Source: Candidatus Zipacnadia bacterium (lineage in GTDB: Bacteria; Armatimonadota; Zipacnadia; Zipacnadales; UBA5352). Taken from it: DNA of 59,798 nt. The DNA lies in NCBI GenBank assembly GCA_029820295.1, contig JALGVA010000015.1, positions 1 to 59,798 on the forward strand. Reading direction: 5' to 3'. Positions 1-59,798 of this stretch are shown piece by piece; position 1 is the stretch's first letter, and each line of letters starts with the position of its first letter. The notes under the pieces are model-generated. The model searched no databases, was not told the DNA's origin, and saw nothing but the letters and a program-made list of their open reading frames with translations. Position numbers and translations under genes: made by a program.

Positions 1-1
1 G

Positions 2-760
2 GTCGGCGCCGAGGAGCTTGCCGACTACCAGGCGATCGTGGTGCCCTTCCCGTTCGCGGTGAGCGAGGGGCAGGCGGCGATGCTCGAGAGCCTGGTCGGC
101 GCGGGCAAGATGCTGGTCGTCATCTCGGAATTCGGCAGCGTGGACGACCACGGCGTGCCGCACGAGCGCCCGGTGCTGCTGGACCTGCTGGGGCTGGCGG
201 AGGCGCCGAGCGGGGAGAAGGTGGCGGGCCTGTCGGGTCTCGAGGTCCGCGAGCCGATCCCCGGTGAGTTCACCGTCTACGCGTCGGTGACGCCGACGGA
301 GGGCACCGAGGTGCTGGCGCGGGCCGGCGACACCCCCGCCATCCTCCGCCATCAGGTGGGCGACGGCTCGGTGCTGTTCCTCGCGGGCGAGTTCGGGATC
401 GATCTGCCCGCGAACTACGACAACGAGGCGCGCGACCGCACTGTCCGCATCCTGCCCTCGGAGCTTTCACCGGGACACGCGCGGTTGCTGGGCGAAATCC
501 GGACAGTCCCGGAAGATGACGTCGAGCTGGCCCTGATGCGCAATGCGGCCGGCGACCTGCTGCTCTTTGCGATCAACTGGGAGGAGCGCGCCGCGAGCGT
601 GACCGTCTCCCTGCCGGAGGACGCGCCGGCCGACGGCTCGGGGTTCGCGGTCCTGCCTGACGGTAGCGTATCGGGGGCCTCGGCGGCGGCTGCCGACCAC
701 GCGGTCGCTCTCGACCTCGCCCCGCAGGAGGCCCTGGTGCTGCGCTTCGCGGGCGGGTAG
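2..760 (+). CDS. GH42-like beta-galactosidase family protein, C-terminal part (5' truncated by window edge)
   Basis: The reading frame is open from base 2, so the gene starts upstream of the window. The visible ~252 residues begin in an alpha/beta glutamine-amidotransferase-like fold (pattern 'DYQAIVVPFPFAVSE', then 'GKMLVVISEFG'), which resembles the beta-galactosidase trimerisation domain of family GH42 and its relatives. It ends with a beta-rich domain (from about 'DVELALMRNAAGDLLLFAINW') typical of the small C-terminal domain of these enzymes. The same trimerisation-type fold occurs in the 1140-aa protein at 39835-43257. The catalytic barrel is not in the window, so activity and substrate cannot be judged. 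The frame is clearly coding from G/C third positions. Another protein ending in a ThuA/GATase-like domain is an alternative. Confidence 0.6.
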   Translation, partial: VGAEELADYQAIVVPFPFAVSEGQAAMLESLVGAGKMLVVISEFGSVDDHGVPHERPVLLDLLGLAEAPSGEKVAGLSGLEVREPIPGEFTVYASVTPTEGTEVLARAGDTPAILRHQVGDGSVLFLAGEFGIDLPANYDNEARDRTVRILPSELSPGHARLLGEIRTVPEDDVELALMRNAAGDLLLFAINWEERAASVTVSLPEDAPADGSGFAVLPDGSVSGASAAAADHAVALDLAPQEALVLRFAGG

Positions 761-967
761 GCCGACGGTGTCGGGGTGGAAGCGCGACCTGCGCGGCTGC
801 GACCCAGGCGGTAGCGACCGGTGCACAGGGAGCGAGCGTCGTCGCCGGCTTGCGGCCCACGGCCTGCGGCTTGAAGCTTGCGACCGGCGACCTGTATCCC
901 TTGCAGGAGAGACCGGTCGGGTGGCGAAATGGCGTCGTCGGCGGAGCAGCCGCGCTCGGGCGCCGCG
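761..967. other. Non-coding stretch with degenerate short-word repeats
   Basis: Between the first gene and the promoter at 968 there is no convincing coding frame. Around 838-895 short words of the type CTTGCGRCC and CCTGCGGC recur in imperfect form. I see no strong terminator. The region may hold the 3' end of the upstream transcript and upstream promoter sequence. Confidence 0.4.
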
Positions 968-997
968 TTGACACGTGCGCGAGTGGTGTCATATAAT
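968..997 (+). promoter_or_regulatory. Consensus sigma-70-type promoter
   Basis: TTGACA at 968-973 and TATAAT at 992-997 are both perfect consensus hexamers separated by 18 bases. The predicted transcription start is near 1004. The promoter reads toward the TPR gene whose ATG is at 1041, giving a short leader with GAAGGGAG just before the start. Two AT-containing perfect boxes are unlikely by chance in such GC-rich DNA. Confidence 0.85.
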
Positions 998-1040
998 GAC
1001 GCACGCACGGGCGACCGTGGCTCTGAAGGGAGCATGGCGC

Positions 1041-2996
1041 ATGACGAGGACTAGCCGGGCCCGGGGACTTATCGCCGTGTACGGCCTGCTGGCAGGCCTG
1101 ATGCTGTGCTCGGTGGCGGTCGCGCAGGAAGTGGACAGCGACTTCGCCGAGGCCGTCAGCCTGTTCCAGGAGCGGTCGTACCAGGCCGCCATCCGCCAGC
1201 TTGAGGCGGTGACGGCGGCATCGCCCGACAACGAGGCGGCATGGTACTACCTCGGTGTTGCCAGATTCCGCACCGGCGAACTCGAGGACGCCCTCACCGC
1301 GCTGCAGCAGGCGCAGCAGCTCCGGCCGGGACGGCCGGGCATCTCGCTCTACATCGGCCAGATCTACGAGCAGCTCGGCGCCTTCGACGAGGCCGTCCGT
1401 GCCTATCAGGATGAGCTGCGCAACCGCCAGTTCAAGAACCTGGCGGAGGTCTTCAACGCTCTCGGCCGGGTCTACTATCTGGCGGGGCGGTACTTCGATG
1501 CCATCGAGGCCACCACCGAGGCGCTCGAGCACAACCCCAACTACGTCGAGGCGCTGTTCTACCGCGGCCTGGCTCACCACCAGGAGGAGGACTACGAGGA
1601 CGCGCTCGATGACTTCGTGCGCGCCGAGGAGATCCTCGACGAGTGGAACGCGCTCAGCCGCCGCCTCGATCGACTGATCGAGCGCGAGGCCCAGGGCACC
1701 CTCTCCACTGAGGTGCAGCGGCAGAAGCAGCAGGTGCAGGAGGACCTGGCTCAGAAGTATGAGCGCGCGGCCGAGTTCGCGCAGGAGCTGGTCATGCGCC
1801 CGCTGCTCTACCTGGCGATGGGCGAGAGCGCGGACGCCAACAAGGAATGGGCGCGTGCGCGCAACAGCTACCGCAAGGCGCTGGACCAGGACCGCGGCGG
1901 TAACCCCGCCGATCCGCTGCCCCACGTCATGATCGGTCTGGCCTCCTTCCACGAGGCCCAGGATACCTTCTACCAGGGCGGCGTGCTCTACACCGCGATC
2001 GCCGACGTGGACGAGGCCATCCGCAACATCGACGAGGCGGTCAAGCTCGACGAGACCTTCCCGCCGGCCCACAACGCGCTGGGCGATATCTTCTCGTTTC
2101 AGGCGGCCACCTACATCTCCGATCCCGAGCGCAACATCGTCTCACACAGCTACGAGGACGCCATCGCGCGCTACGACGACGCCATCGCCGCCGACCCCGA
2201 GTACGTGGACGCCTACCACGGGCGGGCGCAGGCCTGCCTGGCCACCGGCGACGCCGACGCGGCCATCGCCGACCTGACCACGGCGCTGGAGTTGGCGCCA
2301 CGCCGGGCCGACCTCTACGCGGGCCTCGCCGAAGCCTACATGATGAACGAGGACTACGACCGCGCGATCAACGCTTCGCAGCTCGCGCTGGGGCTGGACC
2401 CCGACAACGCTCAGGCGCACAACGCCGCCGGCCTCGCCTACTACTACCAGGGCGAGCTGGGACGCGCCAGCGAGGCGTTCACCGCGGCCATCGCCGGCGA
2501 CCCGACGCTGCACCAGTCCTACACCAATCTGGGCAACACCTTCTTCCAGATGGGCTCGTGGCACCGCGCGCGCGTGCAGTACGAGCAGGCGCTGGAGCGC
2601 ATTCCCGAACTGGCCATCGCCAACACTGCCTTCCAGCGCAGCTACCTCTACTATCTGATCGCCCGGACCTACCACTACACCGGCCAGTACGACCGCGAAG
2701 TCATCGCGCTCAACCAGGCGCTGGGCCTGGACGCGGCCTACCTGGAGGCGCTGACCCAGCTTGCCGCCGCCTACGGCGAACTCGGCGAGTACCAGGCGGC
2801 CGAGCAGGCGCTGCGCACGGCGCTGGGGGTGTCGCCCGGGGCCGAGGAGGATGCGGCCATCTACGTGCAGATGGGCCGGCTGTACGAGCGTGAGGGCAAG
2901 CCCTACGAGGCGATCACCGCCTACGGGGCGGCGGTCGCGGCCCAGAGCGACAACCTTGAGGCCAGGGAGGCCCTGAAGCGACTCACCTCGAGCTAA
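1041..2996 (+). CDS. Secreted tetratricopeptide-repeat (TPR) protein
   Basis: A 651-aa protein with an N-terminal signal peptide (MTRTSRARG, hydrophobic core, cleavage near 'SVAVAQ'), followed almost entirely by TPR-like helical pairs. Repeats such as 'AAWYYLGVARFRTGELEDAL', 'AEVFNALGRVYYLAGRYFDA' and 'AQAHNAAGLAYYYQGELGRA' keep the W/Y-LG-Y-G-A-P pattern. TPR arrays are protein-interaction scaffolds, here outside the cytoplasm; the partner is unknown. The start at 1041 is chosen because GAAGGGAG lies just upstream and the signal peptide begins there. An in-frame GTG at 975 lies inside the promoter and is rejected. It probably begins an operon with the M16-like gene 23 bases downstream and the PQQ-propeller gene, which may form one envelope complex (inference). 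Confidence 0.85.
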   Translation: MTRTSRARGLIAVYGLLAGLMLCSVAVAQEVDSDFAEAVSLFQERSYQAAIRQLEAVTAASPDNEAAWYYLGVARFRTGELEDALTALQQAQQLRPGRPGISLYIGQIYEQLGAFDEAVRAYQDELRNRQFKNLAEVFNALGRVYYLAGRYFDAIEATTEALEHNPNYVEALFYRGLAHHQEEDYEDALDDFVRAEEILDEWNALSRRLDRLIEREAQGTLSTEVQRQKQQVQEDLAQKYERAAEFAQELVMRPLLYLAMGESADANKEWARARNSYRKALDQDRGGNPADPLPHVMIGLASFHEAQDTFYQGGVLYTAIADVDEAIRNIDEAVKLDETFPPAHNALGDIFSFQAATYISDPERNIVSHSYEDAIARYDDAIAADPEYVDAYHGRAQACLATGDADAAIADLTTALELAPRRADLYAGLAEAYMMNEDYDRAINASQLALGLDPDNAQAHNAAGLAYYYQGELGRASEAFTAAIAGDPTLHQSYTNLGNTFFQMGSWHRARVQYEQALERIPELAIANTAFQRSYLYYLIARTYHYTGQYDREVIALNQALGLDAAYLEALTQLAAAYGELGEYQAAEQALRTALGVSPGAEEDAAIYVQMGRLYEREGKPYEAITAYGAAVAAQSDNLEAREALKRLTSS

Positions 2997-3019
2997 CCGG
3001 ATACGGTGGCGGGCGGGGA

Positions 3020-4336
3020 GTGCGCCGCGCGCGCCTGCCCGTCCGGCGGATCATACCGCTGATGGCGGTCGCCGCCGCGCTGCTCGCGCGCAGCCCCGCC
3101 GCGCCCGACTCGACTACGCGCCAGCGCCATCTGCCCAACGGGATGCGCGTGGTCGTGCAGGACAATGACCACACGGCCACGCTGGTGATGTGCGCGCTGG
3201 TACACGTGACGGCGTTGCACGAGCCGCGCGGGAAGGCGGGCATGCGCCACCTGGTGCAGAACCTGGTGGCGCGGGCGGACTGCTGCGCCGGCGAGGTAGC
3301 CGCGGCCGCCGCGCGTATCAGCGTCTCGGTCGCGCCCGATTACGTGGAGCTGAACCTGTCCGCGCCCGCCGAATCGCTGGCGGCCTGCCCGGACCTGATG
3401 CGCCGGATGCTCTTCGCCCCCGCCTTCACACCGGAGGCGCTGGCCGCCGAGCGTGCCGCGCTGACTCGCAGCCTGGCGGCGCGCGACGAGGTGCCGGCGC
3501 CGCGCGCGCTGGGGCGCTTCTATGAGTGCCTCTATCCGGGCGTGGGCGCCGGGGACCTGGGGGCGGGCGATCCGGCGACGGTGGCCGCGATCGAGCTTGA
3601 CGATGTGCGCCGCTTTCACAGCGAAAGCTACCTGCCCAACGCCACCGTGATGGCGCTCAGCGGAGGCGTGGACGGCGCGGTGGCGATGCAGGCGATCACC
3701 GACGCCATGTCGGGACTGCTGCCCGGCGCCATGCCGCAGCAGGCGCCGGAGCCGCTGCCCACGGTGCCGGGCGTGACCCGGATCACCGGCAATCGTGATA
3801 CGAGCATCTACGTGGTCGGCGGACGCGCGCTGCCACTGGCGGCACCGGAGTACCCGGCGGCGGCAGTCGGCATCACCGCGCTGTCGTCAGGCATGGACAG
3901 CCGGCTGTACCGGGCGCTGCGACTGGAGCGCGCGCTGGCCTACACGATCATCGGTGAGCTGACGCCGTCGGCTACGACGCCTTCGGCGTTCGTGCTGGTC
4001 GCGTGCGATCCGGCGCGGCTGGACGAGGTCGTTGGGGTGGTGGATGACGAGATCGCGCGCATCGTGTCCGAGCCGCTGTCGGCGGCCGAACTGCGGCGCG
4101 CCAAGCGCTATCTGATCGGCCGGCACGCGCTGCGCAAGCAGCGCAATCAGGACGTCGCGCACTACCTGGCGCTGTTCGAGCTGCTCGGCGGGCCGCAGGG
4201 GTTCCGACGTGATCCGCAGCTCGCCGGGGAGATTGCGGCCGTGGACGCCACGGCCGTCACCGCGGCGATGCGCCGGGTCTTCGAGCCGACGTGGGCGGTG
4301 CGGCTGGAGGGTCGTCAGACCGCACAGGCGGACTGA
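3020..4336 (+). CDS. M16 (insulinase/processing peptidase) family protein with degenerate metal site
   Basis: About 438 aa with the M16 fold order: an N-terminal 'LPNGMRVVVQDND' strand, a helix where the zinc motif should be, 'YLPNATVMALSG' closing the first domain, and a second domain with 'LSSGMDSRLYRALR'. Active M16 enzymes carry HxxEH. Here the aligned residues read H77-L-V-Q80-N81, so the catalytic Glu and second His are replaced by Gln and Asn. It is probably a non-catalytic partner or binding subunit, as known for alpha subunits of bipartite M16 peptidases. No active M16 partner is adjacent. The start is uncertain: GTG 3020 has GGGGAG overlapping it, and ATG 3062 is an alternative. A hydrophobic N-terminus suggests export. 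It lies 23 bases after the TPR gene. Confidence 0.75.
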   Translation: MRRARLPVRRIIPLMAVAAALLARSPAAPDSTTRQRHLPNGMRVVVQDNDHTATLVMCALVHVTALHEPRGKAGMRHLVQNLVARADCCAGEVAAAAARISVSVAPDYVELNLSAPAESLAACPDLMRRMLFAPAFTPEALAAERAALTRSLAARDEVPAPRALGRFYECLYPGVGAGDLGAGDPATVAAIELDDVRRFHSESYLPNATVMALSGGVDGAVAMQAITDAMSGLLPGAMPQQAPEPLPTVPGVTRITGNRDTSIYVVGGRALPLAAPEYPAAAVGITALSSGMDSRLYRALRLERALAYTIIGELTPSATTPSAFVLVACDPARLDEVVGVVDDEIARIVSEPLSAAELRRAKRYLIGRHALRKQRNQDVAHYLALFELLGGPQGFRRDPQLAGEIAAVDATAVTAAMRRVFEPTWAVRLEGRQTAQAD

Positions 4337-4371
4337 CGCCGCGCCTATCTGTGCGACATGGAGGTAGGGCA

Positions 4372-6219
4372 ATGCGAGCCACTGTCATCATCCTGCTGCT
4401 TGCGTGCACGGCCGGCGCGGTGCTGGCACAGGACGCGACCTGGCTGGTGCGCTATGACGAGAGCAGCACGGGCGTGTCCAGCGCCAGCCTCGAGGTGCCC
4501 GTCAGCCTGATCTGGAAGCACACTACGGGGGAGGAGGAGTCCTCACCGGTCGCCACCGCGGCGGTCGGCGACGACATGGTCTACGCCCCGGTAGGCGACA
4601 GCATCTATGCCATCGACCGCACCACCGGCGAGCTGGTGTGGAAGCAGGCCACCGGCGGCGAGGTGTACTCCAGCCCATCCCTGGCGGACGGCATCCTCTA
4701 CTTCGGCTCGCGCGACGGCAACCTGTGGGCGCTCGACGCCGAGGACGGCTCGATCGTGTGGCGCTACCCCGCGGGCGGGGCCGTGGACTGCTCGCCCGTG
4801 ATCTCCTACGGGGTGTGCTACTTCGGCTCCGACGGCAACCGCCTGATCGCCCTGGACCTCGAGACCCGCACCCCGCGCTGGCAGTTCGAGGCGGGCGGCG
4901 ACATCAAGGCCCCGCCGCTGGTCTATCGCGACGTGATCGTCTTCGGCGCACTGGACCGGCGCATCTACTGCCTCAACGCCGACGGCCAGCTCATCTGGTC
5001 ACGCGGCGTCGAGCGCAGGGCGTTCTTCGGCTCTCCCGTGGGCGAGCGCACCAAGGTCATCTACGCCTCGGGCCGCGAGCTTGAGGCGCGCGATATCTAC
5101 ACCGGGCGCACCGCCTGGCCCCAACCCTTCCAGGCCGCCGACCTGATCGTCGGCTCGCCGTGCGTGCAGGGCCGCAACGTCTACGTGGGCACCAGCGCGG
5201 GGGCGGTCTACTGCATCGACGCCAACCGCGGCCGCGCCATCTGGCGCTGGCCCGCGGACGGCGTGGCTCAGCCCATCACCAGCTCGCCGGTGATCGTGGA
5301 GGACATGCTGGTGTTCAAGTCCGGCGAGCGCGACCTGATAGCCCTCAGCCTTGACGGCAGCGAAGTGCGCTGGCGCTACACGTTGCCCAAGGCCCCCGAG
5401 AAGACCACGGCACCGACCGGTCCGGGCGGTGTCGGCCCCGGCGGCATCGAGCCGGGCATGATGCCCATGGAGCCGGGGATGGAGGGTCCTGTGCCCGGCG
5501 CCGAGCCGGGGATGGGCCCGGGGGCCGGGCCGGGCGGGCAGGTCGGCCCGGGCGGCGTCGCAGGTGGCACCCGGGAGCGCGAGATCACCTTCGAGGATGA
5601 GGTCGACCCGTCGGTGTCCGTGGTCGATGGCGCGCTCTACACCATCGGCGAGGACAACGTGATCTACGCCTTCGAGACCGCCGCGCCCGACAACGTGCCG
5701 CCGATGTTCGCCGATCCGGTGCTCGAGGTGCCGGGCCGGCAGCGCACGCGCGTGCAGTTCCTGCCCTCCATGGCCACCGAGGACGACTTCCCCGACCGCT
5801 ATGCTGAGGAGATCGAGATCCCCGGCTCGCCGCCCCTCTTCCTGTCGCTGATGCTCACGGACGAGGGCTCGGGCGTGGACCCCGACACCGTGGCGGTGAC
5901 CGTGAACGGGGAGGCCGCCGACTTCACCTACGACGCGACTGAGGGCCTGCTGTGGTACATCTACGACCCGCGCGGCGCGGCGGCGAACCTGAGCAACGGC
6001 GTCAAGGAGATCCTGTTCGAGGCCACCGACTGGCGGGGCAACCGCGCCGCACGCGTGATCTCGATGACCATCGACAACCGGCTGGAGCCGCCCGAGCCGC
6101 CCAGGCAGCAGCAGCAGATGGGCCCGGGTATGCTCGAGCCGGGCATGGAGCCGGGCATGATGGAGCCGGGGATGGAGCCGGGCATGATGCCGCCTGGTGG
6201 CTTCCCACCCGCGCCCTAG
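4372..6219 (+). CDS. Secreted PQQ-like beta-propeller repeat protein
   Basis: A 615-aa protein starting at an ATG preceded by GGAGGT (4360-4365). It has a signal peptide (MRATVIILLLACTAGAVLAQ), then repeated propeller blades of the type 'YAIDRTTGELVWKQATGG', 'WALDAEDGSIVWRYPAGG' and 'YCIDANRGRAIWRWPADG', which match PQQ/BamB-like repeats. A low-complexity Gly/Pro/Met linker (about residues 345-400) precedes a beta-sandwich-like region ('DEGSGVDPDTVAVTVNGE'). The C-terminus consists of tandem 'EPGM' units. Such proteins act as extracytoplasmic scaffolds (BamB) or as quinoprotein dehydrogenases; no dehydrogenase catalytic residues are recognisable, so a structural role is favoured. It sits in the same run as the TPR, M16-like and LapA-like genes. 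Confidence 0.8.
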   Translation: MRATVIILLLACTAGAVLAQDATWLVRYDESSTGVSSASLEVPVSLIWKHTTGEEESSPVATAAVGDDMVYAPVGDSIYAIDRTTGELVWKQATGGEVYSSPSLADGILYFGSRDGNLWALDAEDGSIVWRYPAGGAVDCSPVISYGVCYFGSDGNRLIALDLETRTPRWQFEAGGDIKAPPLVYRDVIVFGALDRRIYCLNADGQLIWSRGVERRAFFGSPVGERTKVIYASGRELEARDIYTGRTAWPQPFQAADLIVGSPCVQGRNVYVGTSAGAVYCIDANRGRAIWRWPADGVAQPITSSPVIVEDMLVFKSGERDLIALSLDGSEVRWRYTLPKAPEKTTAPTGPGGVGPGGIEPGMMPMEPGMEGPVPGAEPGMGPGAGPGGQVGPGGVAGGTREREITFEDEVDPSVSVVDGALYTIGEDNVIYAFETAAPDNVPPMFADPVLEVPGRQRTRVQFLPSMATEDDFPDRYAEEIEIPGSPPLFLSLMLTDEGSGVDPDTVAVTVNGEAADFTYDATEGLLWYIYDPRGAAANLSNGVKEILFEATDWRGNRAARVISMTIDNRLEPPEPPRQQQQMGPGMLEPGMEPGMMEPGMEPGMMPPGGFPPAP

Positions 6220-6263
6220 CGGGCTGCCCCGGCCCAACACAGCCGGCCACCGGAGGTCATAGC

Positions 6264-6662
6264 ATGGCACAGGCCATCGTGACGGTGCTGCTTATCATCC
6301 TGCTCCTGGCGTACGCGGTCTTTTTCGCCTTCTGGAACCAGGGAGCGGTCACGGTCATGGGGTTCTCGCTGGACCCCACGGGCCAGTCCGGCTGGACGTC
6401 ATCGGTGCAGTTGTTCGTGGTGCCGATCGTGGGCATGGCCGTGGGGGCGGCGCTGATGGCCCTGATCATGTCGCTGCCGTGGGCGGCGATGAGGCGCAAC
6501 CTGGCGACCATGCGTGAGCGCCTGAGCATCGAGCAGGCGCGCAACAAGGACCTGACCGCCAAGCTCAGGGCCGCCGGCGCGCGCCTCAAGAAGCAGGCAG
6601 GCGGCGCGGTGGCGGATGAGCCGGCCGAGGGCGAGGCGTCCGAGCTGCCCGCCGACGCCTGA
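6264..6662 (+). CDS. LapA-domain-like small membrane protein
   Basis: A 132-aa protein with CGGAGGT at 6251-6257 before the ATG. It has two membrane segments (about residues 4-23 and 47-69) separated by a short loop containing 'NQGAVTVMGFSL', then a cytoplasmic amphipathic helix likely to form a coiled coil ('RERLSIEQARNKDLTAKL') and an acidic tail. This architecture is that of lipopolysaccharide-assembly-protein-A (LapA/DUF1049) domain proteins. In Enterobacteria LapA works with LapB to control LPS synthesis; here only the domain similarity is visible. It lies 44 bases after the PQQ gene and is followed by a hairpin at 6693, so it is likely the last gene of that transcript. Confidence 0.7.
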   Translation: MAQAIVTVLLIILLLAYAVFFAFWNQGAVTVMGFSLDPTGQSGWTSSVQLFVVPIVGMAVGAALMALIMSLPWAAMRRNLATMRERLSIEQARNKDLTAKLRAAGARLKKQAGGAVADEPAEGEASELPADA

Positions 6663-6692
6663 GCCAACCGGCCGCACAGGCACAGACCATCA

Positions 6693-6719
6693 GCCAAGGG
6701 GCCTCACCGGCCTCTTGGC
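6693..6719 (+). terminator. Intrinsic terminator-like hairpin
   Basis: An 11-bp stem (6693-6703 with 6709-6719, one G-U pair) with loop TCACC, followed by a weak T run (GCGTTTCTCG). It lies 30 bases after the LapA-like stop codon and 60 bases before dprA. Confidence 0.55.
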
Positions 6720-6778
6720 CGCGTTTCTCGACGAGTACTTCGCGCATCGCTCACGGGCGATCGCCGGGTGAGTGAACC

Positions 6779-7891
6779 ATGGGCGCCGGCGGCACGTCAC
6801 AATCGGAGGCGTGGCTGACGCTCAGCCTCAGCGCGATTGCCCCGCGCCATCAACGCGCCCTGGTGGAGGCCCTGGGCTCCCCCGAGGCGGTCCTGGGCGC
6901 GGACAACGCGGCGCTCACCGCCGTGGACGGCGTCACCGCCGCGCACGTGAGCAGGCTGCGCGCCGCACAGGCTGAGGCCGACGTCCCGGCCATGCTCGAT
7001 TCGCTGGGTGAGTTGGGGGTGGAGCTGCTCCCCTACACCGACGAGCGCTACCCGGCACTGCTGCTCGAGACCGCCGACCCGCCGGCGCTGCTGTATGTGC
7101 GCGGGGAGATCAGCGCGCGGGACGATCTGTCGGTCGCGCTGGTGGGCACGCGCCGCCGCTCGCCCTACGGCGAGATGGTAGCGCAACGGCTCACCGCCGA
7201 CCTGGTGCGGCGCGGCTTCACCATCGTCAGCGGGCTCGCGGTCGGCATCGACGCCGACGCGCACGCCGCGGCGGTCGAGGCCGGCGGGCGCACCATTGCG
7301 GTGCTCGCGTGCGGGATCGACGTGGACTACCCGAGCCATAACCTGGAGCTGCGCGAGCGCATCGTCGGCGCGGGCGCGGTGGTGACCGAGCTGGCGCCGG
7401 GCACGCCGCCCACGCGTGATCGCTTCCCCCAACGCAACCGCATCCTCAGCGGCCTGGCGCTGGGCACGGTGGTCATCGAGGCGCCGGTCAAGAGCGGCGC
7501 GCTCATCACCGCCCGGCTGGCCGCCGAGGAGGGCCGCGAGGTCTTCGCCGTGCCGGGGAACATCACCAGCCCGGTCAGCCGCGGCTGCCACGCGCTGCTG
7601 CGCGAGGGCGCGACGCTGGTGGAGACCGCCGAGGACGTCGTCGAGGGGCTGGGCATCATGCTCGAGGCCGTGCCCGAGCGCGAGCCCGAGCAGGAGCGCC
7701 GGCGCAAGCTCGAGGACCTGCCCGGGGATCAGCAGCAGGTGCTGGACGCGCTCAGCCACCAGCCGCGCAACATTGACGACGTGACCGCGGAGTCCGACCT
7801 GCCCGCCTCGCAGGTGTCGGCGGCGCTGATGCTGCTGGAGGTCAAGGGTCTGGTGCGGCGCTTCCCCGGCAACCAATTCGTGCGCATCTGA
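6779..7891 (+). CDS. dprA: DNA processing protein DprA
   Basis: A 370-aa protein of usual family length. The N-terminal helical segment (SAM-like, 1-~85) is followed by the Rossmann-type DprA core, with the signatures 'VALVGTRRRSPYG', 'IVSGLAVGIDADAHAAAVEA', 'TIAVLACGIDVDYPSHN' and 'RDRFPQRNRILSGLA'. A C-terminal winged-helix (about 310-370) ends the protein. DprA binds incoming single-stranded DNA and loads RecA during natural transformation; the gene is also common in species not known to be competent. The ATG at 6779 gives a full-length N-terminus. It directly precedes topA, a very common bacterial gene order. No comE/comF genes are in the window. Confidence 0.95.
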   Translation: MGAGGTSQSEAWLTLSLSAIAPRHQRALVEALGSPEAVLGADNAALTAVDGVTAAHVSRLRAAQAEADVPAMLDSLGELGVELLPYTDERYPALLLETADPPALLYVRGEISARDDLSVALVGTRRRSPYGEMVAQRLTADLVRRGFTIVSGLAVGIDADAHAAAVEAGGRTIAVLACGIDVDYPSHNLELRERIVGAGAVVTELAPGTPPTRDRFPQRNRILSGLALGTVVIEAPVKSGALITARLAAEEGREVFAVPGNITSPVSRGCHALLREGATLVETAEDVVEGLGIMLEAVPEREPEQERRRKLEDLPGDQQQVLDALSHQPRNIDDVTAESDLPASQVSAALMLLEVKGLVRRFPGNQFVRI

Positions 7892-7928
7892 CGGCTGAAT
7901 CCGCCTACGCGATTGCAGGGATGGTTCT

Positions 7929-10406
7929 GTGGCTGGCAAGAAGGCAATAATCGTCGAGTCGCCTACCAAGACGCGGACGCTGTCGAGCTTCCTCGGCGAC
8001 GACTACCAGCTTCTCGCCTCGATGGGCCATGTGCGTGACCTGCCCGAGGACGAGATGGCGGTGGACGTCGAGGGCGACTTCGAGCCGCACTACATCGTGC
8101 CCCAGAGTGCGAAGAAGACCATCAACGCGCTGAGGAAGGCGGTCCGGGCCGCCGACGAGGTCTACCTCGCCACCGACCCGGACCGCGAGGGCGAGGCCAT
8201 CGCCTGGCACATCATGGACGAGCTGGGCCTCGAACGCGCCCACCGTATCCAGTTCAACGAGATCACCCGCGAGGCCGTCCTGGAGGCGCTCGAGCACCCC
8301 GGCGAGATCGACATCTCGCGCGTCGAGGCCCAGCAGGCGCGGCGCATCCTCGATCGCCTGGTGGGCTACTCCATCAGCCCCGTGCTGTGGAAGCGCATCG
8401 GCCGCGGCCAGAGCCTGAGCGCCGGGCGCGTGCAGTCGGTCGCGCTGCGCCTGATCACCGACCGCGAGCGCGAGCGCATGGCCTTCGAGCCCGAGGAGTA
8501 CTGGTCGATCACCGCCCTGCTCACCCCCGGCGACGAGGGCGAGCAGTTTGAGGCCGAGCTGAAGACCATCGACGGCGCGGACGCCGAGCTGTCCTCCGAG
8601 GAGCAGGTCACGCCCATCGTGGCGGAGCTGCGCGAGGCGCAGTACCGCGTGGCCGAGGTGGAGAAGACCCAGCAGCGGCGCAACCCGCGCCCGCCCTTCA
8701 TCACCAGCACGCTGCAGCGCGCGGCCGCCAACCGCCTGGGCTTCCCGGCGCGCAAGACCATGGCCGTCGCCCAGCAGCTCTACGAGGGCGTGCAGATGGC
8801 CGACGACGCGCACGGCCTGATAACCTACATGCGCACGGACTCGACCAACATCGCCGCCGCCGCGCGCAAAGCCGCGACCGGCTACATCGAGGAGCACTGG
8901 GGCAAGCGGTTCGTGGGCCCCGGAGCCGCCGGCAAGAAGGCCAAGGGCGCCCAGGAGGCACACGAGGCCATCCGCCCCACCGACGTGACCCACACGCCCG
9001 AGAGTCTGAAGGGCATCCTCAGCGACGACCAGCTCGCCCTCTACGAGCTGATCTGGCGGCAGTTCGTGGCCTCGCAGATGGCGCCCGCGGTGGTCGATCA
9101 GACCGGCGTGGACGTCGAGGCGGGGCGCTATGGGCTGCGCGCCACCGGCCAGATCGTGATCTTCCCCGGCTGGTACGCGGTCATGGAACGCGAGGACGAG
9201 GACAAGTCGCTGCCCGAGCTGGAGGAGGGCCAGGAACTGACGCTGGTCGATCTCGACCCGCAGCAGCACTTCACGCAGCCGCCGCCGCGCTACACCGAGG
9301 CGTCGCTGGTGCGCGAGCTGGAGGCCAACGGCATCGGCCGGCCCAGCACCTACGCGGACATCATCGAGACCCTGCGCCGGCGCAAGTACGTGCACATGGA
9401 GAAGCGCCAGTTCGCGCCCACCGAGCTGGGTTTCACCGTGGCCGACTACCTGGTGGACAACTTCCCGGAGATCATGGACATCGAGTTCACCGCCAACGTG
9501 GAGGAGGAACTCGACACCGTCGAGAGCGGCGAGCGCGACTGGCGCCAGGTGCTGCGCGACTTCTACGGGCCCTTCGTGGAGCGCGTGCGCCGGGCCGAGG
9601 AGGCGCCGCCCGAAGTTCTCGAAGGTGAGAAGTGCCCCGAGTGCGGTGGCCGGCTGCTGGTGCGCTACTCTCGCCACGGCAAGTTCGCGGGCTGTGAGAA
9701 CTACCCCGACTGCGAGTACACTCGCGACCTGAGCGTCAACGGCGGCGCGCCCGCCGAGCCCGAGGAGACCGAGTACGCCTGCCCGAAGTGCGAGGCGCCG
9801 CTGGTGATCCGCACCGGGCGGCGCGGGCGGTTCTTCGGTTGCAGCAATTACCCGGAGTGCGACTTCACCGCCGACGTGGGCGAGGACGGTGCGCCGCAGG
9901 AACGCCAGGCGCCGATGGTCACCGACGAGGCCTGCCCGGAGTGCGGCAAGCCGCTGATCCTGCGCAGTGGCCGGCGCGGCAAATTCCTGGGCTGCTCGGG
10001 CTACCCGAAGTGCCGCTACACGCGCGACTACCAGGGCGAGGACGTGGTCGGCGAGGCGGCCGACGTCATCGGGGATGACGGGTCGGCCGCGCCCGCCGAC
10101 GACAACCGCGTGCCGGTGGTGTGCGAGAAGTGTGGCGCGCCGATGGTGGTGCGCAGCGGCTCGCGCGGGCGCTTCCTGGGCTGCAGCGCCTACCCGCAGT
10201 GCAGGAGCACACAGCCCATCAGCGTGGCCATTGCCGCCGGCTGGGAGCCACCCGCGCCCGAGAAGCTCGGCGAGCAGTGCCCCGAGTGCGGCAAGGACCT
10301 GGTGCTGCGTGAGGGCAAGCGCGGCAAGTTCGTCGCCTGCACCGGCTACCCCAAGTGCCGCTACACGCGCGACTACAAGGGCGGCGAGGAGCCGAAGGCT
10401 GACTGA
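7929..10406 (+). CDS. topA: DNA topoisomerase I (type IA) with five C-terminal zinc ribbons
   Basis: An 825-aa enzyme that relaxes negatively supercoiled DNA. It starts at GTG 7929 with GCAGGGA upstream. The Toprim domain has 'IIVESPTKTRTL' (Glu9) and 'ATDPDREGEAIAWH' (Asp83, Asp85, Glu87). The active-site tyrosine is Tyr300 in 'GLITYMRTDSTN', and the domain-closing motif 'GIGRPSTYADIIETL' is intact. From about residue 567 there are five successive four-cysteine zinc ribbons (CPECGG..CENYPDC, CPKCEA..CSNYPEC, CPECGK..CSGYPKC, CEKCGA..CSAYPQC, CPECGK..CTGYPKC), more than the three of E. coli. Spacers between ribbons are acidic. It follows dprA by 37 bases and its 3' end overlaps the next frame. 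Confidence 0.97.
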   Translation: MAGKKAIIVESPTKTRTLSSFLGDDYQLLASMGHVRDLPEDEMAVDVEGDFEPHYIVPQSAKKTINALRKAVRAADEVYLATDPDREGEAIAWHIMDELGLERAHRIQFNEITREAVLEALEHPGEIDISRVEAQQARRILDRLVGYSISPVLWKRIGRGQSLSAGRVQSVALRLITDRERERMAFEPEEYWSITALLTPGDEGEQFEAELKTIDGADAELSSEEQVTPIVAELREAQYRVAEVEKTQQRRNPRPPFITSTLQRAAANRLGFPARKTMAVAQQLYEGVQMADDAHGLITYMRTDSTNIAAAARKAATGYIEEHWGKRFVGPGAAGKKAKGAQEAHEAIRPTDVTHTPESLKGILSDDQLALYELIWRQFVASQMAPAVVDQTGVDVEAGRYGLRATGQIVIFPGWYAVMEREDEDKSLPELEEGQELTLVDLDPQQHFTQPPPRYTEASLVRELEANGIGRPSTYADIIETLRRRKYVHMEKRQFAPTELGFTVADYLVDNFPEIMDIEFTANVEEELDTVESGERDWRQVLRDFYGPFVERVRRAEEAPPEVLEGEKCPECGGRLLVRYSRHGKFAGCENYPDCEYTRDLSVNGGAPAEPEETEYACPKCEAPLVIRTGRRGRFFGCSNYPECDFTADVGEDGAPQERQAPMVTDEACPECGKPLILRSGRRGKFLGCSGYPKCRYTRDYQGEDVVGEAADVIGDDGSAAPADDNRVPVVCEKCGAPMVVRSGSRGRFLGCSAYPQCRSTQPISVAIAAGWEPPAPEKLGEQCPECGKDLVLREGKRGKFVACTGYPKCRYTRDYKGGEEPKAD

Positions 10407-12783
10407 ACAGCGGTCGGATGCCACCGCGCGGGCGCCCGCCACCGTCCTGGCGGGGGTCTTTCTCATTGCCCTGTCCGTCCTGGCCTTCGAGGTCGCCCTC
10501 ACCCGCGCCTTCAGCGTGCTGCTGCGCTACCACTTCGTCTTCCTGGCGATTGCGCTGGCCACGTGCGGGCTGGGGGTGGGCGGGCTGCTCGACTTCCTGT
10601 GGCTGCGCGGGCGCGCGGCCGAGCGCGCCACCACCGTGCCCAGCCTGCTCGCCGCCGCCACCGCGGTGACCTTCGCCGGTTCGGTCGCCCTGCTGTTCTC
10701 CGAGCCGATGGCCGCACACCTGACCTCGCTGACGGTCGTCGGCGGCATCTGCATCGTGCCCTTCGTCTTCGCCGGGGCCTTTCTCAGCCACGCCTTCGCC
10801 GCCTGGTCGCACCAGGGCGGGCGCATGTACTTCTACGACCTCACCGGCGCCGCGCTGGGGAGCTGTGCGGTGATCATCGCCCTGCAACTGCTCGGCGCCA
10901 CGGGCGTGCCCTTCCTGTGCGCGGCGCTGGCGGGTGTCGCGGCGGCGGTGGTCGCGCCGGCGCCGGCCCTGCGCGCGGTCGCAGGGACGCTGGCGATCGC
11001 CGGCGCCGTTGCGGTCGGCCTGTCCGCGCGCGCGCCGCTGATAGAGCTGCCCGCCGTGCCGCCCGGCGCGGGCGAGCAGGCCAAGCCGCTCTTCCAGGAG
11101 CTGGGCGACCCGACCATCAAGGCGCGCATTGAGTACACCGACTGGAACGCTTTCGCGCGCACAGACGTTGTTGCCTATGCCCGGCCCGACGGCACCTGGC
11201 ATCCCGAGGATGACCTCTTCGTCTACACCGACGGCGAGGTGCCGACCAACCTGATCCACTTCGACGGCGATCTGGCCGACGTCGCCCGGCGCTACCGGGG
11301 CTTCATCGGCTTCTTCCCCTTCCGCACCGTGCGCCCTGAGCGTGTGCTGCTGATCGGCCCGGGCGCCGGGCTGGACGTGCTGCTGGCGCTGGCCGCGGGG
11401 GCGTCCGAGATCGAGGGCGCCGAGCTGAACCCGTCGATGCTGCCGATCGTGCGGCGCTACCGCGACTTCGTCGGGCCGCTCTACGACTACCAGAACGTCA
11501 GGGTGCAGCAGGCCGAGGGTCGCAGCTACGTGCGCCGCTCGCCGCGCAAGTACGATCTGATCTACATGGCGCTGACCAAGACCGCAACCACCGCGGCCAG
11601 CTCGCTGGCGCTGGTGGAGAGCTACGTGCACACCGTCGAGGGCTTCGAGGACTACCTGGCGCACCTGACCGACCGCGGCCAGCTCGCGATCGTCTGCCAG
11701 CATCCGCTGGTGCTCACGCGCCTGGTGCTCACCGGGCTGGAGGCCCTCGAGCGCGAGGGCATGCCGCGCGCGGAGGCGCTGCGGCACATCGGCATCATCA
11801 GCGTGCCGCCTGACCGGTACGCCTGGGGCCCCTACCGGCACCTGGTGATGGTCACTCGCAGCCCCCTGCCGCCCGAGGAGTCGCTCGCCTTAACGCGCCG
11901 GGCCATCGCGCTGGGCCTGGAGCCGGTCTTCCTGCCCGGCGGCTTCGAGCAGATGCCGTTCAAGGCGCTGACCTCGGAGATCACGACCGACGATTTTCTG
12001 GCGGCCTTCAACCGGTGGTGGCCGGCGGGCGATGTCAACGTGGCGCCGTGCACCGATGACCGGCCCTTCGTCATCGACTTCGCGCCGGGCATCCCGCCCG
12101 GCATGTCGCGCTTCGTGGCGGAGATCGCGCTGAGCGTGGTGCTGTTCTCGGCCCTCACCATCGTGGCGCTGGTGCGCGCGGGCACGGGCGGCGCGGCGCC
12201 GCTCACCGGCGCCGTGGTGTACTTCATGCTGCTGGGCGCGGGCTACATGCTGGTCGAGGTCTGTCTGGCGCAGAAGCTGATCCTGTACCTGGGCTACCCG
12301 GCGCTGACGCTCTCGGTCATTTTGTTCTCGCTCCTGGTGGGCAGCGGCGCGGGCAGCCTGTTCAGTCAGGGCTGGCCGCGGGAGCGCATGCTGCGCTCGG
12401 CCGCGCTGGCGGCGCTGACCGTGACCGGCGCGGTCATCGTGCTGCTGGGGGCGCTCCCGCCCATCCTGGACGCCACGCTCGCCTGGCCCATCGGCCTGCG
12501 CACGCTGGTGACCATGCTGCTGCTGGCGCCGCTGGGCTTCGCCATGGGCATGCCCTTCCCGACCGGCCTGCGCGAGGTCGGAGCGTGGGGCGGCGGTATC
12601 GTGCCGTGGGCGTGGGGCGTCAACGGTGTGGCCTCGGTGCTGGGGTCGGTCAGCGCCATGCTGGCGGCGAAGCTGTGGGGCTTCCAGACCGTGCTGCTCG
12701 GGGGAGCGACGGTCTATGCCGTGGCCTTCGCCCTGCTGGCGGCCGCTCACGCCTGGCGCGCCTCACTACCGGGCAGGACGTGA
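10399..12783 (+). CDS. Membrane-bound spermidine-synthase-like protein (fused SAM-binding domain)
   Basis: About 794 aa. An N-terminal membrane region ('AGVFLIALSVLAFEVALTRA', then several more helices) leads into a soluble spermidine-synthase-like Rossmann domain with 'VLLIGPGAGLDVLLALAAGA', 'IEGAELNPSM' and 'YDLIYMALTKT'. A second set of membrane helices follows ('GAVVYFMLLGAGYMLVEVCL' onward). Proteins of this architecture are widespread in environmental bacteria; polyamine synthesis has not been shown for them. The start is a problem: between the last in-frame ATG (9967, deep inside topA) and the first membrane helix there is no ATG, GTG or TTG. A CTG at 10399 overlapping the topA stop by 8 bases is the best candidate and would be translationally coupled. 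A sequence error near 10400 is the alternative. Confidence 0.75.
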   Translation: MTEQRSDATARAPATVLAGVFLIALSVLAFEVALTRAFSVLLRYHFVFLAIALATCGLGVGGLLDFLWLRGRAAERATTVPSLLAAATAVTFAGSVALLFSEPMAAHLTSLTVVGGICIVPFVFAGAFLSHAFAAWSHQGGRMYFYDLTGAALGSCAVIIALQLLGATGVPFLCAALAGVAAAVVAPAPALRAVAGTLAIAGAVAVGLSARAPLIELPAVPPGAGEQAKPLFQELGDPTIKARIEYTDWNAFARTDVVAYARPDGTWHPEDDLFVYTDGEVPTNLIHFDGDLADVARRYRGFIGFFPFRTVRPERVLLIGPGAGLDVLLALAAGASEIEGAELNPSMLPIVRRYRDFVGPLYDYQNVRVQQAEGRSYVRRSPRKYDLIYMALTKTATTAASSLALVESYVHTVEGFEDYLAHLTDRGQLAIVCQHPLVLTRLVLTGLEALEREGMPRAEALRHIGIISVPPDRYAWGPYRHLVMVTRSPLPPEESLALTRRAIALGLEPVFLPGGFEQMPFKALTSEITTDDFLAAFNRWWPAGDVNVAPCTDDRPFVIDFAPGIPPGMSRFVAEIALSVVLFSALTIVALVRAGTGGAAPLTGAVVYFMLLGAGYMLVEVCLAQKLILYLGYPALTLSVILFSLLVGSGAGSLFSQGWPRERMLRSAALAALTVTGAVIVLLGALPPILDATLAWPIGLRTLVTMLLLAPLGFAMGMPFPTGLREVGAWGGGIVPWAWGVNGVASVLGSVSAMLAAKLWGFQTVLLGGATVYAVAFALLAAAHAWRASLPGRT

Positions 12784-12812
12784 TGCCGCCGTGGCGAACG
12801 TTCGTGGCGGCA
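12784..12812 (+). terminator. Hairpin directly after the spermidine-synthase-like gene
   Basis: TGCCGCC (12784-12790) pairs with GGCGGCA (12806-12812), enclosing the palindrome CGAACGTTCG. It begins at the base after the stop codon. No T run follows, so a factor-independent role is uncertain. Confidence 0.35.
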
Positions 12813-12949
12813 CAGCAGCGCACCGGTCCGCCTGAGGGCGCAGCGGCCACGGAATCAAGCGGGGAACGACAGTCGGCGGCAGGCCGCGGGGGACACCTAC
12901 CGTCTTCCCCATGGAGCGTCGATCACACTTACAGATAAGGACATCCGTC

Positions 12950-13534
12950 ATGGCCCGAACGACCCGACTCGAGATCCGCAACGATCGCACCCGACAGGTC
13001 ATCGAGCAGCTCAACGAGCGCATGGAGCAGTGGACCATGGCCCAGCTCACCAAGCTGAAGGCCACCCACCGCACCCGCGTGGCCGCTGAGCACGCCTTCG
13101 AGAAGGTCGGGCTCGGGCGCAGGTACCTGCTGGTGCCCAAGCACACCGAGGAGGAACGCTTCTTCCTGCGGCTGCTGATCCTGCACGCCATCGCCCTGCG
13201 CCCCGCGCTCCAGGCTCGAGCGAACGAGGTGGCCGAGTACTTCTCGACCAACTACGCTTACGAGTGGACGCAGTCGCCCATCAGCATCCCCGGACGGCAG
13301 CGCGCCCGCGATATGATCCTGTCCTCGGCCGAGTCGGAGTTCGGCGAGACCCCCATGGCCGGGCCGCTGGGCTACGTCTACCACCACCACGAGACGCTGC
13401 GCGTCAACAACGTGTCGGACTACGGAGAGTGCTACGCGCGCGCCGCCGGGCTGGTGCGCACCCGGCACTTCGCCAACATGCACCAGCCGTGGCGTGAGAA
13501 GCTGGGCCTGCACACGCTGCACCTCAAGGGCTAG
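12950..13534 (+). CDS. Conserved-looking protein of unknown function, 194 aa
   Basis: The ATG at 12950 has AAGGA at 12937-12941. The protein begins basic and helical ('RTTRLEIRNDRTRQVIEQLN'), has an amphipathic middle ('EERFFLRLLILHAIALRPAL') and a C-terminal half rich in His and Tyr ('PLGYVYHHHETLRVNN', 'RHFANMHQPW'). There is no signal peptide or membrane segment. I do not recognise a family. The His-rich cluster could bind a metal, but this is only a guess. Codon use is like that of neighbouring genes, so the frame is real. Its TAG stop shares the palindrome CTAG with the stop of the convergent gene on the other strand, leaving no room for a terminator between them. Confidence 0.75.
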   Translation: MARTTRLEIRNDRTRQVIEQLNERMEQWTMAQLTKLKATHRTRVAAEHAFEKVGLGRRYLLVPKHTEEERFFLRLLILHAIALRPALQARANEVAEYFSTNYAYEWTQSPISIPGRQRARDMILSSAESEFGETPMAGPLGYVYHHHETLRVNNVSDYGECYARAAGLVRTRHFANMHQPWREKLGLHTLHLKG

Positions 13535-14436
13535 CCCGCCGCCGCGCGAATCACCGCCGCCAGCCGCTCCCGACTGCGCGTCAGCGCCTCGACGGCGTCC
13601 GGCTCCTCCAACTCGAAGTTCGCCAGGCCCGCGTAATCCATCGCCAGCAATCGGCGGAAGATCGGCGTCAGGTCGAGGATGCCGCTGCCGAACTCGCGGT
13701 GGTCGCGGAAGTCACGGGCGCGAATGTCGTGCAAGTGCAGATGGTAGATCTTCGCGCCGAGCGACTCCACGTGGCCCATGAGCAGGTCGGCGTAGAGCGC
13801 GGGGGCCTCCGCCGAGCGCTGCTGCTCCGGGGTGAGCAGCCCGCGTAGATGCCCCACGTCGATGTTGGCGCCCACCGCCGGGTGGTCGATGTCGTGGATG
13901 AGCGCCGCGAACTCCTCGATCCCGCGGGGGAAGCCCGTTTCGATGGTGGCCGTCACCCCGCAATCCGCCGCGACCGCGCCCAGCTCGCGGTAGAAGGCGA
14001 TCACCTCGTCGCGGTACTCGGCAAACTCGTAGCTCGGGCGCGGCGTCACGTGTGTGGTGATGGTGGAAGCGCCCAGCGATGCCCCGACCTGCACGGCGGC
14101 CACGAGCTGCCGGCGCGACTCCTCGCGAATCCCCGGGTTGGGCGAGAACGCCGCGATCTCCCAGAAGGGCGCATGGACGCTCACGTGCTCGAAGCTCGCG
14201 GCCACCTCCTCGAGCAGCGCGCGTTCGGCGGCCGTCAGCCGGTCGAAGTAAGCCCCCGCCAGGTCGCCCTGCGAGTGCCGGTAGTCGGCGAAGGCCAGCA
14301 GCTCAATGCCCGCGAAGCCCAGCTCGCGGCCGATGTGCGCCGCTTCGGCCAGCGGGCGGTTGGGCAGGCTGGCGGTGTTGAAGCCCACGCGCGCGATCAG
14401 CGCCTCGGCACGCGTCGTCGTGTCCCCGGTGCTCAT
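13531..14436 (-). CDS. Sugar phosphate isomerase/epimerase (xylose-isomerase-like TIM barrel)
   Basis: A 301-aa protein of the AP-endonuclease-2/xylose-isomerase-like TIM-barrel superfamily. Strand-end residues that normally bind a divalent metal are present: Glu in 'TATIETGFPRG', Asp and His in 'GANIDVGHLRG', His in 'IYHLHLHDIR' and Glu near the end ('ANFELEEPDA'). The start at 14436 has a GGAGGG site and overlaps the stop of the upstream hydrolase gene as ATGA, so the two are translationally coupled. Related enzymes isomerise or epimerise sugars, inosose or hydroxypyruvate; the substrate here is unknown. A second, different member is at 17264-18109. Confidence 0.85.
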   Translation of the reverse strand: MSTGDTTTRAEALIARVGFNTASLPNRPLAEAAHIGRELGFAGIELLAFADYRHSQGDLAGAYFDRLTAAERALLEEVAASFEHVSVHAPFWEIAAFSPNPGIREESRRQLVAAVQVGASLGASTITTHVTPRPSYEFAEYRDEVIAFYRELGAVAADCGVTATIETGFPRGIEEFAALIHDIDHPAVGANIDVGHLRGLLTPEQQRSAEAPALYADLLMGHVESLGAKIYHLHLHDIRARDFRDHREFGSGILDLTPIFRRLLAMDYAGLANFELEEPDAVEALTRSRERLAAVIRAAAG

Positions 14437-15215
14437 GGTGCGCCCTCCTGCATCAGATGCTCGACGAGCCAGTCGCGCGTCACGCCGATGACCTCGCGCT
14501 CGAAGTCGGGCGTGCTGAAGGTGTGATCGCCGCCCTGCACGATGTACTTCGTCGCGTCCGCGTGGTTGAGGGCATTGAAGTACCTGTCCGCGTGCTCGAG
14601 CGGCACCGCCTGGTCGTCGGTGCCGTGCACCACGAGCACCGGTCCGGCGTAGTCGCGCAGCTCGCGCACCGGGCTGATGGTGAGCGCATCGGCGACGAAG
14701 CCCGAGCCGATCTCGAAGGCGCCGCGCTCGTAGTAGCCGCGCAGCCCCACGCGCCCGGGATCGGTGGGCATGTCGAAGCGCTCGCGCATCAGCTCGGCGA
14801 GGTCGGCGACCGCCGACCACAGTACCAGCGCCTGCACGCCGCCGTCGCGCGCGGCGGCGCAGGCGGCGACCAGTCCGCCCAGGCTCAGGCCCAGCAGCGC
14901 GACGCGCTCGGCGTCCACAGTGGGCTCGGCGCGCATCGCCTCGAGCGCCGCCAGCGCGTCGGCGATCTCGCTCTCGATGGTCATGTCGCGGAAGCGCCCT
15001 TCGCTCTCGCCCGAGCCGCGGAAGTCGAAGCGCAGCACGTTCAGGCCCGCCGCGCACAGCTCGCGCGCGGCCTTGACGAAGAGGAAGTGCGCCTCGATGC
15101 GGTGTCCGGTGAAGCCGTGGCACATGACTACGCCCGGCGCGGGGGTTGCGTCAGGCACGTGCAGCGACGCGGCGATGCGCGCGCCGTCCACGGTGAACTC
15201 GCGGCACTGCTGCAT
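14433..15215 (-). CDS. Alpha/beta hydrolase (esterase / dienelactone-hydrolase-like)
   Basis: A 260-aa protein with a complete alpha/beta-hydrolase signature: oxyanion-hole 'MCHGFTGHRIEAHF', nucleophile elbow 'GLSLGG' (Ser111), acid in 'VHGTDDQAVP' (Asp199/200) and His230 in 'GGDHTF'. No signal peptide is seen, so it is probably cytoplasmic. It resembles the serine-hydrolase branch that includes cinnamoyl/feruloyl esterases and peptidase-like hydrolases, which would fit a plant-polysaccharide diet, but the substrate is not determined. GAGGTG lies before the ATG. Its TGA overlaps the ATG of the downstream isomerase gene. Confidence 0.85.
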   Translation of the reverse strand: MQQCREFTVDGARIAASLHVPDATPAPGVVMCHGFTGHRIEAHFLFVKAARELCAAGLNVLRFDFRGSGESEGRFRDMTIESEIADALAALEAMRAEPTVDAERVALLGLSLGGLVAACAAARDGGVQALVLWSAVADLAELMRERFDMPTDPGRVGLRGYYERGAFEIGSGFVADALTISPVRELRDYAGPVLVVHGTDDQAVPLEHADRYFNALNHADATKYIVQGGDHTFSTPDFEREVIGVTRDWLVEHLMQEGAP

Positions 15216-15244
15216 GGCGGGGGATCACCTCGTGGTGGTACACC

Positions 15245-15757
15245 TCACGGCGTCTCGACGCCTTCAGACTCGTGGGCCGCGGCATTGGCGCCCGGTGGGG
15301 CGTCTGCGCGAGTGCCCTCAGCCGGCGCGGTTGCGGACGGATCATCGGCCGCCGCGGGAGCGTCCTCCTCCTCGAGATCCACTTCGGCGGCGCTCAGGTC
15401 GGCGGCGCGCTGGCCCCCCACGACTGCGCCGATGATGGCCAGGGCGATGCCGGCCATCAGTGGCGCCCGCATCCACGCGGTGCCGATCTCGAACAGGTGG
15501 AAGAACAACTCGAGGATCAGCCAAGCGAGCAGTGAGGCCAGTACGGCGATCACGATGCCCGCGGGCCCGTAGCGGCGGCCCTGGATGTTGCCCACGGCCA
15601 GGGCGAGCAGGGCGTAGATGACCGTGATCGACCAGAGGGCGATGTTCACCAGCCGCATGTTGGCTTCTGCGCCGAGCAGTATGCCCAGGAGGACGACCCA
15701 GCCGCCGAAACTGGCCGCCGCCAGGAAGGCCATCGTCGCCTTGAGCGTCCCCCGCAC
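15245..15757 (-). CDS. Small membrane protein of unknown function (four TM segments)
   Basis: About 170 aa from GTG 15757, or 162 from ATG 15733; neither start has a strong ribosome site, so the N-terminus is open. Four hydrophobic segments are visible ('MAFLAAASFGGWVVLLGILL', 'VNIALWSITVIYALLALAVG', 'AGIVIAVLASLLAWLILELF', 'APLMAGIALAIIGAVVGG'). A long acidic, Ala/Pro-rich tail rich in Glu and Asp follows and is likely disordered. I do not recognise the family. It lies 72 bases downstream of holB on the same strand and may be cotranscribed with it. Confidence 0.7.
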   Translation of the reverse strand: MRGTLKATMAFLAAASFGGWVVLLGILLGAEANMRLVNIALWSITVIYALLALAVGNIQGRRYGPAGIVIAVLASLLAWLILELFFHLFEIGTAWMRAPLMAGIALAIIGAVVGGQRAADLSAAEVDLEEEDAPAAADDPSATAPAEGTRADAPPGANAAAHESEGVETP

Positions 15758-15829
15758 CAGTTGACCCGTCTCGATCGGCTCGATCTGCGACCACCGTCCC
15801 CGTGTAGGTTGAGCCCGGCGGACCTGCGG

Positions 15830-17116
15830 CTATCGTCGGCGCCTCGCCGCGATCAGCTTGACCATCAGCACCTGGCAGGCCAGGCGCAGGTTGGCGTGAT
15901 GCACCGTCAGTTCCCGGCGTGCTTCCTCGATGACCTGCGACGCCCACACCAGCCCCGCCGGGCTGTAGAGGGGCGCGAGTGCCGCGAGCTGCTCGCCGCG
16001 GTCGGCGTTGATGACCAGCTCTGAGCCGGGCGCGCTGCGCAGCAGCGTCAGGTCGCGGTACCACGTCTGCAGCACGTCCAGGATCTCCTGCATCTGGATG
16101 CGGCTGATGCGGTCGGGACTGCTCTTCGCCAGGGCCTCGAGGGCCTCCAGCTTCATCCGTCGCTCGGACTCCGAGTCGCCCCCGCCGGCCTCGGCCTCCT
16201 CGGTGGCCGCCCACCACGCCTCGGGCATGGCCATCAGCCGCTCGCCCAGCGCCAGGCACTCGACAAGCTGGGCATCGCCTGTCCGGGCCGCAAGGTCGAG
16301 CAGCTCGCCGCGCAGCTCTGCCAGCTCGGGGGCATCCATGATCCGCCAGGCGCGGCCGTAGCGGCCGCCTGCCAGCGCGGTCGCCGCGTCCAGGGCGCCC
16401 GGGTCGGCGTCGGGGAAGCGCTCCCCCAGCGCCGCGCGCAGCGCCGCGTGCGACAGGGCATGGAAGCGCACCACCTGGCAGCGCGAGACGATGGTGGGGA
16501 GCAGGCGATCGGGGCGCGCGGTGGTGAGCACGAGGGTGGTATCCCGCGGCGGCTCCTCAAGGGTCTTCAGCAGCCGGTTGGCCGCCTCGTCGTCCATGGT
16601 ATCGGCGGAGACCACGATGACGATCTTGCGCCGGCCCAGCGCCGGCCTGGCGTAGGCGTACTGAATGGTCTCCAGCACCCGCTCGGTCTGGATCAGCGCA
16701 TCGGGCAGCTCGATGTAGACCCTCTGCTTCCGGGTGCGCATCCGGCCGGCATCCTCTTCGTCTTCCTCTGCGGACTCCGCATCGATCGCCCGCGCGTCGG
16801 TGTCACTCACCTTCTCGGCGCCGGCCTGCTTGACGTCGATGGCCACCGCCGGCCGCAGCACGTGCAGGTCCGGATGGTTCTCCTGGCCGATGCGCACGCA
16901 GTTGTGGCACTCGTCGCACGCCTCGACCTGCTCGGGCGTGGCGTCGGCGGGCAGGCGCTCGCAGTTGAGCGCGCGCGCGAACTCAGTCGCCACCAGCGTC
17001 TTGCCCACATTCGGCGGCCCGACGAAGAGGTATGCAGTCGCCACGCGACCTGCGGCGATGGCCCGGCGCAGGATGTCGATGGGCTGGTTGTGTCCGACCA
17101 CGGTGGCGAAGGACAT
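15830..17116 (-). CDS. holB: DNA polymerase III delta' subunit
   Basis: A 428-aa clamp-loader subunit. It has a Walker A motif 'GPPNVGKT' (33-40), four zinc-binding cysteines (Cys52, Cys67, Cys70, Cys73 in 'CDECHNC'), the sensor-type 'VVSADTMDDEAANRLLKTLE' and the clamp-loader 'SRC' motif in 'PTIVSRCQVVRF'. After domain III there is the usual helical collar region. It is longer than E. coli delta' (334 aa), partly because of an insertion at about 94-131 that includes a very acidic stretch (104-122). The start at ATG 17116 begins 'MSFATVVGHNQPI', typical for the family; ATG 17149 is an alternative. The intact Walker A may mean ATP binding, as in many bacterial DnaX/delta'-like proteins. Confidence 0.92.
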   Translation of the reverse strand: MSFATVVGHNQPIDILRRAIAAGRVATAYLFVGPPNVGKTLVATEFARALNCERLPADATPEQVEACDECHNCVRIGQENHPDLHVLRPAVAIDVKQAGAEKVSDTDARAIDAESAEEDEEDAGRMRTRKQRVYIELPDALIQTERVLETIQYAYARPALGRRKIVIVVSADTMDDEAANRLLKTLEEPPRDTTLVLTTARPDRLLPTIVSRCQVVRFHALSHAALRAALGERFPDADPGALDAATALAGGRYGRAWRIMDAPELAELRGELLDLAARTGDAQLVECLALGERLMAMPEAWWAATEEAEAGGGDSESERRMKLEALEALAKSSPDRISRIQMQEILDVLQTWYRDLTLLRSAPGSELVINADRGEQLAALAPLYSPAGLVWASQVIEEARRELTVHHANLRLACQVLMVKLIAARRRR

Positions 17117-17263
17117 GGCGCGCTGCAATTCGCGACCAACCGCCCGCATACCTGCCCGCCAGCGGCGCGAGACTCGGCACCGGGGAAGACGCGGCACCAT
17201 GCGGGGCGAACAGCGGAAGGGCAGCGCCTGAGCTGAAGACCCCATGTGAGGGAGATGTGGCCC

Positions 17264-18109
17264 ATGAAGCTGGGCGTGTATTCGATCGTGCTGCCCGACT
17301 ACCGCCGGGAGGAGGCGGCCGCCAAGGTCGCCGAGATCGGCTACACGGGTATCGAGTGGACCGTCGGCTACCCCGACCGGGTGTTCGACTCGGGCGAACA
17401 GTGGCACGTGAGCCTCGACCGTCTCGAGGAGGACGCCCCGCGCGCGAAGCAGGTGGCCGAGCGCTACGGGCTGGAGATCCCGTCGCTGGGCACCAGCGCC
17501 GACACCGGCGACTTCGAGAAGATCGAGCGGCTCATGGCCGGGGCGGTCGCGATGGGCGCGCCCATGCTGCGCATCGGCTCGGCCGGCTATGACGGCAGCG
17601 TCCACTATGACGAACTGCGCGCGATGGTCATCGACAACTACCGCACCATCGAGAGTCTGGCCGCCCGCTACGGTGTGAAGGCGCTCATCGAGCTGCACTC
17701 GCGCACCATCTGCCCGTCGGCGTCCTCGGCCATGCGCATCCTCGAGCAGTTCGACCCCGCGCACGTGGGCGCGATCTTCGACCCGGGCAACATGGTGATC
17801 GAGGGCATGGAGCGCTGGCGCATGGGCGTCGAGATCCTGGGCCCCTACCTCGCGCACGTGCACGCCAAGAACATGGCCTGGGTGCGCGGCGACGACGGGA
17901 CGTGGCAGTGGGAGAACACATCGCTGGAGGCCGGCATCGCCGACTTCCGCGAGATCGTGCATGCCCTGGCGGAGTACGGCTACGATGGCTACCTGTGCCT
18001 CGAGGACTTCCGCGGCGGCTACTGCACGCGACCCGAGGGCATCACCACCGAGGAGAAGCTGGTGGAGGCCTGGGACTACCTGTCCACGCTGGTTGGCGAG
18101 GTGAGTTGA
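17264..18109 (+). CDS. Sugar phosphate isomerase/epimerase (TIM barrel)
   Basis: A 281-aa xylose-isomerase-like TIM-barrel protein. GAGGGAG (17248-17254) precedes the ATG with a 9-base gap. Probable metal ligands are Glu in 'ALIELHSR', Asp in 'AIFDPGNMV', His in 'LAHVHAKNM' and Glu in 'LCLEDFRG'. The family includes inosose dehydratases, D-tagatose/psicose epimerases and related enzymes; no signal peptide is present, so it acts on small intracellular sugars. It is divergent from holB and stands alone on its strand. Similar genes occur in many copies in glycan-degrading environmental bacteria. Confidence 0.87.
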   Translation: MKLGVYSIVLPDYRREEAAAKVAEIGYTGIEWTVGYPDRVFDSGEQWHVSLDRLEEDAPRAKQVAERYGLEIPSLGTSADTGDFEKIERLMAGAVAMGAPMLRIGSAGYDGSVHYDELRAMVIDNYRTIESLAARYGVKALIELHSRTICPSASSAMRILEQFDPAHVGAIFDPGNMVIEGMERWRMGVEILGPYLAHVHAKNMAWVRGDDGTWQWENTSLEAGIADFREIVHALAEYGYDGYLCLEDFRGGYCTRPEGITTEEKLVEAWDYLSTLVGEVS

Positions 18110-18197
18110 CCCCGGGGTGGCGGACAGGACGGCATCATGACGGCCGCGGGCGCCGGCCCGGCATCCGCAGCGTCTGATTGCAGGCAGCGCCACGCTC

Positions 18198-18338
18198 CTA
18201 CGCCTGCCGCTCGGCGGCGATGGTCAGCGTCTCCGGCGCACGCAGCAACGCGCTGGCGGTGGGCGGCTCCTGTGCATCGGCCGAGGCGTCCAGGGCGGGC
18301 GCCGCGGCCACCATGAGCGCGACGGCTGTCCATCGCAT
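18198..18338 (-). CDS. Possible 46-aa secreted peptide
   Basis: A short frame with GGGAGG nine bases before the ATG. The N-terminus is a plausible signal peptide ('MRWTAVALMVAAAPALDASA', cleavage near 'ADAQE'), followed by about 24 mature residues ending 'LTIAAERQA'. G/C third-position use is coding-like. It lies in the 263-base interval between the isomerase gene and a small membrane-protein gene, where no other gene fits. Nothing is known about its function; it may also be the remnant of a longer secreted protein. Confidence 0.35.
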   Translation of the reverse strand: MRWTAVALMVAAAPALDASADAQEPPTASALLRAPETLTIAAERQA

Positions 18339-18372
18339 CGCGCGTCGCCTCCCGGAGCACGGCATCACGTCG

Positions 18373-18912
18373 TCACGACGCGCGGCCGTCTGACACCTGC
18401 TGCTCGTCCTCGGCCGGCGCGCGCCGGCGCAGGCTCACGACCAGGGCAGCGATCAACGGTGGCGCCAGCGCGCCCACCGAGCCGGCGGTCAGCAGGAGCA
18501 CCAGGCGAGTCATCCCGGGCATCGCGGCGCCCCTGCACAGCGCGGGGCAGAAGGCGTAGAGCAGCATCACCACGACCTGCAGGCCCAGGACGTAGCTCAG
18601 GCACCCGCCTGCACCCGCGGTCAGGCAGACCTCCTCGGGCCCACGCGCCGCCAGCAGGCCGCCCAGGAAGGCCCCAAGCACCCCGCCCGCGAGCATACGC
18701 AGGAACAGGCCGATCTCGACGAGATCGCCACCCTCGCCCGGCTGCCAGCCCCGGGCGCTCCACAGCAGGCAGGTGCCGACGAGGACCAGCGCACTGCCGC
18801 CCACCGCGCTCAGCGCCGAGCACAGCCAGGCTCGCAGCCACACCTCGCCGATCCCGCCAGGCCGGGATGATCGCCGGCCGGCCGGTTTGGACTCAGCCCC
18901 CGCGTCTCGCAT
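18373..18912 (-). CDS. Small membrane protein of unknown function
   Basis: A 179-aa protein with a basic, Gly/Pro-rich N-terminus ('PAGRRSSRPGG') and four hydrophobic segments ('ALSAVGGSALVLVGTCLLW', 'FLRMLAGGVLGAFLGGLLAA', 'YVLGLQVVVMLLYAFCPAL', 'LVLLLTAGSVGALAPPLIAA'). It contains several cysteines between helices. The C-terminus is charged and cytoplasmic-looking. No family is recognised. It is 33 bases downstream of the phosphodiesterase gene on the same strand. Confidence 0.65.
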   Translation of the reverse strand: MRDAGAESKPAGRRSSRPGGIGEVWLRAWLCSALSAVGGSALVLVGTCLLWSARGWQPGEGGDLVEIGLFLRMLAGGVLGAFLGGLLAARGPEEVCLTAGAGGCLSYVLGLQVVVMLLYAFCPALCRGAAMPGMTRLVLLLTAGSVGALAPPLIAALVVSLRRRAPAEDEQQVSDGRAS

Positions 18913-18945
18913 TTGCGCCGGTCGTCCCCCAACACCGGCAAGTGA

Positions 18946-19497
18946 CTACAGCTCGAGAGCCGTACCCTCGTCGATGTCGTAGTGACGTACGTCGCCGTCC
19001 TCAAAGACGGCGCAGGTGCGGCGATGCAATCGCTCGTCCGCGGCCAGCGGGTAGGTCACCGTGCCCGGGTTGAGGTGCGTCAGGCCGTCCTGGCGGGCAA
19101 CCATCGGCACGTGACTGTGCCCGGTCAGCAGCAGATCGACGCGCCATTTCCGGGCCAGCGTCACGAGTTCCTCCGCCGACTGGATATGCCCGTGACCGGC
19201 GAGGATGCGCAGGCCCTCGACCTGCGCGAACAGGTAGGGGCTCTGCAGCGGCACGTCCAGCACGAGCTGATCGACGTCCGAATCGCCGTTGCCGCGTGCG
19301 ATCAGCACGGGCACGGGCATGGCGTTGATCGCCGCCGCCAGGTCACGCGGCGCGTAGCCTTCGACCGGATCAAACTTCGGCCCGTGGTAGAGCACGTCGC
19401 CGCAGTGCACGATCAGGTCAACGTCGCCGAACAGCTCGACCGCGCGCCGCCAGCCCGCCAGGTTCCCGTGCGTGTCCGCGATGATGCCGATCTTCAT
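18946..19497 (-). CDS. yfcE: YfcE-type metallophosphodiesterase
   Basis: A 183-aa calcineurin-like phosphoesterase. All metal-binding blocks are present: 'IIADTHGN', 'VHCGDVLYHGPKFDPVEGYA', 'ARGNGDSDVDQ', 'GHGH', 'LLTGHSHVP' and 'NPGTVTYP'. The phrase 'GDVLYHGP..EGYAP' and the overall length match E. coli YfcE closely. That enzyme hydrolyses phosphodiester bonds with Mn2+ in vitro; its physiological substrate is not settled. The start at 19497 (MKIGIIADTHGN) is the conserved one; an upstream in-frame start at 19554 would add non-conserved residues. Confidence 0.92.
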   Translation of the reverse strand: MKIGIIADTHGNLAGWRRAVELFGDVDLIVHCGDVLYHGPKFDPVEGYAPRDLAAAINAMPVPVLIARGNGDSDVDQLVLDVPLQSPYLFAQVEGLRILAGHGHIQSAEELVTLARKWRVDLLLTGHSHVPMVARQDGLTHLNPGTVTYPLAADERLHRRTCAVFEDGDVRHYDIDEGTALEL

Positions 19498-19550
19498 CGG
19501 TGCCTCGCCCTCCGTCTCGCTGCAGGCCGCAATTGCCATGCCGTCAGCCC

Positions 19551-19656
19551 TCACCCGACGCGGCCGATCGTGAAGGACCTGCGCCCCAGCACGGTGTCGC
19601 CGCCCATGATGGTCAGCGTGAGTGTGCTCGGATCGGCGCGTGACTTGTCGCGCTGC
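19551..19656 (-). pseudogene. Coding-like remnant after the PHP gene
   Basis: Just after the PHP stop codon, another minus-strand frame reads 'SRADPSTLTLTIMGGD', then 'TVLGRRSFTIGRVG', before a TGA at 19551-19553. Its third positions are almost all G or C and it looks like the last beta strands of a protein. There is no start codon or ribosome site of its own, apart from a Met 17 residues from the end. It is either the original tail of the PHP protein lost by a frameshift near 19655 or the last piece of a deleted gene. Confidence 0.35.
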
Positions 19657-20544
19657 TCAGTCCAGCCAGAACGGATTCGTCCACGCGCGTCGCCCGGCCT
19701 CGTCGATAACCACGATGCGGATGGGGTCGGTGCCCGCGCGCAGCGGCAGGTCGAAGGCCGTCGCCGCCTCGCGGCCGCCGCCGATGCGCCAGTTGGTGGT
19801 GCCCCGGCCGGGCATGGGGCAGACCGCGAAGACCTCCACGCAGGGCGAGCACTCGACCCGCAACGTCTCGCCGTCGATGGCGACGTGCTCGATGGTCGGC
19901 CCGGAGCTGGCGTAGAAGTGGCCCGCTGCCAGCGCCGCGCAGATCGCCTCGCGCGTGTTCTCCTCGGCCCGGAGCATCACCCAGCCGCCGTAGAGGTCAT
20001 CGTAGTGGCAGTGCGCGTCATCGACGGCCAGACCGAAGAATTCGCGCCCTCGCGCCAGACACTCGTCCCACTGCACCTCCGAGGTGCCGCGGCCGATGCC
20101 GCGCCGGCAGGTGGTGTTGAAGACCTCCACGCCGATGATGCCCTCAAGCGGCAGGATGTCGGCGAAGGTCAGGCTCGACCACGACGGGTGCGCCACGAAG
20201 CTCACCTGCGCCAGCGTATTCAGGCGGTCGAGGGCCTGCTGGGCCATCTCGCCCTCGACCTTCTCCGGCTCGCCGCTCATGCCGATGCCGACCATGTGGA
20301 TGGTCTGCCCCAGCTCCGCTCCCGGTGGCGCAATTTCGATGCCATGCACCAGCGTCATGCCGCCGCCGTCGAGTTCGTCGACGTCCACGACGCGGTCGTG
20401 ATCGGTGATCGACAGGAAGTCGTAGCCGTGCTCGCGGTAGCCATCCACCGCCTGCTGCGGGGTCTTCTCCCCGTCGGAGACGGTGGTGTGCAGGTGCAGG
20501 TTGCCCTTGAGCCAGTCGCCGGGCGCGTCGAAAGCACTCGTCAT
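19657..20544 (-). CDS. PHP-domain metal-dependent phosphoesterase-like protein
   Basis: A 295-aa protein with PHP motifs in order: 'GNLHLHTTVSDGEKTP' (motif I), 'YDFLSITDHDRV' (motif II), 'VSFVAHPSW' (motif III) and 'FFGLAVDDAHCHYDD' (motif IV). These ligands normally hold two or three metal ions for phosphoester hydrolysis. A beta-rich C-terminus ('RVECSPCVEVFAVC', 'IRIVVIDEAGRRAWTN') follows, as in PHP/DUF3604-like proteins of glycan-degrading bacteria. The ATG has AAGGAG nine bases upstream. The substrate is unknown. It is divergent from the DUF4038-type hydrolase gene, with 190 bases between them. See the coding-like remnant that follows its stop. Confidence 0.87.
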   Translation of the reverse strand: MTSAFDAPGDWLKGNLHLHTTVSDGEKTPQQAVDGYREHGYDFLSITDHDRVVDVDELDGGGMTLVHGIEIAPPGAELGQTIHMVGIGMSGEPEKVEGEMAQQALDRLNTLAQVSFVAHPSWSSLTFADILPLEGIIGVEVFNTTCRRGIGRGTSEVQWDECLARGREFFGLAVDDAHCHYDDLYGGWVMLRAEENTREAICAALAAGHFYASSGPTIEHVAIDGETLRVECSPCVEVFAVCPMPGRGTTNWRIGGGREAATAFDLPLRAGTDPIRIVVIDEAGRRAWTNPFWLD

Positions 20545-20734
20545 GATATCTCGCTCCTTCAGCCATGGGAACGGCGGTGTGGGGTCGTGGTGAGGCGCAC
20601 GAGCGCCCTCCCGCTATTCGCCAGGCCACCGGGCAGTCCTCCGCACCCGTACCTCACAGTCGGGCAGGAGCAGCCGGCGTCCCGGCGAACTGAGTCGCGC
20701 CCCGGGACATTCTCGTCGCAGGAGGCCGCCAGCA

Positions 20735-22318
20735 ATGCTCCTGACCGTGCAGCGCCATTGCGTCACACAGTGGACCCTCGGACCGTGTACGCCCCAGAAC
20801 GCCGACCGACAGGTGGACGTGCTGGTGATCTCGCCCTCGGGCCGCGAGCTGCGCGTTCCGGCCTTCGTCGATGGCACCGGTGCGTGGCGGGTGCGCTTCT
20901 CATCCGGCGAGCCGGGCCGCCACGCCTGGCGTGCCGATGCCTACGAGGTCGCCCTGAGCGAGTGTGAGGGCGAGATCGAGGTCATTGACTACGAGGGCGA
21001 TAACCCGCTCTACGCCCACGGGCCGCTGGGGGTATCGGACGACCGCCGCTACCTCCGGCACGCCGACGGCACGCCCTTCCTGTGGCTGGGCGACACCTGG
21101 TGGATGGCGCTGTGCCGGCGCCTGCACTGGCCGGGCGAGTTCGCCCGCCTGACCGCCGACCGCGTCGCCAAGGGCTTCAGCGTCATCCAGCTCGTCGCCG
21201 GGCTCTACCCCGACATGGGCGCCTTCGATCCGCGTGGCGACAACGAGGCCGGCTGGCCGTGGGAGCGCGATTGGGCGCGGCTCAACCCCGCGTGGTGGGA
21301 CCTGGCCGACCTGCGCGTCGAGTACCTGGTCTCCAGGGGTCTGGTGCCCTGCATCCTGGGCTGCTGGGGCTACTACCTCCCGTGGCTGGGCGTCGAGCGC
21401 ATGAAGACCCACTGGCGGCAGATCATCGCGCGCTGGGGCGCCTACCCGGTGGTCTGGTGCCTCGCGGGCGAAGGCGTCATGCCCTGGTACCTGCACAAGC
21501 AGACCGAGCAGGCCGAGAAGGACATGGCCATCCAGCGCGCCGGCTGGACCGAGGTCGGCCGCTACGTGCAGGAGACCGACCCGTGGGACCGGCCCGTCAG
21601 CATCCACCCGACGCGGCGTGGGCGCGAGCAGGTCGAGGACGACTCGGTGCTCGACTTCGAGATGCTGCAGACCGGCCACGGCGACCGCGCAAGCCTGCCC
21701 AACACGGTGCGCTCGGTGGTCGAAGCGCGGGCCCAGGAGCCGACCATGCCGGTCATCAACTCCGAGGTGTGCTATGAGGGCATCATGGAGAGCTGCCGCG
21801 AGGAAGTGGTACGCATGATGTTCTGGGCCTCGATCCTCAACGGCACCTGCGGCCACACCTACGGCGCCAACGGCATCTGGCAGTTCAACCGCCCCGAGGC
21901 GCGCTACGGCCCGTCGCCGCACGGCTACTCATGGGGCGACCGGCCGTGGGAGGAGGCGATGGCGCTGCCGGGCTCGGCGCAACTGGGCATGGCCAAGCGG
22001 CTGCTGGAGCGCTGGCAGTGGTGGCGCATCGAGCCGCACCCGGAGTGGGTCGAGCCGCGCTGGAGCGAGGACAACTTCATGCTGCCCTACGCGGCGGGCA
22101 TCCCCGGCGAGCTGCGCCTGGTCTACCTGTTCAGCGCGATGCCCGCGCCGGTCATCCGCGAGCTGGAGCCGGGGGCGCGCTACCGGGCGTTCCTGTGGGA
22201 CCCCTCGACCGGCGCCGAGCACGACATGGGCGTGGCCGAGGGCGACGCCGACGGCTCGTGGGCCGTCCCGCAGATCGAAATCCGCCGCGACTGGCTGCTG
22301 GTGCTGGAGCGGGCGTAG
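20735..22318 (+). CDS. DUF5060/DUF4038 glycoside hydrolase (apiosidase-like)
   Basis: A 527-aa protein with a short N-terminal beta-sandwich (DUF5060-like, 1-~85: 'RVRFSSGEPGRHAWRADAYE'). It is followed by a TIM barrel beginning 'RYLRHADGTPFLWLGDTWW', the hallmark of the DUF4038/apiosidase-like group (GH140-related). Candidate catalytic acids are Glu246 in 'WCLAGEGVMPW' and Glu344 in 'PVINSEVCYEG'. A C-terminal beta domain ('ELRLVYLFSAMPAPVIRELE') resembles the collagen-binding-like domain of these enzymes. There is no signal peptide, so it may act on imported oligosaccharides. GGAGG lies before the ATG. Characterised relatives remove apiose from rhamnogalacturonan II; other specificities are possible. 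Confidence 0.83.
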   Translation: MLLTVQRHCVTQWTLGPCTPQNADRQVDVLVISPSGRELRVPAFVDGTGAWRVRFSSGEPGRHAWRADAYEVALSECEGEIEVIDYEGDNPLYAHGPLGVSDDRRYLRHADGTPFLWLGDTWWMALCRRLHWPGEFARLTADRVAKGFSVIQLVAGLYPDMGAFDPRGDNEAGWPWERDWARLNPAWWDLADLRVEYLVSRGLVPCILGCWGYYLPWLGVERMKTHWRQIIARWGAYPVVWCLAGEGVMPWYLHKQTEQAEKDMAIQRAGWTEVGRYVQETDPWDRPVSIHPTRRGREQVEDDSVLDFEMLQTGHGDRASLPNTVRSVVEARAQEPTMPVINSEVCYEGIMESCREEVVRMMFWASILNGTCGHTYGANGIWQFNRPEARYGPSPHGYSWGDRPWEEAMALPGSAQLGMAKRLLERWQWWRIEPHPEWVEPRWSEDNFMLPYAAGIPGELRLVYLFSAMPAPVIRELEPGARYRAFLWDPSTGAEHDMGVAEGDADGSWAVPQIEIRRDWLLVLERA

Positions 22319-22358
22319 ACGGCGTCACGGCAGAGGCAACGGTGGACGGCAAGGAAGT

Positions 22359-22394
22359 GGGGGAGGGGCTTTCTTGGAAGAAAGCCCCTCCCCC
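22359..22394. terminator. Perfect 17-bp inverted repeat, probable terminator
   Basis: The left arm GGGGGAGGGGCTTTCTT (22359-22375) is exactly complementary to 22378-22394 with only GG between. It begins 41 bases after the DUF4038 hydrolase stop. There is no T run outside the stem, so it may act as a stabilising or bidirectional element. Confidence 0.5.
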
Positions 22395-22492
22395 GAGCGC
22401 TACGCGCTCTCCCCCTCCGCAAAGAACTGAGGAATGCGGAGTTCGTGCGGCGGTAGAGCCGGTAAGGTGATGGCGCGCGGATCGTGGACGGC

Positions 22493-22557
22493 TCGCGCGA
22501 GACCGGGGCGCTGGGGCGCGCCTTCGGCGCACTCCCCGCGCGCCCGGTTTCGCGCGA
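22493..22557. repeat. Long imperfect hairpin with UUCG apex
   Basis: TCGCGCGA at 22493-22500 pairs with 22550-22557. The stem continues through ACCGGG and GGGG blocks on the left with their complements on the right, and is capped by GCGCC-TTC-GGCGC (22518-22530), a UUCG-type tetraloop. About 24 bases per arm are mostly paired. Confidence 0.5.
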
Positions 22558-22575
22558 TACCAGCCGAACGGCACG
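22552..22575 (+). repeat. Dispersed repeat copy 1
   Basis: A 24-base segment (contains ACCAGCCGAACGGCACG) that matches 44521-44544 at 21 of 24 positions. Flanking bases on the 5' side are also similar (CGCGCGCCCG). Both copies lie in non-coding DNA beside divergent or convergent gene ends. Confidence 0.4.
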
Positions 22576-22720
22576 AAGGCTGCCGGCTGCTGGCCCGTGC
22601 CCGCGGCCTGCTTGCGCGCTCCGCCCCGTCCTTCGGACGGACCTGCGCGCGCGGCGCCGGCGGCGGCGAGGGGATTGCGCCTCCCTACGGTCGGCACGGC
22701 GCCCTCGCCGCCGCGCCGTC

Positions 22721-22747
22721 GCCACGCACGTCTGCGACGTGCGTGGC
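22721..22747. repeat. Perfect 12-bp hairpin
   Basis: GCCACGCACGTC (22721-22732) and its exact complement (22736-22747) are separated by TGC. It lies 27 bases beyond the stop of the restriction endonuclease gene and could be its terminator on the minus strand, though no T run follows. Confidence 0.5.
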
Positions 22748-22773
22748 TCCTGCGCCCGCGGGCACAGGGCACG

Positions 22774-23385
22774 TCAGGGGGCGATGCCGACGAGGACGAG
22801 CGGGACGGCGGGCACGCCACGCCCCTGGCGGATGAGGTCGTAGAGTGCGCCCTCGTAGTAGGGCACGCCCGACGACATCTCGGCCTGCAGCTCCTTCATT
22901 GGCAGTATCTCAACGCCGACGTCGATCAGGTCGCCGACGAAGAACGCCATGTGCTTAACGAAGAGGTCGTAGGCCACGAAGGCATACTTGCCCAACTGGA
23001 CTTCGACAGCGATGCGGTCCTTCACGAAGTCGGTCTGATTGTACGAGAAGATCGGCTCGTGCCCAGCCTCCTCGATGGCCTGCTTCTGTGCCTCGGCAGG
23101 CAGGTCCATTGTGCGTCGAATGAGTGCATGGTCGGCGGTCACCCAGTAGGACGTGCGCGACTCTCCCCACCCTCGTCCGCTCAGTTCACTCTTGAAGCAC
23201 GCGTTCAGGTCCTTCGGGCTGAAGAGGAGCTTGCCTTCCATCCTACTCTCGCGCGACACCTTAGTCCGGCACACTACCGCGTCAACGGCGCCGATTGCCT
23301 CCTCGATCTCCTGCCAGATATGCGGCTTGTGGACGAGGATGTGCTCGTGCCCGTTGAGGTGAGAGTACATCTCCGCGATTCTCAC
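22774..23385 (-). CDS. BglII/BstYI-family type II restriction endonuclease
   Basis: A 203-aa protein matching the small BglII/BstYI family in length and pattern ('EHILVHKPHIWQEIEEAI', 'GKLLFSPKDLNACFKSEL', 'PYYEGALYDLI', 'VPAVPLVLVGI'). The catalytic core 'TDFVKDRIAVEVQLGKYAF' gives Asp119, Glu128 and Gln130, the same D-x8-ExQ arrangement as Asp84/Glu93/Gln95 of BglII. BglII cuts AGATCT and BstYI cuts RGATCY; a target of that kind is likely but not proven. The start is GTG 23385, which overlaps the methyltransferase stop as GTGA, so translation is coupled and the endonuclease is made after the methyltransferase. ATG 23370 is an alternative. Base composition is slightly less GC-rich than its neighbours, in keeping with transfer. 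Confidence 0.85.
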   Translation of the reverse strand: MRIAEMYSHLNGHEHILVHKPHIWQEIEEAIGAVDAVVCRTKVSRESRMEGKLLFSPKDLNACFKSELSGRGWGESRTSYWVTADHALIRRTMDLPAEAQKQAIEEAGHEPIFSYNQTDFVKDRIAVEVQLGKYAFVAYDLFVKHMAFFVGDLIDVGVEILPMKELQAEMSSGVPYYEGALYDLIRQGRGVPAVPLVLVGIAP

Positions 23386-24284
23386 CGATGTCCCCCGTTG
23401 GGCAGCGATGGATTGTAGATGGGCTTGTCGAGCGGCCGGCGGGGCAGAGTCCCGGCCGCCGCCTGGCGTACGCGCTCTCGTGCGATTTCGAGGTACTTCG
23501 GCATGATGTCGGCCCCTGCCGCGCGTCGCCCGTTCAGCACGGCCGCTGCGGCCGTTGTACCCACGCCAATGTACGGATCGACGACCAGATCCCCCGGCTC
23601 TGTCAGGGCCAGGACCAGTCGCTCGATAAGCGCAATCGGGAATTGGCAGGGGTGTTCCGTCTTCTCGCAATGGTTGGCCTTGACGTTCGGCATGATCCAG
23701 ACATCCGAGGGGTTCTTGCCGTCCGGATTACCAGAGAGCTGGCCGGCCTTGGGCCCCTTGTAGTGCTTCTTGCCCGGGTACTTCTGCGGCACCCGAACGG
23801 CGTCGAGGTCGAAGTGATAACTGTCGCTCTTCGTGAACCACAGGATGACCTCATATCGGCCGGAGAAGCGGTTGGAGCAGTGCAGACCATGGCCGAAGTG
23901 CCAGACGATGCGATTCCTCAGCTTGAGCCCGTGCGCACGGAAGACGGGGTAGAGCACAATATCCAGAGGCATGATCTCCCCGTTCTCCACGTAGTTGCCC
24001 ACCTGCCAGCAGATACTGCCATCTTCCGCGCAGATGCGGACCGCCTCCGCGATTGTGTCGGCCTGGCCCTCGATGTACTCGCCAATGCCCACGTCATCCT
24101 CATAGTCCTTGCCGAGGTTGTAGGGCGGTGACGTCACGATGAGCGACGCCGCGCCATCCGGGATGGACCGGAGCAGGTCAAGCCGGTCGCCGAGGTACAG
24201 GCTCGCGGCAACCTCGGGGCTGTATTGCGAGGCGATCTCAAGATCTCGGCCGAAGAGTGTCCTCTGCTGAACCATGCCGCTCAC
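23382..24284 (-). CDS. Type II DNA methyltransferase (beta class, probably N4-cytosine)
   Basis: A 300-aa SAM-dependent DNA methyltransferase. Motif IV 'TSPPYN' (51-56) comes first and the SAM-binding motif I 'DPYIGVGTT' (236-244) near the C-terminus; this order defines the beta class. An SPPY rather than DPPY motif favours N4-cytosine methylation, as in the BglII system. The region between them ('NRFSGRYEVILWFTKSDSYH', 'KTEHPCQFPIALIERLV') is typical for the class. It overlaps the endonuclease gene as GTGA and should protect the host against it. The GTG start at 24284 has AAGGAGG upstream and overlaps the stop of a 47-aa frame; ATG 24275 is an alternative. A likely internal promoter lies at 24323-24352. 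Confidence 0.92.
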   Translation of the reverse strand: MSGMVQQRTLFGRDLEIASQYSPEVAASLYLGDRLDLLRSIPDGAASLIVTSPPYNLGKDYEDDVGIGEYIEGQADTIAEAVRICAEDGSICWQVGNYVENGEIMPLDIVLYPVFRAHGLKLRNRIVWHFGHGLHCSNRFSGRYEVILWFTKSDSYHFDLDAVRVPQKYPGKKHYKGPKAGQLSGNPDGKNPSDVWIMPNVKANHCEKTEHPCQFPIALIERLVLALTEPGDLVVDPYIGVGTTAAAAVLNGRRAAGADIMPKYLEIARERVRQAAAGTLPRRPLDKPIYNPSLPNGGHR

Positions 24285-24424
24285 CGCGCCTCCTTCTCAT
24301 CTGAGCGGGTCCATCGTCCGCCATTATGCCTGCTCCGATGGATCGAACGCAAGTCTGCGGTCTGTTCGACCACACCTCCCCGTTCGAGTTGCCGACAGCG
24401 TTCCAGCAACTCCTGCGTGGTCAT
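24281..24424 (-). CDS. Possible 47-aa peptide in the restriction-modification operon
   Basis: This frame starts 8 bases after the PLD-nuclease stop with GAGGTGAG before the ATG, and ends in a TGA that overlaps the GTG of the methyltransferase (GTGA). It reads MTTQELLERC at the start and is Arg-rich toward the end ('DLRSIHRSRHNGGRWTRSD'). Its position with perfect coupling on both sides argues for translation. Third-position G/C is weaker than in neighbours, and part of the same DNA is a repeated regulatory-looking element, so it may simply be a leader that keeps ribosomes on the message. I recognise no family. Confidence 0.45.
   Translation of the reverse strand: MTTQELLERCRQLERGGVVEQTADLRSIHRSRHNGGRWTRSDEKEAR
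24323..24379 (-). promoter_or_regulatory. Internal promoter and copy A of a repeated element
   Basis: On the minus strand TTGCGT (24352-24347) and CATAAT (24328-24323) are separated by 18 bases and would start transcription near 24316, 30 bases before the methyltransferase GTG. The surrounding 24340-24379 is an imperfect copy of 25488-25528, sharing GGATCGAACGCAAGT, TGTTCGA and CACCTCC. The inverted half-sites TCGAAC (24343-24348) and GTTCGA (24364-24369) are 15 bases apart. Confidence 0.5.
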
Positions 24425-24432
24425 CTCTCACC

Positions 24433-25239
24433 TCAGCGCCACAGCTTGCGGTAGCGCCCGCCGCCCAGGAACATGACCAGGCCGTTGTCGCGCAGCATCT
24501 GAAGCTGCTGCCTGATCTTGGCCTCGATGTTCTCGTTGTCCGGGTACTCGCGGGCGAAGCGGGATGCGTAGCCATACACATCGCCCAGCGCGAACTCAGT
24601 GCCCGGCAGCTCGGTGAGCGCCTGGAAGACGGAACGCTTCCATCCCGTGAGCGTGTCCCGGATGACCGCCTCCGCACCGTCAAGCACCAGCTCCGCCTCC
24701 CCCTGCTCCTCCGCCTCGACGGACGCCGGCGCTTCCACGTAGCGGACCCGCGGCGCGCGGCGCACAAGGGCGTCGATCTCGGCGAGCACCTCCGCGTCGA
24801 TGTGCCCGGTGGCCTCGTCATCCCACAGGCGGCGAAAGTCCCGGTCCACGGTCGCCACCAGCTCCGGTGCCCGCAGTAGCACGCCGTACTCGTAGTTGGC
24901 GCGTAGGCCGCCACCGGTGAGGTTGCCGGAGGTCACCACCGCGCAGCGCGCGTCGAACAGGTAGACCTTGGCGTGGAGGCGCTGGCAGTTGCGCACGTGG
25001 CCGCCGCGTGCCAGGACGGCGCGGAAAGCCCCGGTCTCGGAGAAGCCCCCTGCGAAGTGCGCGGCGCTGAAGCGGCTCAACAGGCGGATGTCAGCGGTGG
25101 CCGGAGTGGCCGTCAGCAGGACGTCGACTCCCCTGCGGTTGACGAAGGGCGAGCAGACCTGCACGCTCTCGCGCGCTGTGCCGGCCAGTTCCCCGAGTCG
25201 CCGCGCCCACGGCGACGTCAGTATCTCGACCTCCGGCAT
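24433..25239 (-). CDS. Phospholipase-D-superfamily nuclease with C-terminal winged helix
   Basis: A 268-aa protein with a single PLD/HKD motif: His89, Lys91 and Asp96 in 'RLHAKVYLFD', followed by 'SGNLTGGGL'. One HKD per chain implies a dimer, as in the Nuc and BfiI nucleases. The C-terminus (about 225-268, 'NIEAKIRQQLQMLRDNGLVM' then 'FLGGGRYRKLW') is a winged-helix type seen at the ends of several restriction enzymes such as DpnI, where it binds DNA. I infer a DNA nuclease acting with the adjacent restriction-modification genes, possibly a second or modification-dependent restriction activity. ATG 25239 is the chosen start; GTGs at 25248 and 25251 also exist. It overlaps or nearly abuts the regulator gene upstream. 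Confidence 0.75.
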   Translation of the reverse strand: MPEVEILTSPWARRLGELAGTARESVQVCSPFVNRRGVDVLLTATPATADIRLLSRFSAAHFAGGFSETGAFRAVLARGGHVRNCQRLHAKVYLFDARCAVVTSGNLTGGGLRANYEYGVLLRAPELVATVDRDFRRLWDDEATGHIDAEVLAEIDALVRRAPRVRYVEAPASVEAEEQGEAELVLDGAEAVIRDTLTGWKRSVFQALTELPGTEFALGDVYGYASRFAREYPDNENIEAKIRQQLQMLRDNGLVMFLGGGRYRKLWR

Positions 25240-25244
25240 CGCGC

Positions 25245-25436
25245 TCACCACCGTCGCTGGTCGTCAAGCCATCCGTCCGGCAGGGACTCCGCGACGTACT
25301 CTCGGATGACGGCTTCACGGGTGCAGCTCGCCTCTCTCGCAACACGATCCACCGCCGTCACCATCTGCCGGGACATGAGCAGCGTCACCCGCTCACAAAG
25401 CGATTCGTGAACGCCTTCCGCCGTCGCCAGGTCCAC
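25245..25436 (-). CDS. Ribbon-helix-helix (CopG-like) small DNA-binding protein
   Basis: A 63-aa protein from GTG 25436, which has GGGAGG nine bases upstream; a longer GTG start at 25475 has no ribosome site. The sequence 'ERVTLLMSRQMVTAVDRVAR' and 'TREAVIREYVAESL' fits a beta strand plus two helices of the ribbon-helix-helix fold used by CopG/Arc repressors and antitoxins. It is the first gene of the defence operon and its stop is next to the PLD-nuclease start. I infer a transcriptional regulator, possibly acting on the two inverted-repeat elements at 24340 and 25488. An antitoxin partner for the PLD protein is the alternative. Confidence 0.65.
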   Translation of the reverse strand: MDLATAEGVHESLCERVTLLMSRQMVTAVDRVAREASCTREAVIREYVAESLPDGWLDDQRRW

Positions 25437-25487
25437 GGCAATTCGCCTCCCTTTTCTGCCTGCGAGAGCATACACTGCTGAAGCGCC

Positions 25488-25528
25488 GGATCGAACGCAA
25501 GTTCGCGCATGTGTTCGATGGCACCTCC
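25488..25528 (-). promoter_or_regulatory. Copy B of the repeated element, with SOS-box-like palindrome
   Basis: It lies 52-92 bases upstream of the regulator start. CGAAC-GCAA-GTTCG at 25492-25505 is a perfect CGAAC-N4-GTTCG palindrome, the consensus of Gram-positive/actinobacterial LexA boxes. The wider inverted pair TCGAAC (25491-25496) and GTTCGA (25513-25518) is shared with copy A. A possible -10 box TATGCT lies at 25472-25467 on the minus strand. Confidence 0.5.
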
Positions 25529-25550
25529 GTCGCCACCTCCGTCGCTCCCG

Positions 25551-27773
25551 TCACAGCTCCCGCGTGACCGGCTCGTCGCTGCTGTGCCACCGGCGGTCGC
25601 CGACGGTCAGGCGGGTGCCCGCGAAGACCCACGCGCGCGTGGGCTCGCCGCCGGCGAACTCCACGCAGGCGCAGCGGGCGATGGCCGCGACGCCCGCCGC
25701 CTCGATGCGCCCGCCCTCATCGCCGAAGAGCACCAGCCAGCGCCGCTCGCCGCAGGTAAGGGCGAAGACGCTCTCGCCCAGCGGCTCGATGGCGCCATCG
25801 CCCTCGAAGAGCGCGACGGCGAACCGGGCGCCATCGGGATCGATGGGCTTGTGCCAGCGCAACACGGAGACCTCGCGCCCGCAGTCCTCGGGCTGGCAGT
25901 CGCGCGGCAGGACGGCGGCCCAGCGCTCCTCGCGCGTGACCTCCGCGATCTCCCCCGGCCAGGCCGGGCGCAGCGCATAGTCGGCGAGGCCAGAGAGTCG
26001 CACGCTGCGGTCGTCTCTCACGGTCATCGCCAGCGGGGAGTGGAAGTTCCACTGCGCCTCGTGGCCCTCGGCGCCCTCCACGCGGTCGCGGATCAGGACC
26101 GGGCCATCCTTGATGGCGAGGATGTCGCGGCGGATGGTGGCGTCCTTCGGCTCCAGGTAGCCCTCATGGGCGCCGCTGAAGAGCCAGGCGTCGGGCAGGT
26201 CGGCGAGCAGCTCGCAGGTGCCGCCGGGCGCGATGCCGTTGACGTTCGGATAGCTCTCGCCGTCGATGCTCACCACGTTATGGCTGCCGGTCGTGTGGCA
26301 GTAGGCGTAGGCCGGATGGCGGTAGCTGCGCGGCGAGCCCGGCGCGGAGGCGACCAGCTCCCCGTTGGCCTCGTAGATGAAGTGCAGGGCGCCGGGGTAG
26401 GCGTGGCCGGTGTTGGCCCGGCCATGCTGCGCCACGAGGTAGCGATCCTGCGGCTCCCAGCCGGTGCGCATGACTGCGAAGCCCGATTCGGCCAGGTGCA
26501 GGCTCAGCCACTCGGGGCGCTCGGGCTCGGGTATCGGGGCCTCATCGGTCGGCGGGGCGACCATGTAGTTCGCCAGCGCGAACGGTGACTTCTGGTTGGG
26601 CGCCACGCCGCGCGCCCGGAAGCGCTCGGCGATCCACGCGAAGTCGCCGCGGCCGAAGTGACGCGCGGCCAGCTCCAGGTGCACCGCGTAGTCGGTCGCA
26701 AACACCGCCGAGTGCAGCGCCGGGGTCTCCCCGGTAGGCATGACCAGCTTCGCCAGCCACTCGTAGGCGCGCTCGAGCGCCGGCCCGGCCTCGGGGTCGC
26801 TGAACAGGCCCTCGCGCCCGTTGGCCTCGGCGGTGAGCGCCACGTAGCCGACGTCGCGCAGTACGGTCTTGTGGTACTGGGTGCACAGCTCCTTGTGGCC
26901 GCCATCGGCGTAGAAGTCATCGAGCATGTGCTCGCGCATACGCTGCTCGGCAAGCTCGACCCACCGCTCGGCGTCGCGGAACTCGGGGAATACCAGGCCG
27001 ACGATGCCGCAGCCCAGCACCGCCGCAACCTGCTGGTTGCCGCGCCGGTAGCGCGGCGAGTTCTGCGCGTAGAGCCACGCCGCGCAGCCAAGGAGCTGCT
27101 TCATGACCTTGAGGTGCAGCTCGGGCGTGAGGGCGTCGCTGGGCGCGAGGCAGTAGTAGTTGTCGGCGAGGATGCGGGCGCGGATGCCGGGGTAGTAGGC
27201 GCGGAACATCGGGTCGAAGCCCAGCCCGCCCTGGCCCGCGCGGATGGCGTCCTGGTGATCGTACCACGAGTCGAAGATCCACGCGAAGGTCTGCGCGTAG
27301 CGCTCGTCGCCGGTGAGCAGATAGGCGCGCCCGAGCGGGTTCAGGAACCACTGCGAGCCGACCGCGGAGACGTAGTTGGTGTCCTTGGTCGGGTTTTCGA
27401 GCCACATGATCTCGCGGCCCTCGACGCGCAGGACGTAGGGTCCGTGGGAGATGTCGCCGGCGCCGATGGCGTCGGCCTCGGCGATGATGGGCTGGACGAG
27501 CTGCGGATGGGCGGCGCGCACCCAGTCGGCCCAGGTGTCACGCTGGAAGTGCGGAGTGGGGCGCTCGCGGGCGCGGAAGTAGGCGGCCCAGGCCTGCCCG
27601 GCGGCGGGCCAGTCCTCGGCCTCGACCGCGGCGCGCACGTCATCCAGCCCCGGGCGCTGCAGGTCCATGGCGGCGAACAGCTCGGCGTCCGTGATCTGCG
27701 TGGGATGGTCCGCGACATCGGCATACGCAGCGGTCATAGCGATCACCAGTCCGAGGGCTGCGGTCACTCTCAT
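25551..27773 (-). CDS. Heparinase II/III-like secreted polysaccharide lyase
   Basis: A 740-aa protein with a signal peptide (MRVTAALGLVIAMTAAYA). The first half is an all-helical toroid ('WFLNPLGRAYLLTGDERYAQ', 'GNQQVAAVLGCGIVGLVFPE', 'CTQYHKTVLRDVGYVAL'). The second half is the heparinase II/III beta-sandwich with 'NTGHAYPGALHFIYEANGEL' and 'CHTTGSHNVVSIDGESYPN'. Members (PL12, PL15, PL17, PL21) cleave uronic-acid polymers such as alginate, heparin or oligoalginate by beta-elimination using Tyr, His and Asn. These residue types are present but I cannot assign the exact family. GGGAG precedes the ATG. It is divergent from a secreted protein gene at 27970. Confidence 0.8.
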   Translation of the reverse strand: MRVTAALGLVIAMTAAYADVADHPTQITDAELFAAMDLQRPGLDDVRAAVEAEDWPAAGQAWAAYFRARERPTPHFQRDTWADWVRAAHPQLVQPIIAEADAIGAGDISHGPYVLRVEGREIMWLENPTKDTNYVSAVGSQWFLNPLGRAYLLTGDERYAQTFAWIFDSWYDHQDAIRAGQGGLGFDPMFRAYYPGIRARILADNYYCLAPSDALTPELHLKVMKQLLGCAAWLYAQNSPRYRRGNQQVAAVLGCGIVGLVFPEFRDAERWVELAEQRMREHMLDDFYADGGHKELCTQYHKTVLRDVGYVALTAEANGREGLFSDPEAGPALERAYEWLAKLVMPTGETPALHSAVFATDYAVHLELAARHFGRGDFAWIAERFRARGVAPNQKSPFALANYMVAPPTDEAPIPEPERPEWLSLHLAESGFAVMRTGWEPQDRYLVAQHGRANTGHAYPGALHFIYEANGELVASAPGSPRSYRHPAYAYCHTTGSHNVVSIDGESYPNVNGIAPGGTCELLADLPDAWLFSGAHEGYLEPKDATIRRDILAIKDGPVLIRDRVEGAEGHEAQWNFHSPLAMTVRDDRSVRLSGLADYALRPAWPGEIAEVTREERWAAVLPRDCQPEDCGREVSVLRWHKPIDPDGARFAVALFEGDGAIEPLGESVFALTCGERRWLVLFGDEGGRIEAAGVAAIARCACVEFAGGEPTRAWVFAGTRLTVGDRRWHSSDEPVTREL

Positions 27774-27876
27774 CGTGTCGCTCTCCCGGTCATGCGTGCT
27801 GGCGCGCCGGGGCTGTTCGCGGTCGAGACGGCTGAGACCTTGGGGCACGCTGTCGGAAGGAAATCCGCTCAGCACG

Positions 27877-27905
27877 TAGACTCTTGTGAGAGATGGTGGT
27901 ATACT
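27877..27905 (+). promoter_or_regulatory. Promoter with extended -10 and start-site dyad
   Basis: TAGACT (27877-27882), 17 bases, then TATACT (27900-27905) preceded by TG at 27897-27898, an extended -10. An inverted repeat ACTAT-N5-ATAGT at 27903-27917 covers the likely start site and could be an operator. It reads toward the gene at 27970. Confidence 0.6.
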
Positions 27906-27969
27906 ATGGACGATAGTAGATAAGGCGCGAAGGGGCGCCCGATAGGGGCTGCCGGAGGGCGGGATTACG

Positions 27970-28818
27970 ATGCGGTGCGCACGTTGGCTGACGATGTCCG
28001 TGCTGGTGATCGTGCTCGCGGGCGTGGTCCAGGTCCAGGCCGACGACTCCATCGCGGTGGGGCTGCGCGAGGTCCGGGAGGTCATGCACTGGCCCGACAC
28101 GTTGCAGATCCGGGTGACCGGCCTCTTCCAGTCGCCCGAGGATGGACAGGTGGCGATGGTCACCTGGGCGCCACTCGAGGACGACAGCGTGCTCGACCGG
28201 TGGTGCCTGATCGAGGGCGGGCGCTACGAGTACGTCGTGGCGCTGCGCAGCGAAGGGGACTGGCTGCTGCGCAGCCTCGCGTGCGGCTTCATGGCCGAGG
28301 AGCCGGAGAGGGTACTGGCTCCCGCGCCGACGCCCGAGCTGACGCTGGCGGGCGCCTTCATCGCCACGCGCGAGGGCAGGCTGCTTCCGGACTTCTCGTG
28401 GGAGGGCGAGGGTGTGCGCGACTGCACGGTGCGGCTGCTGGTCGCGGCCATGCCACCGCGCACCACCGTCATCGAGGTTGAGCACACCGAGCCGCAGGTG
28501 CGGGTGCTGTATCGGGCCGACCCGTGGGACTACGACTGGGACTGGAACTGGCCGCCGCTGCAGCCGCACCCGTACTTCGGCTACCACGATCCCTTCCCGC
28601 CCAGGTACGACCGTCCGGAGCATCGGCGCTTCACCACGGTCCGCCCCACGCCGCGGCGAGAGGAGCGGGCGTCGCGCGGCTTCATCACGCTCCCCACGCC
28701 GTCGCCGCGCGATGATCAGGACAAGCCGCGTGACGAGACGACGCGCAGACGCGATCCGCCCCGCGACGATCAGTCACAGCACCGTCGCCCCTCCTACTAC
28801 CGCCGGGGCGCCCCCTGA
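27970..28818 (+). CDS. Secreted protein of unknown function with Arg/Pro-rich tail
   Basis: A 282-aa protein with a signal peptide (MRCARWLTMSVLVIVLAG, cleavage near 'VQVQADD'). The middle (about 30-175) is beta-rich, with repeats of the type 'LQIRVTGLFQSPEDGQVAMV' and 'RDCTVRLLVAAMPPRTTVIE'. It is followed by a Trp/Tyr/Pro cluster ('DPWDYDWDWNWPPLQPHPY') and a long low-complexity tail of Arg, Asp, Pro and Thr. I do not recognise the family. The aromatic cluster could bind sugars or the cell wall, but this is a guess. It has its own promoter with an extended -10 and stands opposite to the heparinase-like gene. Confidence 0.7.
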   Translation: MRCARWLTMSVLVIVLAGVVQVQADDSIAVGLREVREVMHWPDTLQIRVTGLFQSPEDGQVAMVTWAPLEDDSVLDRWCLIEGGRYEYVVALRSEGDWLLRSLACGFMAEEPERVLAPAPTPELTLAGAFIATREGRLLPDFSWEGEGVRDCTVRLLVAAMPPRTTVIEVEHTEPQVRVLYRADPWDYDWDWNWPPLQPHPYFGYHDPFPPRYDRPEHRRFTTVRPTPRREERASRGFITLPTPSPRDDQDKPRDETTRRRDPPRDDQSQHRRPSYYRRGAP

Positions 28819-28841
28819 CGGTGAACGCCCGGTGGCGCCGG

Positions 28842-31800
28842 CTATGGTCCGGCTGACGCGCTCCCGGCGAGCGCCCAGGCGATGATGTTCTCGAACAGCC
28901 GCCGGTAGTCGGCCAGGCGGTCGGTATCGGCACAGGTCTCCGCCCCGGAGTAGTAGCGCTCCACGCCGGGCATGACCGCCAGGATGCGCCCGGCGCCGAG
29001 GGCGGTGGCAATGATGGCCGGCCGGTCGCTCGTGTCCCGCAGCAGCACCTGCCAGCCATCGGCCTGTACGATGCTGTCGTACATGGTCATCCCCGAGACG
29101 TCGGCGATTGCGCTGGGTGTCGTGAAGATGGGGTGATCGGGCGCCGCGATCGCCCCGCTGGTCGCGTTGGGCTCGTCCAGCAGCACGGTTCCGGGCAGGA
29201 ACTCGGGCCGCCAGTTGTCGTCGTTGAGCTGCGAGATGACCAGCGTGCCGCCGCCGTACACCCACTGCAGCAGGCGCGCGTAGTCGCTCTGCAGCCCGGC
29301 GGCGTCGATGCTATGTGCCTGGGTGCCGAGGAAGACCACGCCGAAGGACGCCAGGTCGGCCAGGGAGTCGATCGGTCGCGGGTGGATGCCGGCGAGGTGC
29401 AACGCCGGGCCCAGGTAGTCCTCCCCACCGGCCACGAGGCCGATCTCGCCACCGACACCCTCTTCGGCCGGGCAGGTCAGCACGATCCCCCGGTTCACCG
29501 TCTCGTCCCCGACCTGCGCGAGGATGGTGAGCGCGACCGTCTGCCCGCGCTGCAGGACCGCGTCGCGGGGCAGGTCGAGGGAGAGCGTCTGCTCCGCGCC
29601 CGGCGGCAGCTCGACTGTGCGCGCCTCCACCTCCGGCCATCCCTCGGGCAGATCCTCGAGGCGAAGCACGACCGACAGCCCGCGGTCGCGGTGGCTGGTG
29701 AGCGTGATGGGCAGCGAGACCGGCCGCCCCGGCTCAACGGGCACGAAGCCAGCCCCGAGGCCGACCGGCGCCTCCCACTGTGCGGTGTCAAGCGACGTGA
29801 TGCCCGCCTGCCTGAGCTTGTACACGGCGTGCGGGGTGACAGTGAGCTGGACGCTGCCGCCCTTGCCCGCACCCGCGCCGCGCTGGATGGCGTAGGACAG
29901 GCCGATGTGCGCGATTTCCAGGAACCTGCGCTCGCCGGTCAGCTCGAAGGCGTGGAGCATCGCCGCCGGCGTGCGGTAGCACTCGAAGCCGGGCGTGACC
30001 GCCGCGTTCATGGTGTCACACGAACATGAGCGGAAGCCCTTGCGGTCGGGCAGCCACTCCTCGTCGGCCAGCCACTGCGCGGCCTTGACGAAGGTGCGAT
30101 CGATCTCCGGGTCCTGCAGGTACTCGTTCGCCATCTCCAGCGAGGTGAGCAGCAGGCCCGCGCACCAGGCGTAGCCGCCGATGGGCGTGGGCCGCACCTG
30201 CGAGTAGCCCGCGGGGATGTCCCAGTGGCCGGCCTCGGGGTTCTGCTCGCGGATGACCTCGCGGGTGATGATCCAGGCGGCGTTGAGGTAGTAGTCGTCG
30301 GCGGTGGCGTGGTAGGCGGCCATCACGCCGAACAGCGGCCAGGCGGTGGCGCGCTCGGCGCCCTTGGGCATGCGGTAGCCGACCATCAGGTCCCCGGCCA
30401 GGTAGTCGGCGGTCTGCAGCGCGATGCGCCGGGCGCGCTCATCGCCGGTAATGAGCGCGTACTCCAGGTTCCCGCGCGTCCACAGGTGGCCGGTATTCCA
30501 GCCGCCTCGGAAGATGCCGCTCGGACGCGGGCTGTCCGGGTAGTAGTCGCCGGTGTGGCACATGCAGTGACAGAACGGGACGCCGGCCGGGTGGCCGGGC
30601 CATCCGTGCTGCACCACGTCCACGTCGATGTTGTGCCGCGCCGCCCACATGGCGTTGTCGAACCACTCGCGGTCGCCGGTGCGGGCGAACTGCATCATCA
30701 TCCCGTGCTGCGTGTCGTACTCGATGTTCCCCCAGTTGAAGCCGCGCTCACCCCACCAGTCGCCGAAGTTGAGCATGCCCCACTCGCGGTTCTGCTCGCG
30801 CGTGCGCAGGAACGCCTGCAAGATGTCGTCCACGAAGGCCTCGTAGCGCTCGAACTCGCCCTCCGTCCTCGGGGTGATGTGCCAGAAGGTGCCCGAGTCC
30901 GCATACCACTGCGGCGGCGCGATCGCCAGCGCGGGGCGGTTGACGCGCTCGTGCTCCTGCGCGAGGTCGATGTCCCCGGGCACGAAGCGCACGGTGAACT
31001 CGTGGGTCTTCGACACGCCGCGGTGCAGCTTGTACGCGCCACTGACCATCGCGTAGTAGAGCCGATCCTCGAGGTCCGGGTCGATGTCGGCGTAGGTGTC
31101 GGCCGGCAGTTCGGGCATGATGCCGATAGTCGCGGCCCGGTCATCGATGGCGAGGCTCTTGGGCCAGAGCTGCCAGAAGTTGCGCACGGCAATCGCGGCC
31201 GTGCCCGCGGCCCCGCTCACGCGCATGGCGCCGGGCGCGCGCTCGCCGGAGTCGGTCGCGGCGCCCTCGATCACGTAGCCGGTGTCGTCGCGCTGCAGGA
31301 GCTGGCCGTCCGCGAGTGGCTGCTCGCCGTCCTCCACGGCGATGGCCCCGGCGCTCACCCCGCCGGCCATGGGGATGCGCAGGTCGAGGCTGCGGACGGT
31401 GGTGAAGAGGTCATCGGTGCGGTCGTTCTCGAAGGTGTGCAAGACCCGGACCATCGGCAGCCCGGCGTAGAAGTGCATGCGGATCTCGTAGCGGAAGAGC
31501 GTCCCGCCCGAGGCGCTGCGATGTGGCCCGCGCGCGGTGATGACGACGTGCAGCGGGCCTTCGCGCGTCACCGACAGGTCATCCGGCGCGCCGAGCGAGG
31601 TGAACCGCGTGCCGTCAGGGTCGGTCAGCACCACGCCCCCGCCCTCCGCTGCGGTGACGCGCTCCCCATCGGAGTAGCGCCGGTCGCCGTCGGCGTCCAG
31701 CCACGCCTCGCCGAGGAAGACGAACTGCTCGCGATCGAGGCGCGCTCTGAACACGCCCGTGTCCACGGTGATGGCGTCCGCGGTCTCGGTCACCTCGATG

Positions 31801-33032
31801 GGGTCCGGCACCGGCGTGCGCGCGACCTCGGTGCCGAACTCGAGCGCATACCGCGCCTCGCCGGTATCGGGGATGTCCGCCTGGAAGTCGAGCAGGAGCC
31901 ACCTGACGCTGTCATCGGGCCAGCGCGAGGTCACCTCGACCTGCGCCGGGACCTCCTGGCCGCGGGCGTCGAGCACGCGCACGTGATCGGCGGAGCCGAG
32001 GGCGCCATCAGGGAAGGGCAGGCCCTGGCTGACCGGCCGGCGCTCTCCCGGCGCGCCGGTGACGCGCAGCGGGACCTGCTCCCGCGCGACGCCCCCGCGG
32101 GGCTCGCGCACGGCGGTGCTGAAGCGCACCTCGTCGCTGGAGATCGGTTCTCCCGTGCCGCGCCGGCAGCGGATGCGGCACGCGTACTCCCGGCCCGGCT
32201 GCAGGTCGTCGAGCACGACGCGATGGTTCTGCTCCGGCTCGTCCTCGCGCAGCAGCGAACCAAGGTCACCGGGCGCGCCGAACTGCACGTCGGCCGCGGT
32301 GGGCCAGGAGGTGACCCACGTAACGATGGCGCGCCGCCCGCCGTCGTCCACGGGGACGCGCACGCCCAGGCGCTCGATGGTCTCCGGCGGCCGGTAGAGC
32401 GCGTGACCCTCGGGCACCGCGACGGGCTCGGCGGTGGCGGCGGGGACTCGCACGTCGAACCACGGGGTGCGGTCGGAGTCGGAGGTGTTCGCGCGGTTCT
32501 GCACGAGCACATAGGCGCGCATCACCACCTCGTCGCCCTCGACCTTCACCGGCGCGTCGAGCGTGAGGTAGAGCGAATCATCATGCGCGGCCGAGGCCCC
32601 CAGCGGCGCGGCCGGCAGACCATGGTTGCTGAGCGAGTCGGGGCGCAGCATCACGTCGGTTCCCTGCACACCGCCGCCCTCGCGACCGGTGGTCGGGTCA
32701 TTGTCGGCGTCGATGTAGATGATGAGCGCGACGTCACCGCGGACCTCCCACGGCTCGGTGAACTGGAGGCGCCACAGCGTGCGCCCGCGGCCGAGCGAGG
32801 CGACGTGGACCGCCACGAGGTCGTGCGCCACCTCCAGCTCGGCGCCGACCGACTCGTCGCCATCGCCGGCGGCGTGGTCCTCGTACACCAGCGACATGCT
32901 GTCCGGCCTGGCCGGGTCGGCGCCGAGGCGAAGCTCGATGGCGTCGGGGAGGCCGTCGGCGTCCATGTCCTGGGCCCACGCGCCGGCGGCACATGCCGCG
33001 CACAGGGCGCAGATCAGCGTCAGGTTCCTCAT
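28842..33032 (-). CDS. Giant secreted PcRGLX/YetA-like (exo-rhamnogalacturonan-lyase-like) protein
   Basis: A 1396-aa protein with a signal peptide, then a calcium-binding 'DMDADGLPDAIELRLGAD' motif of thrombospondin-3 type. A beta-sandwich and a fibronectin-III-like domain follow (near residues 230-310, 'DDLQPGREYACRIRC'). The core begins 'SQGLPFPDGALGSADHVRV' and 'VTSRWPDDSVRWLLLDFQ', patterns of the PcRGLX/YetA-like RIFT-barrel family (PL26-related), and continues into an alpha/alpha barrel ('WNTGHLWTRGNLEYALITGD'). The last ~200 residues form a ThuA/GATase-like domain ('IDSLADLASFGVVFLGTQ'). Fungal PL26 enzymes are exo-rhamnogalacturonan lyases; I infer pectin-type action. GGGGAG lies before the ATG. 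Confidence 0.75.
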   Translation of the reverse strand: MRNLTLICALCAACAAGAWAQDMDADGLPDAIELRLGADPARPDSMSLVYEDHAAGDGDESVGAELEVAHDLVAVHVASLGRGRTLWRLQFTEPWEVRGDVALIIYIDADNDPTTGREGGGVQGTDVMLRPDSLSNHGLPAAPLGASAAHDDSLYLTLDAPVKVEGDEVVMRAYVLVQNRANTSDSDRTPWFDVRVPAATAEPVAVPEGHALYRPPETIERLGVRVPVDDGGRRAIVTWVTSWPTAADVQFGAPGDLGSLLREDEPEQNHRVVLDDLQPGREYACRIRCRRGTGEPISSDEVRFSTAVREPRGGVAREQVPLRVTGAPGERRPVSQGLPFPDGALGSADHVRVLDARGQEVPAQVEVTSRWPDDSVRWLLLDFQADIPDTGEARYALEFGTEVARTPVPDPIEVTETADAITVDTGVFRARLDREQFVFLGEAWLDADGDRRYSDGERVTAAEGGGVVLTDPDGTRFTSLGAPDDLSVTREGPLHVVITARGPHRSASGGTLFRYEIRMHFYAGLPMVRVLHTFENDRTDDLFTTVRSLDLRIPMAGGVSAGAIAVEDGEQPLADGQLLQRDDTGYVIEGAATDSGERAPGAMRVSGAAGTAAIAVRNFWQLWPKSLAIDDRAATIGIMPELPADTYADIDPDLEDRLYYAMVSGAYKLHRGVSKTHEFTVRFVPGDIDLAQEHERVNRPALAIAPPQWYADSGTFWHITPRTEGEFERYEAFVDDILQAFLRTREQNREWGMLNFGDWWGERGFNWGNIEYDTQHGMMMQFARTGDREWFDNAMWAARHNIDVDVVQHGWPGHPAGVPFCHCMCHTGDYYPDSPRPSGIFRGGWNTGHLWTRGNLEYALITGDERARRIALQTADYLAGDLMVGYRMPKGAERATAWPLFGVMAAYHATADDYYLNAAWIITREVIREQNPEAGHWDIPAGYSQVRPTPIGGYAWCAGLLLTSLEMANEYLQDPEIDRTFVKAAQWLADEEWLPDRKGFRSCSCDTMNAAVTPGFECYRTPAAMLHAFELTGERRFLEIAHIGLSYAIQRGAGAGKGGSVQLTVTPHAVYKLRQAGITSLDTAQWEAPVGLGAGFVPVEPGRPVSLPITLTSHRDRGLSVVLRLEDLPEGWPEVEARTVELPPGAEQTLSLDLPRDAVLQRGQTVALTILAQVGDETVNRGIVLTCPAEEGVGGEIGLVAGGEDYLGPALHLAGIHPRPIDSLADLASFGVVFLGTQAHSIDAAGLQSDYARLLQWVYGGGTLVISQLNDDNWRPEFLPGTVLLDEPNATSGAIAAPDHPIFTTPSAIADVSGMTMYDSIVQADGWQVLLRDTSDRPAIIATALGAGRILAVMPGVERYYSGAETCADTDRLADYRRLFENIIAWALAGSASAGP

Positions 33033-33113
33033 GATCGTGGCTCCCCGGGGGACGATCGTGTCAGTGATGCACGCTCACGCACCGGGCCGGCGCGGAGGAG
33101 TTCGCGAGCGTCG

Positions 33114-35051
33114 TCAGAGCAGCAGCCAGACGGGGCTGGCCCAGGCCATCTCGCCGTCGGACTGCAGCACGCGCAGGTAGTAGAACACGAAGCGCTCACG
33201 GTCGTCGCAGGGCTCGAGCGCCAGGGGCTCCAGCGGTTCGTCGTCGGTCCACTCGAAGGTGATCTCCGAAGCCTCGGGGCGGAAGCTGTGCACGACCTGA
33301 TTGTTACGGATGACCTCGACCTGCGCCAGCCGCGCCTCGCCGGCAATGAAGCCTTCGATGGTGCGCTCGGCCGCCAGCTCCGGCCGGTCGGCGACGCGGA
33401 GCTCCTCGCCCATGAAGGCGTCGCCCACGCGGCAGAGCACGATCATGCGCGCGCCGGTGGTAGCGTAGGTGTGCCGGTCGTACATCGCCTGGAAGATGGC
33501 CTCACGTGTGAGTTCGGGCGCCCACACGCCCATGAGGCCGTCGCGGTAGCGGAAGGGCTCGGCGCCGGTGGCGACGGGGTCGCCGGGGTGGCCGTCATGG
33601 TCGTCGCCCCCGCCGACGAAGCCCAGCCGCCGCCCCATCGCCAGCGCGCGCTGCACGAACCCCTCGGGGCGCTCGCCGCTGTCGATGGGCACGTCGGCGA
33701 AGCCGCTGCGGGGCAGGCCGGTGGGGCGCATGGGGAAGGGGTTGCCGTCCTGGGCGGAGCGCTCGGAGCAGCCCCAGATGGAGTATATCTCGACCAGGCG
33801 CTCCATCTCGGGGTCGTGGTCGGCGTAGTCGCAGAAGTTGCCGGTGCTCGCGGGGTGATGGGGGATGACGATGGCGCGGTGGTCGCGCAGGGCCGCGAAC
33901 AGCTCCGGCGGCGTCGGATAGTGTTCGTCCCCCGAGCGGTACATGGGCTGATAGTCGGCGTCATAGTAGACGTTGCGGTCGCCGGCGCCGTTGCGGCGCC
34001 ACTTGGCCCACTCGTAGCCGAGCAGCGTGACGAAGCGGCCCGGGTCATTGCCCTCGGCGGTCACGCGCCGGATCTCCGCCCAGTCGTCGTCGGTGGTCTC
34101 GAAGTCGTGATCGTGGTCCGCGACCGCGCCGAAGTCCAGGCGGTTGTCGTCGCGCATGCACGAGTAGTAGTCCTCGACCGAGCCGATGCCGTCCGAGCAG
34201 CGCGTATGGCCGTGGATGACGCCGAAGTAGAGCTGCGACTGGTCGTAGACGGTGATCAGCAGCGGGTTCGAGACGTACTTGATGTCGGAGATCTCATCGA
34301 CGGCGACGATGCGTACCAGGCCGCGGCTGAGCGCGTGGAAGCCCTCGACGGTGATGACCCCACCGGGCCCCGGGAAGTTCACCTTCTCGGGGCCGGTGCA
34401 GATCTCGTCATCGCTGATCTCGATCTTGAGTTCGCCCTGGTAGAGTGAGGCCACATTGCCGAAGACATCCTCGGCTTTGATGGCGATCGCGAAGCGCTTC
34501 CCCGCCGGGACGGTCGCCGGCGCGAGCACGCGCAGGCGGTCCATCATCCCGCCGACCACGTCGAGCGTGGGCGCGCCGGCCGCGCGCACGAACTGCGATG
34601 CGCCCTCGCCCTCGGGCGGCATGGCCACGAAGACGTCGAAGGCCTTCTCGGGCTGCGAGAAGGTCTGCGGCGTGGAGCCATCGCCGCCGCCGGAGGTGTC
34701 ACCGAGGATGACCGTGATCTCGTCCTCCGCCGCCAGCGGTGCGCCGGTCACCAGCATGTCCACCACGATGTCCGCAACGCGCTCGAAGGCCGGCGCGTCC
34801 ACCTGCAGCTCGGCCGCTCCCGAGCAGGACGCGGTCACGTACTCGTTGGCGGCGGGGTCATCGGCCTGCGGGCGCGTCCAGTCGGACTTGTTGTCGCGCC
34901 CGCCACCCAGGCGCAGGCGCACGACGCCGCCCTCGGGCACGCCGAGCCCCGAGAGGGTGACGCGCCAGGTGTCGCGCACCCCGGCCATCGCGGTAGGTGG
35001 CTCGACGTGCGCCTCGGTCAGACAATACGCGGGAGCGGTGGTGTCGGTCAT
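33114..35051 (-). CDS. DUF3604-like PHP-domain protein
   Basis: A 645-aa protein. The N-terminal ~270 residues are beta-rich, immunoglobulin-like ('MAGVRDTWRVTLSGLGVPEG', 'VVRLRLGGGRDNKSDWT'). A PHP-type metal-binding barrel follows: 'YFGVIHGHTRCSDGIGSVED' (from about residue 278), 'DFGAVADHDHDFE', 'VIPHHPASTGNF' and 'FVGGGDDHDGHPGD'. This is the layout of DUF3604 proteins, which are common in glycan-degradation loci but mostly uncharacterised. No signal peptide is visible, although the domains look extracellular; the true start might differ. GGAGG lies 13 bases before the ATG. It is downstream of recD2 on the same strand. Confidence 0.8.
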   Translation of the reverse strand: MTDTTAPAYCLTEAHVEPPTAMAGVRDTWRVTLSGLGVPEGGVVRLRLGGGRDNKSDWTRPQADDPAANEYVTASCSGAAELQVDAPAFERVADIVVDMLVTGAPLAAEDEITVILGDTSGGGDGSTPQTFSQPEKAFDVFVAMPPEGEGASQFVRAAGAPTLDVVGGMMDRLRVLAPATVPAGKRFAIAIKAEDVFGNVASLYQGELKIEISDDEICTGPEKVNFPGPGGVITVEGFHALSRGLVRIVAVDEISDIKYVSNPLLITVYDQSQLYFGVIHGHTRCSDGIGSVEDYYSCMRDDNRLDFGAVADHDHDFETTDDDWAEIRRVTAEGNDPGRFVTLLGYEWAKWRRNGAGDRNVYYDADYQPMYRSGDEHYPTPPELFAALRDHRAIVIPHHPASTGNFCDYADHDPEMERLVEIYSIWGCSERSAQDGNPFPMRPTGLPRSGFADVPIDSGERPEGFVQRALAMGRRLGFVGGGDDHDGHPGDPVATGAEPFRYRDGLMGVWAPELTREAIFQAMYDRHTYATTGARMIVLCRVGDAFMGEELRVADRPELAAERTIEGFIAGEARLAQVEVIRNNQVVHSFRPEASEITFEWTDDEPLEPLALEPCDDRERFVFYYLRVLQSDGEMAWASPVWLLL

Positions 35052-35124
35052 GATTCGTGTAGCACCTCCATGAGCCGGTGGTCCGGGGGAGTCCTTCGCT
35101 GCGCGGCGGTGCGGTCCTTCGCGC

Positions 35125-37350
35125 TCAGACGTCGAGGTGGCCGGCCTCGCCCGCGAGCGCTGCCCGCGCGCGCAGGCGTTCGGCGAGGCGGGTGAAGCGG
35201 CGCTGCTCGTCGGCGTTGCCGGCGGCGCGCATGACGCCCTGGGAGTTGCCGATGATGACCGCGAGGTCCTCAGCGCGCGTGAGGGCGGTGTACAGGAGGT
35301 TGCGCCGCAGCATGATGTAGTGCGTCGAGTGCATGACGATGACCGCGCAGGGGTACTCGCTGCCCTGCGACTTGTGGATGGTCATGGCGTAGGCGAGCTG
35401 GAGCTGGTCGATGTCCTGCGCGTCGTAGCTGACGTCCTGGTCCTCGAAGGCGACGGTCACGTAGCGGTTGGCGGCGTCCACGCGCGTGACCCGGCCGATC
35501 TCGCCGTTGAAGACCTCTTTGTCGTAGTTGTTGACGACCTGCAGCACGCGGTCGCCCTCGCGCAGGATCAGGTCGCCGGAGCGCACCTCGGCGCGCTGCG
35601 GGCCGGGCGGATTGAGCGCCTCCTGCAGGCGGCGGTTCAGCTCCGCGACGCCCAGCGGCCCGCGGTGCATGGGCGTGATCACCTGGACGTTGGGCGGCGC
35701 GATGCCCAGCCGCGGCACCTCGCGCGTGACCGCGCGGATGACCACGTCGGCGCCCGCCTCGGCCTCGCGCACGTGCACGAACAGGCAGTCCTCGTCGCGG
35801 CGGTTGCGCCACGGCACCAGTACGGGCTTCTCGCCGCGGATGAGGCGGTGCGCGTTCTCGACGATCAGTGACTGCGCGGCCTGGCGGAAGACCTCGGTGA
35901 GCGTGAACACCGGGACCGCGTCGGCCGCGCACAGGTCGCGGAAGAAGTTGCCCGGGCCGACACTGGGGAGCTGGTTGGCATCGCCGATGAAGATGATCTG
36001 CGCGTCGTCGGGCAGCGCGCGCAGCAGGTCGCAGGCCAGCGGCACGTCGATCATCGACGACTCGTCGATGACCAGCGTGTCCATCTCCAGCGGCTGCTCC
36101 TGGTTGCGGGTGAAGCTGCCCTTGAACGGGTCCCAGGCGAGCAGGCGGTGGATGGTGGCGGCGTCGGCGCCGGCCAGCTCGGCCATGCGCTTGGCGGCGC
36201 GCCCGGTGGGCGCGGCCAGAGCGACGTCACGCCCGAGCGCCTTGCAGGCGGCGACGATCACGCGCACGATGGTGGTCTTGCCGGTGCCCGGGCCACCGGT
36301 GATGACGGTGATGCGCTCGGAGAGTGCACCGCAGACCGCATCGGCCTGCTGCGGCGACAGCACTACGCCCGCCAGCTCCCCGCGGCGCAGCAGCCAGCCA
36401 CGCGTCTGCTCGGGTGATGGCGCGCCCGGTAGCGGTTCGGAGGCCAGGGCCAGCAGGCGCAGCGCCACCTCGCGCTCGGCCCGCAGCAGCGACGGCAGAT
36501 AGGCCGCGCGGCCCCAGGACGCGTCCTCGAGCGCCACCTCGTCCGCCTCGGCGAGCTGCGCCAGCGCCTGCTCGAGCAGCGGGCGCTCGACCGCCATCAG
36601 CCGCTCGCCCTCCTCGAGCAGCGTGGTCTCGGGCAGGAACAGGTGGCCCTCCCCGGTGGCCTGGTCGAGGCAGTAGAGCAGGCCGGCCTGCAGGCGCGAG
36701 GGGTCGGTGGGGCTGATGCCGACCGAGCGGGCGATGCGGTCGGCGGTGAGAAAGCCGACGCCGCGGATGCGCCGCGCCAGCACGTAGGGATCCTTCTCGA
36801 GCACCTCGATGGTGCGGTCGGCGAAGGTGGAGGCGATCTTCGCGGCCAGCGCGCCGCGGATGTCGTGCTCGTGCAGGAAGAGCATGATCTCGCGGGTGCG
36901 CGTCTGGCGCCGCCACGCCCTGATGAGCGCCTCCGCGCGCTTGGCGCCGATGCCCTCGACCTCGCGCACGCGCTCGGGGCGCTCGTCGAGGACTGCGATG
37001 GTCTCCTCGCCGAAGTGCTCGACCAGCCGCCGCGCCAGGCCCTCGCCGATGCCCTCGACCTGGCCGGAGGAGAGGTAGCTGATCATCGCCTCGGTGCCGG
37101 AGGGGCGCACGGGCTGGTAGCTCTCGAAGCGGAACTGCCGGCCGTAGCGCGAGTCATCGACCCAGCGGCCGTACACGCGCAGGTTCTCGCCGGTCTTGGC
37201 CGCGGTGACGTTGCCGACGGCGGTGATGCGGCGCGCGCCACAGCGCAGGTGCATCACGGTGTAGCCGCTGTCGGGCGCGTGGAAGATCACGCGCTCCACG
37301 CAGCCTTCGAGGCACTCGAGGTCGCCGCCGGGGGGATCGTCTCTGGCCAT
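35125..37350 (-). CDS. recD2: RecD2-type helicase (exodeoxyribonuclease V alpha-like)
   Basis: A 741-aa superfamily 1B 5'-3' DNA helicase of the RecD2 type, the form found in species without RecBC. An N-terminal OB-like domain ('CVERVIFHAPDSGYTVMHLR') and helix-hairpin-helix repeats ('VEGIGEGLARRLVEHFG', 'VEGIGAKRAEALIRAW') come first. They are followed by Walker A 'TGGPGTGKTTIVRV' (about 350), Walker B 'LVIDESSMIDV' (about 427), 'FIGDANQLPSVGPG', and the C-terminal 'AYAMTIHKSQGSEYPCAVIV' (about 655). All helicase motifs appear intact. The ATG at 37350 is the family-like start but has no clear ribosome site; a TTG at 37395 is possible. It is flanked by carbohydrate genes. Confidence 0.95.
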   Translation of the reverse strand: MARDDPPGGDLECLEGCVERVIFHAPDSGYTVMHLRCGARRITAVGNVTAAKTGENLRVYGRWVDDSRYGRQFRFESYQPVRPSGTEAMISYLSSGQVEGIGEGLARRLVEHFGEETIAVLDERPERVREVEGIGAKRAEALIRAWRRQTRTREIMLFLHEHDIRGALAAKIASTFADRTIEVLEKDPYVLARRIRGVGFLTADRIARSVGISPTDPSRLQAGLLYCLDQATGEGHLFLPETTLLEEGERLMAVERPLLEQALAQLAEADEVALEDASWGRAAYLPSLLRAEREVALRLLALASEPLPGAPSPEQTRGWLLRRGELAGVVLSPQQADAVCGALSERITVITGGPGTGKTTIVRVIVAACKALGRDVALAAPTGRAAKRMAELAGADAATIHRLLAWDPFKGSFTRNQEQPLEMDTLVIDESSMIDVPLACDLLRALPDDAQIIFIGDANQLPSVGPGNFFRDLCAADAVPVFTLTEVFRQAAQSLIVENAHRLIRGEKPVLVPWRNRRDEDCLFVHVREAEAGADVVIRAVTREVPRLGIAPPNVQVITPMHRGPLGVAELNRRLQEALNPPGPQRAEVRSGDLILREGDRVLQVVNNYDKEVFNGEIGRVTRVDAANRYVTVAFEDQDVSYDAQDIDQLQLAYAMTIHKSQGSEYPCAVIVMHSTHYIMLRRNLLYTALTRAEDLAVIIGNSQGVMRAAGNADEQRRFTRLAERLRARAALAGEAGHLDV

Positions 37351-37401
37351 GGCGGCATCAGGTTCGAGCAAGGCCACGCTCGCACCTGCCCGCAACCAGG
37401 C

Positions 37402-38218
37402 TCAGGGCTGCGCGATGGCGGCGTCCATGCGCGCGTACCAGGCGCGCCCGGCCACATCGTGCCGGGCGAGATGCAGCGACCCGTCGGGGCCCACGTCGAG
37501 GACGGGCGGGTAGCTGCAGGTCGGGCGTTGCAGCTCGTGCGCGCGCCACACGCCCGCCTGGTGGGTGACCGGCCCGATAGCGTCGTGGCCCTCGTGCAGC
37601 TCCACGCGGTAGGTGAGCCTGATGCGGCGGCCCGCAGCGGCGATGTCGCCCAGCCACGAGCACTCGCCCGGCACCACGACCTGCGGTGCGCGCCAGGTCT
37701 CCCCGTCGTCGAGGCTGGTGGCATCGTAGCAGGTCCACTCGATGCCGTGCTCGCCCGACCACGCCACATGCAGGACGCCCTCCGTGGTCTGCACCAGCGT
37801 CAGGAACAGCTCCGGATCGTCGCAGGTGAACGGGTGGCCGATGCACACGCTCGCCGGCTCCGGGTTTGCCGCCGTCAGGTCGAGGTGCGCCCACGCCGCG
37901 GCCTCGTGCATCGCCACCGGCCGCCACAGCCGCATCTCGCGGTCGAGCATCACGGAGCACCAACGGTGGTTGAGGCCCTCGACGATCACCGGCAGGATGG
38001 CCGGCAGGCTCTCTTCAGCGGTGACCGTCCCCGCGCGCGACCTGAAAGCCCGCCTCGCGTGCATCTCGCGCAGGAACTGCTTGAACCAGGTCTCGTAGTG
38101 CTCCTGGGGGGGGAAAGTCGAGGAAGAGCACGGCGGGCCGGGCCGGCGCCTCGTCCTGCGCGGGCGCGATCGCGGCCGCGCCGAGCAGCGCGGCGATAAC
38201 GAGCGCGCGTCCGGTCAT
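37402..38218 (-). pseudogene. Secreted sialidase-like (BNR/Asp-box) protein with frameshift
   Basis: The gene starts at 38218 with GGAGGT upstream and a signal peptide ('ALVIAALLGAAAIAPAQ'). The frame breaks at a run of eight G (38106-38113, C on the coding strand): with one base fewer, the sequence continues 'FPPQEHYETWFKQFLREMHA' into the long frame that ends at 37402. The rest contains an Asp-box 'SLDDGETWRAP' and beta-propeller strands ('VVPGECSWLGDIAAAG', 'PPVLDVGPDGSLHLARHDVA') of the sialidase/BNR type. Read through, the product is about 271 aa. Either slippage in the run switches the gene off, or the extra base is a sequencing error. The 3' end is 51 bases from the recD2 start. Confidence 0.65.
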
Positions 38219-38348
38219 CGAGGTGACCTCCGGGTGCGGTCATCACATGGGACCGACGGGCGTGCCGGGTTCTTCACCGCGGGAGTGCGCATTCCCTGTC
38301 GCACAGGTCCGGCCATCCGCCCGGCGAACGCTGCGGCGGTGATCGCCC

Positions 38349-38740
38349 ATGAGTCAGTCGGCGCTGATCTCGGACCCGAACGCGTGCGACCTCGTCGAGC
38401 CCGAGCATCTCGGGGCGAGAGACGCCGCGCGCGGCGCTTGCGTTCGGCTTTGCGGACGTAGTCGAGGTGCTCTGGCGCGAGGCCGACCCGACCGACAGGC
38501 GCATCGAGATCGCGCAGCGCCGGACCGCGCGCTTCCCGGGGGCCGGCGGCGGGGCTGGCGTGGGTGTGGCTGGAGGCGACGGCGAGCACCGAGGCGGCGG
38601 GCAACGCGCGGCGCCCGGGGCACATCGATGACCTGGAGGCGCTCCAGCGCGACGCGGGGGGCTGGCGGCGGGTGGTGCCGCTGCTCAGCGCGGCAGGCAT
38701 GAGCCGCGACCCGGCGCCCAGCCCCGCGACGAACGGGTGA
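38349..38740 (+). pseudogene. Small gene of unknown function broken by two homopolymer frameshifts
   Basis: Three consecutive frames on the plus strand are coding-like: 'SALISDPNACDLVEPEHLG' up to about 38410, 'RAALAFGFADVVEVLWREAD' to about 38540, and 'LAWVWLEATASTEAAGNARR' to the TGA at 38738-38740. Removing one G from GGGG (38412-38415) and one from GGGGG (38538-38542) joins them into one ~129-aa product; the total length is exactly two bases over a multiple of three. I recognise no family. The N-terminal part is the least certain, and no clear ribosome site precedes ATG 38349. Confidence 0.5.
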
Positions 38741-38747
38741 ACGCTCC

Positions 38748-39797
38748 TTAGATGGTCGAGATCAGGGCGGCCAGGCGGGCCTCCCAGATCACGCGGTCGA
38801 GTTCGCTGCGCATCCCGGCCAGGCGCGCGGTCATCTGGCGCCACGCGTCGGGGGGCAGCGGCTCGCCGGCCTCTATCTGGTCGGCGAAGCCCGACAGCTC
38901 CGTGCGGTAGGCGGCGATGCGCCGGGTCAGCTCCTCGGACGCGCCCTGCTGCTCATCATGGGCCAGCGCGCCCTCGATGCCGGCCAGCAGCTCCGCGCTG
39001 TGGTCGAGGCTGCGCCGCGCCAGGGCCCGGTAGGCGGCGTCCACCAGCGCGGGCGGGCCCTCAAAGACGATGGGGCCCGTGCGCCCGCCCTTGCGGTACT
39101 CGGCCTCCAGTTCACCCAGGCGCATGGCGTCGGGCGAGAGCACGGCGTGGCCGAAGCGCGCGGGGTCGTGGAAGTTGGCTGCGGTCTGCGACCAGTTGCT
39201 CCACTGGCGGTCGGCGCCCAGGTAGCGGTCGCGGCAGACGTTGACGCCCACCACCTGCCCGGCCTCGGGCGCCCACCCCATGTCCGCCCAGGGGATGGCG
39301 ACCTCCAGCGTCCATGCGTCCTCTCCCACGCTGGTCGCCGCCTGCACATCCGCGCTCCAGCTCGGGTCCGTGCGCACCGAGTCATAGATGCTGGCGGCGG
39401 CGTTGATGCCGAACTGGTAGTACAGCCCCTGGTCGTGGTCGGGGTCAACGAAGATCTCGATGGTCTCGCCGTGGAAGACTTCGCGCGCGTCGCGCGCGTG
39501 GCCGACCTGGGTGAGCTTGTCGAGGCGCGGCTCGGTGCACACCACGCCGAAATAAAGGTGCCCGTCGTCCCAGGTCATGCGCAGCGCCGTCTGCGGCTCT
39601 ATCAGCTCGGGCTTGTTGTAGAACGTGAAGTCGCCCGACAGCGGCGCCCGCCGCCAGGCCGCCTCATCGAGCACGCCGTCGATGGTGATGGCGCCCCCGG
39701 CGCGCGGGCACGGGTAGACCTTGATGTCGTACTGGTCGCCGGCGTGGCAGGCCGTCACCAGGGCGAGCGCGATGAGCCCAACTGTCATGGCGCGCAT
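38748..39797 (-). CDS. Secreted/lipoprotein CBM9-like carbohydrate-binding protein
   Basis: A 349-aa protein starting at ATG 39797 with GGGAGGG upstream. The leader 'MTVGLIALALVTAC' ends in a possible lipobox (VTAC), so it may be lipid-anchored. The core is a CBM9/DOMON-like beta-sandwich: 'GAITIDGVLDEAAWRRAPLS', 'ALRMTWDDGHLYFGVVC', 'ETIEIFVDPDHDQGLYYQFG', 'AWTLEVAIPWADMGW'. A helical C-terminal region (about 245-349) probably forms a coiled coil or helical bundle. CBM9-like domains bind sugar chain ends; they also occur in the proteins at 44707 and 54759. It follows the GH42-like gene by 37 bases in the same operon. Confidence 0.83.
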   Translation of the reverse strand: MRAMTVGLIALALVTACHAGDQYDIKVYPCPRAGGAITIDGVLDEAAWRRAPLSGDFTFYNKPELIEPQTALRMTWDDGHLYFGVVCTEPRLDKLTQVGHARDAREVFHGETIEIFVDPDHDQGLYYQFGINAAASIYDSVRTDPSWSADVQAATSVGEDAWTLEVAIPWADMGWAPEAGQVVGVNVCRDRYLGADRQWSNWSQTAANFHDPARFGHAVLSPDAMRLGELEAEYRKGGRTGPIVFEGPPALVDAAYRALARRSLDHSAELLAGIEGALAHDEQQGASEELTRRIAAYRTELSGFADQIEAGEPLPPDAWRQMTARLAGMRSELDRVIWEARLAALISTI

Positions 39798-39834
39798 GAT
39801 CATCCCTCCCGGAGGTCGCGGTGACCTTCCGGCG

Positions 39835-42800
39835 TCACTGCACGTTGACCGTCGTCGAGGTGTCGCCACGCGAGAACAGCTCGCGGGCGGTGATGGTGTA
39901 CTCACCGGCAGGATCGTTGTATGCCAGCGGGACGGCGAACTCGACCGGCTCGGCGCCGGCGATGACCACCTGGTCGAGCCAGTCGAGCGGCGCGTCGCCC
40001 GCCCGCGCCGTGACCTTGAAGGCATGCAGACCCTCAGCTCCGGCCACCGAGATCGACGCGGTGGCCACCGTGCCGCGCGCGGGCGAGGCCGGCTCGACGC
40101 GCAGGTCCGGCGTGGCGACCGGCAGGCCGGTCAGGGCGAAGAAGCCCGCGCGGCACGGGACGACCTCCGCCTGGAAGCGGGCGGTCTCACCCAGGTGCTC
40201 GCCGGTGCGCAGGTCGTAGACGTGGCGCGCCGCGGGCAGCACCACGGTCGCGGTCTCGCGGCTGCCCGACTGGCGGAAGAGCGAGACGATCTGGATGTCG
40301 CCGTCCTGCCAACGCGTGACCTCGATGTTGCGCAGGCGGTCGCCGTCCGCAGTGCGCAGGCGCATGGCGGGCGGGTGCTCGCCCGCGCGCCCGATCAGGT
40401 CGAGCATCAGGTCGGCGACCGCGGCGGGGGTGTCCGCGACGCCCAGTGGCGGCAGGCTGGCGGCGGTGAAGTTCAGCAGCACCGCCGCGCCGTCGCCGAA
40501 GCGGTTGGTGATGATGAGCGGGACGCCGTCGGCCTCACCGCGCGCGACACCGGTGGTGACCGTCACGGTCGGATCGACGGCCAGGCTCTCAAGCGTCATC
40601 CCATCGGCGGGCTCAGCCGGCCCGACTGCCGCAGCCGCGCGACCGGAGGTGCTGATGCCGAAGACCTCGTCGAGCAGGCCCTGCGCCAGGGGCTTGCAGT
40701 GGCCGTCGTAGATGGCCGGGCGCACGTCGGCGATGACCACGCCGCCGCCGGCCACGAAGTCGCGGATCACCTGCGCCTCCTCGGGCCCCAGCGCCTCGAT
40801 GCGCGGCAGGATGAGCAGGCGGTAGCGGTCGGCCTCGAACTCGCCCAGGCGCATCATGCGGTCGGTGACGTAGCGGAACTGGTAGCCCAGGTCGCGCACG
40901 ATGTTGTGGAAGGCCACGTGCGCCGATTCGTAGCTGCCATAGCCGGGACCGTCCTCGACCTCGCAGGCGAAGGTGGACGGGTAGGAGTAGAGCATCGCGA
41001 TGCCGTCGTCGAGCATTTCGGAGTGCAGCAGCAGGTCGCCCAGGCCGTCGCGCACGAACTGCGTGTCCTCGAGGATCTCCGCGACGGCGGGGAAGGGCCG
41101 CAGGTCGGGCGCCAGCCAGCCGTGGAAGCGGCCGATGCAGTCCCAGCGCCACCACCACACCGCGTCGCAGCCGCGCGTGACCATGCGCCAGTACTTGGCC
41201 AGCAGCGAATCGGCGTCCTTAGTGTAGCCCATCCAGTTCGAGCGCGGGAAGTCGCGCGGCGCGATGGAGCGGATGACCTCGTCGGCCACTCCCGGATAGG
41301 GCGACCAGAAGCCGTTGCTGCGGATGATCAGGTCGAGGTCGTCGCCCGCCGAGAACCGCCCGGCGCCCTCGAAGCCGGTCCGCGCCAGCGGATCGATGGC
41401 TGAGTAGGCCTCAGCGTAGGCCCGGCAGAACTGCACGAAGTTCCAGGACTGGAAGGCCTGGCGGTCGAACCAGCGTGGATAGTTGCCCTCGGCCAGCGAG
41501 TTGGCCTCCTCGTTGTCGCCCTCCCTGGACAGCCCCACCTGCGCCCAGTCGGTGAAGTCCGTACCCCACGAGGCGTTGAGCGCGTCCAGGTCGCCATAGA
41601 CCTCCTGCAGGTAGCCACGATAGGCCTCCGCGCAGTAAGGCGACAGGCACGAGCCGGTGGTGGTCACCTCATCGCCCAGCGACCAGACGAAGACGCCGTG
41701 CTGGCGCGCGGGGATGTAATCCTCAGCCTTGGCCTGCACGTGCGCCTGCACGGCCGCCTCATCGTTCCAGCAGAACGGCTCCATGATGCCGTCCTCGGTC
41801 TTGGGCGTCATGATGCGCGTGGTGTAGGGCACCCACGCAATGTCGAAGGCCGACAGCATCAGCGGCGGGTTGCCGCTCTTGAGCTGCAGGGTGACCGAGT
41901 GCTCGGCCAGGCTCTGCTCGGCGTAGGGCGCGAGCGTGCCGGAGGGCGTGTCCCAGATCAGGAAGTTGAAGCGGCCCCGGTGGCGCTGGGTGACGCGGCA
42001 GTAGGCGTAGGCGGAGTCGATGACGCTGGCGGGTTCGTCGCCGGGCGGGTTGCGGAACAGCGCCGCGTCCACACGCACCAGCATGGGCATCCACGGTTCG
42101 ATGCCGAACTGGAAGCGCGTCTCACCGGCGGCGGCGGGTGTGGTCTGCTGCGCCAGCAGCCGCCCGCGGCGGTCGAAGAGTCCCACGCGCAGGCGGTCGT
42201 CGGGGCCCGGCGCGCCCTCGACGATGGCGCGCCCGCTGATGCGGTCGCCGACCTCGCCCCAGTCGCTGTCGAGCAGCACGCCGCCCACGCGCGGGTCGCT
42301 GGTGACCGTGAAGGGCGTGCTGGTCCACGTCTCGACGCCGGCGTCGCTCACGATCCAGGCATCGGCGTGATAGTCGCCCGCGGGCAGCGAACCGACCTGC
42401 CAGGTAAACGCGCGCGGCTGCAGCGGCCGCTCCTGCAGGTCAATACTCGGGCCTCCGGCCCGACGCACGCGCAGGCGGGCGCGGGGGTTGTCGCCCACGA
42501 TCGTGCCGGCATGGTCGAGCGTGATGTTCTTGGTCACGTTCCAGTCGAAATGGGCCGGGCCGACGTCCAGCGTCATGGTGGCCTGGGGCTCATGGCCCGC
42601 CGCCCACAGCACCGCGCGGCCGAGCTGCTCGGCCCAGTAGTCGTAGTCGACCTCCCAGCCCTCGTAATAGTCGATTTCAGGGCGCCAGGGCATGCGCACC
42701 GCGCGGCCCTGGCCGACCGTCCACGCCTCGCCGACCGGGCCGCGTGCGAGGATCGGCGGCAGGTCGGCGATCTGGTTGGCGTCCTTGAGGACGCGGTCAT

Positions 42801-43257
42801 CGCCCACGCCTACGAAGACCAGGCCCGCACCCTCGGTCACCGGCTTGAGCACCTTGTATTGCTGCTCGGACGACATGTTGTCCATGCCGATGCCGTAGAA
42901 CAGGAAGCAGTCCCAGTCCTGCTCCAGCAGGTCGAGCATGCGCTGCTCGCCCACCTCGCCGCCGTGCCAGTGGGTGTCCGGGCTGTCCACGATGCGCGCC
43001 CAGAACACCGCCTCCAGCTCGACGTCGAAGCGTTGCATGAGCTCGACGCCCACGCGCGGGTTGGTGCCGCGCCCGTCGCAGAAGAGCAGCACGCGCGTGG
43101 GCTCTCCCGCGTAGGGCTGGGCCCAGTCGGTGTGCGGCGTGGGGTAGTCGAGGGTCATCGCGTGATCGACCTCCAGCTCCGCCCGGTCCTGCGCCAGCAG
43201 GCACGGAGCGGCGGCGATCAGCGCGATCATGGTGAGCGTGGCGATCAATCGACTCAT
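39835..43257 (-). CDS. Large secreted GH42-like glycoside hydrolase
   Basis: A 1140-aa protein with a signal peptide ('IATLTMIALIAAAPCLLAQ'). An N-terminal ThuA/GATase-like part ('TRVLLFCDGRGTNPRVGVEL') and beta-sandwich domains precede a TIM barrel with 'QHGVFVWSLGDEVTTTGSC' (possible acid/base Glu in SLGDE) and 'YLQEVYGDLDALNASWGTDF', a GH42-style pattern. Further on, 'HVAFHNIVRDLGYQFRYVTD' and 'LLILPRIEALGPEEAQVIRD' form the beta-galactosidase trimerisation-like domain. A C-terminal Ig-like domain ends it. Exact specificity is unknown; GH42 enzymes act on beta-galactosides or alpha-arabinopyranosides. GGGAGG precedes the ATG. Confidence 0.78.
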   Translation of the reverse strand: MSRLIATLTMIALIAAAPCLLAQDRAELEVDHAMTLDYPTPHTDWAQPYAGEPTRVLLFCDGRGTNPRVGVELMQRFDVELEAVFWARIVDSPDTHWHGGEVGEQRMLDLLEQDWDCFLFYGIGMDNMSSEQQYKVLKPVTEGAGLVFVGVGDDRVLKDANQIADLPPILARGPVGEAWTVGQGRAVRMPWRPEIDYYEGWEVDYDYWAEQLGRAVLWAAGHEPQATMTLDVGPAHFDWNVTKNITLDHAGTIVGDNPRARLRVRRAGGPSIDLQERPLQPRAFTWQVGSLPAGDYHADAWIVSDAGVETWTSTPFTVTSDPRVGGVLLDSDWGEVGDRISGRAIVEGAPGPDDRLRVGLFDRRGRLLAQQTTPAAAGETRFQFGIEPWMPMLVRVDAALFRNPPGDEPASVIDSAYAYCRVTQRHRGRFNFLIWDTPSGTLAPYAEQSLAEHSVTLQLKSGNPPLMLSAFDIAWVPYTTRIMTPKTEDGIMEPFCWNDEAAVQAHVQAKAEDYIPARQHGVFVWSLGDEVTTTGSCLSPYCAEAYRGYLQEVYGDLDALNASWGTDFTDWAQVGLSREGDNEEANSLAEGNYPRWFDRQAFQSWNFVQFCRAYAEAYSAIDPLARTGFEGAGRFSAGDDLDLIIRSNGFWSPYPGVADEVIRSIAPRDFPRSNWMGYTKDADSLLAKYWRMVTRGCDAVWWWRWDCIGRFHGWLAPDLRPFPAVAEILEDTQFVRDGLGDLLLHSEMLDDGIAMLYSYPSTFACEVEDGPGYGSYESAHVAFHNIVRDLGYQFRYVTDRMMRLGEFEADRYRLLILPRIEALGPEEAQVIRDFVAGGGVVIADVRPAIYDGHCKPLAQGLLDEVFGISTSGRAAAAVGPAEPADGMTLESLAVDPTVTVTTGVARGEADGVPLIITNRFGDGAAVLLNFTAASLPPLGVADTPAAVADLMLDLIGRAGEHPPAMRLRTADGDRLRNIEVTRWQDGDIQIVSLFRQSGSRETATVVLPAARHVYDLRTGEHLGETARFQAEVVPCRAGFFALTGLPVATPDLRVEPASPARGTVATASISVAGAEGLHAFKVTARAGDAPLDWLDQVVIAGAEPVEFAVPLAYNDPAGEYTITARELFSRGDTSTTVNVQ

Positions 43258-43288
43258 GCTCGGGCCCTCCCGGTCAGCATCGCGTTCG

Positions 43289-44461
43289 TCACAGCTCGTG
43301 CAGCAGCTCGACCAGCTTCACGTCCCACTTGAAGCTGTTGTAGATGTCGATGGAGCGCAGCAGCTCCTCCTCGGCGGCCACGCCGGGCGCCTCGCCGCGG
43401 GCCGGCTCGGCCGCCTCCAGCCACGCCTGCATCTGTCCGATCTGCTCGGCGAGCGCCTCGCGCGCGGCCTCGGAGGCCAGCGCGCGCTGCACCTCGGCGC
43501 GCGCCTCGGCGATGTCAAAGCCCGCGACCGGAGCGGGCGTGAAGTCGGCGTCCTCCAACAGCGCGCGCACCTCGTCTGCGCGCCGGGACACCTCGGCCAG
43601 CGCATCCGCGTTGGTGACGCCGTTGTGGTCCCAGAACGCCATGCGCACCCGCGTGGTGTCGGCGGGCAGGGTGATGTTGGTGGTGACCGCGTAGCCGCCG
43701 GGCGCGAAGCGGATCTCACCGTCCTCGGGCGGAACGATCAGCATCGAGCATGGCCCGGCGCCCTCGCCCTTGGCGACGTCGAAGATGTCGTCGTAGTAGA
43801 CCGCCCACCAATTCTCCGCCAGCGAGCCGGTCACGTCGTCGCCCTGCTCGACAAGCCGGCTGGGCGTCTGGATGCGGCGCGCGCCGTCGCGCCTGTTCCA
43901 CGCAGTGAAGTAGCTGGGATAGCAGCGCAGCTCGAGGCCGACCGAGGTGATCTCCGTCACCGGCTCGATGGCGATCTCGCACAGCAGGCAGTCGTAGCCG
44001 GGCAGGCCGACGAAGCGCGCGCGCACGTTGGCGGCTTCATCGCGCCAGACGAGGTCGAGGATGGCGCGCTCGGGGCCGCTCTCCACCGCCATCATGCTCG
44101 ACAGCGGCGTGGTGCCGATGTCGTGGCCGTTGAGGCGGATGAACAGGAACCCGCTGTGGTACCAGTTGGCCGACGAGGGCCCCGGCATCCCGATGTAGCC
44201 CTCGATCGGGACGACGCGCCCCTCATGCGCCGGGTCCACGCAGGCCTTCCAGGCGATGCGATAGCTCCGCTCGCTCAGGCTGAAGGTAGCGACCTGCTCG
44301 CGGTGCATATGGTTGGGGTGGTCGCCGTCGGGGCTCAAGCGGCGCTCCTTCGCAGGTCCGAGGCTCAGGCCGACGCCCGTCGGCCCGTCATCGGCCGGAC
44401 ACGGACACACCGCCATGAGCATGATGAGCGCGAGGGTTGCGACGACGTAGCGACCCAGCAT
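43289..44461 (-). CDS. Secreted beta-rich protein of unknown function
   Basis: A 390-aa protein with a signal peptide ('VVATLALIMLMAVCPCPA') and AAGGAG before the ATG. The body is beta-rich with many aromatic residues ('NWYHSGFLFIRLNGHDIGTT', 'VGLELRCYPSYFTAWNRRDG', 'AENWWAVYYDDIFDVAKGEG'), reminiscent of carbohydrate-active beta-sandwich proteins. The last ~100 residues are helical and acidic ('EEELLRSIDIYNSFKWDV'). I do not recognise a named family. It heads the minus-strand operon that continues with the GH42-like and CBM9-like genes 31 and 37 bases apart, and is divergent from the DUF6067-like gene, so it is probably part of the same degradation system. Confidence 0.7.
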   Translation of the reverse strand: MLGRYVVATLALIMLMAVCPCPADDGPTGVGLSLGPAKERRLSPDGDHPNHMHREQVATFSLSERSYRIAWKACVDPAHEGRVVPIEGYIGMPGPSSANWYHSGFLFIRLNGHDIGTTPLSSMMAVESGPERAILDLVWRDEAANVRARFVGLPGYDCLLCEIAIEPVTEITSVGLELRCYPSYFTAWNRRDGARRIQTPSRLVEQGDDVTGSLAENWWAVYYDDIFDVAKGEGAGPCSMLIVPPEDGEIRFAPGGYAVTTNITLPADTTRVRMAFWDHNGVTNADALAEVSRRADEVRALLEDADFTPAPVAGFDIAEARAEVQRALASEAAREALAEQIGQMQAWLEAAEPARGEAPGVAAEEELLRSIDIYNSFKWDVKLVELLHEL

Positions 44462-44480
44462 CGCTGACCGCTCCTTCCGC

Positions 44481-44500
44481 CGGCGGAGAATATTTCGCCG
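44481..44500. promoter_or_regulatory. Possible operator in a divergent intergenic region
   Basis: CGGCG (44481-44485) and CGCCG (44496-44500) flank a centre containing AATATT, an AT-rich island in very GC-rich DNA. It lies in the 245 bases between two oppositely transcribed carbohydrate genes, which otherwise hold no gene. Confidence 0.25.
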
Positions 44501-44520
44501 CGCGCCCGTGCGTCCCCTGC

Positions 44521-44544
44521 GCGCGGCACCAGCCGGACGGCACG
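44521..44544 (+). repeat. Dispersed repeat copy 2
   Basis: Contains ACCAGCCGGACGGCACG and matches 22552-22575 at 21 of 24 positions. The 5' flank CGCGCGCCCG is also shared. It lies in the divergent intergenic region 44462-44706. Confidence 0.4.
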
Positions 44545-44706
44545 GGCGTCGGTGGGCGCGGCGTCTCGCCCGGCCGGTGCCCGCGGGCGTAGCCACGTCC
44601 GGATGCTCGGGCGCGGGGATGGCACTCCGGGCAGGGCGGCGGACCGTGCGCGCCGAAGCTGTCATACAGACAGGGATCGACGGGCCGCGCCGATGGAGGG
44701 AGAGCA

Positions 44707-47700
44707 ATGATGCGATCGATGGCCGTGTGGGTGAGCGTGTTCGTCTGCGTCGGCGCCACGTGGGCGCAGGAGCCGGTGCTGCCGCTGGTGACTGTCGGGC
44801 CCGTGGCTGTTGAGGTCACTGTTGACGGGGAGATCGGCGGGAATGAGTGGGCAGGCGCGACGGGCGTGGGGGCCTTCATGGAGCTGGGGGGGGCGCACAG
44901 CCCGCTATGCGGCTGCCGGGTCGGCACTGATGATCGCGGGCTCGTGCTGGCGTGGACGGTGACGGACACCCCAACGGCCGAGCAGCGCGGGCATGACGGC
45001 TCACTGTGGCTTGATGACGCCGTTGAGGTGTTCCTGCAGCCCCAGGGCTCCGCGGAGTACTACCAGGTGATCGTGAACGCAGCGGGGGACGTCGCCGATG
45101 CGCGCGGCCGCGATCTGTCATGGGACGCACACGTTGAAGCGGCTGTCGGCGCCGGCGGCGGTCGTTGGTGGGCTGAGGTGCGCGTCCCCTGGGCGGACCT
45201 CGGTGGCCGGCCGGACGGGGGCGATCTCTGGCGGGTGAACTTCGCCTGCGATATCGCCGGCGGCACCCCCCTGACCTGGGCGCCGATGCAGAGCAGTTTC
45301 CACGAGCCCGACCAGTTCGGCGAGATGCGCTTTTCCGATGGGCCGCGCGTCGGTCCGGTCGTCGTGGACCGCAGCGAATCTGCGCTCACGATCGCCCCTG
45401 CCGGCGCGCCCGGCATGCGCCTCGACGCGACACTTGTCAGGGACGACGAAGTCGTCGCGCGCGCAGTCGGTGAGCTTCAGCAGATGTGGGTTCTCGACAT
45501 CCCCCGGCCCGGCCGCTACCTGTTGCGCATGACGGGCGTGACCGAGGACGGCGAGGAGGTCTTCCGACAGGAGGTGCCGGTCTACGTGAAGCCACCCATC
45601 GAGCTGACGCTGCGCAAGGGCCTGCTGCAGGCGATGGAGGTCATCGTCGGCATCGATGCTGAGCAGGCCGACGGCGTGCCCGAGAGCTACCGCATCCTGA
45701 TTAACGGTGAGCGGGCCGCGACCGTTCCCGCGGACCCCGATGCGCCACGCAGCGCGCGCGCGGTCGTGAGCCTCGCGGGCGTCGAGCCGGGCGAGGTGAC
45801 GCTGGCGGTCGAGGCGCTGGCGGGCAGGCAGGTGATCGCCCGCGAGGAGACGAGCTTCGAGCTGCCGCCGCAGCCGGATTACGTCGGCAGCGACATCGGC
45901 GTGAGTGATGAGCTGCCCGCGCCGTGGACGCCGGTGCAGACGGACGGCGACGCGGTGCGCTGCTGGGGCCGCGAGTACGCCTTCGACGGGCAGGCGCTGC
46001 CCGCGCGCATCACGACTGCCGATGCCCAGGTGCTGGCGGGGCCGATGCGGCTGGCGATGGTGGCCGGCGGCCGGCACCGGCGCTGGCGCGACGCCACCCT
46101 GGCGTGGGGCGAGCGCACGCCGACCGCCGCCCAGGGCGTGGTGACCGCGCGGGCCGATGGCGCGGAGCTGGCGTGCGATGTGCGCTGCGAGTTCGACGGC
46201 ATGATGCGCTTCGATCTTGCGGTGACGCCGGCGGAGGGTGTGGCCATCGATGAGTTGGTGCTCGAGATCCCGGTGCGCGCCGAGCACGCGAGGTACCTGC
46301 ACGCCGCCGACGCGAGCTGGGGCGGATCGGTCTCGGGCGCGCTGCCGGCGGAGGGCTGGGAGCATCGCTTCATGCCCTTCGTGTGGCTGGGCGACGAGGA
46401 GCGCGGCCTGCAGTGGTTCGCCGAGACCGACGAGAGCTGGCGGCCCACCGACGCGAACCGCGCGATCACCATCGAGCGGGGCGAGGAGGCGGCGACGCTG
46501 CGCCTCCACTTCGTCGAGGAGGCGCTGGAGCCCGGCGAGGCCTTCCGCGCGACCTTCGGCCTGCAGGCCACGCCGGTCAAGCCGCTGGACCCGGACCACC
46601 GCGAGTGGCACATCACCCACGGCGCGTTCTACGGGATGGAGAACGCGACCGCGTCGTCATCGGCCTACCTGGCCTACCCGGCTGAAGGGAACATCGCGCT
46701 GGATGCCGGGACGGTGGAGATGTGGGTCAAGCCGCTGTTCGACCCGGCGGTCGAGGTCACGCCGGCCAACCGCGGCAGCTACAACCGCGAGCTGTTCCGC
46801 CTGGTGCTCGACAACGGCGACCATGTGGGCTTCTACTGGAACATCGTCGACCGCAACCTGCGCCTCTACAGCCGCATCGGCGGCGAGGTCGTGCTCTACG
46901 TGACGGTCGGGCAGACGGAGCCGTGGGAGCGGGAGAGCTGGCACCGGGTCGGTTTCACCTGGGGCGAGGAGGCGGCCGTCTGGATCGACGGCGTGAAGCG
47001 CACCGCGAAGCCGTGGGAGAGTCTGATCGAGGGGACGCTGGAGGGCGCGCAGATCATCGTCGGGTCGCCGCCGGCGGCAACGCCGTGCGAGTTCGCGGTC
47101 GATGAGCTGCGCATCAGCGACGTCGCCCGTGACCTGAGCGAGGCGCCGGCGCCGGGGCAGACCGACGCGCATACGCTGCTCTACGACAGCTTCGACGAGG
47201 GCATCGATGCCCCTGCCCCGGCCGGGCGGATGGTCAGCAACCGCAGCCAGATCAGCGACACCGAGGGCGTGTCGGGACTCGCTGTCGCAATCGGCGACCC
47301 GGACGTGAGCCTGCTGGACGTGCTCAAGGCACAGGGCGTCAACACCCTCGTCTACCATCAGAGCTGGACCGAGATCCAGGCCTACGGTTCGACGCAGATC
47401 CACCAGCAGGCGCTGCATGACCTGGTCGCGGCCTGCCACGAGCGCGACATCCGGCTGCTGCTCTACTTCGGCTACGAGCTGTCCGACGCCGCGCCCGAGT
47501 GGGACGCCTACTCGGACGAGGTGCTGGTCTGGCCGCGCCGGGGCGGCTATACCCGGCGGGATTACCCGCAGACCGCCTACATCTGCTGCTACCACAGCGC
47601 GTGGAAGGAGTACGTGCTGACCGGCATCGCGCGCATGATCGACGAGTATGACATCGACGGCGTCTACCTCGACGGCACCACCGAGCCCTTCGCGTGCGCC

Positions 47701-48438
47701 AACGACCTGCACGGCTGTGGCTATGACGCGCCGGACGGCACGCGCCATCGCACCTACCCGATCTTCGAGGTGCGCGACCTGATGCGGCGCCTGCGCCAGA
47801 TTGTCAGGTCGCGCAAGCCCGAAGGGCTGATCTCGGCGCACATGTCCGCGACCGTCTCGATCCCCACGCTGGCGTTCGTCGATGACTACTGGGACGGCGA
47901 GCAGCTCGACGTGCAGGAGCATGGCTTCCGCCTGCCGCTGGATGCCTTCCGCGCCGAGTTCATGGGCCACAACTGGGGCGTTCCGGCGGAGCTGCTGTGC
48001 TACTACCGCCGGCCCTTCACCTACGAGGAGGCCATCGCGCTGGGGCTGCTGCACGATGTGCCCGTGCGGCCCTATGTGCGCAGCGAGCTGCTGCCGCTGA
48101 TGTCGAGCGTGTGGGCCGCATGGGACGCCATCGACATCAACGCCGCGACCTGGTACCCGTACTGGGAGGGCGGGCCGGTCACGACGAATGCCCCGGACGT
48201 GCTGGTCTCCACACACGTGGGCCCCGGCGGCGCGCTCATCGTGGCGATGAACGCCAGCTCCGAGCCGGTGCAGGCGGAGCTTCAGGCGCCGCCCGACGCG
48301 CTGGGCATGCAGGCCGGCGCGCCGGTGGCCAGGAACGTGCTGACCCGCCGCGATGTTGATTACACCGACGGCCGCCTGGCGGTTGCCCTCGAGCCCTGGG
48401 AGGCGGCCGTGCTGCTCGTGACAGCGCGGGAACCGTGA
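44707..48438 (+). CDS. Secreted multi-domain glycoside hydrolase-like protein (CBM9 + DUF6067-like + LamG-like)
   Basis: A 1243-aa protein with GGAGGG before the ATG and a signal peptide ('SMAVWVSVFVCVGATWAQ'). Domain order: a CBM9-like sandwich (about 25-215, 'VEVTVDGEIGGNEWAGATG'); beta domains; a DUF6067-like supersandwich ('VRCWGREYAFDGQALPARIT', 'GDEERGLQWFAETDESWRP'); a LamG/concanavalin-type domain (about 640-820, 'GTVEMWVKPLFDPAV', 'VDELRISDVARDL'); and a TIM barrel ('LDVLKAQGVNTLVYHQSWTE', 'IDGVYLDGTTEPFACAND'). In DUF6067 proteins the LamG-like insert interrupts the hydrolase region, as here. Catalytic residues are not established. It heads a plus-strand operon with three beta-helix genes. 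Confidence 0.75.
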   Translation: MMRSMAVWVSVFVCVGATWAQEPVLPLVTVGPVAVEVTVDGEIGGNEWAGATGVGAFMELGGAHSPLCGCRVGTDDRGLVLAWTVTDTPTAEQRGHDGSLWLDDAVEVFLQPQGSAEYYQVIVNAAGDVADARGRDLSWDAHVEAAVGAGGGRWWAEVRVPWADLGGRPDGGDLWRVNFACDIAGGTPLTWAPMQSSFHEPDQFGEMRFSDGPRVGPVVVDRSESALTIAPAGAPGMRLDATLVRDDEVVARAVGELQQMWVLDIPRPGRYLLRMTGVTEDGEEVFRQEVPVYVKPPIELTLRKGLLQAMEVIVGIDAEQADGVPESYRILINGERAATVPADPDAPRSARAVVSLAGVEPGEVTLAVEALAGRQVIAREETSFELPPQPDYVGSDIGVSDELPAPWTPVQTDGDAVRCWGREYAFDGQALPARITTADAQVLAGPMRLAMVAGGRHRRWRDATLAWGERTPTAAQGVVTARADGAELACDVRCEFDGMMRFDLAVTPAEGVAIDELVLEIPVRAEHARYLHAADASWGGSVSGALPAEGWEHRFMPFVWLGDEERGLQWFAETDESWRPTDANRAITIERGEEAATLRLHFVEEALEPGEAFRATFGLQATPVKPLDPDHREWHITHGAFYGMENATASSSAYLAYPAEGNIALDAGTVEMWVKPLFDPAVEVTPANRGSYNRELFRLVLDNGDHVGFYWNIVDRNLRLYSRIGGEVVLYVTVGQTEPWERESWHRVGFTWGEEAAVWIDGVKRTAKPWESLIEGTLEGAQIIVGSPPAATPCEFAVDELRISDVARDLSEAPAPGQTDAHTLLYDSFDEGIDAPAPAGRMVSNRSQISDTEGVSGLAVAIGDPDVSLLDVLKAQGVNTLVYHQSWTEIQAYGSTQIHQQALHDLVAACHERDIRLLLYFGYELSDAAPEWDAYSDEVLVWPRRGGYTRRDYPQTAYICCYHSAWKEYVLTGIARMIDEYDIDGVYLDGTTEPFACANDLHGCGYDAPDGTRHRTYPIFEVRDLMRRLRQIVRSRKPEGLISAHMSATVSIPTLAFVDDYWDGEQLDVQEHGFRLPLDAFRAEFMGHNWGVPAELLCYYRRPFTYEEAIALGLLHDVPVRPYVRSELLPLMSSVWAAWDAIDINAATWYPYWEGGPVTTNAPDVLVSTHVGPGGALIVAMNASSEPVQAELQAPPDALGMQAGAPVARNVLTRRDVDYTDGRLAVALEPWEAAVLLVTAREP

Positions 48439-48485
48439 CATCCGCCCGGCCGCCGCGATAGCGCGATGAACCAGGAGGTCTCGCG

Positions 48486-50690
48486 ATGCAGCGATGCACG
48501 CTCATGCTCGTGCTGCTGATGCTCGTGACCGCGATGGCCTTATGCCAGCGCAACCAGGAGATGATCGACCGCGTCGCGGCGGGCGAGGTGCAGGAGGCGC
48601 GCGCGTCGTGGTGGGGCTTCGACGCGGAGGACGCCACGGCGTGTCTGCAGGCGGCCATCGACTCGGGCGTGCCCAGGCTCATCGTTGAGGACATGGGCAG
48701 CCCGTGGATCGTGACGCCTCTGACGCTGGTCAGCAACCAGGAAATCGTCTTCGAAGAAGGGGTCGAGCTGCTCGCGAAGCGCGGCGAGTTCCACGGTGGG
48801 GGCGACGCGCTGGTGACCGCCCGGGACGTCGAGAACGTGACGCTGCGCGGCGACGGCGCAACCTTCCGCATGTGGCGCGAGGACTACGCCAACCCCGAAC
48901 TCTACACCAAGGCTGAGTGGCGCCACTGCCTGCAACTGCGCGGCGTGCGCAACGTTGAGGTGCGCGGGCTCACACTCGCGGAGAGCGGCGGCGACGGCAT
49001 CTACCTCGGCACCGGCCCCGATGGCGCCACCAACATCGACGTGACCATCGGGGATGTGGTCTGCGACGGGAACTACCGGCAGGGCATCTCGGTCATCACC
49101 GCCCAGAACCTGGTGATCGAAGACAGCGTGCTGCGCAACACCCACGGCACCTGGCCGCAGGCGGGCATTGACTTCGAGCCCAACGACCCGGCCGAGCGCC
49201 TGGTCAACATCGTCATGCGCAACTGCGTGAGCGAGAGCAACACCTACGGCTACGTGGTGAACATCGCCCCGCACAACGCCCCCACCGCTCCGGTGTCGCT
49301 GCGCTTCGAGAACTGCCGCGCGGTCGGCAACACCAACCCCGGCTTCCAGTTCGCCATCGCGGGCAACGCCGACGTTCTGGCGCCTGCCGGTGCGGAGACC
49401 GATGGGCCTGACGAGACACGGATCGACATCGCGCTGCGCGGCTGCCTGACCGAGCGCAACTCCTCGACCGGCTACGTCGTCAGCCTGCGAGGGCTCGACG
49501 GCGGGCCTGATGCCGTGGCGGTGCGCGTCGAGGACTGCCGCTCAACCGACGATGCTGCCATGGGCGTCAACGTGCTCAGCTCGGTGATGGGCGTGATCGA
49601 CTTCACAGACTGCATCTTCGAACGCAGCGGCAGCTCGGGCATCGGCATCACCAAGCCGGCCGATCTCGGCCGGCTGCGCTTCGCGAACTGCCGGGTGCTC
49701 GACTGCGCGGCCGGGCAGGCGAGCATCGCGCCGATCATGTTCGCCAGCGGCGGAGCCGCCGGCGCAGCCGTGGGCGGCGTCGAGTTCGACGATGTGCTGG
49801 TGCGCGACGCGCTGGAGCGTCCGCCGCTGGGCTACAACGATCGCGCGGGCGGCACGCCCGTCCGCGACGTCACCGGCACGCTGATCGTCGAGCGCGACAG
49901 CCAGCGCACCCCGGTCGAGCTGACTGAGGAGCTGATCGCGCGGTGGATGCCGGCGTCGAGGATACGCGACATCCCGCGGCTGAGCCTCGAGGGGATGGCC
50001 CTGGAGCCGCTGGCGGCGGAGCTGCCGGCGGTTGCCGCACAGTCATCGCCCTGGCCGCTGGTTCGTGGCGTCGGCAGCTACATACTCTATGCTCAGGCGG
50101 GCGACGAGGTCGCCTTCACCGTCCGCTACCTGCAGGTCGGGCCCTACGCGGGCGGCGAGATGGTGGTGGTCATCACAGGGCCCACGGGCGATGAGGTGCA
50201 CCGGGCCACCGCAGCCTTCAAGGCGGACACCACGGTGAGCTTCACCGCGCCGGCGACCGGCCTGTACCGCTTCACCCTCAACGCGGGCAACAACCGTTCG
50301 CAGATCCTCGCCCCCTCGCACCCGATGGCGCTGGTCATCGATGACCGGCCGGTGGGCTTGAACCGCTCCGGCGGCCGCCTCATCTTCTACGTGCCGCCGG
50401 GCACGACACAGTTCGGCGTGCGCGTCGCCGGCCAGGGGACCGGCGAGGGCATCAGGGCGACGCTGCTGGATCCGCGGGGCGGGGTGTTCGGGCAGGTGGA
50501 CAACCAGTTCGAGACGCATCAGTTCGAGGTGGGCCTCGACCCGCCGAGCGCGGGCGAGGTGTGGGCGCTGCAGCTCGAGCGCCCCTCGCAGATGACGTGG
50601 GACGACCACTCCGTGGACCTGCGCGGCGTACCTCCACTGCTGTCGGCGGCCGGCGCGACGCCGCTGGCGCCCGTGCCGCAGGCGAGATGA
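48486..50690 (+). CDS. Secreted right-handed beta-helix protein, paralogue 1
   Basis: A 734-aa protein with AGGAGGT (48473-48479) and a signal peptide ('TLMLVLLMLVTAMALCQ'). After a conserved N-terminus ('SWWGFDAEDATACLQAAIDS', 'EDMGSPWIVTPLTLVSNQEI'), typical of pectate-lyase-3-like folds, come beta-helix coils ('NVEVRGLTLAESGGDGIYLG', 'NLVIEDSVLRNTHGTWPQAG', 'VSLRFENCRAVGNTNPGF'). The C-terminal ~200 residues form two beta-sandwich domains ('SYILYAQAGDEVAFTVRYLQ', 'RLIFYVPPGTTQFGVRVAGQ'). It has 71 residues more than paralogue 3 because one beta-helix module is repeated (near 49300-49520). It probably binds or cleaves a polysaccharide; catalytic residues are not identified. Confidence 0.8.
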   Translation: MQRCTLMLVLLMLVTAMALCQRNQEMIDRVAAGEVQEARASWWGFDAEDATACLQAAIDSGVPRLIVEDMGSPWIVTPLTLVSNQEIVFEEGVELLAKRGEFHGGGDALVTARDVENVTLRGDGATFRMWREDYANPELYTKAEWRHCLQLRGVRNVEVRGLTLAESGGDGIYLGTGPDGATNIDVTIGDVVCDGNYRQGISVITAQNLVIEDSVLRNTHGTWPQAGIDFEPNDPAERLVNIVMRNCVSESNTYGYVVNIAPHNAPTAPVSLRFENCRAVGNTNPGFQFAIAGNADVLAPAGAETDGPDETRIDIALRGCLTERNSSTGYVVSLRGLDGGPDAVAVRVEDCRSTDDAAMGVNVLSSVMGVIDFTDCIFERSGSSGIGITKPADLGRLRFANCRVLDCAAGQASIAPIMFASGGAAGAAVGGVEFDDVLVRDALERPPLGYNDRAGGTPVRDVTGTLIVERDSQRTPVELTEELIARWMPASRIRDIPRLSLEGMALEPLAAELPAVAAQSSPWPLVRGVGSYILYAQAGDEVAFTVRYLQVGPYAGGEMVVVITGPTGDEVHRATAAFKADTTVSFTAPATGLYRFTLNAGNNRSQILAPSHPMALVIDDRPVGLNRSGGRLIFYVPPGTTQFGVRVAGQGTGEGIRATLLDPRGGVFGQVDNQFETHQFEVGLDPPSAGEVWALQLERPSQMTWDDHSVDLRGVPPLLSAAGATPLAPVPQAR

Positions 50691-50725
50691 TGATCCAGAC
50701 CGATGACGCACAGGAGGAATCACCG

Positions 50726-52649
50726 ATGCATCGATGCGCGCTCGTGCTTGCTCTGCTGATGCTCGTGGCCGCGACGGCCTCGTGCCAGCGCAATCAGGAG
50801 ATGATCGACCGCGTCGCCGCCGGGGAGCTGCAGGAGGCGCACGCCTCCTGGTGGGGCTTCGACGCCGAGGACTCCACCCAGGCCCTGCAGGCGGCCATCG
50901 ACTCGGGAGTGCCAAAGCTCATCGTCGAGGACATGGGCAGCCCGTGGGTGGTCATGCCCCTGCAGCTTCGCAGCAACCAGGAGATCGTGTTCGAAGAGGG
51001 CTGCGTGATCCTGGCGAAGCGCGGCGAGTACAGGGACTCCAACGCCACGCTGGTTACGGCCTCGAACGTCGAGAACGTGACCCTCAACGGCTACGGCGCC
51101 ACCTTCCGCATGTGGCGCGAGGACTACGACAACCCCGACCTCTACCAGCACGCCGAGTGGCGGCACTGCCTGTCGATCCGCAGCTCGAGCAACATCCAGG
51201 TGCTCGGGCTCACGCTGGAGGACAGCGGCGGCGACGGTATCTACCTGGGCACCGCCACCCAGTGGGTGACCAACAAGGACATCACGATCAGGGACGTGGT
51301 GTGTGAGAGCAACTACCGGCAGGGCATCTCGGTCATCACCGCCGAGAACCTGCTCATCGAGAACACCATCATGCGCAACACTCGCGGCACGCCGCCGCAG
51401 GCGGGCATCGACTTCGAGCCGAACAACCCGGAGGAGCGGCTGGTCAACGTGGTCATGCGCAACTGCCTGAGCGAGAACAACAACAGCTACGGCTACGTGC
51501 TCGCCATCAGCCCGCTCAAGGCCACCTCCGAGCCCATCTCCATGCGCTTCGAGAACTGCCGCTCGGTCAATGACGCCGGGCAGGGCTTCTGCTACGCCGC
51601 CGGAGGCAGCGTCGAGACCGCCGTCGGCGGACTGGCGGAGTTCATCAACTGCACCGTCGAGGGCAGCGGCGGCGCTCAACACCGGCCAGAGAGACATCGC
51701 CCCCATCGTCTTCCGCAGCGGGCGAGACACTGACGACCCGGCGGGCGGCGCGGAGTTCGTCAACGTACGCGTGACCGACGCGCGCGTGCACCAGCCCATG
51801 GCCTACATGGACTACGGCGGCGTCGCCATCGCGGACGTGACCGGGAACCTGATCCTCATCGACGAGCAGGGCAACGAGACCGACGTGGCGCTGACCCCCG
51901 AGGTCCTGGCGGAGTGGATGCCGCAGATCGTGCTGCGCGACATCCCACGACTGAGCCTCGAGGGACTGACGCTGGAGCCGATGGAGGTTCCTGTGTCCGC
52001 TGACACCACGCCGAGCTGGCCGTGGCAGCGGCGCGTGGGCACCTACGTGGTCTACGCCGACGCCGGCGACGAGGTAAGCTTCCACGCCGAGTTCGCGCAG
52101 GTGGGCAACTACGCCGGTGACGAGATGCCCATCACCGTGACCGCTCCCTCAGGCGAGGTCGTACACGAGGCGACCGTGCCCTTCCAGGATGAGGCGACCA
52201 TCAGCTTCACGGCGCCCGAGACCGGCGCGTACATGGTCGTCGCCGATGGTGGCGGCAACAAGATGCGGCTGTCGGCCTGGTCAAATCCGATGGCCCTCAC
52301 CGGCGGCGGCGAGGCCGTGCGCTTCATGCAGTACGCCGGCGACCTGCAGTTCTACGTGCCCGTGGGCACCACGCTCTTCGGCGTCCGCATCTGGGGCGAG
52401 GGCGTGGGGGAGGGCGTGCAGGCCACGCTCATCCGCCCCGATGGCGAGGTCTTCGGCAGTGTCGATGACCAGGTGCAGACCTACCAGTTCGAAGTGGAGC
52501 TGGAGCAGCCGTCGCGGGGCGAGGTGTGGACGCTGCGCACCGCACCGCCGAGCAACACCACGTGGGAGGACTTTTACGTGGACCTGCGTGGCATCCCGCC
52601 GCTGCTGACCCCTGCGGGCGCGTCCATGGTTGTGGCCGCGGATGACTGA
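50726..52649 (+). pseudogene. Beta-helix protein paralogue 2, broken by an internal deletion
   Basis: The start has AGGAGG (50712-50717) and the same signal peptide and N-terminus as its neighbours. The N-terminal frame is intact to 'EFINCTVEGSGG' near 51670 and then runs into a stop at 51733. The homologous C-terminal half continues in another frame from 'ALNTGQRDIAPIVFRSG' to the stop at 52649. Compared with paralogue 3, about 68 bases are missing at the junction, removing the coil 'VSKPAERGLVRFENCRVLDC' and shifting the frame. The 3' half keeps coding character, so the deletion is recent, or the C-terminal part is still made by re-initiation. The ribosome site and spacing remain good. Confidence 0.75.
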
Positions 52650-52696
52650 TCCGCCATGCATATCCACCCAGAGATGACGATCAGGAGGTTCTGCCG

Positions 52697-54688
52697 ATGC
52701 ACAGATGCGCGATCGTGCCGGTCGTGCTGGCGCTGGCCGCCGGGTCAGCGTGGTGCCAGGTGAATCAGGAGATGATAGACAAGGTGGCCGCCGGCGAGGT
52801 GCAGGAAGCGTACGCCTCGTGGTGGGGCTTCGACGCCGAGGACGCCACTGCGTGCCTGCAGGCCGCCATCGACTCGGGTGTGCCCAGGCTCATCGTCGAG
52901 GACATGGGCAGCCCGTGGATCGTGACGCCCATCACGCTGGTGAGCAACCAGGAGATCGTGTTCGAGGCGGGCTGCGTGCTGCAGGCCAGGCGCGGCGAAT
53001 ACGAGAGCACCGGTGCCACGCTCATGACCGCGCGCGACGTGGAGAACGTCATCCTGCGCGGCGACGGCGCGACCTTCCGCATGTGGAAGGAGGACTACGC
53101 CAACCCCGAACTCTACGCCAAGGGCGAGTGGCGCCACTGCCTGCAGTTGCGCGGCGCGACCAACGTCGAGGTCCACGGTCTCACGCTCAGCCGCAGCGGC
53201 GGCGACGGCATCTACCTCGGGATCGGCTCCGAAGGCCGGACCAACACCAACATCACCATCAAGGACGTGGTGTGCGACGACAACTACCGCCAGGGCATCT
53301 CGGTGATCACCGCCGAGAATCTGCTGATTGAGAACACCGTCATGCGCAACACCGGCGGCACGCCGCCGCAGGCGGGCATTGACTTCGAGCCCAACCGGCC
53401 CGAGGAGCGGCTGGTCAACGTGGTCATGCGCAACTGCCTGACCGAGAACAACGCCTCGACCGGCTACTTCTTCTACCTGCGCGCGCTCAACGGCGAGTCC
53501 GAACCGGTCTCGATCCGCCTGGAGAACTGCCGCTCGGTCGGCGACGGCAGCATGGGCACGGGCGTGGTGACCCACGAGACGCTCGCGGGCGGCGTGAGCG
53601 GCACCATCGAGTTCGTGGACTGCATCTTCGAGGGCAGCCGCAACGCGGGCATCAGCGTCTCCAAGCCCGCCGAGCGCGGCCTGGTGCGCTTCGAGAACTG
53701 CCGGGTGCTCGACTGCGCGACCGAGATGCTGGGCGTCTCGCCCATCATGCTCGCGAGTCGGCTGGGCGGCGATACCGCCGTGGGCGGCATCGAGTTCGAC
53801 CGCGTGCTGATCCGCGACCCCGTGGATCGGCCGCCCATGAGCTACAACGACCAGGCCGGCGGCACACCGCTGCGGGACATCACCGGCACGCTCATCATCG
53901 AGCAGGACGGCGAGCAGACCACGGAGGAGATCACCGACGAGCTGCTCGCGGAGTGGATGCCGGTCATCGCGCTCAAGGACACCCCGCGGCTGGAGGTCGA
54001 TGAGGCGGCGCTGGTGCCGCTGGCCCCCGAGACGCCGATCGCCCCCGACGAGGCGCGCTGGCCGGTGGTGCGCCGGGCGGGGATCTACCTGCTCTACGCC
54101 AACGCCGGCGATGACGTCCGCTTCACCGTCAGCCACCAGCAGGTCGGGCGCTACGCGGGCGAGGACATGCCGGTGGTCGTGACCGCCCCGTCGGGGGCCG
54201 AGGCCCTGCGCGCCACCGCGCCCTTCAAAGCGGAGGCGGAGGTGGGCTTCATCGCGCCGGAGACCGGTGTCTACCGCGTCTCGCTCGACCCCGGCGCCAA
54301 CCGCTTCCAGATCGCCAACGCATCGAACCCGATGGCGCTGCTGCTGGCGGACGGCGCGGTGAACCTGATCCACTCGTCAGGGAGCTTCAGCTTCTACGTG
54401 CCGCCCGGCACCACCGAGTTCGGCGTGCGTGTGGCGGGGCAGGGCCCGGGTGAGGCGATCAAGGCGGCGCTCATCGATCCGCAGGGAGAGGTCTTCGGCG
54501 AGGTGGACAACCAGTTCCAGACGCATCAGTTCGAGGTGGAGCTGGATCCGCCGAGCCAGGGCGAAGTGTGGACGCTGCGCCTCGAAGCGCCCTCGGGCAG
54601 CACCTGGGAGGACCACTACGTGGACCTGCGCGGGCTGCCACCGCTGCTCTCGGCCGCAGGCACGCCGCTGCTCGTACCGGCGCAGTAG
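52697..54688 (+). CDS. Secreted right-handed beta-helix protein, paralogue 3
   Basis: A 663-aa protein with AGGAGGT (52683-52689) before the ATG and a signal peptide ('IVPVVLALAAGSAWCQ'). It has the same layout as paralogue 1: conserved N-terminus ('SWWGFDAEDATACLQAAIDS'), beta-helix coils ('LTLSRSGGDGIYLGIGSEGR', 'VRFENCRVLDCATEMLG'), then two C-terminal beta-sandwich domains. Long stretches of DNA are nearly identical to paralogue 1, pointing to recent duplication or gene conversion. It is the last gene of the four-gene operon begun by the DUF6067-like hydrolase and is followed by a strong hairpin at 54705. Confidence 0.82.
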   Translation: MHRCAIVPVVLALAAGSAWCQVNQEMIDKVAAGEVQEAYASWWGFDAEDATACLQAAIDSGVPRLIVEDMGSPWIVTPITLVSNQEIVFEAGCVLQARRGEYESTGATLMTARDVENVILRGDGATFRMWKEDYANPELYAKGEWRHCLQLRGATNVEVHGLTLSRSGGDGIYLGIGSEGRTNTNITIKDVVCDDNYRQGISVITAENLLIENTVMRNTGGTPPQAGIDFEPNRPEERLVNVVMRNCLTENNASTGYFFYLRALNGESEPVSIRLENCRSVGDGSMGTGVVTHETLAGGVSGTIEFVDCIFEGSRNAGISVSKPAERGLVRFENCRVLDCATEMLGVSPIMLASRLGGDTAVGGIEFDRVLIRDPVDRPPMSYNDQAGGTPLRDITGTLIIEQDGEQTTEEITDELLAEWMPVIALKDTPRLEVDEAALVPLAPETPIAPDEARWPVVRRAGIYLLYANAGDDVRFTVSHQQVGRYAGEDMPVVVTAPSGAEALRATAPFKAEAEVGFIAPETGVYRVSLDPGANRFQIANASNPMALLLADGAVNLIHSSGSFSFYVPPGTTEFGVRVAGQGPGEAIKAALIDPQGEVFGEVDNQFQTHQFEVELDPPSQGEVWTLRLEAPSGSTWEDHYVDLRGLPPLLSAAGTPLLVPAQ

Positions 54689-54704
54689 GGGCGGATGTAC
54701 ATGA

Positions 54705-54736
54705 GGACGGCAGCGACCGCGAGGCCGCTGCCGTCC
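54705..54736 (+). terminator. Strong hairpin between convergent genes
   Basis: GGACGGCAGCG (54705-54715) pairs exactly with 54726-54736. The loop can form two more pairs closing a GCGA tetraloop. On the plus strand GTTGTCGTTGTC follows, a weak T-rich run. It ends the beta-helix operon 17 bases after the last stop and lies 23 bases from the convergent gene end. Confidence 0.65.
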
Positions 54737-54758
54737 GTTGTCGTTGTCGCCTGCGGGC

Positions 54759-57356
54759 CTACTCCATCACGATCCACCCGCGGCTGACCGGATCGGCGTG
54801 CGCGCGAATGCTGGGGAACCACGACGAGATCTCCGCGTCGGCGCCCTGCACGTTGCGCACGAAGTTCATCGGCAGCAGCGCACCGGACCGGGCATCGAAG
54901 CCGAATTCGCCGAGCGGCACGCGGATCTCGGCGGTCCACATGCCCTCCTGGACGGTCGCCGCCCAGTCGGCGTCGAGGTCGTAGGCCAGCGCCTCGCTGT
55001 ACTCCATTTCCTCGCTGCGGCGCCACTGGTCGAAGAACGCGCCCGCGGCGTTGATGATGAGCTGCACGTACTCGTACTCGCCCACGCGCGGGTTCATGAA
55101 GATCTCGACCGAGTCGTCGTGCCAGGTCGAGCCGTCGCGCGGCGCGGCGTTGGTCACCAGGTCAGAGGTGTCCTGCTCACACTCGAGCGCGATGTACAGG
55201 TCGTCGCCGTCGTGGACCACCCGGGCGCGGGTGACGTGGTCGGCATCCGTCGCCATGCCCCACTTGATGAAGTCGGTCAGCACGTCGGCGCGCCCCCAGA
55301 CCGGCTCGTCGAGCCGCCCGTCGATGGTCGGCGCCTGCTCGGCGCGCGCCGCAGTCCCGACCCTGGTGGCCATTGCGCGCACCTGCTCGACGATGGTGCG
55401 ATAGCCCGCCGAGCCGCCCTCGCCGAAGACCTCATCCACGCGGGCCGAGATGCGCTCGCGCAGCGCCGCGGCGTCGATCGCCCCCGCAGCGGCGGCCGCC
55501 TCCAGCTCCTCGGTGATGAGCCTCGAGGCGATCCAGCGCTTGGCCACGGTCTGGCCGCCGGCTTTCAGCGGGTTGATCCAGCCCGGCTTGGGAGGATGGA
55601 ACGCGATCGGGTCATCGCCCACGCGCTCGGCCATGTAGGCGTCGATGTCGGTCTCGCCCACCTGCTCGACCATGCGGCGCATGGCGGCGGCGATATCCTC
55701 CATGGACGCGCCCTCCTCGATCATCTCCTCGATGCCGTAGGAGGCCCAGTAGTTGCCGGCCAGCAGCTTGGTGATCTCAAAGGTCTTGCGGAAGAACTGG
55801 ATGCGGTCGCGCACGATGTCGTCCTGGGCCAGCGCGGTGGCCCCATCGAGCAGCCCCATCATCTCGTCCACCAGGTCCGGCGGGAAGATGCGGAACTGCT
55901 GCGGATCGGCGGCGAGGCGGTAGGCCCAGTGACCGTGGCCGAAGTTGTTCTCGCGCCACGCCTGCTCCGCCAGCGCGAAGTAGCGCTTCATCGGCGCGGC
56001 GGCCGTGCGGAACATGCGCTCGTTCCAGTCATCGGTGATCGCGTCCACGTCCGCATACGGGTCCCACAGCAGCCGCGCCATCACGTAGAGCTTGGGGCCG
56101 TCGAGGCCCCAGTTGGGGTAGACCTCGGCGTAGAAGCCCCTGACCTTGTGCGCTACCGCGTGCTGGATGGCTTCCTGGAAGAGGTGGTTGTAGATGCGCG
56201 GGATGGCGAAGCCCATCCCGTAGCCGTACTCGTAGATGCCCATCTGGTTCGTGACCGCCGCCCAGCGCTCCAGCATGGTCTCGTCCTGGCGCTTGAAGAC
56301 CGGGTCCCAGTAGTCCGAGCGGTTGCTCGTCAGGTAGGGGATTATGTTGCGGTGCAGCCGCATCCCCGTCGGGGGCAGGATCACCGCCGAGTAGGCCAGG
56401 CAGCCCAGCATCTTGTCGGGATGGTCCTGCTCCAGGTTCTCGGCAATCCGGTTGAGCCAGGTGTAGTACAGGATCGACTTGTCGCCGGAGAAGCCGTGCC
56501 ATTCGGGGAGCGGATGATCGACCAGCTTGCAGTTGGGGCACTCGCAGTAGCCATGGCCGTCGTTGATGCCGAAGGAGAACGATTCGAGGTCGGGGTTGGC
56601 CGCGAAGGCGGCGCGCGCCACGTCGGCCGCGTGCTGAATGCCGCCCGGGTCGGTCATGCACGGCTGCCAGCTATGGTCATCGGGCCCCGGGCGGTAGCGC
56701 TCGTCGCCGTGCATCGGGAAGTACTCGGGGTGCTCGTCGAACAGCTCCGGCGGGAAGATGTTGAGCAGGTTGTGGTGGAAGGCGTAGCGCCCGTGGATGC
56801 GCTGGCGCAGGCTCCACACGCCGCCGTAGTGCGCGCCGCTCCACAGCCGCGACAGGATGGCGGGCGTGTGGATCTGCCGCACCTCGGGCACAGTGATCGT
56901 CTCGTGGGCCGGCACATCCTCGCCCAGCGGCCCGGGGATGAGCCAGCGCACGCCCACGTAGTCCTCGAGGAACTGGCAGACCGCCCAGTAGGTCGCCCAC
57001 GGCGAGGGCCCGGCCAGCATGGCGGCGGCGTCGGTGACGATGACCGCGAAGGCGTCGCGGTCCATGCCGTAGCGCTCCAGGCCCAGCGCGGCCTTGACCG
57101 GCGCGCACATGCCCACGTAGATCGGCGGGCCCTGCGCCGGCTCGTAGTCGTCCTCATCGACCACCGCGAAGTCGCGGCCGGTCGAGGTCTTGAGGTAGCT
57201 CGCCAGGTCCTGGCAGGCGCTGAGCGCCTCGCCGCGCGCCAGCCGCTCCCGCACGATCACGGCCTGGGTGTCGCCGTCAAGCACGGTGAAATCCGCCACG
57301 GCGCCCGTCACCGTCACGAGCGTCAGGATCAGGGTCACGGTCAAGCTCATGCGCAT
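54759..57356 (-). CDS. DUF4838 glycoside hydrolase-like protein with C-terminal CBM9-like domain
   Basis: An 865-aa protein starting at ATG 57356 with GGAGG upstream and a signal peptide ('LTVTLILTLVTVTGAVA'). The N-terminal part has an alpha-glucuronidase/hexosaminidase-type pre-barrel domain ('ACQDLASYLKTSTGRDFAVV'). The DUF4838 barrel follows ('NLLNIFPPELFDEHPEYFP', 'SFSFGINDGHGYCECPNCK', 'RLHRNIIPYLTSNRSDYWDP'). The C-terminal ~175 residues form a CBM9-like domain ('QAPTIDGRLDEPVWGRADVL', 'DDSVEIFMNPRVGEYEYVQL'). DUF4838 proteins are common in uronate-degrading loci, but their reaction is little studied. It follows the TIM-barrel gene at 57439-58773 on the same strand after 82 bases. Confidence 0.83.
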   Translation of the reverse strand: MRMSLTVTLILTLVTVTGAVADFTVLDGDTQAVIVRERLARGEALSACQDLASYLKTSTGRDFAVVDEDDYEPAQGPPIYVGMCAPVKAALGLERYGMDRDAFAVIVTDAAAMLAGPSPWATYWAVCQFLEDYVGVRWLIPGPLGEDVPAHETITVPEVRQIHTPAILSRLWSGAHYGGVWSLRQRIHGRYAFHHNLLNIFPPELFDEHPEYFPMHGDERYRPGPDDHSWQPCMTDPGGIQHAADVARAAFAANPDLESFSFGINDGHGYCECPNCKLVDHPLPEWHGFSGDKSILYYTWLNRIAENLEQDHPDKMLGCLAYSAVILPPTGMRLHRNIIPYLTSNRSDYWDPVFKRQDETMLERWAAVTNQMGIYEYGYGMGFAIPRIYNHLFQEAIQHAVAHKVRGFYAEVYPNWGLDGPKLYVMARLLWDPYADVDAITDDWNERMFRTAAAPMKRYFALAEQAWRENNFGHGHWAYRLAADPQQFRIFPPDLVDEMMGLLDGATALAQDDIVRDRIQFFRKTFEITKLLAGNYWASYGIEEMIEEGASMEDIAAAMRRMVEQVGETDIDAYMAERVGDDPIAFHPPKPGWINPLKAGGQTVAKRWIASRLITEELEAAAAAGAIDAAALRERISARVDEVFGEGGSAGYRTIVEQVRAMATRVGTAARAEQAPTIDGRLDEPVWGRADVLTDFIKWGMATDADHVTRARVVHDGDDLYIALECEQDTSDLVTNAAPRDGSTWHDDSVEIFMNPRVGEYEYVQLIINAAGAFFDQWRRSEEMEYSEALAYDLDADWAATVQEGMWTAEIRVPLGEFGFDARSGALLPMNFVRNVQGADAEISSWFPSIRAHADPVSRGWIVME

Positions 57357-57438
57357 CGCTGCCAACCTCCGCAGATCGGAGTAAGCACGCCGTGTGGTTC
57401 GCCCCCCAGGGGCCCCAGGCCTGCCCGCCGCCCCGGAA

Positions 57439-58773
57439 TCAGCCCTGTTCCGCCTCGAAGTCACGCCAGAACTCGGCGATGATCTCGGCCACGGCGTCGA
57501 AATCCTCGTTGCCCGGCGTCTTGTCCAGGCAGTAGCTGACCACGCCCTGCACCCGGCCCTCGCGCACGAACTGCAGGCACATCTCGTACTTGGCCGCGAT
57601 CAGCTCGGCCGTGCCGGGGTCATCGTTGCGCTTCTCGTAGGCGCTGCGCGAGCCCGAGGGCATGAGGATCAGCGGCAGGTCGATGGGCTCCTCCGGCTCC
57701 CAGGGGGGAGTGGCCGCGGTCACGAAACTCCCGCGCACGCTCTCCGTCCAGGCGTCGACGGCGGTAATGTCCGCCACCTCCAGCCCCTCGGCCTTGAGGT
57801 CCGAGAAGATCGCGGTGACGCCGAAGTTGCCCACGCCCGTGCGGTCGAAAAGGCCCAGCGAGAGCGTCACTTCGTCCTCGCCCGCGACGACCTCCGACAG
57901 GTCGAGGGTCACCTCACCGTCATCCTCGCCGGCCACGTCCTCCTCCCACACCACCTCGTCGCCAACGCGCGCCTGCATCATGTGATAGCCCGCGGTCGGG
58001 CCATCGAAGTCATCGCTGAAGCTGAAGGTCAGCGCTGCGGCCTCGGCATCAAGCACGCGCACCGTCTGCTGCAGGAAGCCGCAGTCGCCGGCCTGTGAAG
58101 GCGTGTCCCACGGATGGGTCACGCTGCCCTGCGGTGGGACGATGAACTCGCCGTTCAGCCAGGTCAGCGCGCGCTCGACCGCTTCGGGGTTGCGTGGGTA
58201 GGCGGCCACCACGCCATCGACCACCGTCCCCAGCATCTGGATGAAGCGCGAGCCGATCTGATTGAAGTACATGAGCGGGTAGAACTTGATCTCGGGGTTG
58301 ATGGCACGTCCCGCGTCCACCATCGCCCGGATCGACTCGGGCGTGAACCAGCGCGGGTTCACGTTGCCCCAGAAGTCATCGATCACGTAGCCGACCAGGT
58401 TGTCGTGCTCGAGCGACAGACGCGCGATCTCCTCGGCCCAGCGCACGTAGTCGAGCCGGAAGGGCTCAGAATAGGGGAACTGCTCGTGTGTGGCCGCTGT
58501 CTCCGACGGCGGCACCAGGTAGACCCACACGGTGATGTCGGCCTCTGCCGCCAGGGGCAGGAACTCGTGCAGGTCCTCCCAGTCGTTGGGGCTGTGCCAG
58601 ATCAGCCACATGTAGGTGTTCGCGCCCAGCTCCTGCAGGCGCTCGACCATCAGCTCGCAGTCCACGTGCTCACCATCGCGCAGCTCCGCGTCGTAGTCGC
58701 CGACGAACGGCGTCTGCGCGCAGCATCCTGCCGCAATCAGCGTGAGGGTCAGCATCAGCAGGGCGGCTCTCAT
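57439..58773 (-). CDS. Secreted TIM-barrel glycoside hydrolase-like protein
   Basis: A 444-aa protein with a leader 'ALLMLTLTLIAAGCCAQ', which could be a lipoprotein signal (AAGC). A TIM barrel is suggested by 'MVERLQELGANTYMWLIWHS', 'ADITVWVYLVPPSE', 'HDNLVGYVIDDFWGNVNPRW' and, after an inserted beta-sandwich (about 225-340, 'AALTFSFSDDFDGPTAGYH'), 'YCLDKTPGNEDFDAVAEIIA'. The Asp pair in 'YVIDDFWG' lies where catalytic acids of such barrels are often found. The family is not recognised. GGGAG lies 10 bases before the ATG. It is divergent from the carbon-nitrogen hydrolase gene and probably cotranscribed with the DUF4838 gene. Confidence 0.68.
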   Translation of the reverse strand: MRAALLMLTLTLIAAGCCAQTPFVGDYDAELRDGEHVDCELMVERLQELGANTYMWLIWHSPNDWEDLHEFLPLAAEADITVWVYLVPPSETAATHEQFPYSEPFRLDYVRWAEEIARLSLEHDNLVGYVIDDFWGNVNPRWFTPESIRAMVDAGRAINPEIKFYPLMYFNQIGSRFIQMLGTVVDGVVAAYPRNPEAVERALTWLNGEFIVPPQGSVTHPWDTPSQAGDCGFLQQTVRVLDAEAAALTFSFSDDFDGPTAGYHMMQARVGDEVVWEEDVAGEDDGEVTLDLSEVVAGEDEVTLSLGLFDRTGVGNFGVTAIFSDLKAEGLEVADITAVDAWTESVRGSFVTAATPPWEPEEPIDLPLILMPSGSRSAYEKRNDDPGTAELIAAKYEMCLQFVREGRVQGVVSYCLDKTPGNEDFDAVAEIIAEFWRDFEAEQG

Positions 58774-58918
58774 CGCTTGTGCACTCCCGGCTTCACAGTG
58801 TCTCTCATCCTATCGCGGGTTTCGGTGCGGCCGTGGTCGTGGCCTCCTGCCCGTGCGAGGTGTCCGTCGAGACGAGCGCGAACTGACCGCGCGAACCGAC
58901 GTGGAGGGAGCGATCGCG

Positions 58919-59749
58919 ATGGCGACGGTGGCTGTGGGCCAGATGCGCGTGGAGCCGGGGAAGGTGGACGCGAACCTGGGCACGATGCTCGCGCTGATCG
59001 CCGAGGCGTCCGGCCGCGGCGCGGAGCTGGTGGTGCTGCCGGAGCTGGCGCTGACCGGCCTCATCGAGGACATGCACGCCGTGGTGCAGCCGATCCCGGG
59101 GCCGGCCACCGAGCGGCTGTGCGCGGCCGCGCGCGACGGCGGCATCTGGACGGTTGCGGGCATGCCCGAGGCCAACCCCGACGGCGACCCGTACAACGCC
59201 GCGGTGGTCATCTCGCCCGCGGGCGAGATCGCGGCGGTCTACCGCAAGGTCTTCCTCTACCTGCAGGAGGCCGACGGCTTCGCCTGCGGCGACCGGGCCT
59301 GCCTGCTCGACCTGGGCTTCGCGCGGGCGGGGCTGACTATCTGCTATGACTACATCTTCCCCGAGTACCTGCGGCGGCTGGTGCTGGGCGGCGCGAGCCT
59401 GATCCTGCACCCGACCGCGTGGGTGGACACGCAGGTCTGCCGCGACTGGCGCTACCCGGCCGCCGAGGCCTACCGCGCCCAGTGCCTGGTGCGCGCGCTC
59501 GAGAACCAGGTCTTCTTCGCCTCGGCGAACATCATCGGCTCGTGGGACGCGGGCGGGTGGCTCGAGGGCGTCGGGCGCTCCTCGATCATCGCGCCGTGGG
59601 GCGAGGTGCTGGCCGAGGTGGACAACGACGCCGCCGACGGCCAGGGCCTCGCGATCGCCGAACTGAACTTCGACCGCGTGGCGCGGTGGTGCGAGCAGGT
59701 CGCACCGTACATGCGCGACTTCCGGACGAAGACCATCCCGGAGGTGTGA
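58919..59749 (+). CDS. Carbon-nitrogen hydrolase (nitrilase superfamily)
   Basis: A 276-aa protein with GGAGGGAG (58903-58910) eight bases before the ATG. The nitrilase-superfamily triad is complete: Glu42 in 'VVLPELALTG', Lys110 in 'AVYRKVFLY' and Cys142 in 'LTICYDYIFPE'. The C-terminal part keeps 'RALENQVFFASANIIGS' and 'GRSSIIAPWGEVLAEVD'. Such enzymes hydrolyse amides or nitriles (omega-amidase, N-carbamoyl-amino-acid or beta-ureidopropionase type); the exact substrate cannot be read from the sequence. No signal peptide is present, so it is cytoplasmic. The last 49 bases of the window after its stop show no feature. Confidence 0.92.
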   Translation: MATVAVGQMRVEPGKVDANLGTMLALIAEASGRGAELVVLPELALTGLIEDMHAVVQPIPGPATERLCAAARDGGIWTVAGMPEANPDGDPYNAAVVISPAGEIAAVYRKVFLYLQEADGFACGDRACLLDLGFARAGLTICYDYIFPEYLRRLVLGGASLILHPTAWVDTQVCRDWRYPAAEAYRAQCLVRALENQVFFASANIIGSWDAGGWLEGVGRSSIIAPWGEVLAEVDNDAADGQGLAIAELNFDRVARWCEQVAPYMRDFRTKTIPEV

Positions 59750-59798
59750 GGCGGCCCATCGGTCGCCCCCCGGCGCTACCGCGCGCTCACCACGAACG

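What the first reader, a model, noticed from the sequence alone, without database searches (positions are those of the whole stretch)
48486..54688. Tandem triplication of a secreted beta-helix protein
Three consecutive genes share signal peptide, N-terminal domain, beta-helix and twin C-terminal beta-sandwiches, each with its own AGGAGG site. Long nearly identical DNA stretches point to recent duplication or conversion. Together with the DUF6067-like gene ahead of them they may form a binding or cleavage set for one polymer with graded specificities.
Basis: partly seen in the sequence, partly recalled or inferred. Interest (0 to 1): 0.52.

Follow-up and report, generated by a model that had tools for sequence, protein, structure and literature searches.

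The report
Old array of secreted beta-helix enzymes
Three neighbouring genes for secreted, probably sugar-polymer-cutting beta-helix proteins sit side by side in an uncultured bacterium; they are old relatives rather than fresh copies, and the middle one is broken as assembled.

Summary
Genes 1 (48486-50690) and 3 (52697-54688) are intact. Gene 2 (50726-52649) carries a 62-nt deletion relative to its same-genus orthologue and is out of frame, so as assembled it is a pseudogene or an assembly error. The copies are not nearly identical: about 79-80% over the first ~845 nt, 65-73% further on, longest exact runs 32-40 nt. They are not a recent triplication: genes 1 and 2 have closer kin in other genomes, and one clade of the three is rejected in both gene halves. 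Gene conversion is supported only at the 5' end. AlphaFold gives a confident beta-helix plus two C-terminal sandwiches. Conserved residues concentrate in the first rungs and match a signature shared with phage tailspikes. Best reading: secreted polysaccharide depolymerases of the pectin-lyase-like fold, with a detachable accessory module also found on DUF4838 and DUF6259 proteins. Substrate and chemistry are unknown. The nearest named relative is Ca. Zipacnadia (Armatimonadota). New member of a known kind, of modest interest.

The parts
44707..48438 (+). 1243-aa protein: CBM9-like, GH123_N, LamG-like and GHL6-like domains; first gene of the co-directional run
   Evidence: Pfam; 62% relative beside a beta-helix copy in G005
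48486..50690 (+). gene 1, intact, 734 aa; long-helix subtype with ~70 extra residues (about 293-366)
   Evidence: model (insert has low confidence); same block implied by the two-stretch matches of G001_C830_a and G006_C40
50726..52649 (+). gene 2, disrupted: open to 51733 (335 aa, first 317 homologous), the rest in another frame from about 51675
   Evidence: 62-nt deletion against G001_C830_b
51675..51676 (+). deletion junction in gene 2 (exact base is ambiguous in the alignment)
52697..54688 (+). gene 3, intact, 663 aa
   Evidence: AlphaFold model (mean pLDDT 91.1, pTM 0.82)
52802..53971 (+). gene 3 beta-helix (about residues 36-425) with the invariant motifs E144-W145-R146, D170, R198-Q199, D229 and E231
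54059..54685 (+). gene 3 twin C-terminal beta-sandwich module (about residues 455-663), also fused to other proteins
48473..48478 (+). AGGAGG before gene 1
50712..50717 (+). AGGAGG before gene 2
52683..52688 (+). AGGAGG before gene 3

Best explanation
The genes encode secreted polysaccharide-active beta-helix enzymes (depolymerases), probably made from one transcript with the GH123_N protein upstream. The first rungs of the helix carry an invariant acidic/arginine patch (E144, R146, D170, R198, D229, E231) that most likely binds and cuts a sugar chain lying along the helix. The two C-terminal sandwiches are an accessory module, perhaps for binding or positioning, shared with other glycosidase-like proteins of these bacteria. 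Shown: the fold prediction, the conservation, the module sharing and the gene order. Inferred: export, co-transcription, catalysis and the role of the module. The array is an old, slowly turning-over set. Genes 1 and 2 have their nearest kin side by side in a second species of the genus, gene 2's two halves have different histories, the 5' ends have been partly homogenised by conversion, and gene 2 has recently lost its frame (or was misassembled). Hydrolysis versus beta-elimination and the substrate are undetermined.
For: Model: beta-helix plus two sandwiches, pLDDT 91. Structure matches are mostly glycan-active: AlgE6/AlgE4 A-modules Z 38, rmsd 2.3-2.4 over about 330 residues; RbmB lyase Z 34.5; polygalacturonases Z 28-34; tailspikes Z 28-34. 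Of 32 aligned members all keep D170, R198, D229 and E231; 35 of the 71 invariant positions fall in residues 121-250. By DSSP these motifs flank or lie in strands 172-175, 201-203 and 228-230, about one rung apart. The motifs recur in crAss001 gp22 (profile E 2.5e-22) and in Priestia and Vibrio phage proteins; phage relatives occur in 257 of 50,697 records. The C-terminal module is fused to DUF6259 (1) and DUF4838 (3) proteins among 7 partner proteins scanned. Gene gaps are 47, 35 and 47 nt and no terminator-like site was found. Evolution.
Against: No member has a known activity, and no curated enzyme family passes its cut-off. The same fold includes non-catalytic proteins such as the adhesin PfbA (Z 30) and the NosD part of a transporter complex (Z 28), so binding without cutting is possible. 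The conserved patch could partly be structural.
Confidence: 0.6

Rival explanations
1. The proteins bind glycan or cell surfaces (adhesins or scaffold proteins) and do not cut.
For: Beta-helix adhesin PfbA scores Z 30; no enzyme family passes cut-off; twin sandwiches resemble binding modules (inference).
Against: Invariant D/R/D/E on neighbouring rungs in 32 of 32 members, shared with phage tailspike-type proteins, is more than a binding surface usually keeps (inference). The short forms L052, L043 and L044 lack the sandwiches but keep this patch.
Confidence: 0.2
2. Specifically a Ca2+-dependent lyase or C5-epimerase of uronate polymers, as AlgE or RbmB (a special case of the best explanation).
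For: Highest structural scores are AlgE A-modules (Z 38), then an AlgE7-type epimerase/lyase (Z 35) and RbmB (Z 34.5).
Against: AlgE's catalytic Tyr149/His154 (PMC7385640, passages) have no evident counterpart: no His is invariant (H147 in 29 of 32). Equal folds do not show equal chemistry.
Confidence: 0.2
3. Recent tandem triplication.
For: Same order and orientation; 79-80% identity in the 5' part; paralogue-shared sites in the first ~80 codons.
Against: One clade rejected in both halves; nearest kin of genes 1 and 2 are neighbours in another species; paralogue/orthologue dS ratio 1.78 in the 3' part.
Confidence: 0.04
4. The gene 2 frameshift is an assembly error and all three genes are intact in the cell.
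For: Contigs of these genomes often end inside copies; the C272 second copy runs abruptly into unrelated DNA; gene 2 shows no second lesion and dN/dS about 0.15 against its orthologue beyond the break.
Against: The assembled sequence crosses the junction inside a 59.8-kb contig, and no repeat is evident at the edges of the 62-nt gap. Damaged copies also lie inside contigs of other genomes (G003, G028).
Confidence: 0.4

Closest known systems
AlgE mannuronan C-5 epimerase A-module (AlgE4/AlgE6)
   Same: Same beta-helix core, Z 38, rmsd 2.3 A over about 330 residues
   Different: 15-16% identity; AlgE catalytic Tyr/His not evident; two sandwiches in place of AlgE's R-modules
Phage tailspike/tail fibre proteins, e.g. 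crAss001 gp22 (7qoj_J)
   Same: Sequence-level kinship over the first rungs, E 2.5e-22, with GDG-Y, RQGIS and AG-D-EP motifs
   Different: Free bacterial protein with no phage gene among the neighbours scanned; different C-terminus
GH28 polygalacturonases and relatives
   Same: Fold, Z 28-34
   Different: No GH28 Pfam hit at E 0.1; no invariant His or Lys
RbmB, Vibrio polysaccharide lyase
   Same: Fold, Z 34.5; exopolysaccharide depolymerase (PMC11637428, abstract start and passages)
   Different: No match in the sequence-profile search of PDB chains at E 10

Membership tests
Right-handed beta-helix superfamily (Pfam Beta_helix PF13229) | Profile match above the gathering score | tested here: met
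   39.4, 37.9 and 37.7 bits against 25.9
Right-handed beta-helix superfamily (Pfam Beta_helix PF13229) | Right-handed beta-helix in a confident model | tested here: met
   (model of gene 3; gene 1 model)
GH28 | Pfam/NCBIfam GH28-type match above cut-off | tested here: not met
   Not listed at E<=0.1 in Pfam; NCBIfam polygalacturonase and rhamnogalacturonidase hits 12-13 bits against 500-600
GH28 | NTD, DD, GHG and RIK motifs (recalled) | tested here: not met
   No His or Lys among the invariant columns of A1
AlgE epimerase | Catalytic Tyr149, Asp152, His154, Asp178 (PMC7385640) | tested here: inconclusive
   No residue-level superposition available; no invariant His
AlgE epimerase | Calcium-binding R-modules after the A-module | tested here: not met
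   C-terminus is two sandwiches; no such Pfam hit
Phage tailspike | Encoded among virion genes | tested here: not met
   Flanking genes scanned are GH123_N, DUF4838, CBM9, GH42-like and CN_hydrolase proteins
Phage tailspike | Shared core motifs with known tail spike/fibre proteins | tested here: met
   crAss001 gp22; PHROG 2234 tail spike, E 1e-8 for gene 3
Any CAZy family | CAZy/dbCAN profile match or tested activity | not testable with these tools
   dbCAN not held; activity needs the bench

The most novel reading that the evidence does not exclude
An undescribed family of secreted glycan depolymerases of Armatimonadota that shares its active-site signature (GDG-Y / RQG-S / AG-D-EP) with phage tailspikes, carries an exchangeable twin-sandwich module, and evolves in tandem arrays that swap halves and convert their 5' ends.
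Probability: 0.45. Interest if true: 0.45.

Novelty: new member of a known kind. Interest (0 to 1): 0.28.

Why it matters
If right, it gives a sequence signature by which uncharacterised bacterial beta-helix proteins and phage tailspikes can be treated as one depolymerase group, and it names clear residues (D170, R198, D229, E231) to test. It also cautions that apparent tandem triplications in fragmented genomes can hide old paralogues and broken copies.

Tried and rejected
Recent triplication: rejected. Conversion across the whole gene: not supported; the sign is confined to the 5' end. GH28 or pectinase identity: not supported. Twin sandwiches as a clear internal duplication: hhalign probability 26%, E 0.0007, so undecided. 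The gene 1 insert was modelled at pLDDT 28-53 over residues 291-370, so 'extra rungs' is not claimed. A search of viral structures gave mostly phage tail spike/fibre or unnamed proteins and added little. A genome-contig scan named only one relative (L073, Ca. Zipacnadia). Paper searches listed no paper on this family: 'Armatimonadota' + 'beta-helix' gave 2 papers, on other subjects by title; 'DUF6067' gave none; 'Zipacnadales' gave PMC10290634 (passages read: general CAZymes only). The search for gene conversion in beta-helix arrays showed nothing on topic among the 8 listed of 390.

Full report
What is there. Genes 1, 2 and 3 lie at 48486-50690, 50726-52649 and 52697-54688 on the + strand, behind a 1243-aa gene at 44707-48438 with CBM9-like, GH123_N, LamG-like and GHL6-like matches. 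Gaps are 47, 35 and 47 nt, each beta-helix gene has an AGGAGG, and no terminator-like site was found, which suggests one transcript (co-transcription is inferred). The window is a whole contig of a 5.63-Mb, 331-contig genome. The only named relative recovered is a Candidatus Zipacnadia MAG contig (L073); its length (29,078) equals that of G005:C131, a same-family genome. That Zipacnadia is a class of Armatimonadota comes from PMC10290634 (passages).

Gene 2 is broken as assembled. Its 5' frame ends at 51733 and the homologous 3' part lies in another frame. Against the same-genus orthologue G001_C830_b, open through this region, 62 nt are missing (counted by me from the printed alignment). Beyond the break dN/dS against that orthologue is about 0.15 (0.064/0.426) with no further stop, so the event is recent or an artefact. 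Related trouble: the second copy on C272 stops after residue 64 and runs into unrelated DNA, and several other copies end at contig ends. I cannot separate biology from assembly without reads.

Not a recent triplication. Pairwise blastn gives 79-80% over about 845 nt at the 5' end and 65-73% beyond; longest exact runs are 33, 32 and 40 nt between window copies against 56 and 50 nt to orthologues. In trees of the N part (30 rows) and C part (26 rows), gene 1 is nearest to G001_C830_a by path in both; in the C part it groups with G001_C830_a and G006_C40 (99/96), while in the N part that grouping is weaker (93/91). Gene 2 groups by its N part with G001_C830_b (98/97) and by its C part with G006_C52 and G003_C29_b (100/99). 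Gene 3 is poorly placed: by path its nearest row is gene 1 in the N part and G005_C131 in the C part. Holding the three window copies together is rejected (AU p 0.0018 and 4e-5), as is holding gene 2 with its C-part kin in the N tree (p 6e-5) and gene 2 with G005_C131 in the C tree (p 7e-72). These last two groups were chosen after seeing the trees, which weakens their p-values. Genes 1 and 3 together are not rejected in the N part (p 0.09) but are in the C part (p 5e-5). G001_C830_b is cut by its contig end and so is missing from the C tree.

Conversion. With G001 as the second species, the paralogue/orthologue dS ratio is 0.94 (bootstrap 0.80-1.11) in codons 22-245 and 1.78 (1.39-2.34) in the compared part of 345-660; the C ratio exceeded the N ratio in all 300 resamples. 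Sites grouping paralogues against orthologues are 13:40 and 1:99. The first two bins of 40 aligned codons give 8:2 against 11:164 for the rest (Fisher p 1e-7; this split was made after seeing the bins). Strong constraint on the N part (invariant residues, below) also raises its identity.

How widespread. A match at E<=0.001 occurs in 36 of 61 relatives and 53 of 291 genomes of the phylum, counting C-terminal-only matches. Two or more adjacent copies occur in 6 of the 10 genomes of family f1 (G000, G001, G003, G006, G007, G009). Damaged or partial copies lie inside contigs of G003 and G028. Alignment A1 used 32 sequences: one best stretch for most genomes plus gene 1 and C272; loci with internal stops (L028, L032, L041, L042), C-module-only loci (L045, L046) and most further copies of the same genomes were left out.

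Structure and likely function. The gene 3 model has mean pLDDT 91.1 and pTM 0.82. Best structural matches of the helix are AlgE6/AlgE4 A-modules (Z 38), an alginate epimerase/lyase (Z 35), RbmB (Z 34.5), GH28 enzymes and tailspikes, mostly polysaccharide-active, though the adhesin PfbA also scores Z 30. Foldseek alone ranks Klebsiella and Acinetobacter phage depolymerases first, with low TM-scores. Conservation peaks early: invariant columns per region are 1, 13, 35, 4, 3 and 15 for residues 1-22, 23-120, 121-250, 251-343, 344-425 and 426-663, gaps ignored. E144, W145, R146, D170, Y173, R198, Q199, D229 and E231 are unchanged in 32 of 32. The same motifs appear in crAss001 gp22, a Priestia plasmid protein annotated 'glycosyl hydrolase family 28-related' and, with some changes, a Vibrio phage 'pectate lyase superfamily' protein (the printed output was cut before the remaining proteins of that comparison). 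Phage relatives: 257 of 50,697 records, 196 of them Vibrio; plasmids: 10 of 72,556. I read this as a glycan-cutting site with acidic residues and an arginine; whether it hydrolyses or eliminates is open, because such a set fits both GH-type and PL1-type chemistry (recalled).

C-terminal module. Ten further places in the own genome match only the C-terminal part; blastp with residues 431-663 found 9 proteins among the 10 stretches fetched. Of 7 of these scanned with Pfam, 3 carry DUF4838, 1 carries DUF6259, 1 has a weak GH42M hit below cut-off and 2 have none. It is therefore a movable accessory module of glycosidase-like proteins; members L052, L043 and L044 lack it.

Neighbourhood. The 1243-aa gene has a 62% relative in G005 directly before a (partial) beta-helix copy, and a different GH123-like gene precedes G006_C40. 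Other loci have other neighbours, so the pairing is local and not a rule.

Noticed in passing
L053:1733-2890, L061:8894-10660, L063:5484-6686, L070:4470-5915: A URO-D domain gene lies directly upstream, same strand, of the beta-helix gene in four loci from four genomes; why a uroporphyrinogen-decarboxylase-like protein should accompany it is unclear.
   Followed up: partly
L053 (G000:C272) 4968-5159: Second tandem copy stops after residue 64 and continues as unrelated DNA: chimera or real truncation.
   Followed up: partly
window 54759-57464 (-) and 38751-43254 (-): DUF4838 plus CBM9 protein, GH42-like protein and CBM9 protein: the array sits among several glycosidase-like genes.
   Followed up: no
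window 57439-58773 (-) and 43292-44707 (-): Two predicted genes with no Pfam match at the limits used.
   Followed up: no
G003:C29 (L055:9030-9767): A C-terminal-only remnant (residues 380-663) at the end of a four-copy array.
   Followed up: partly
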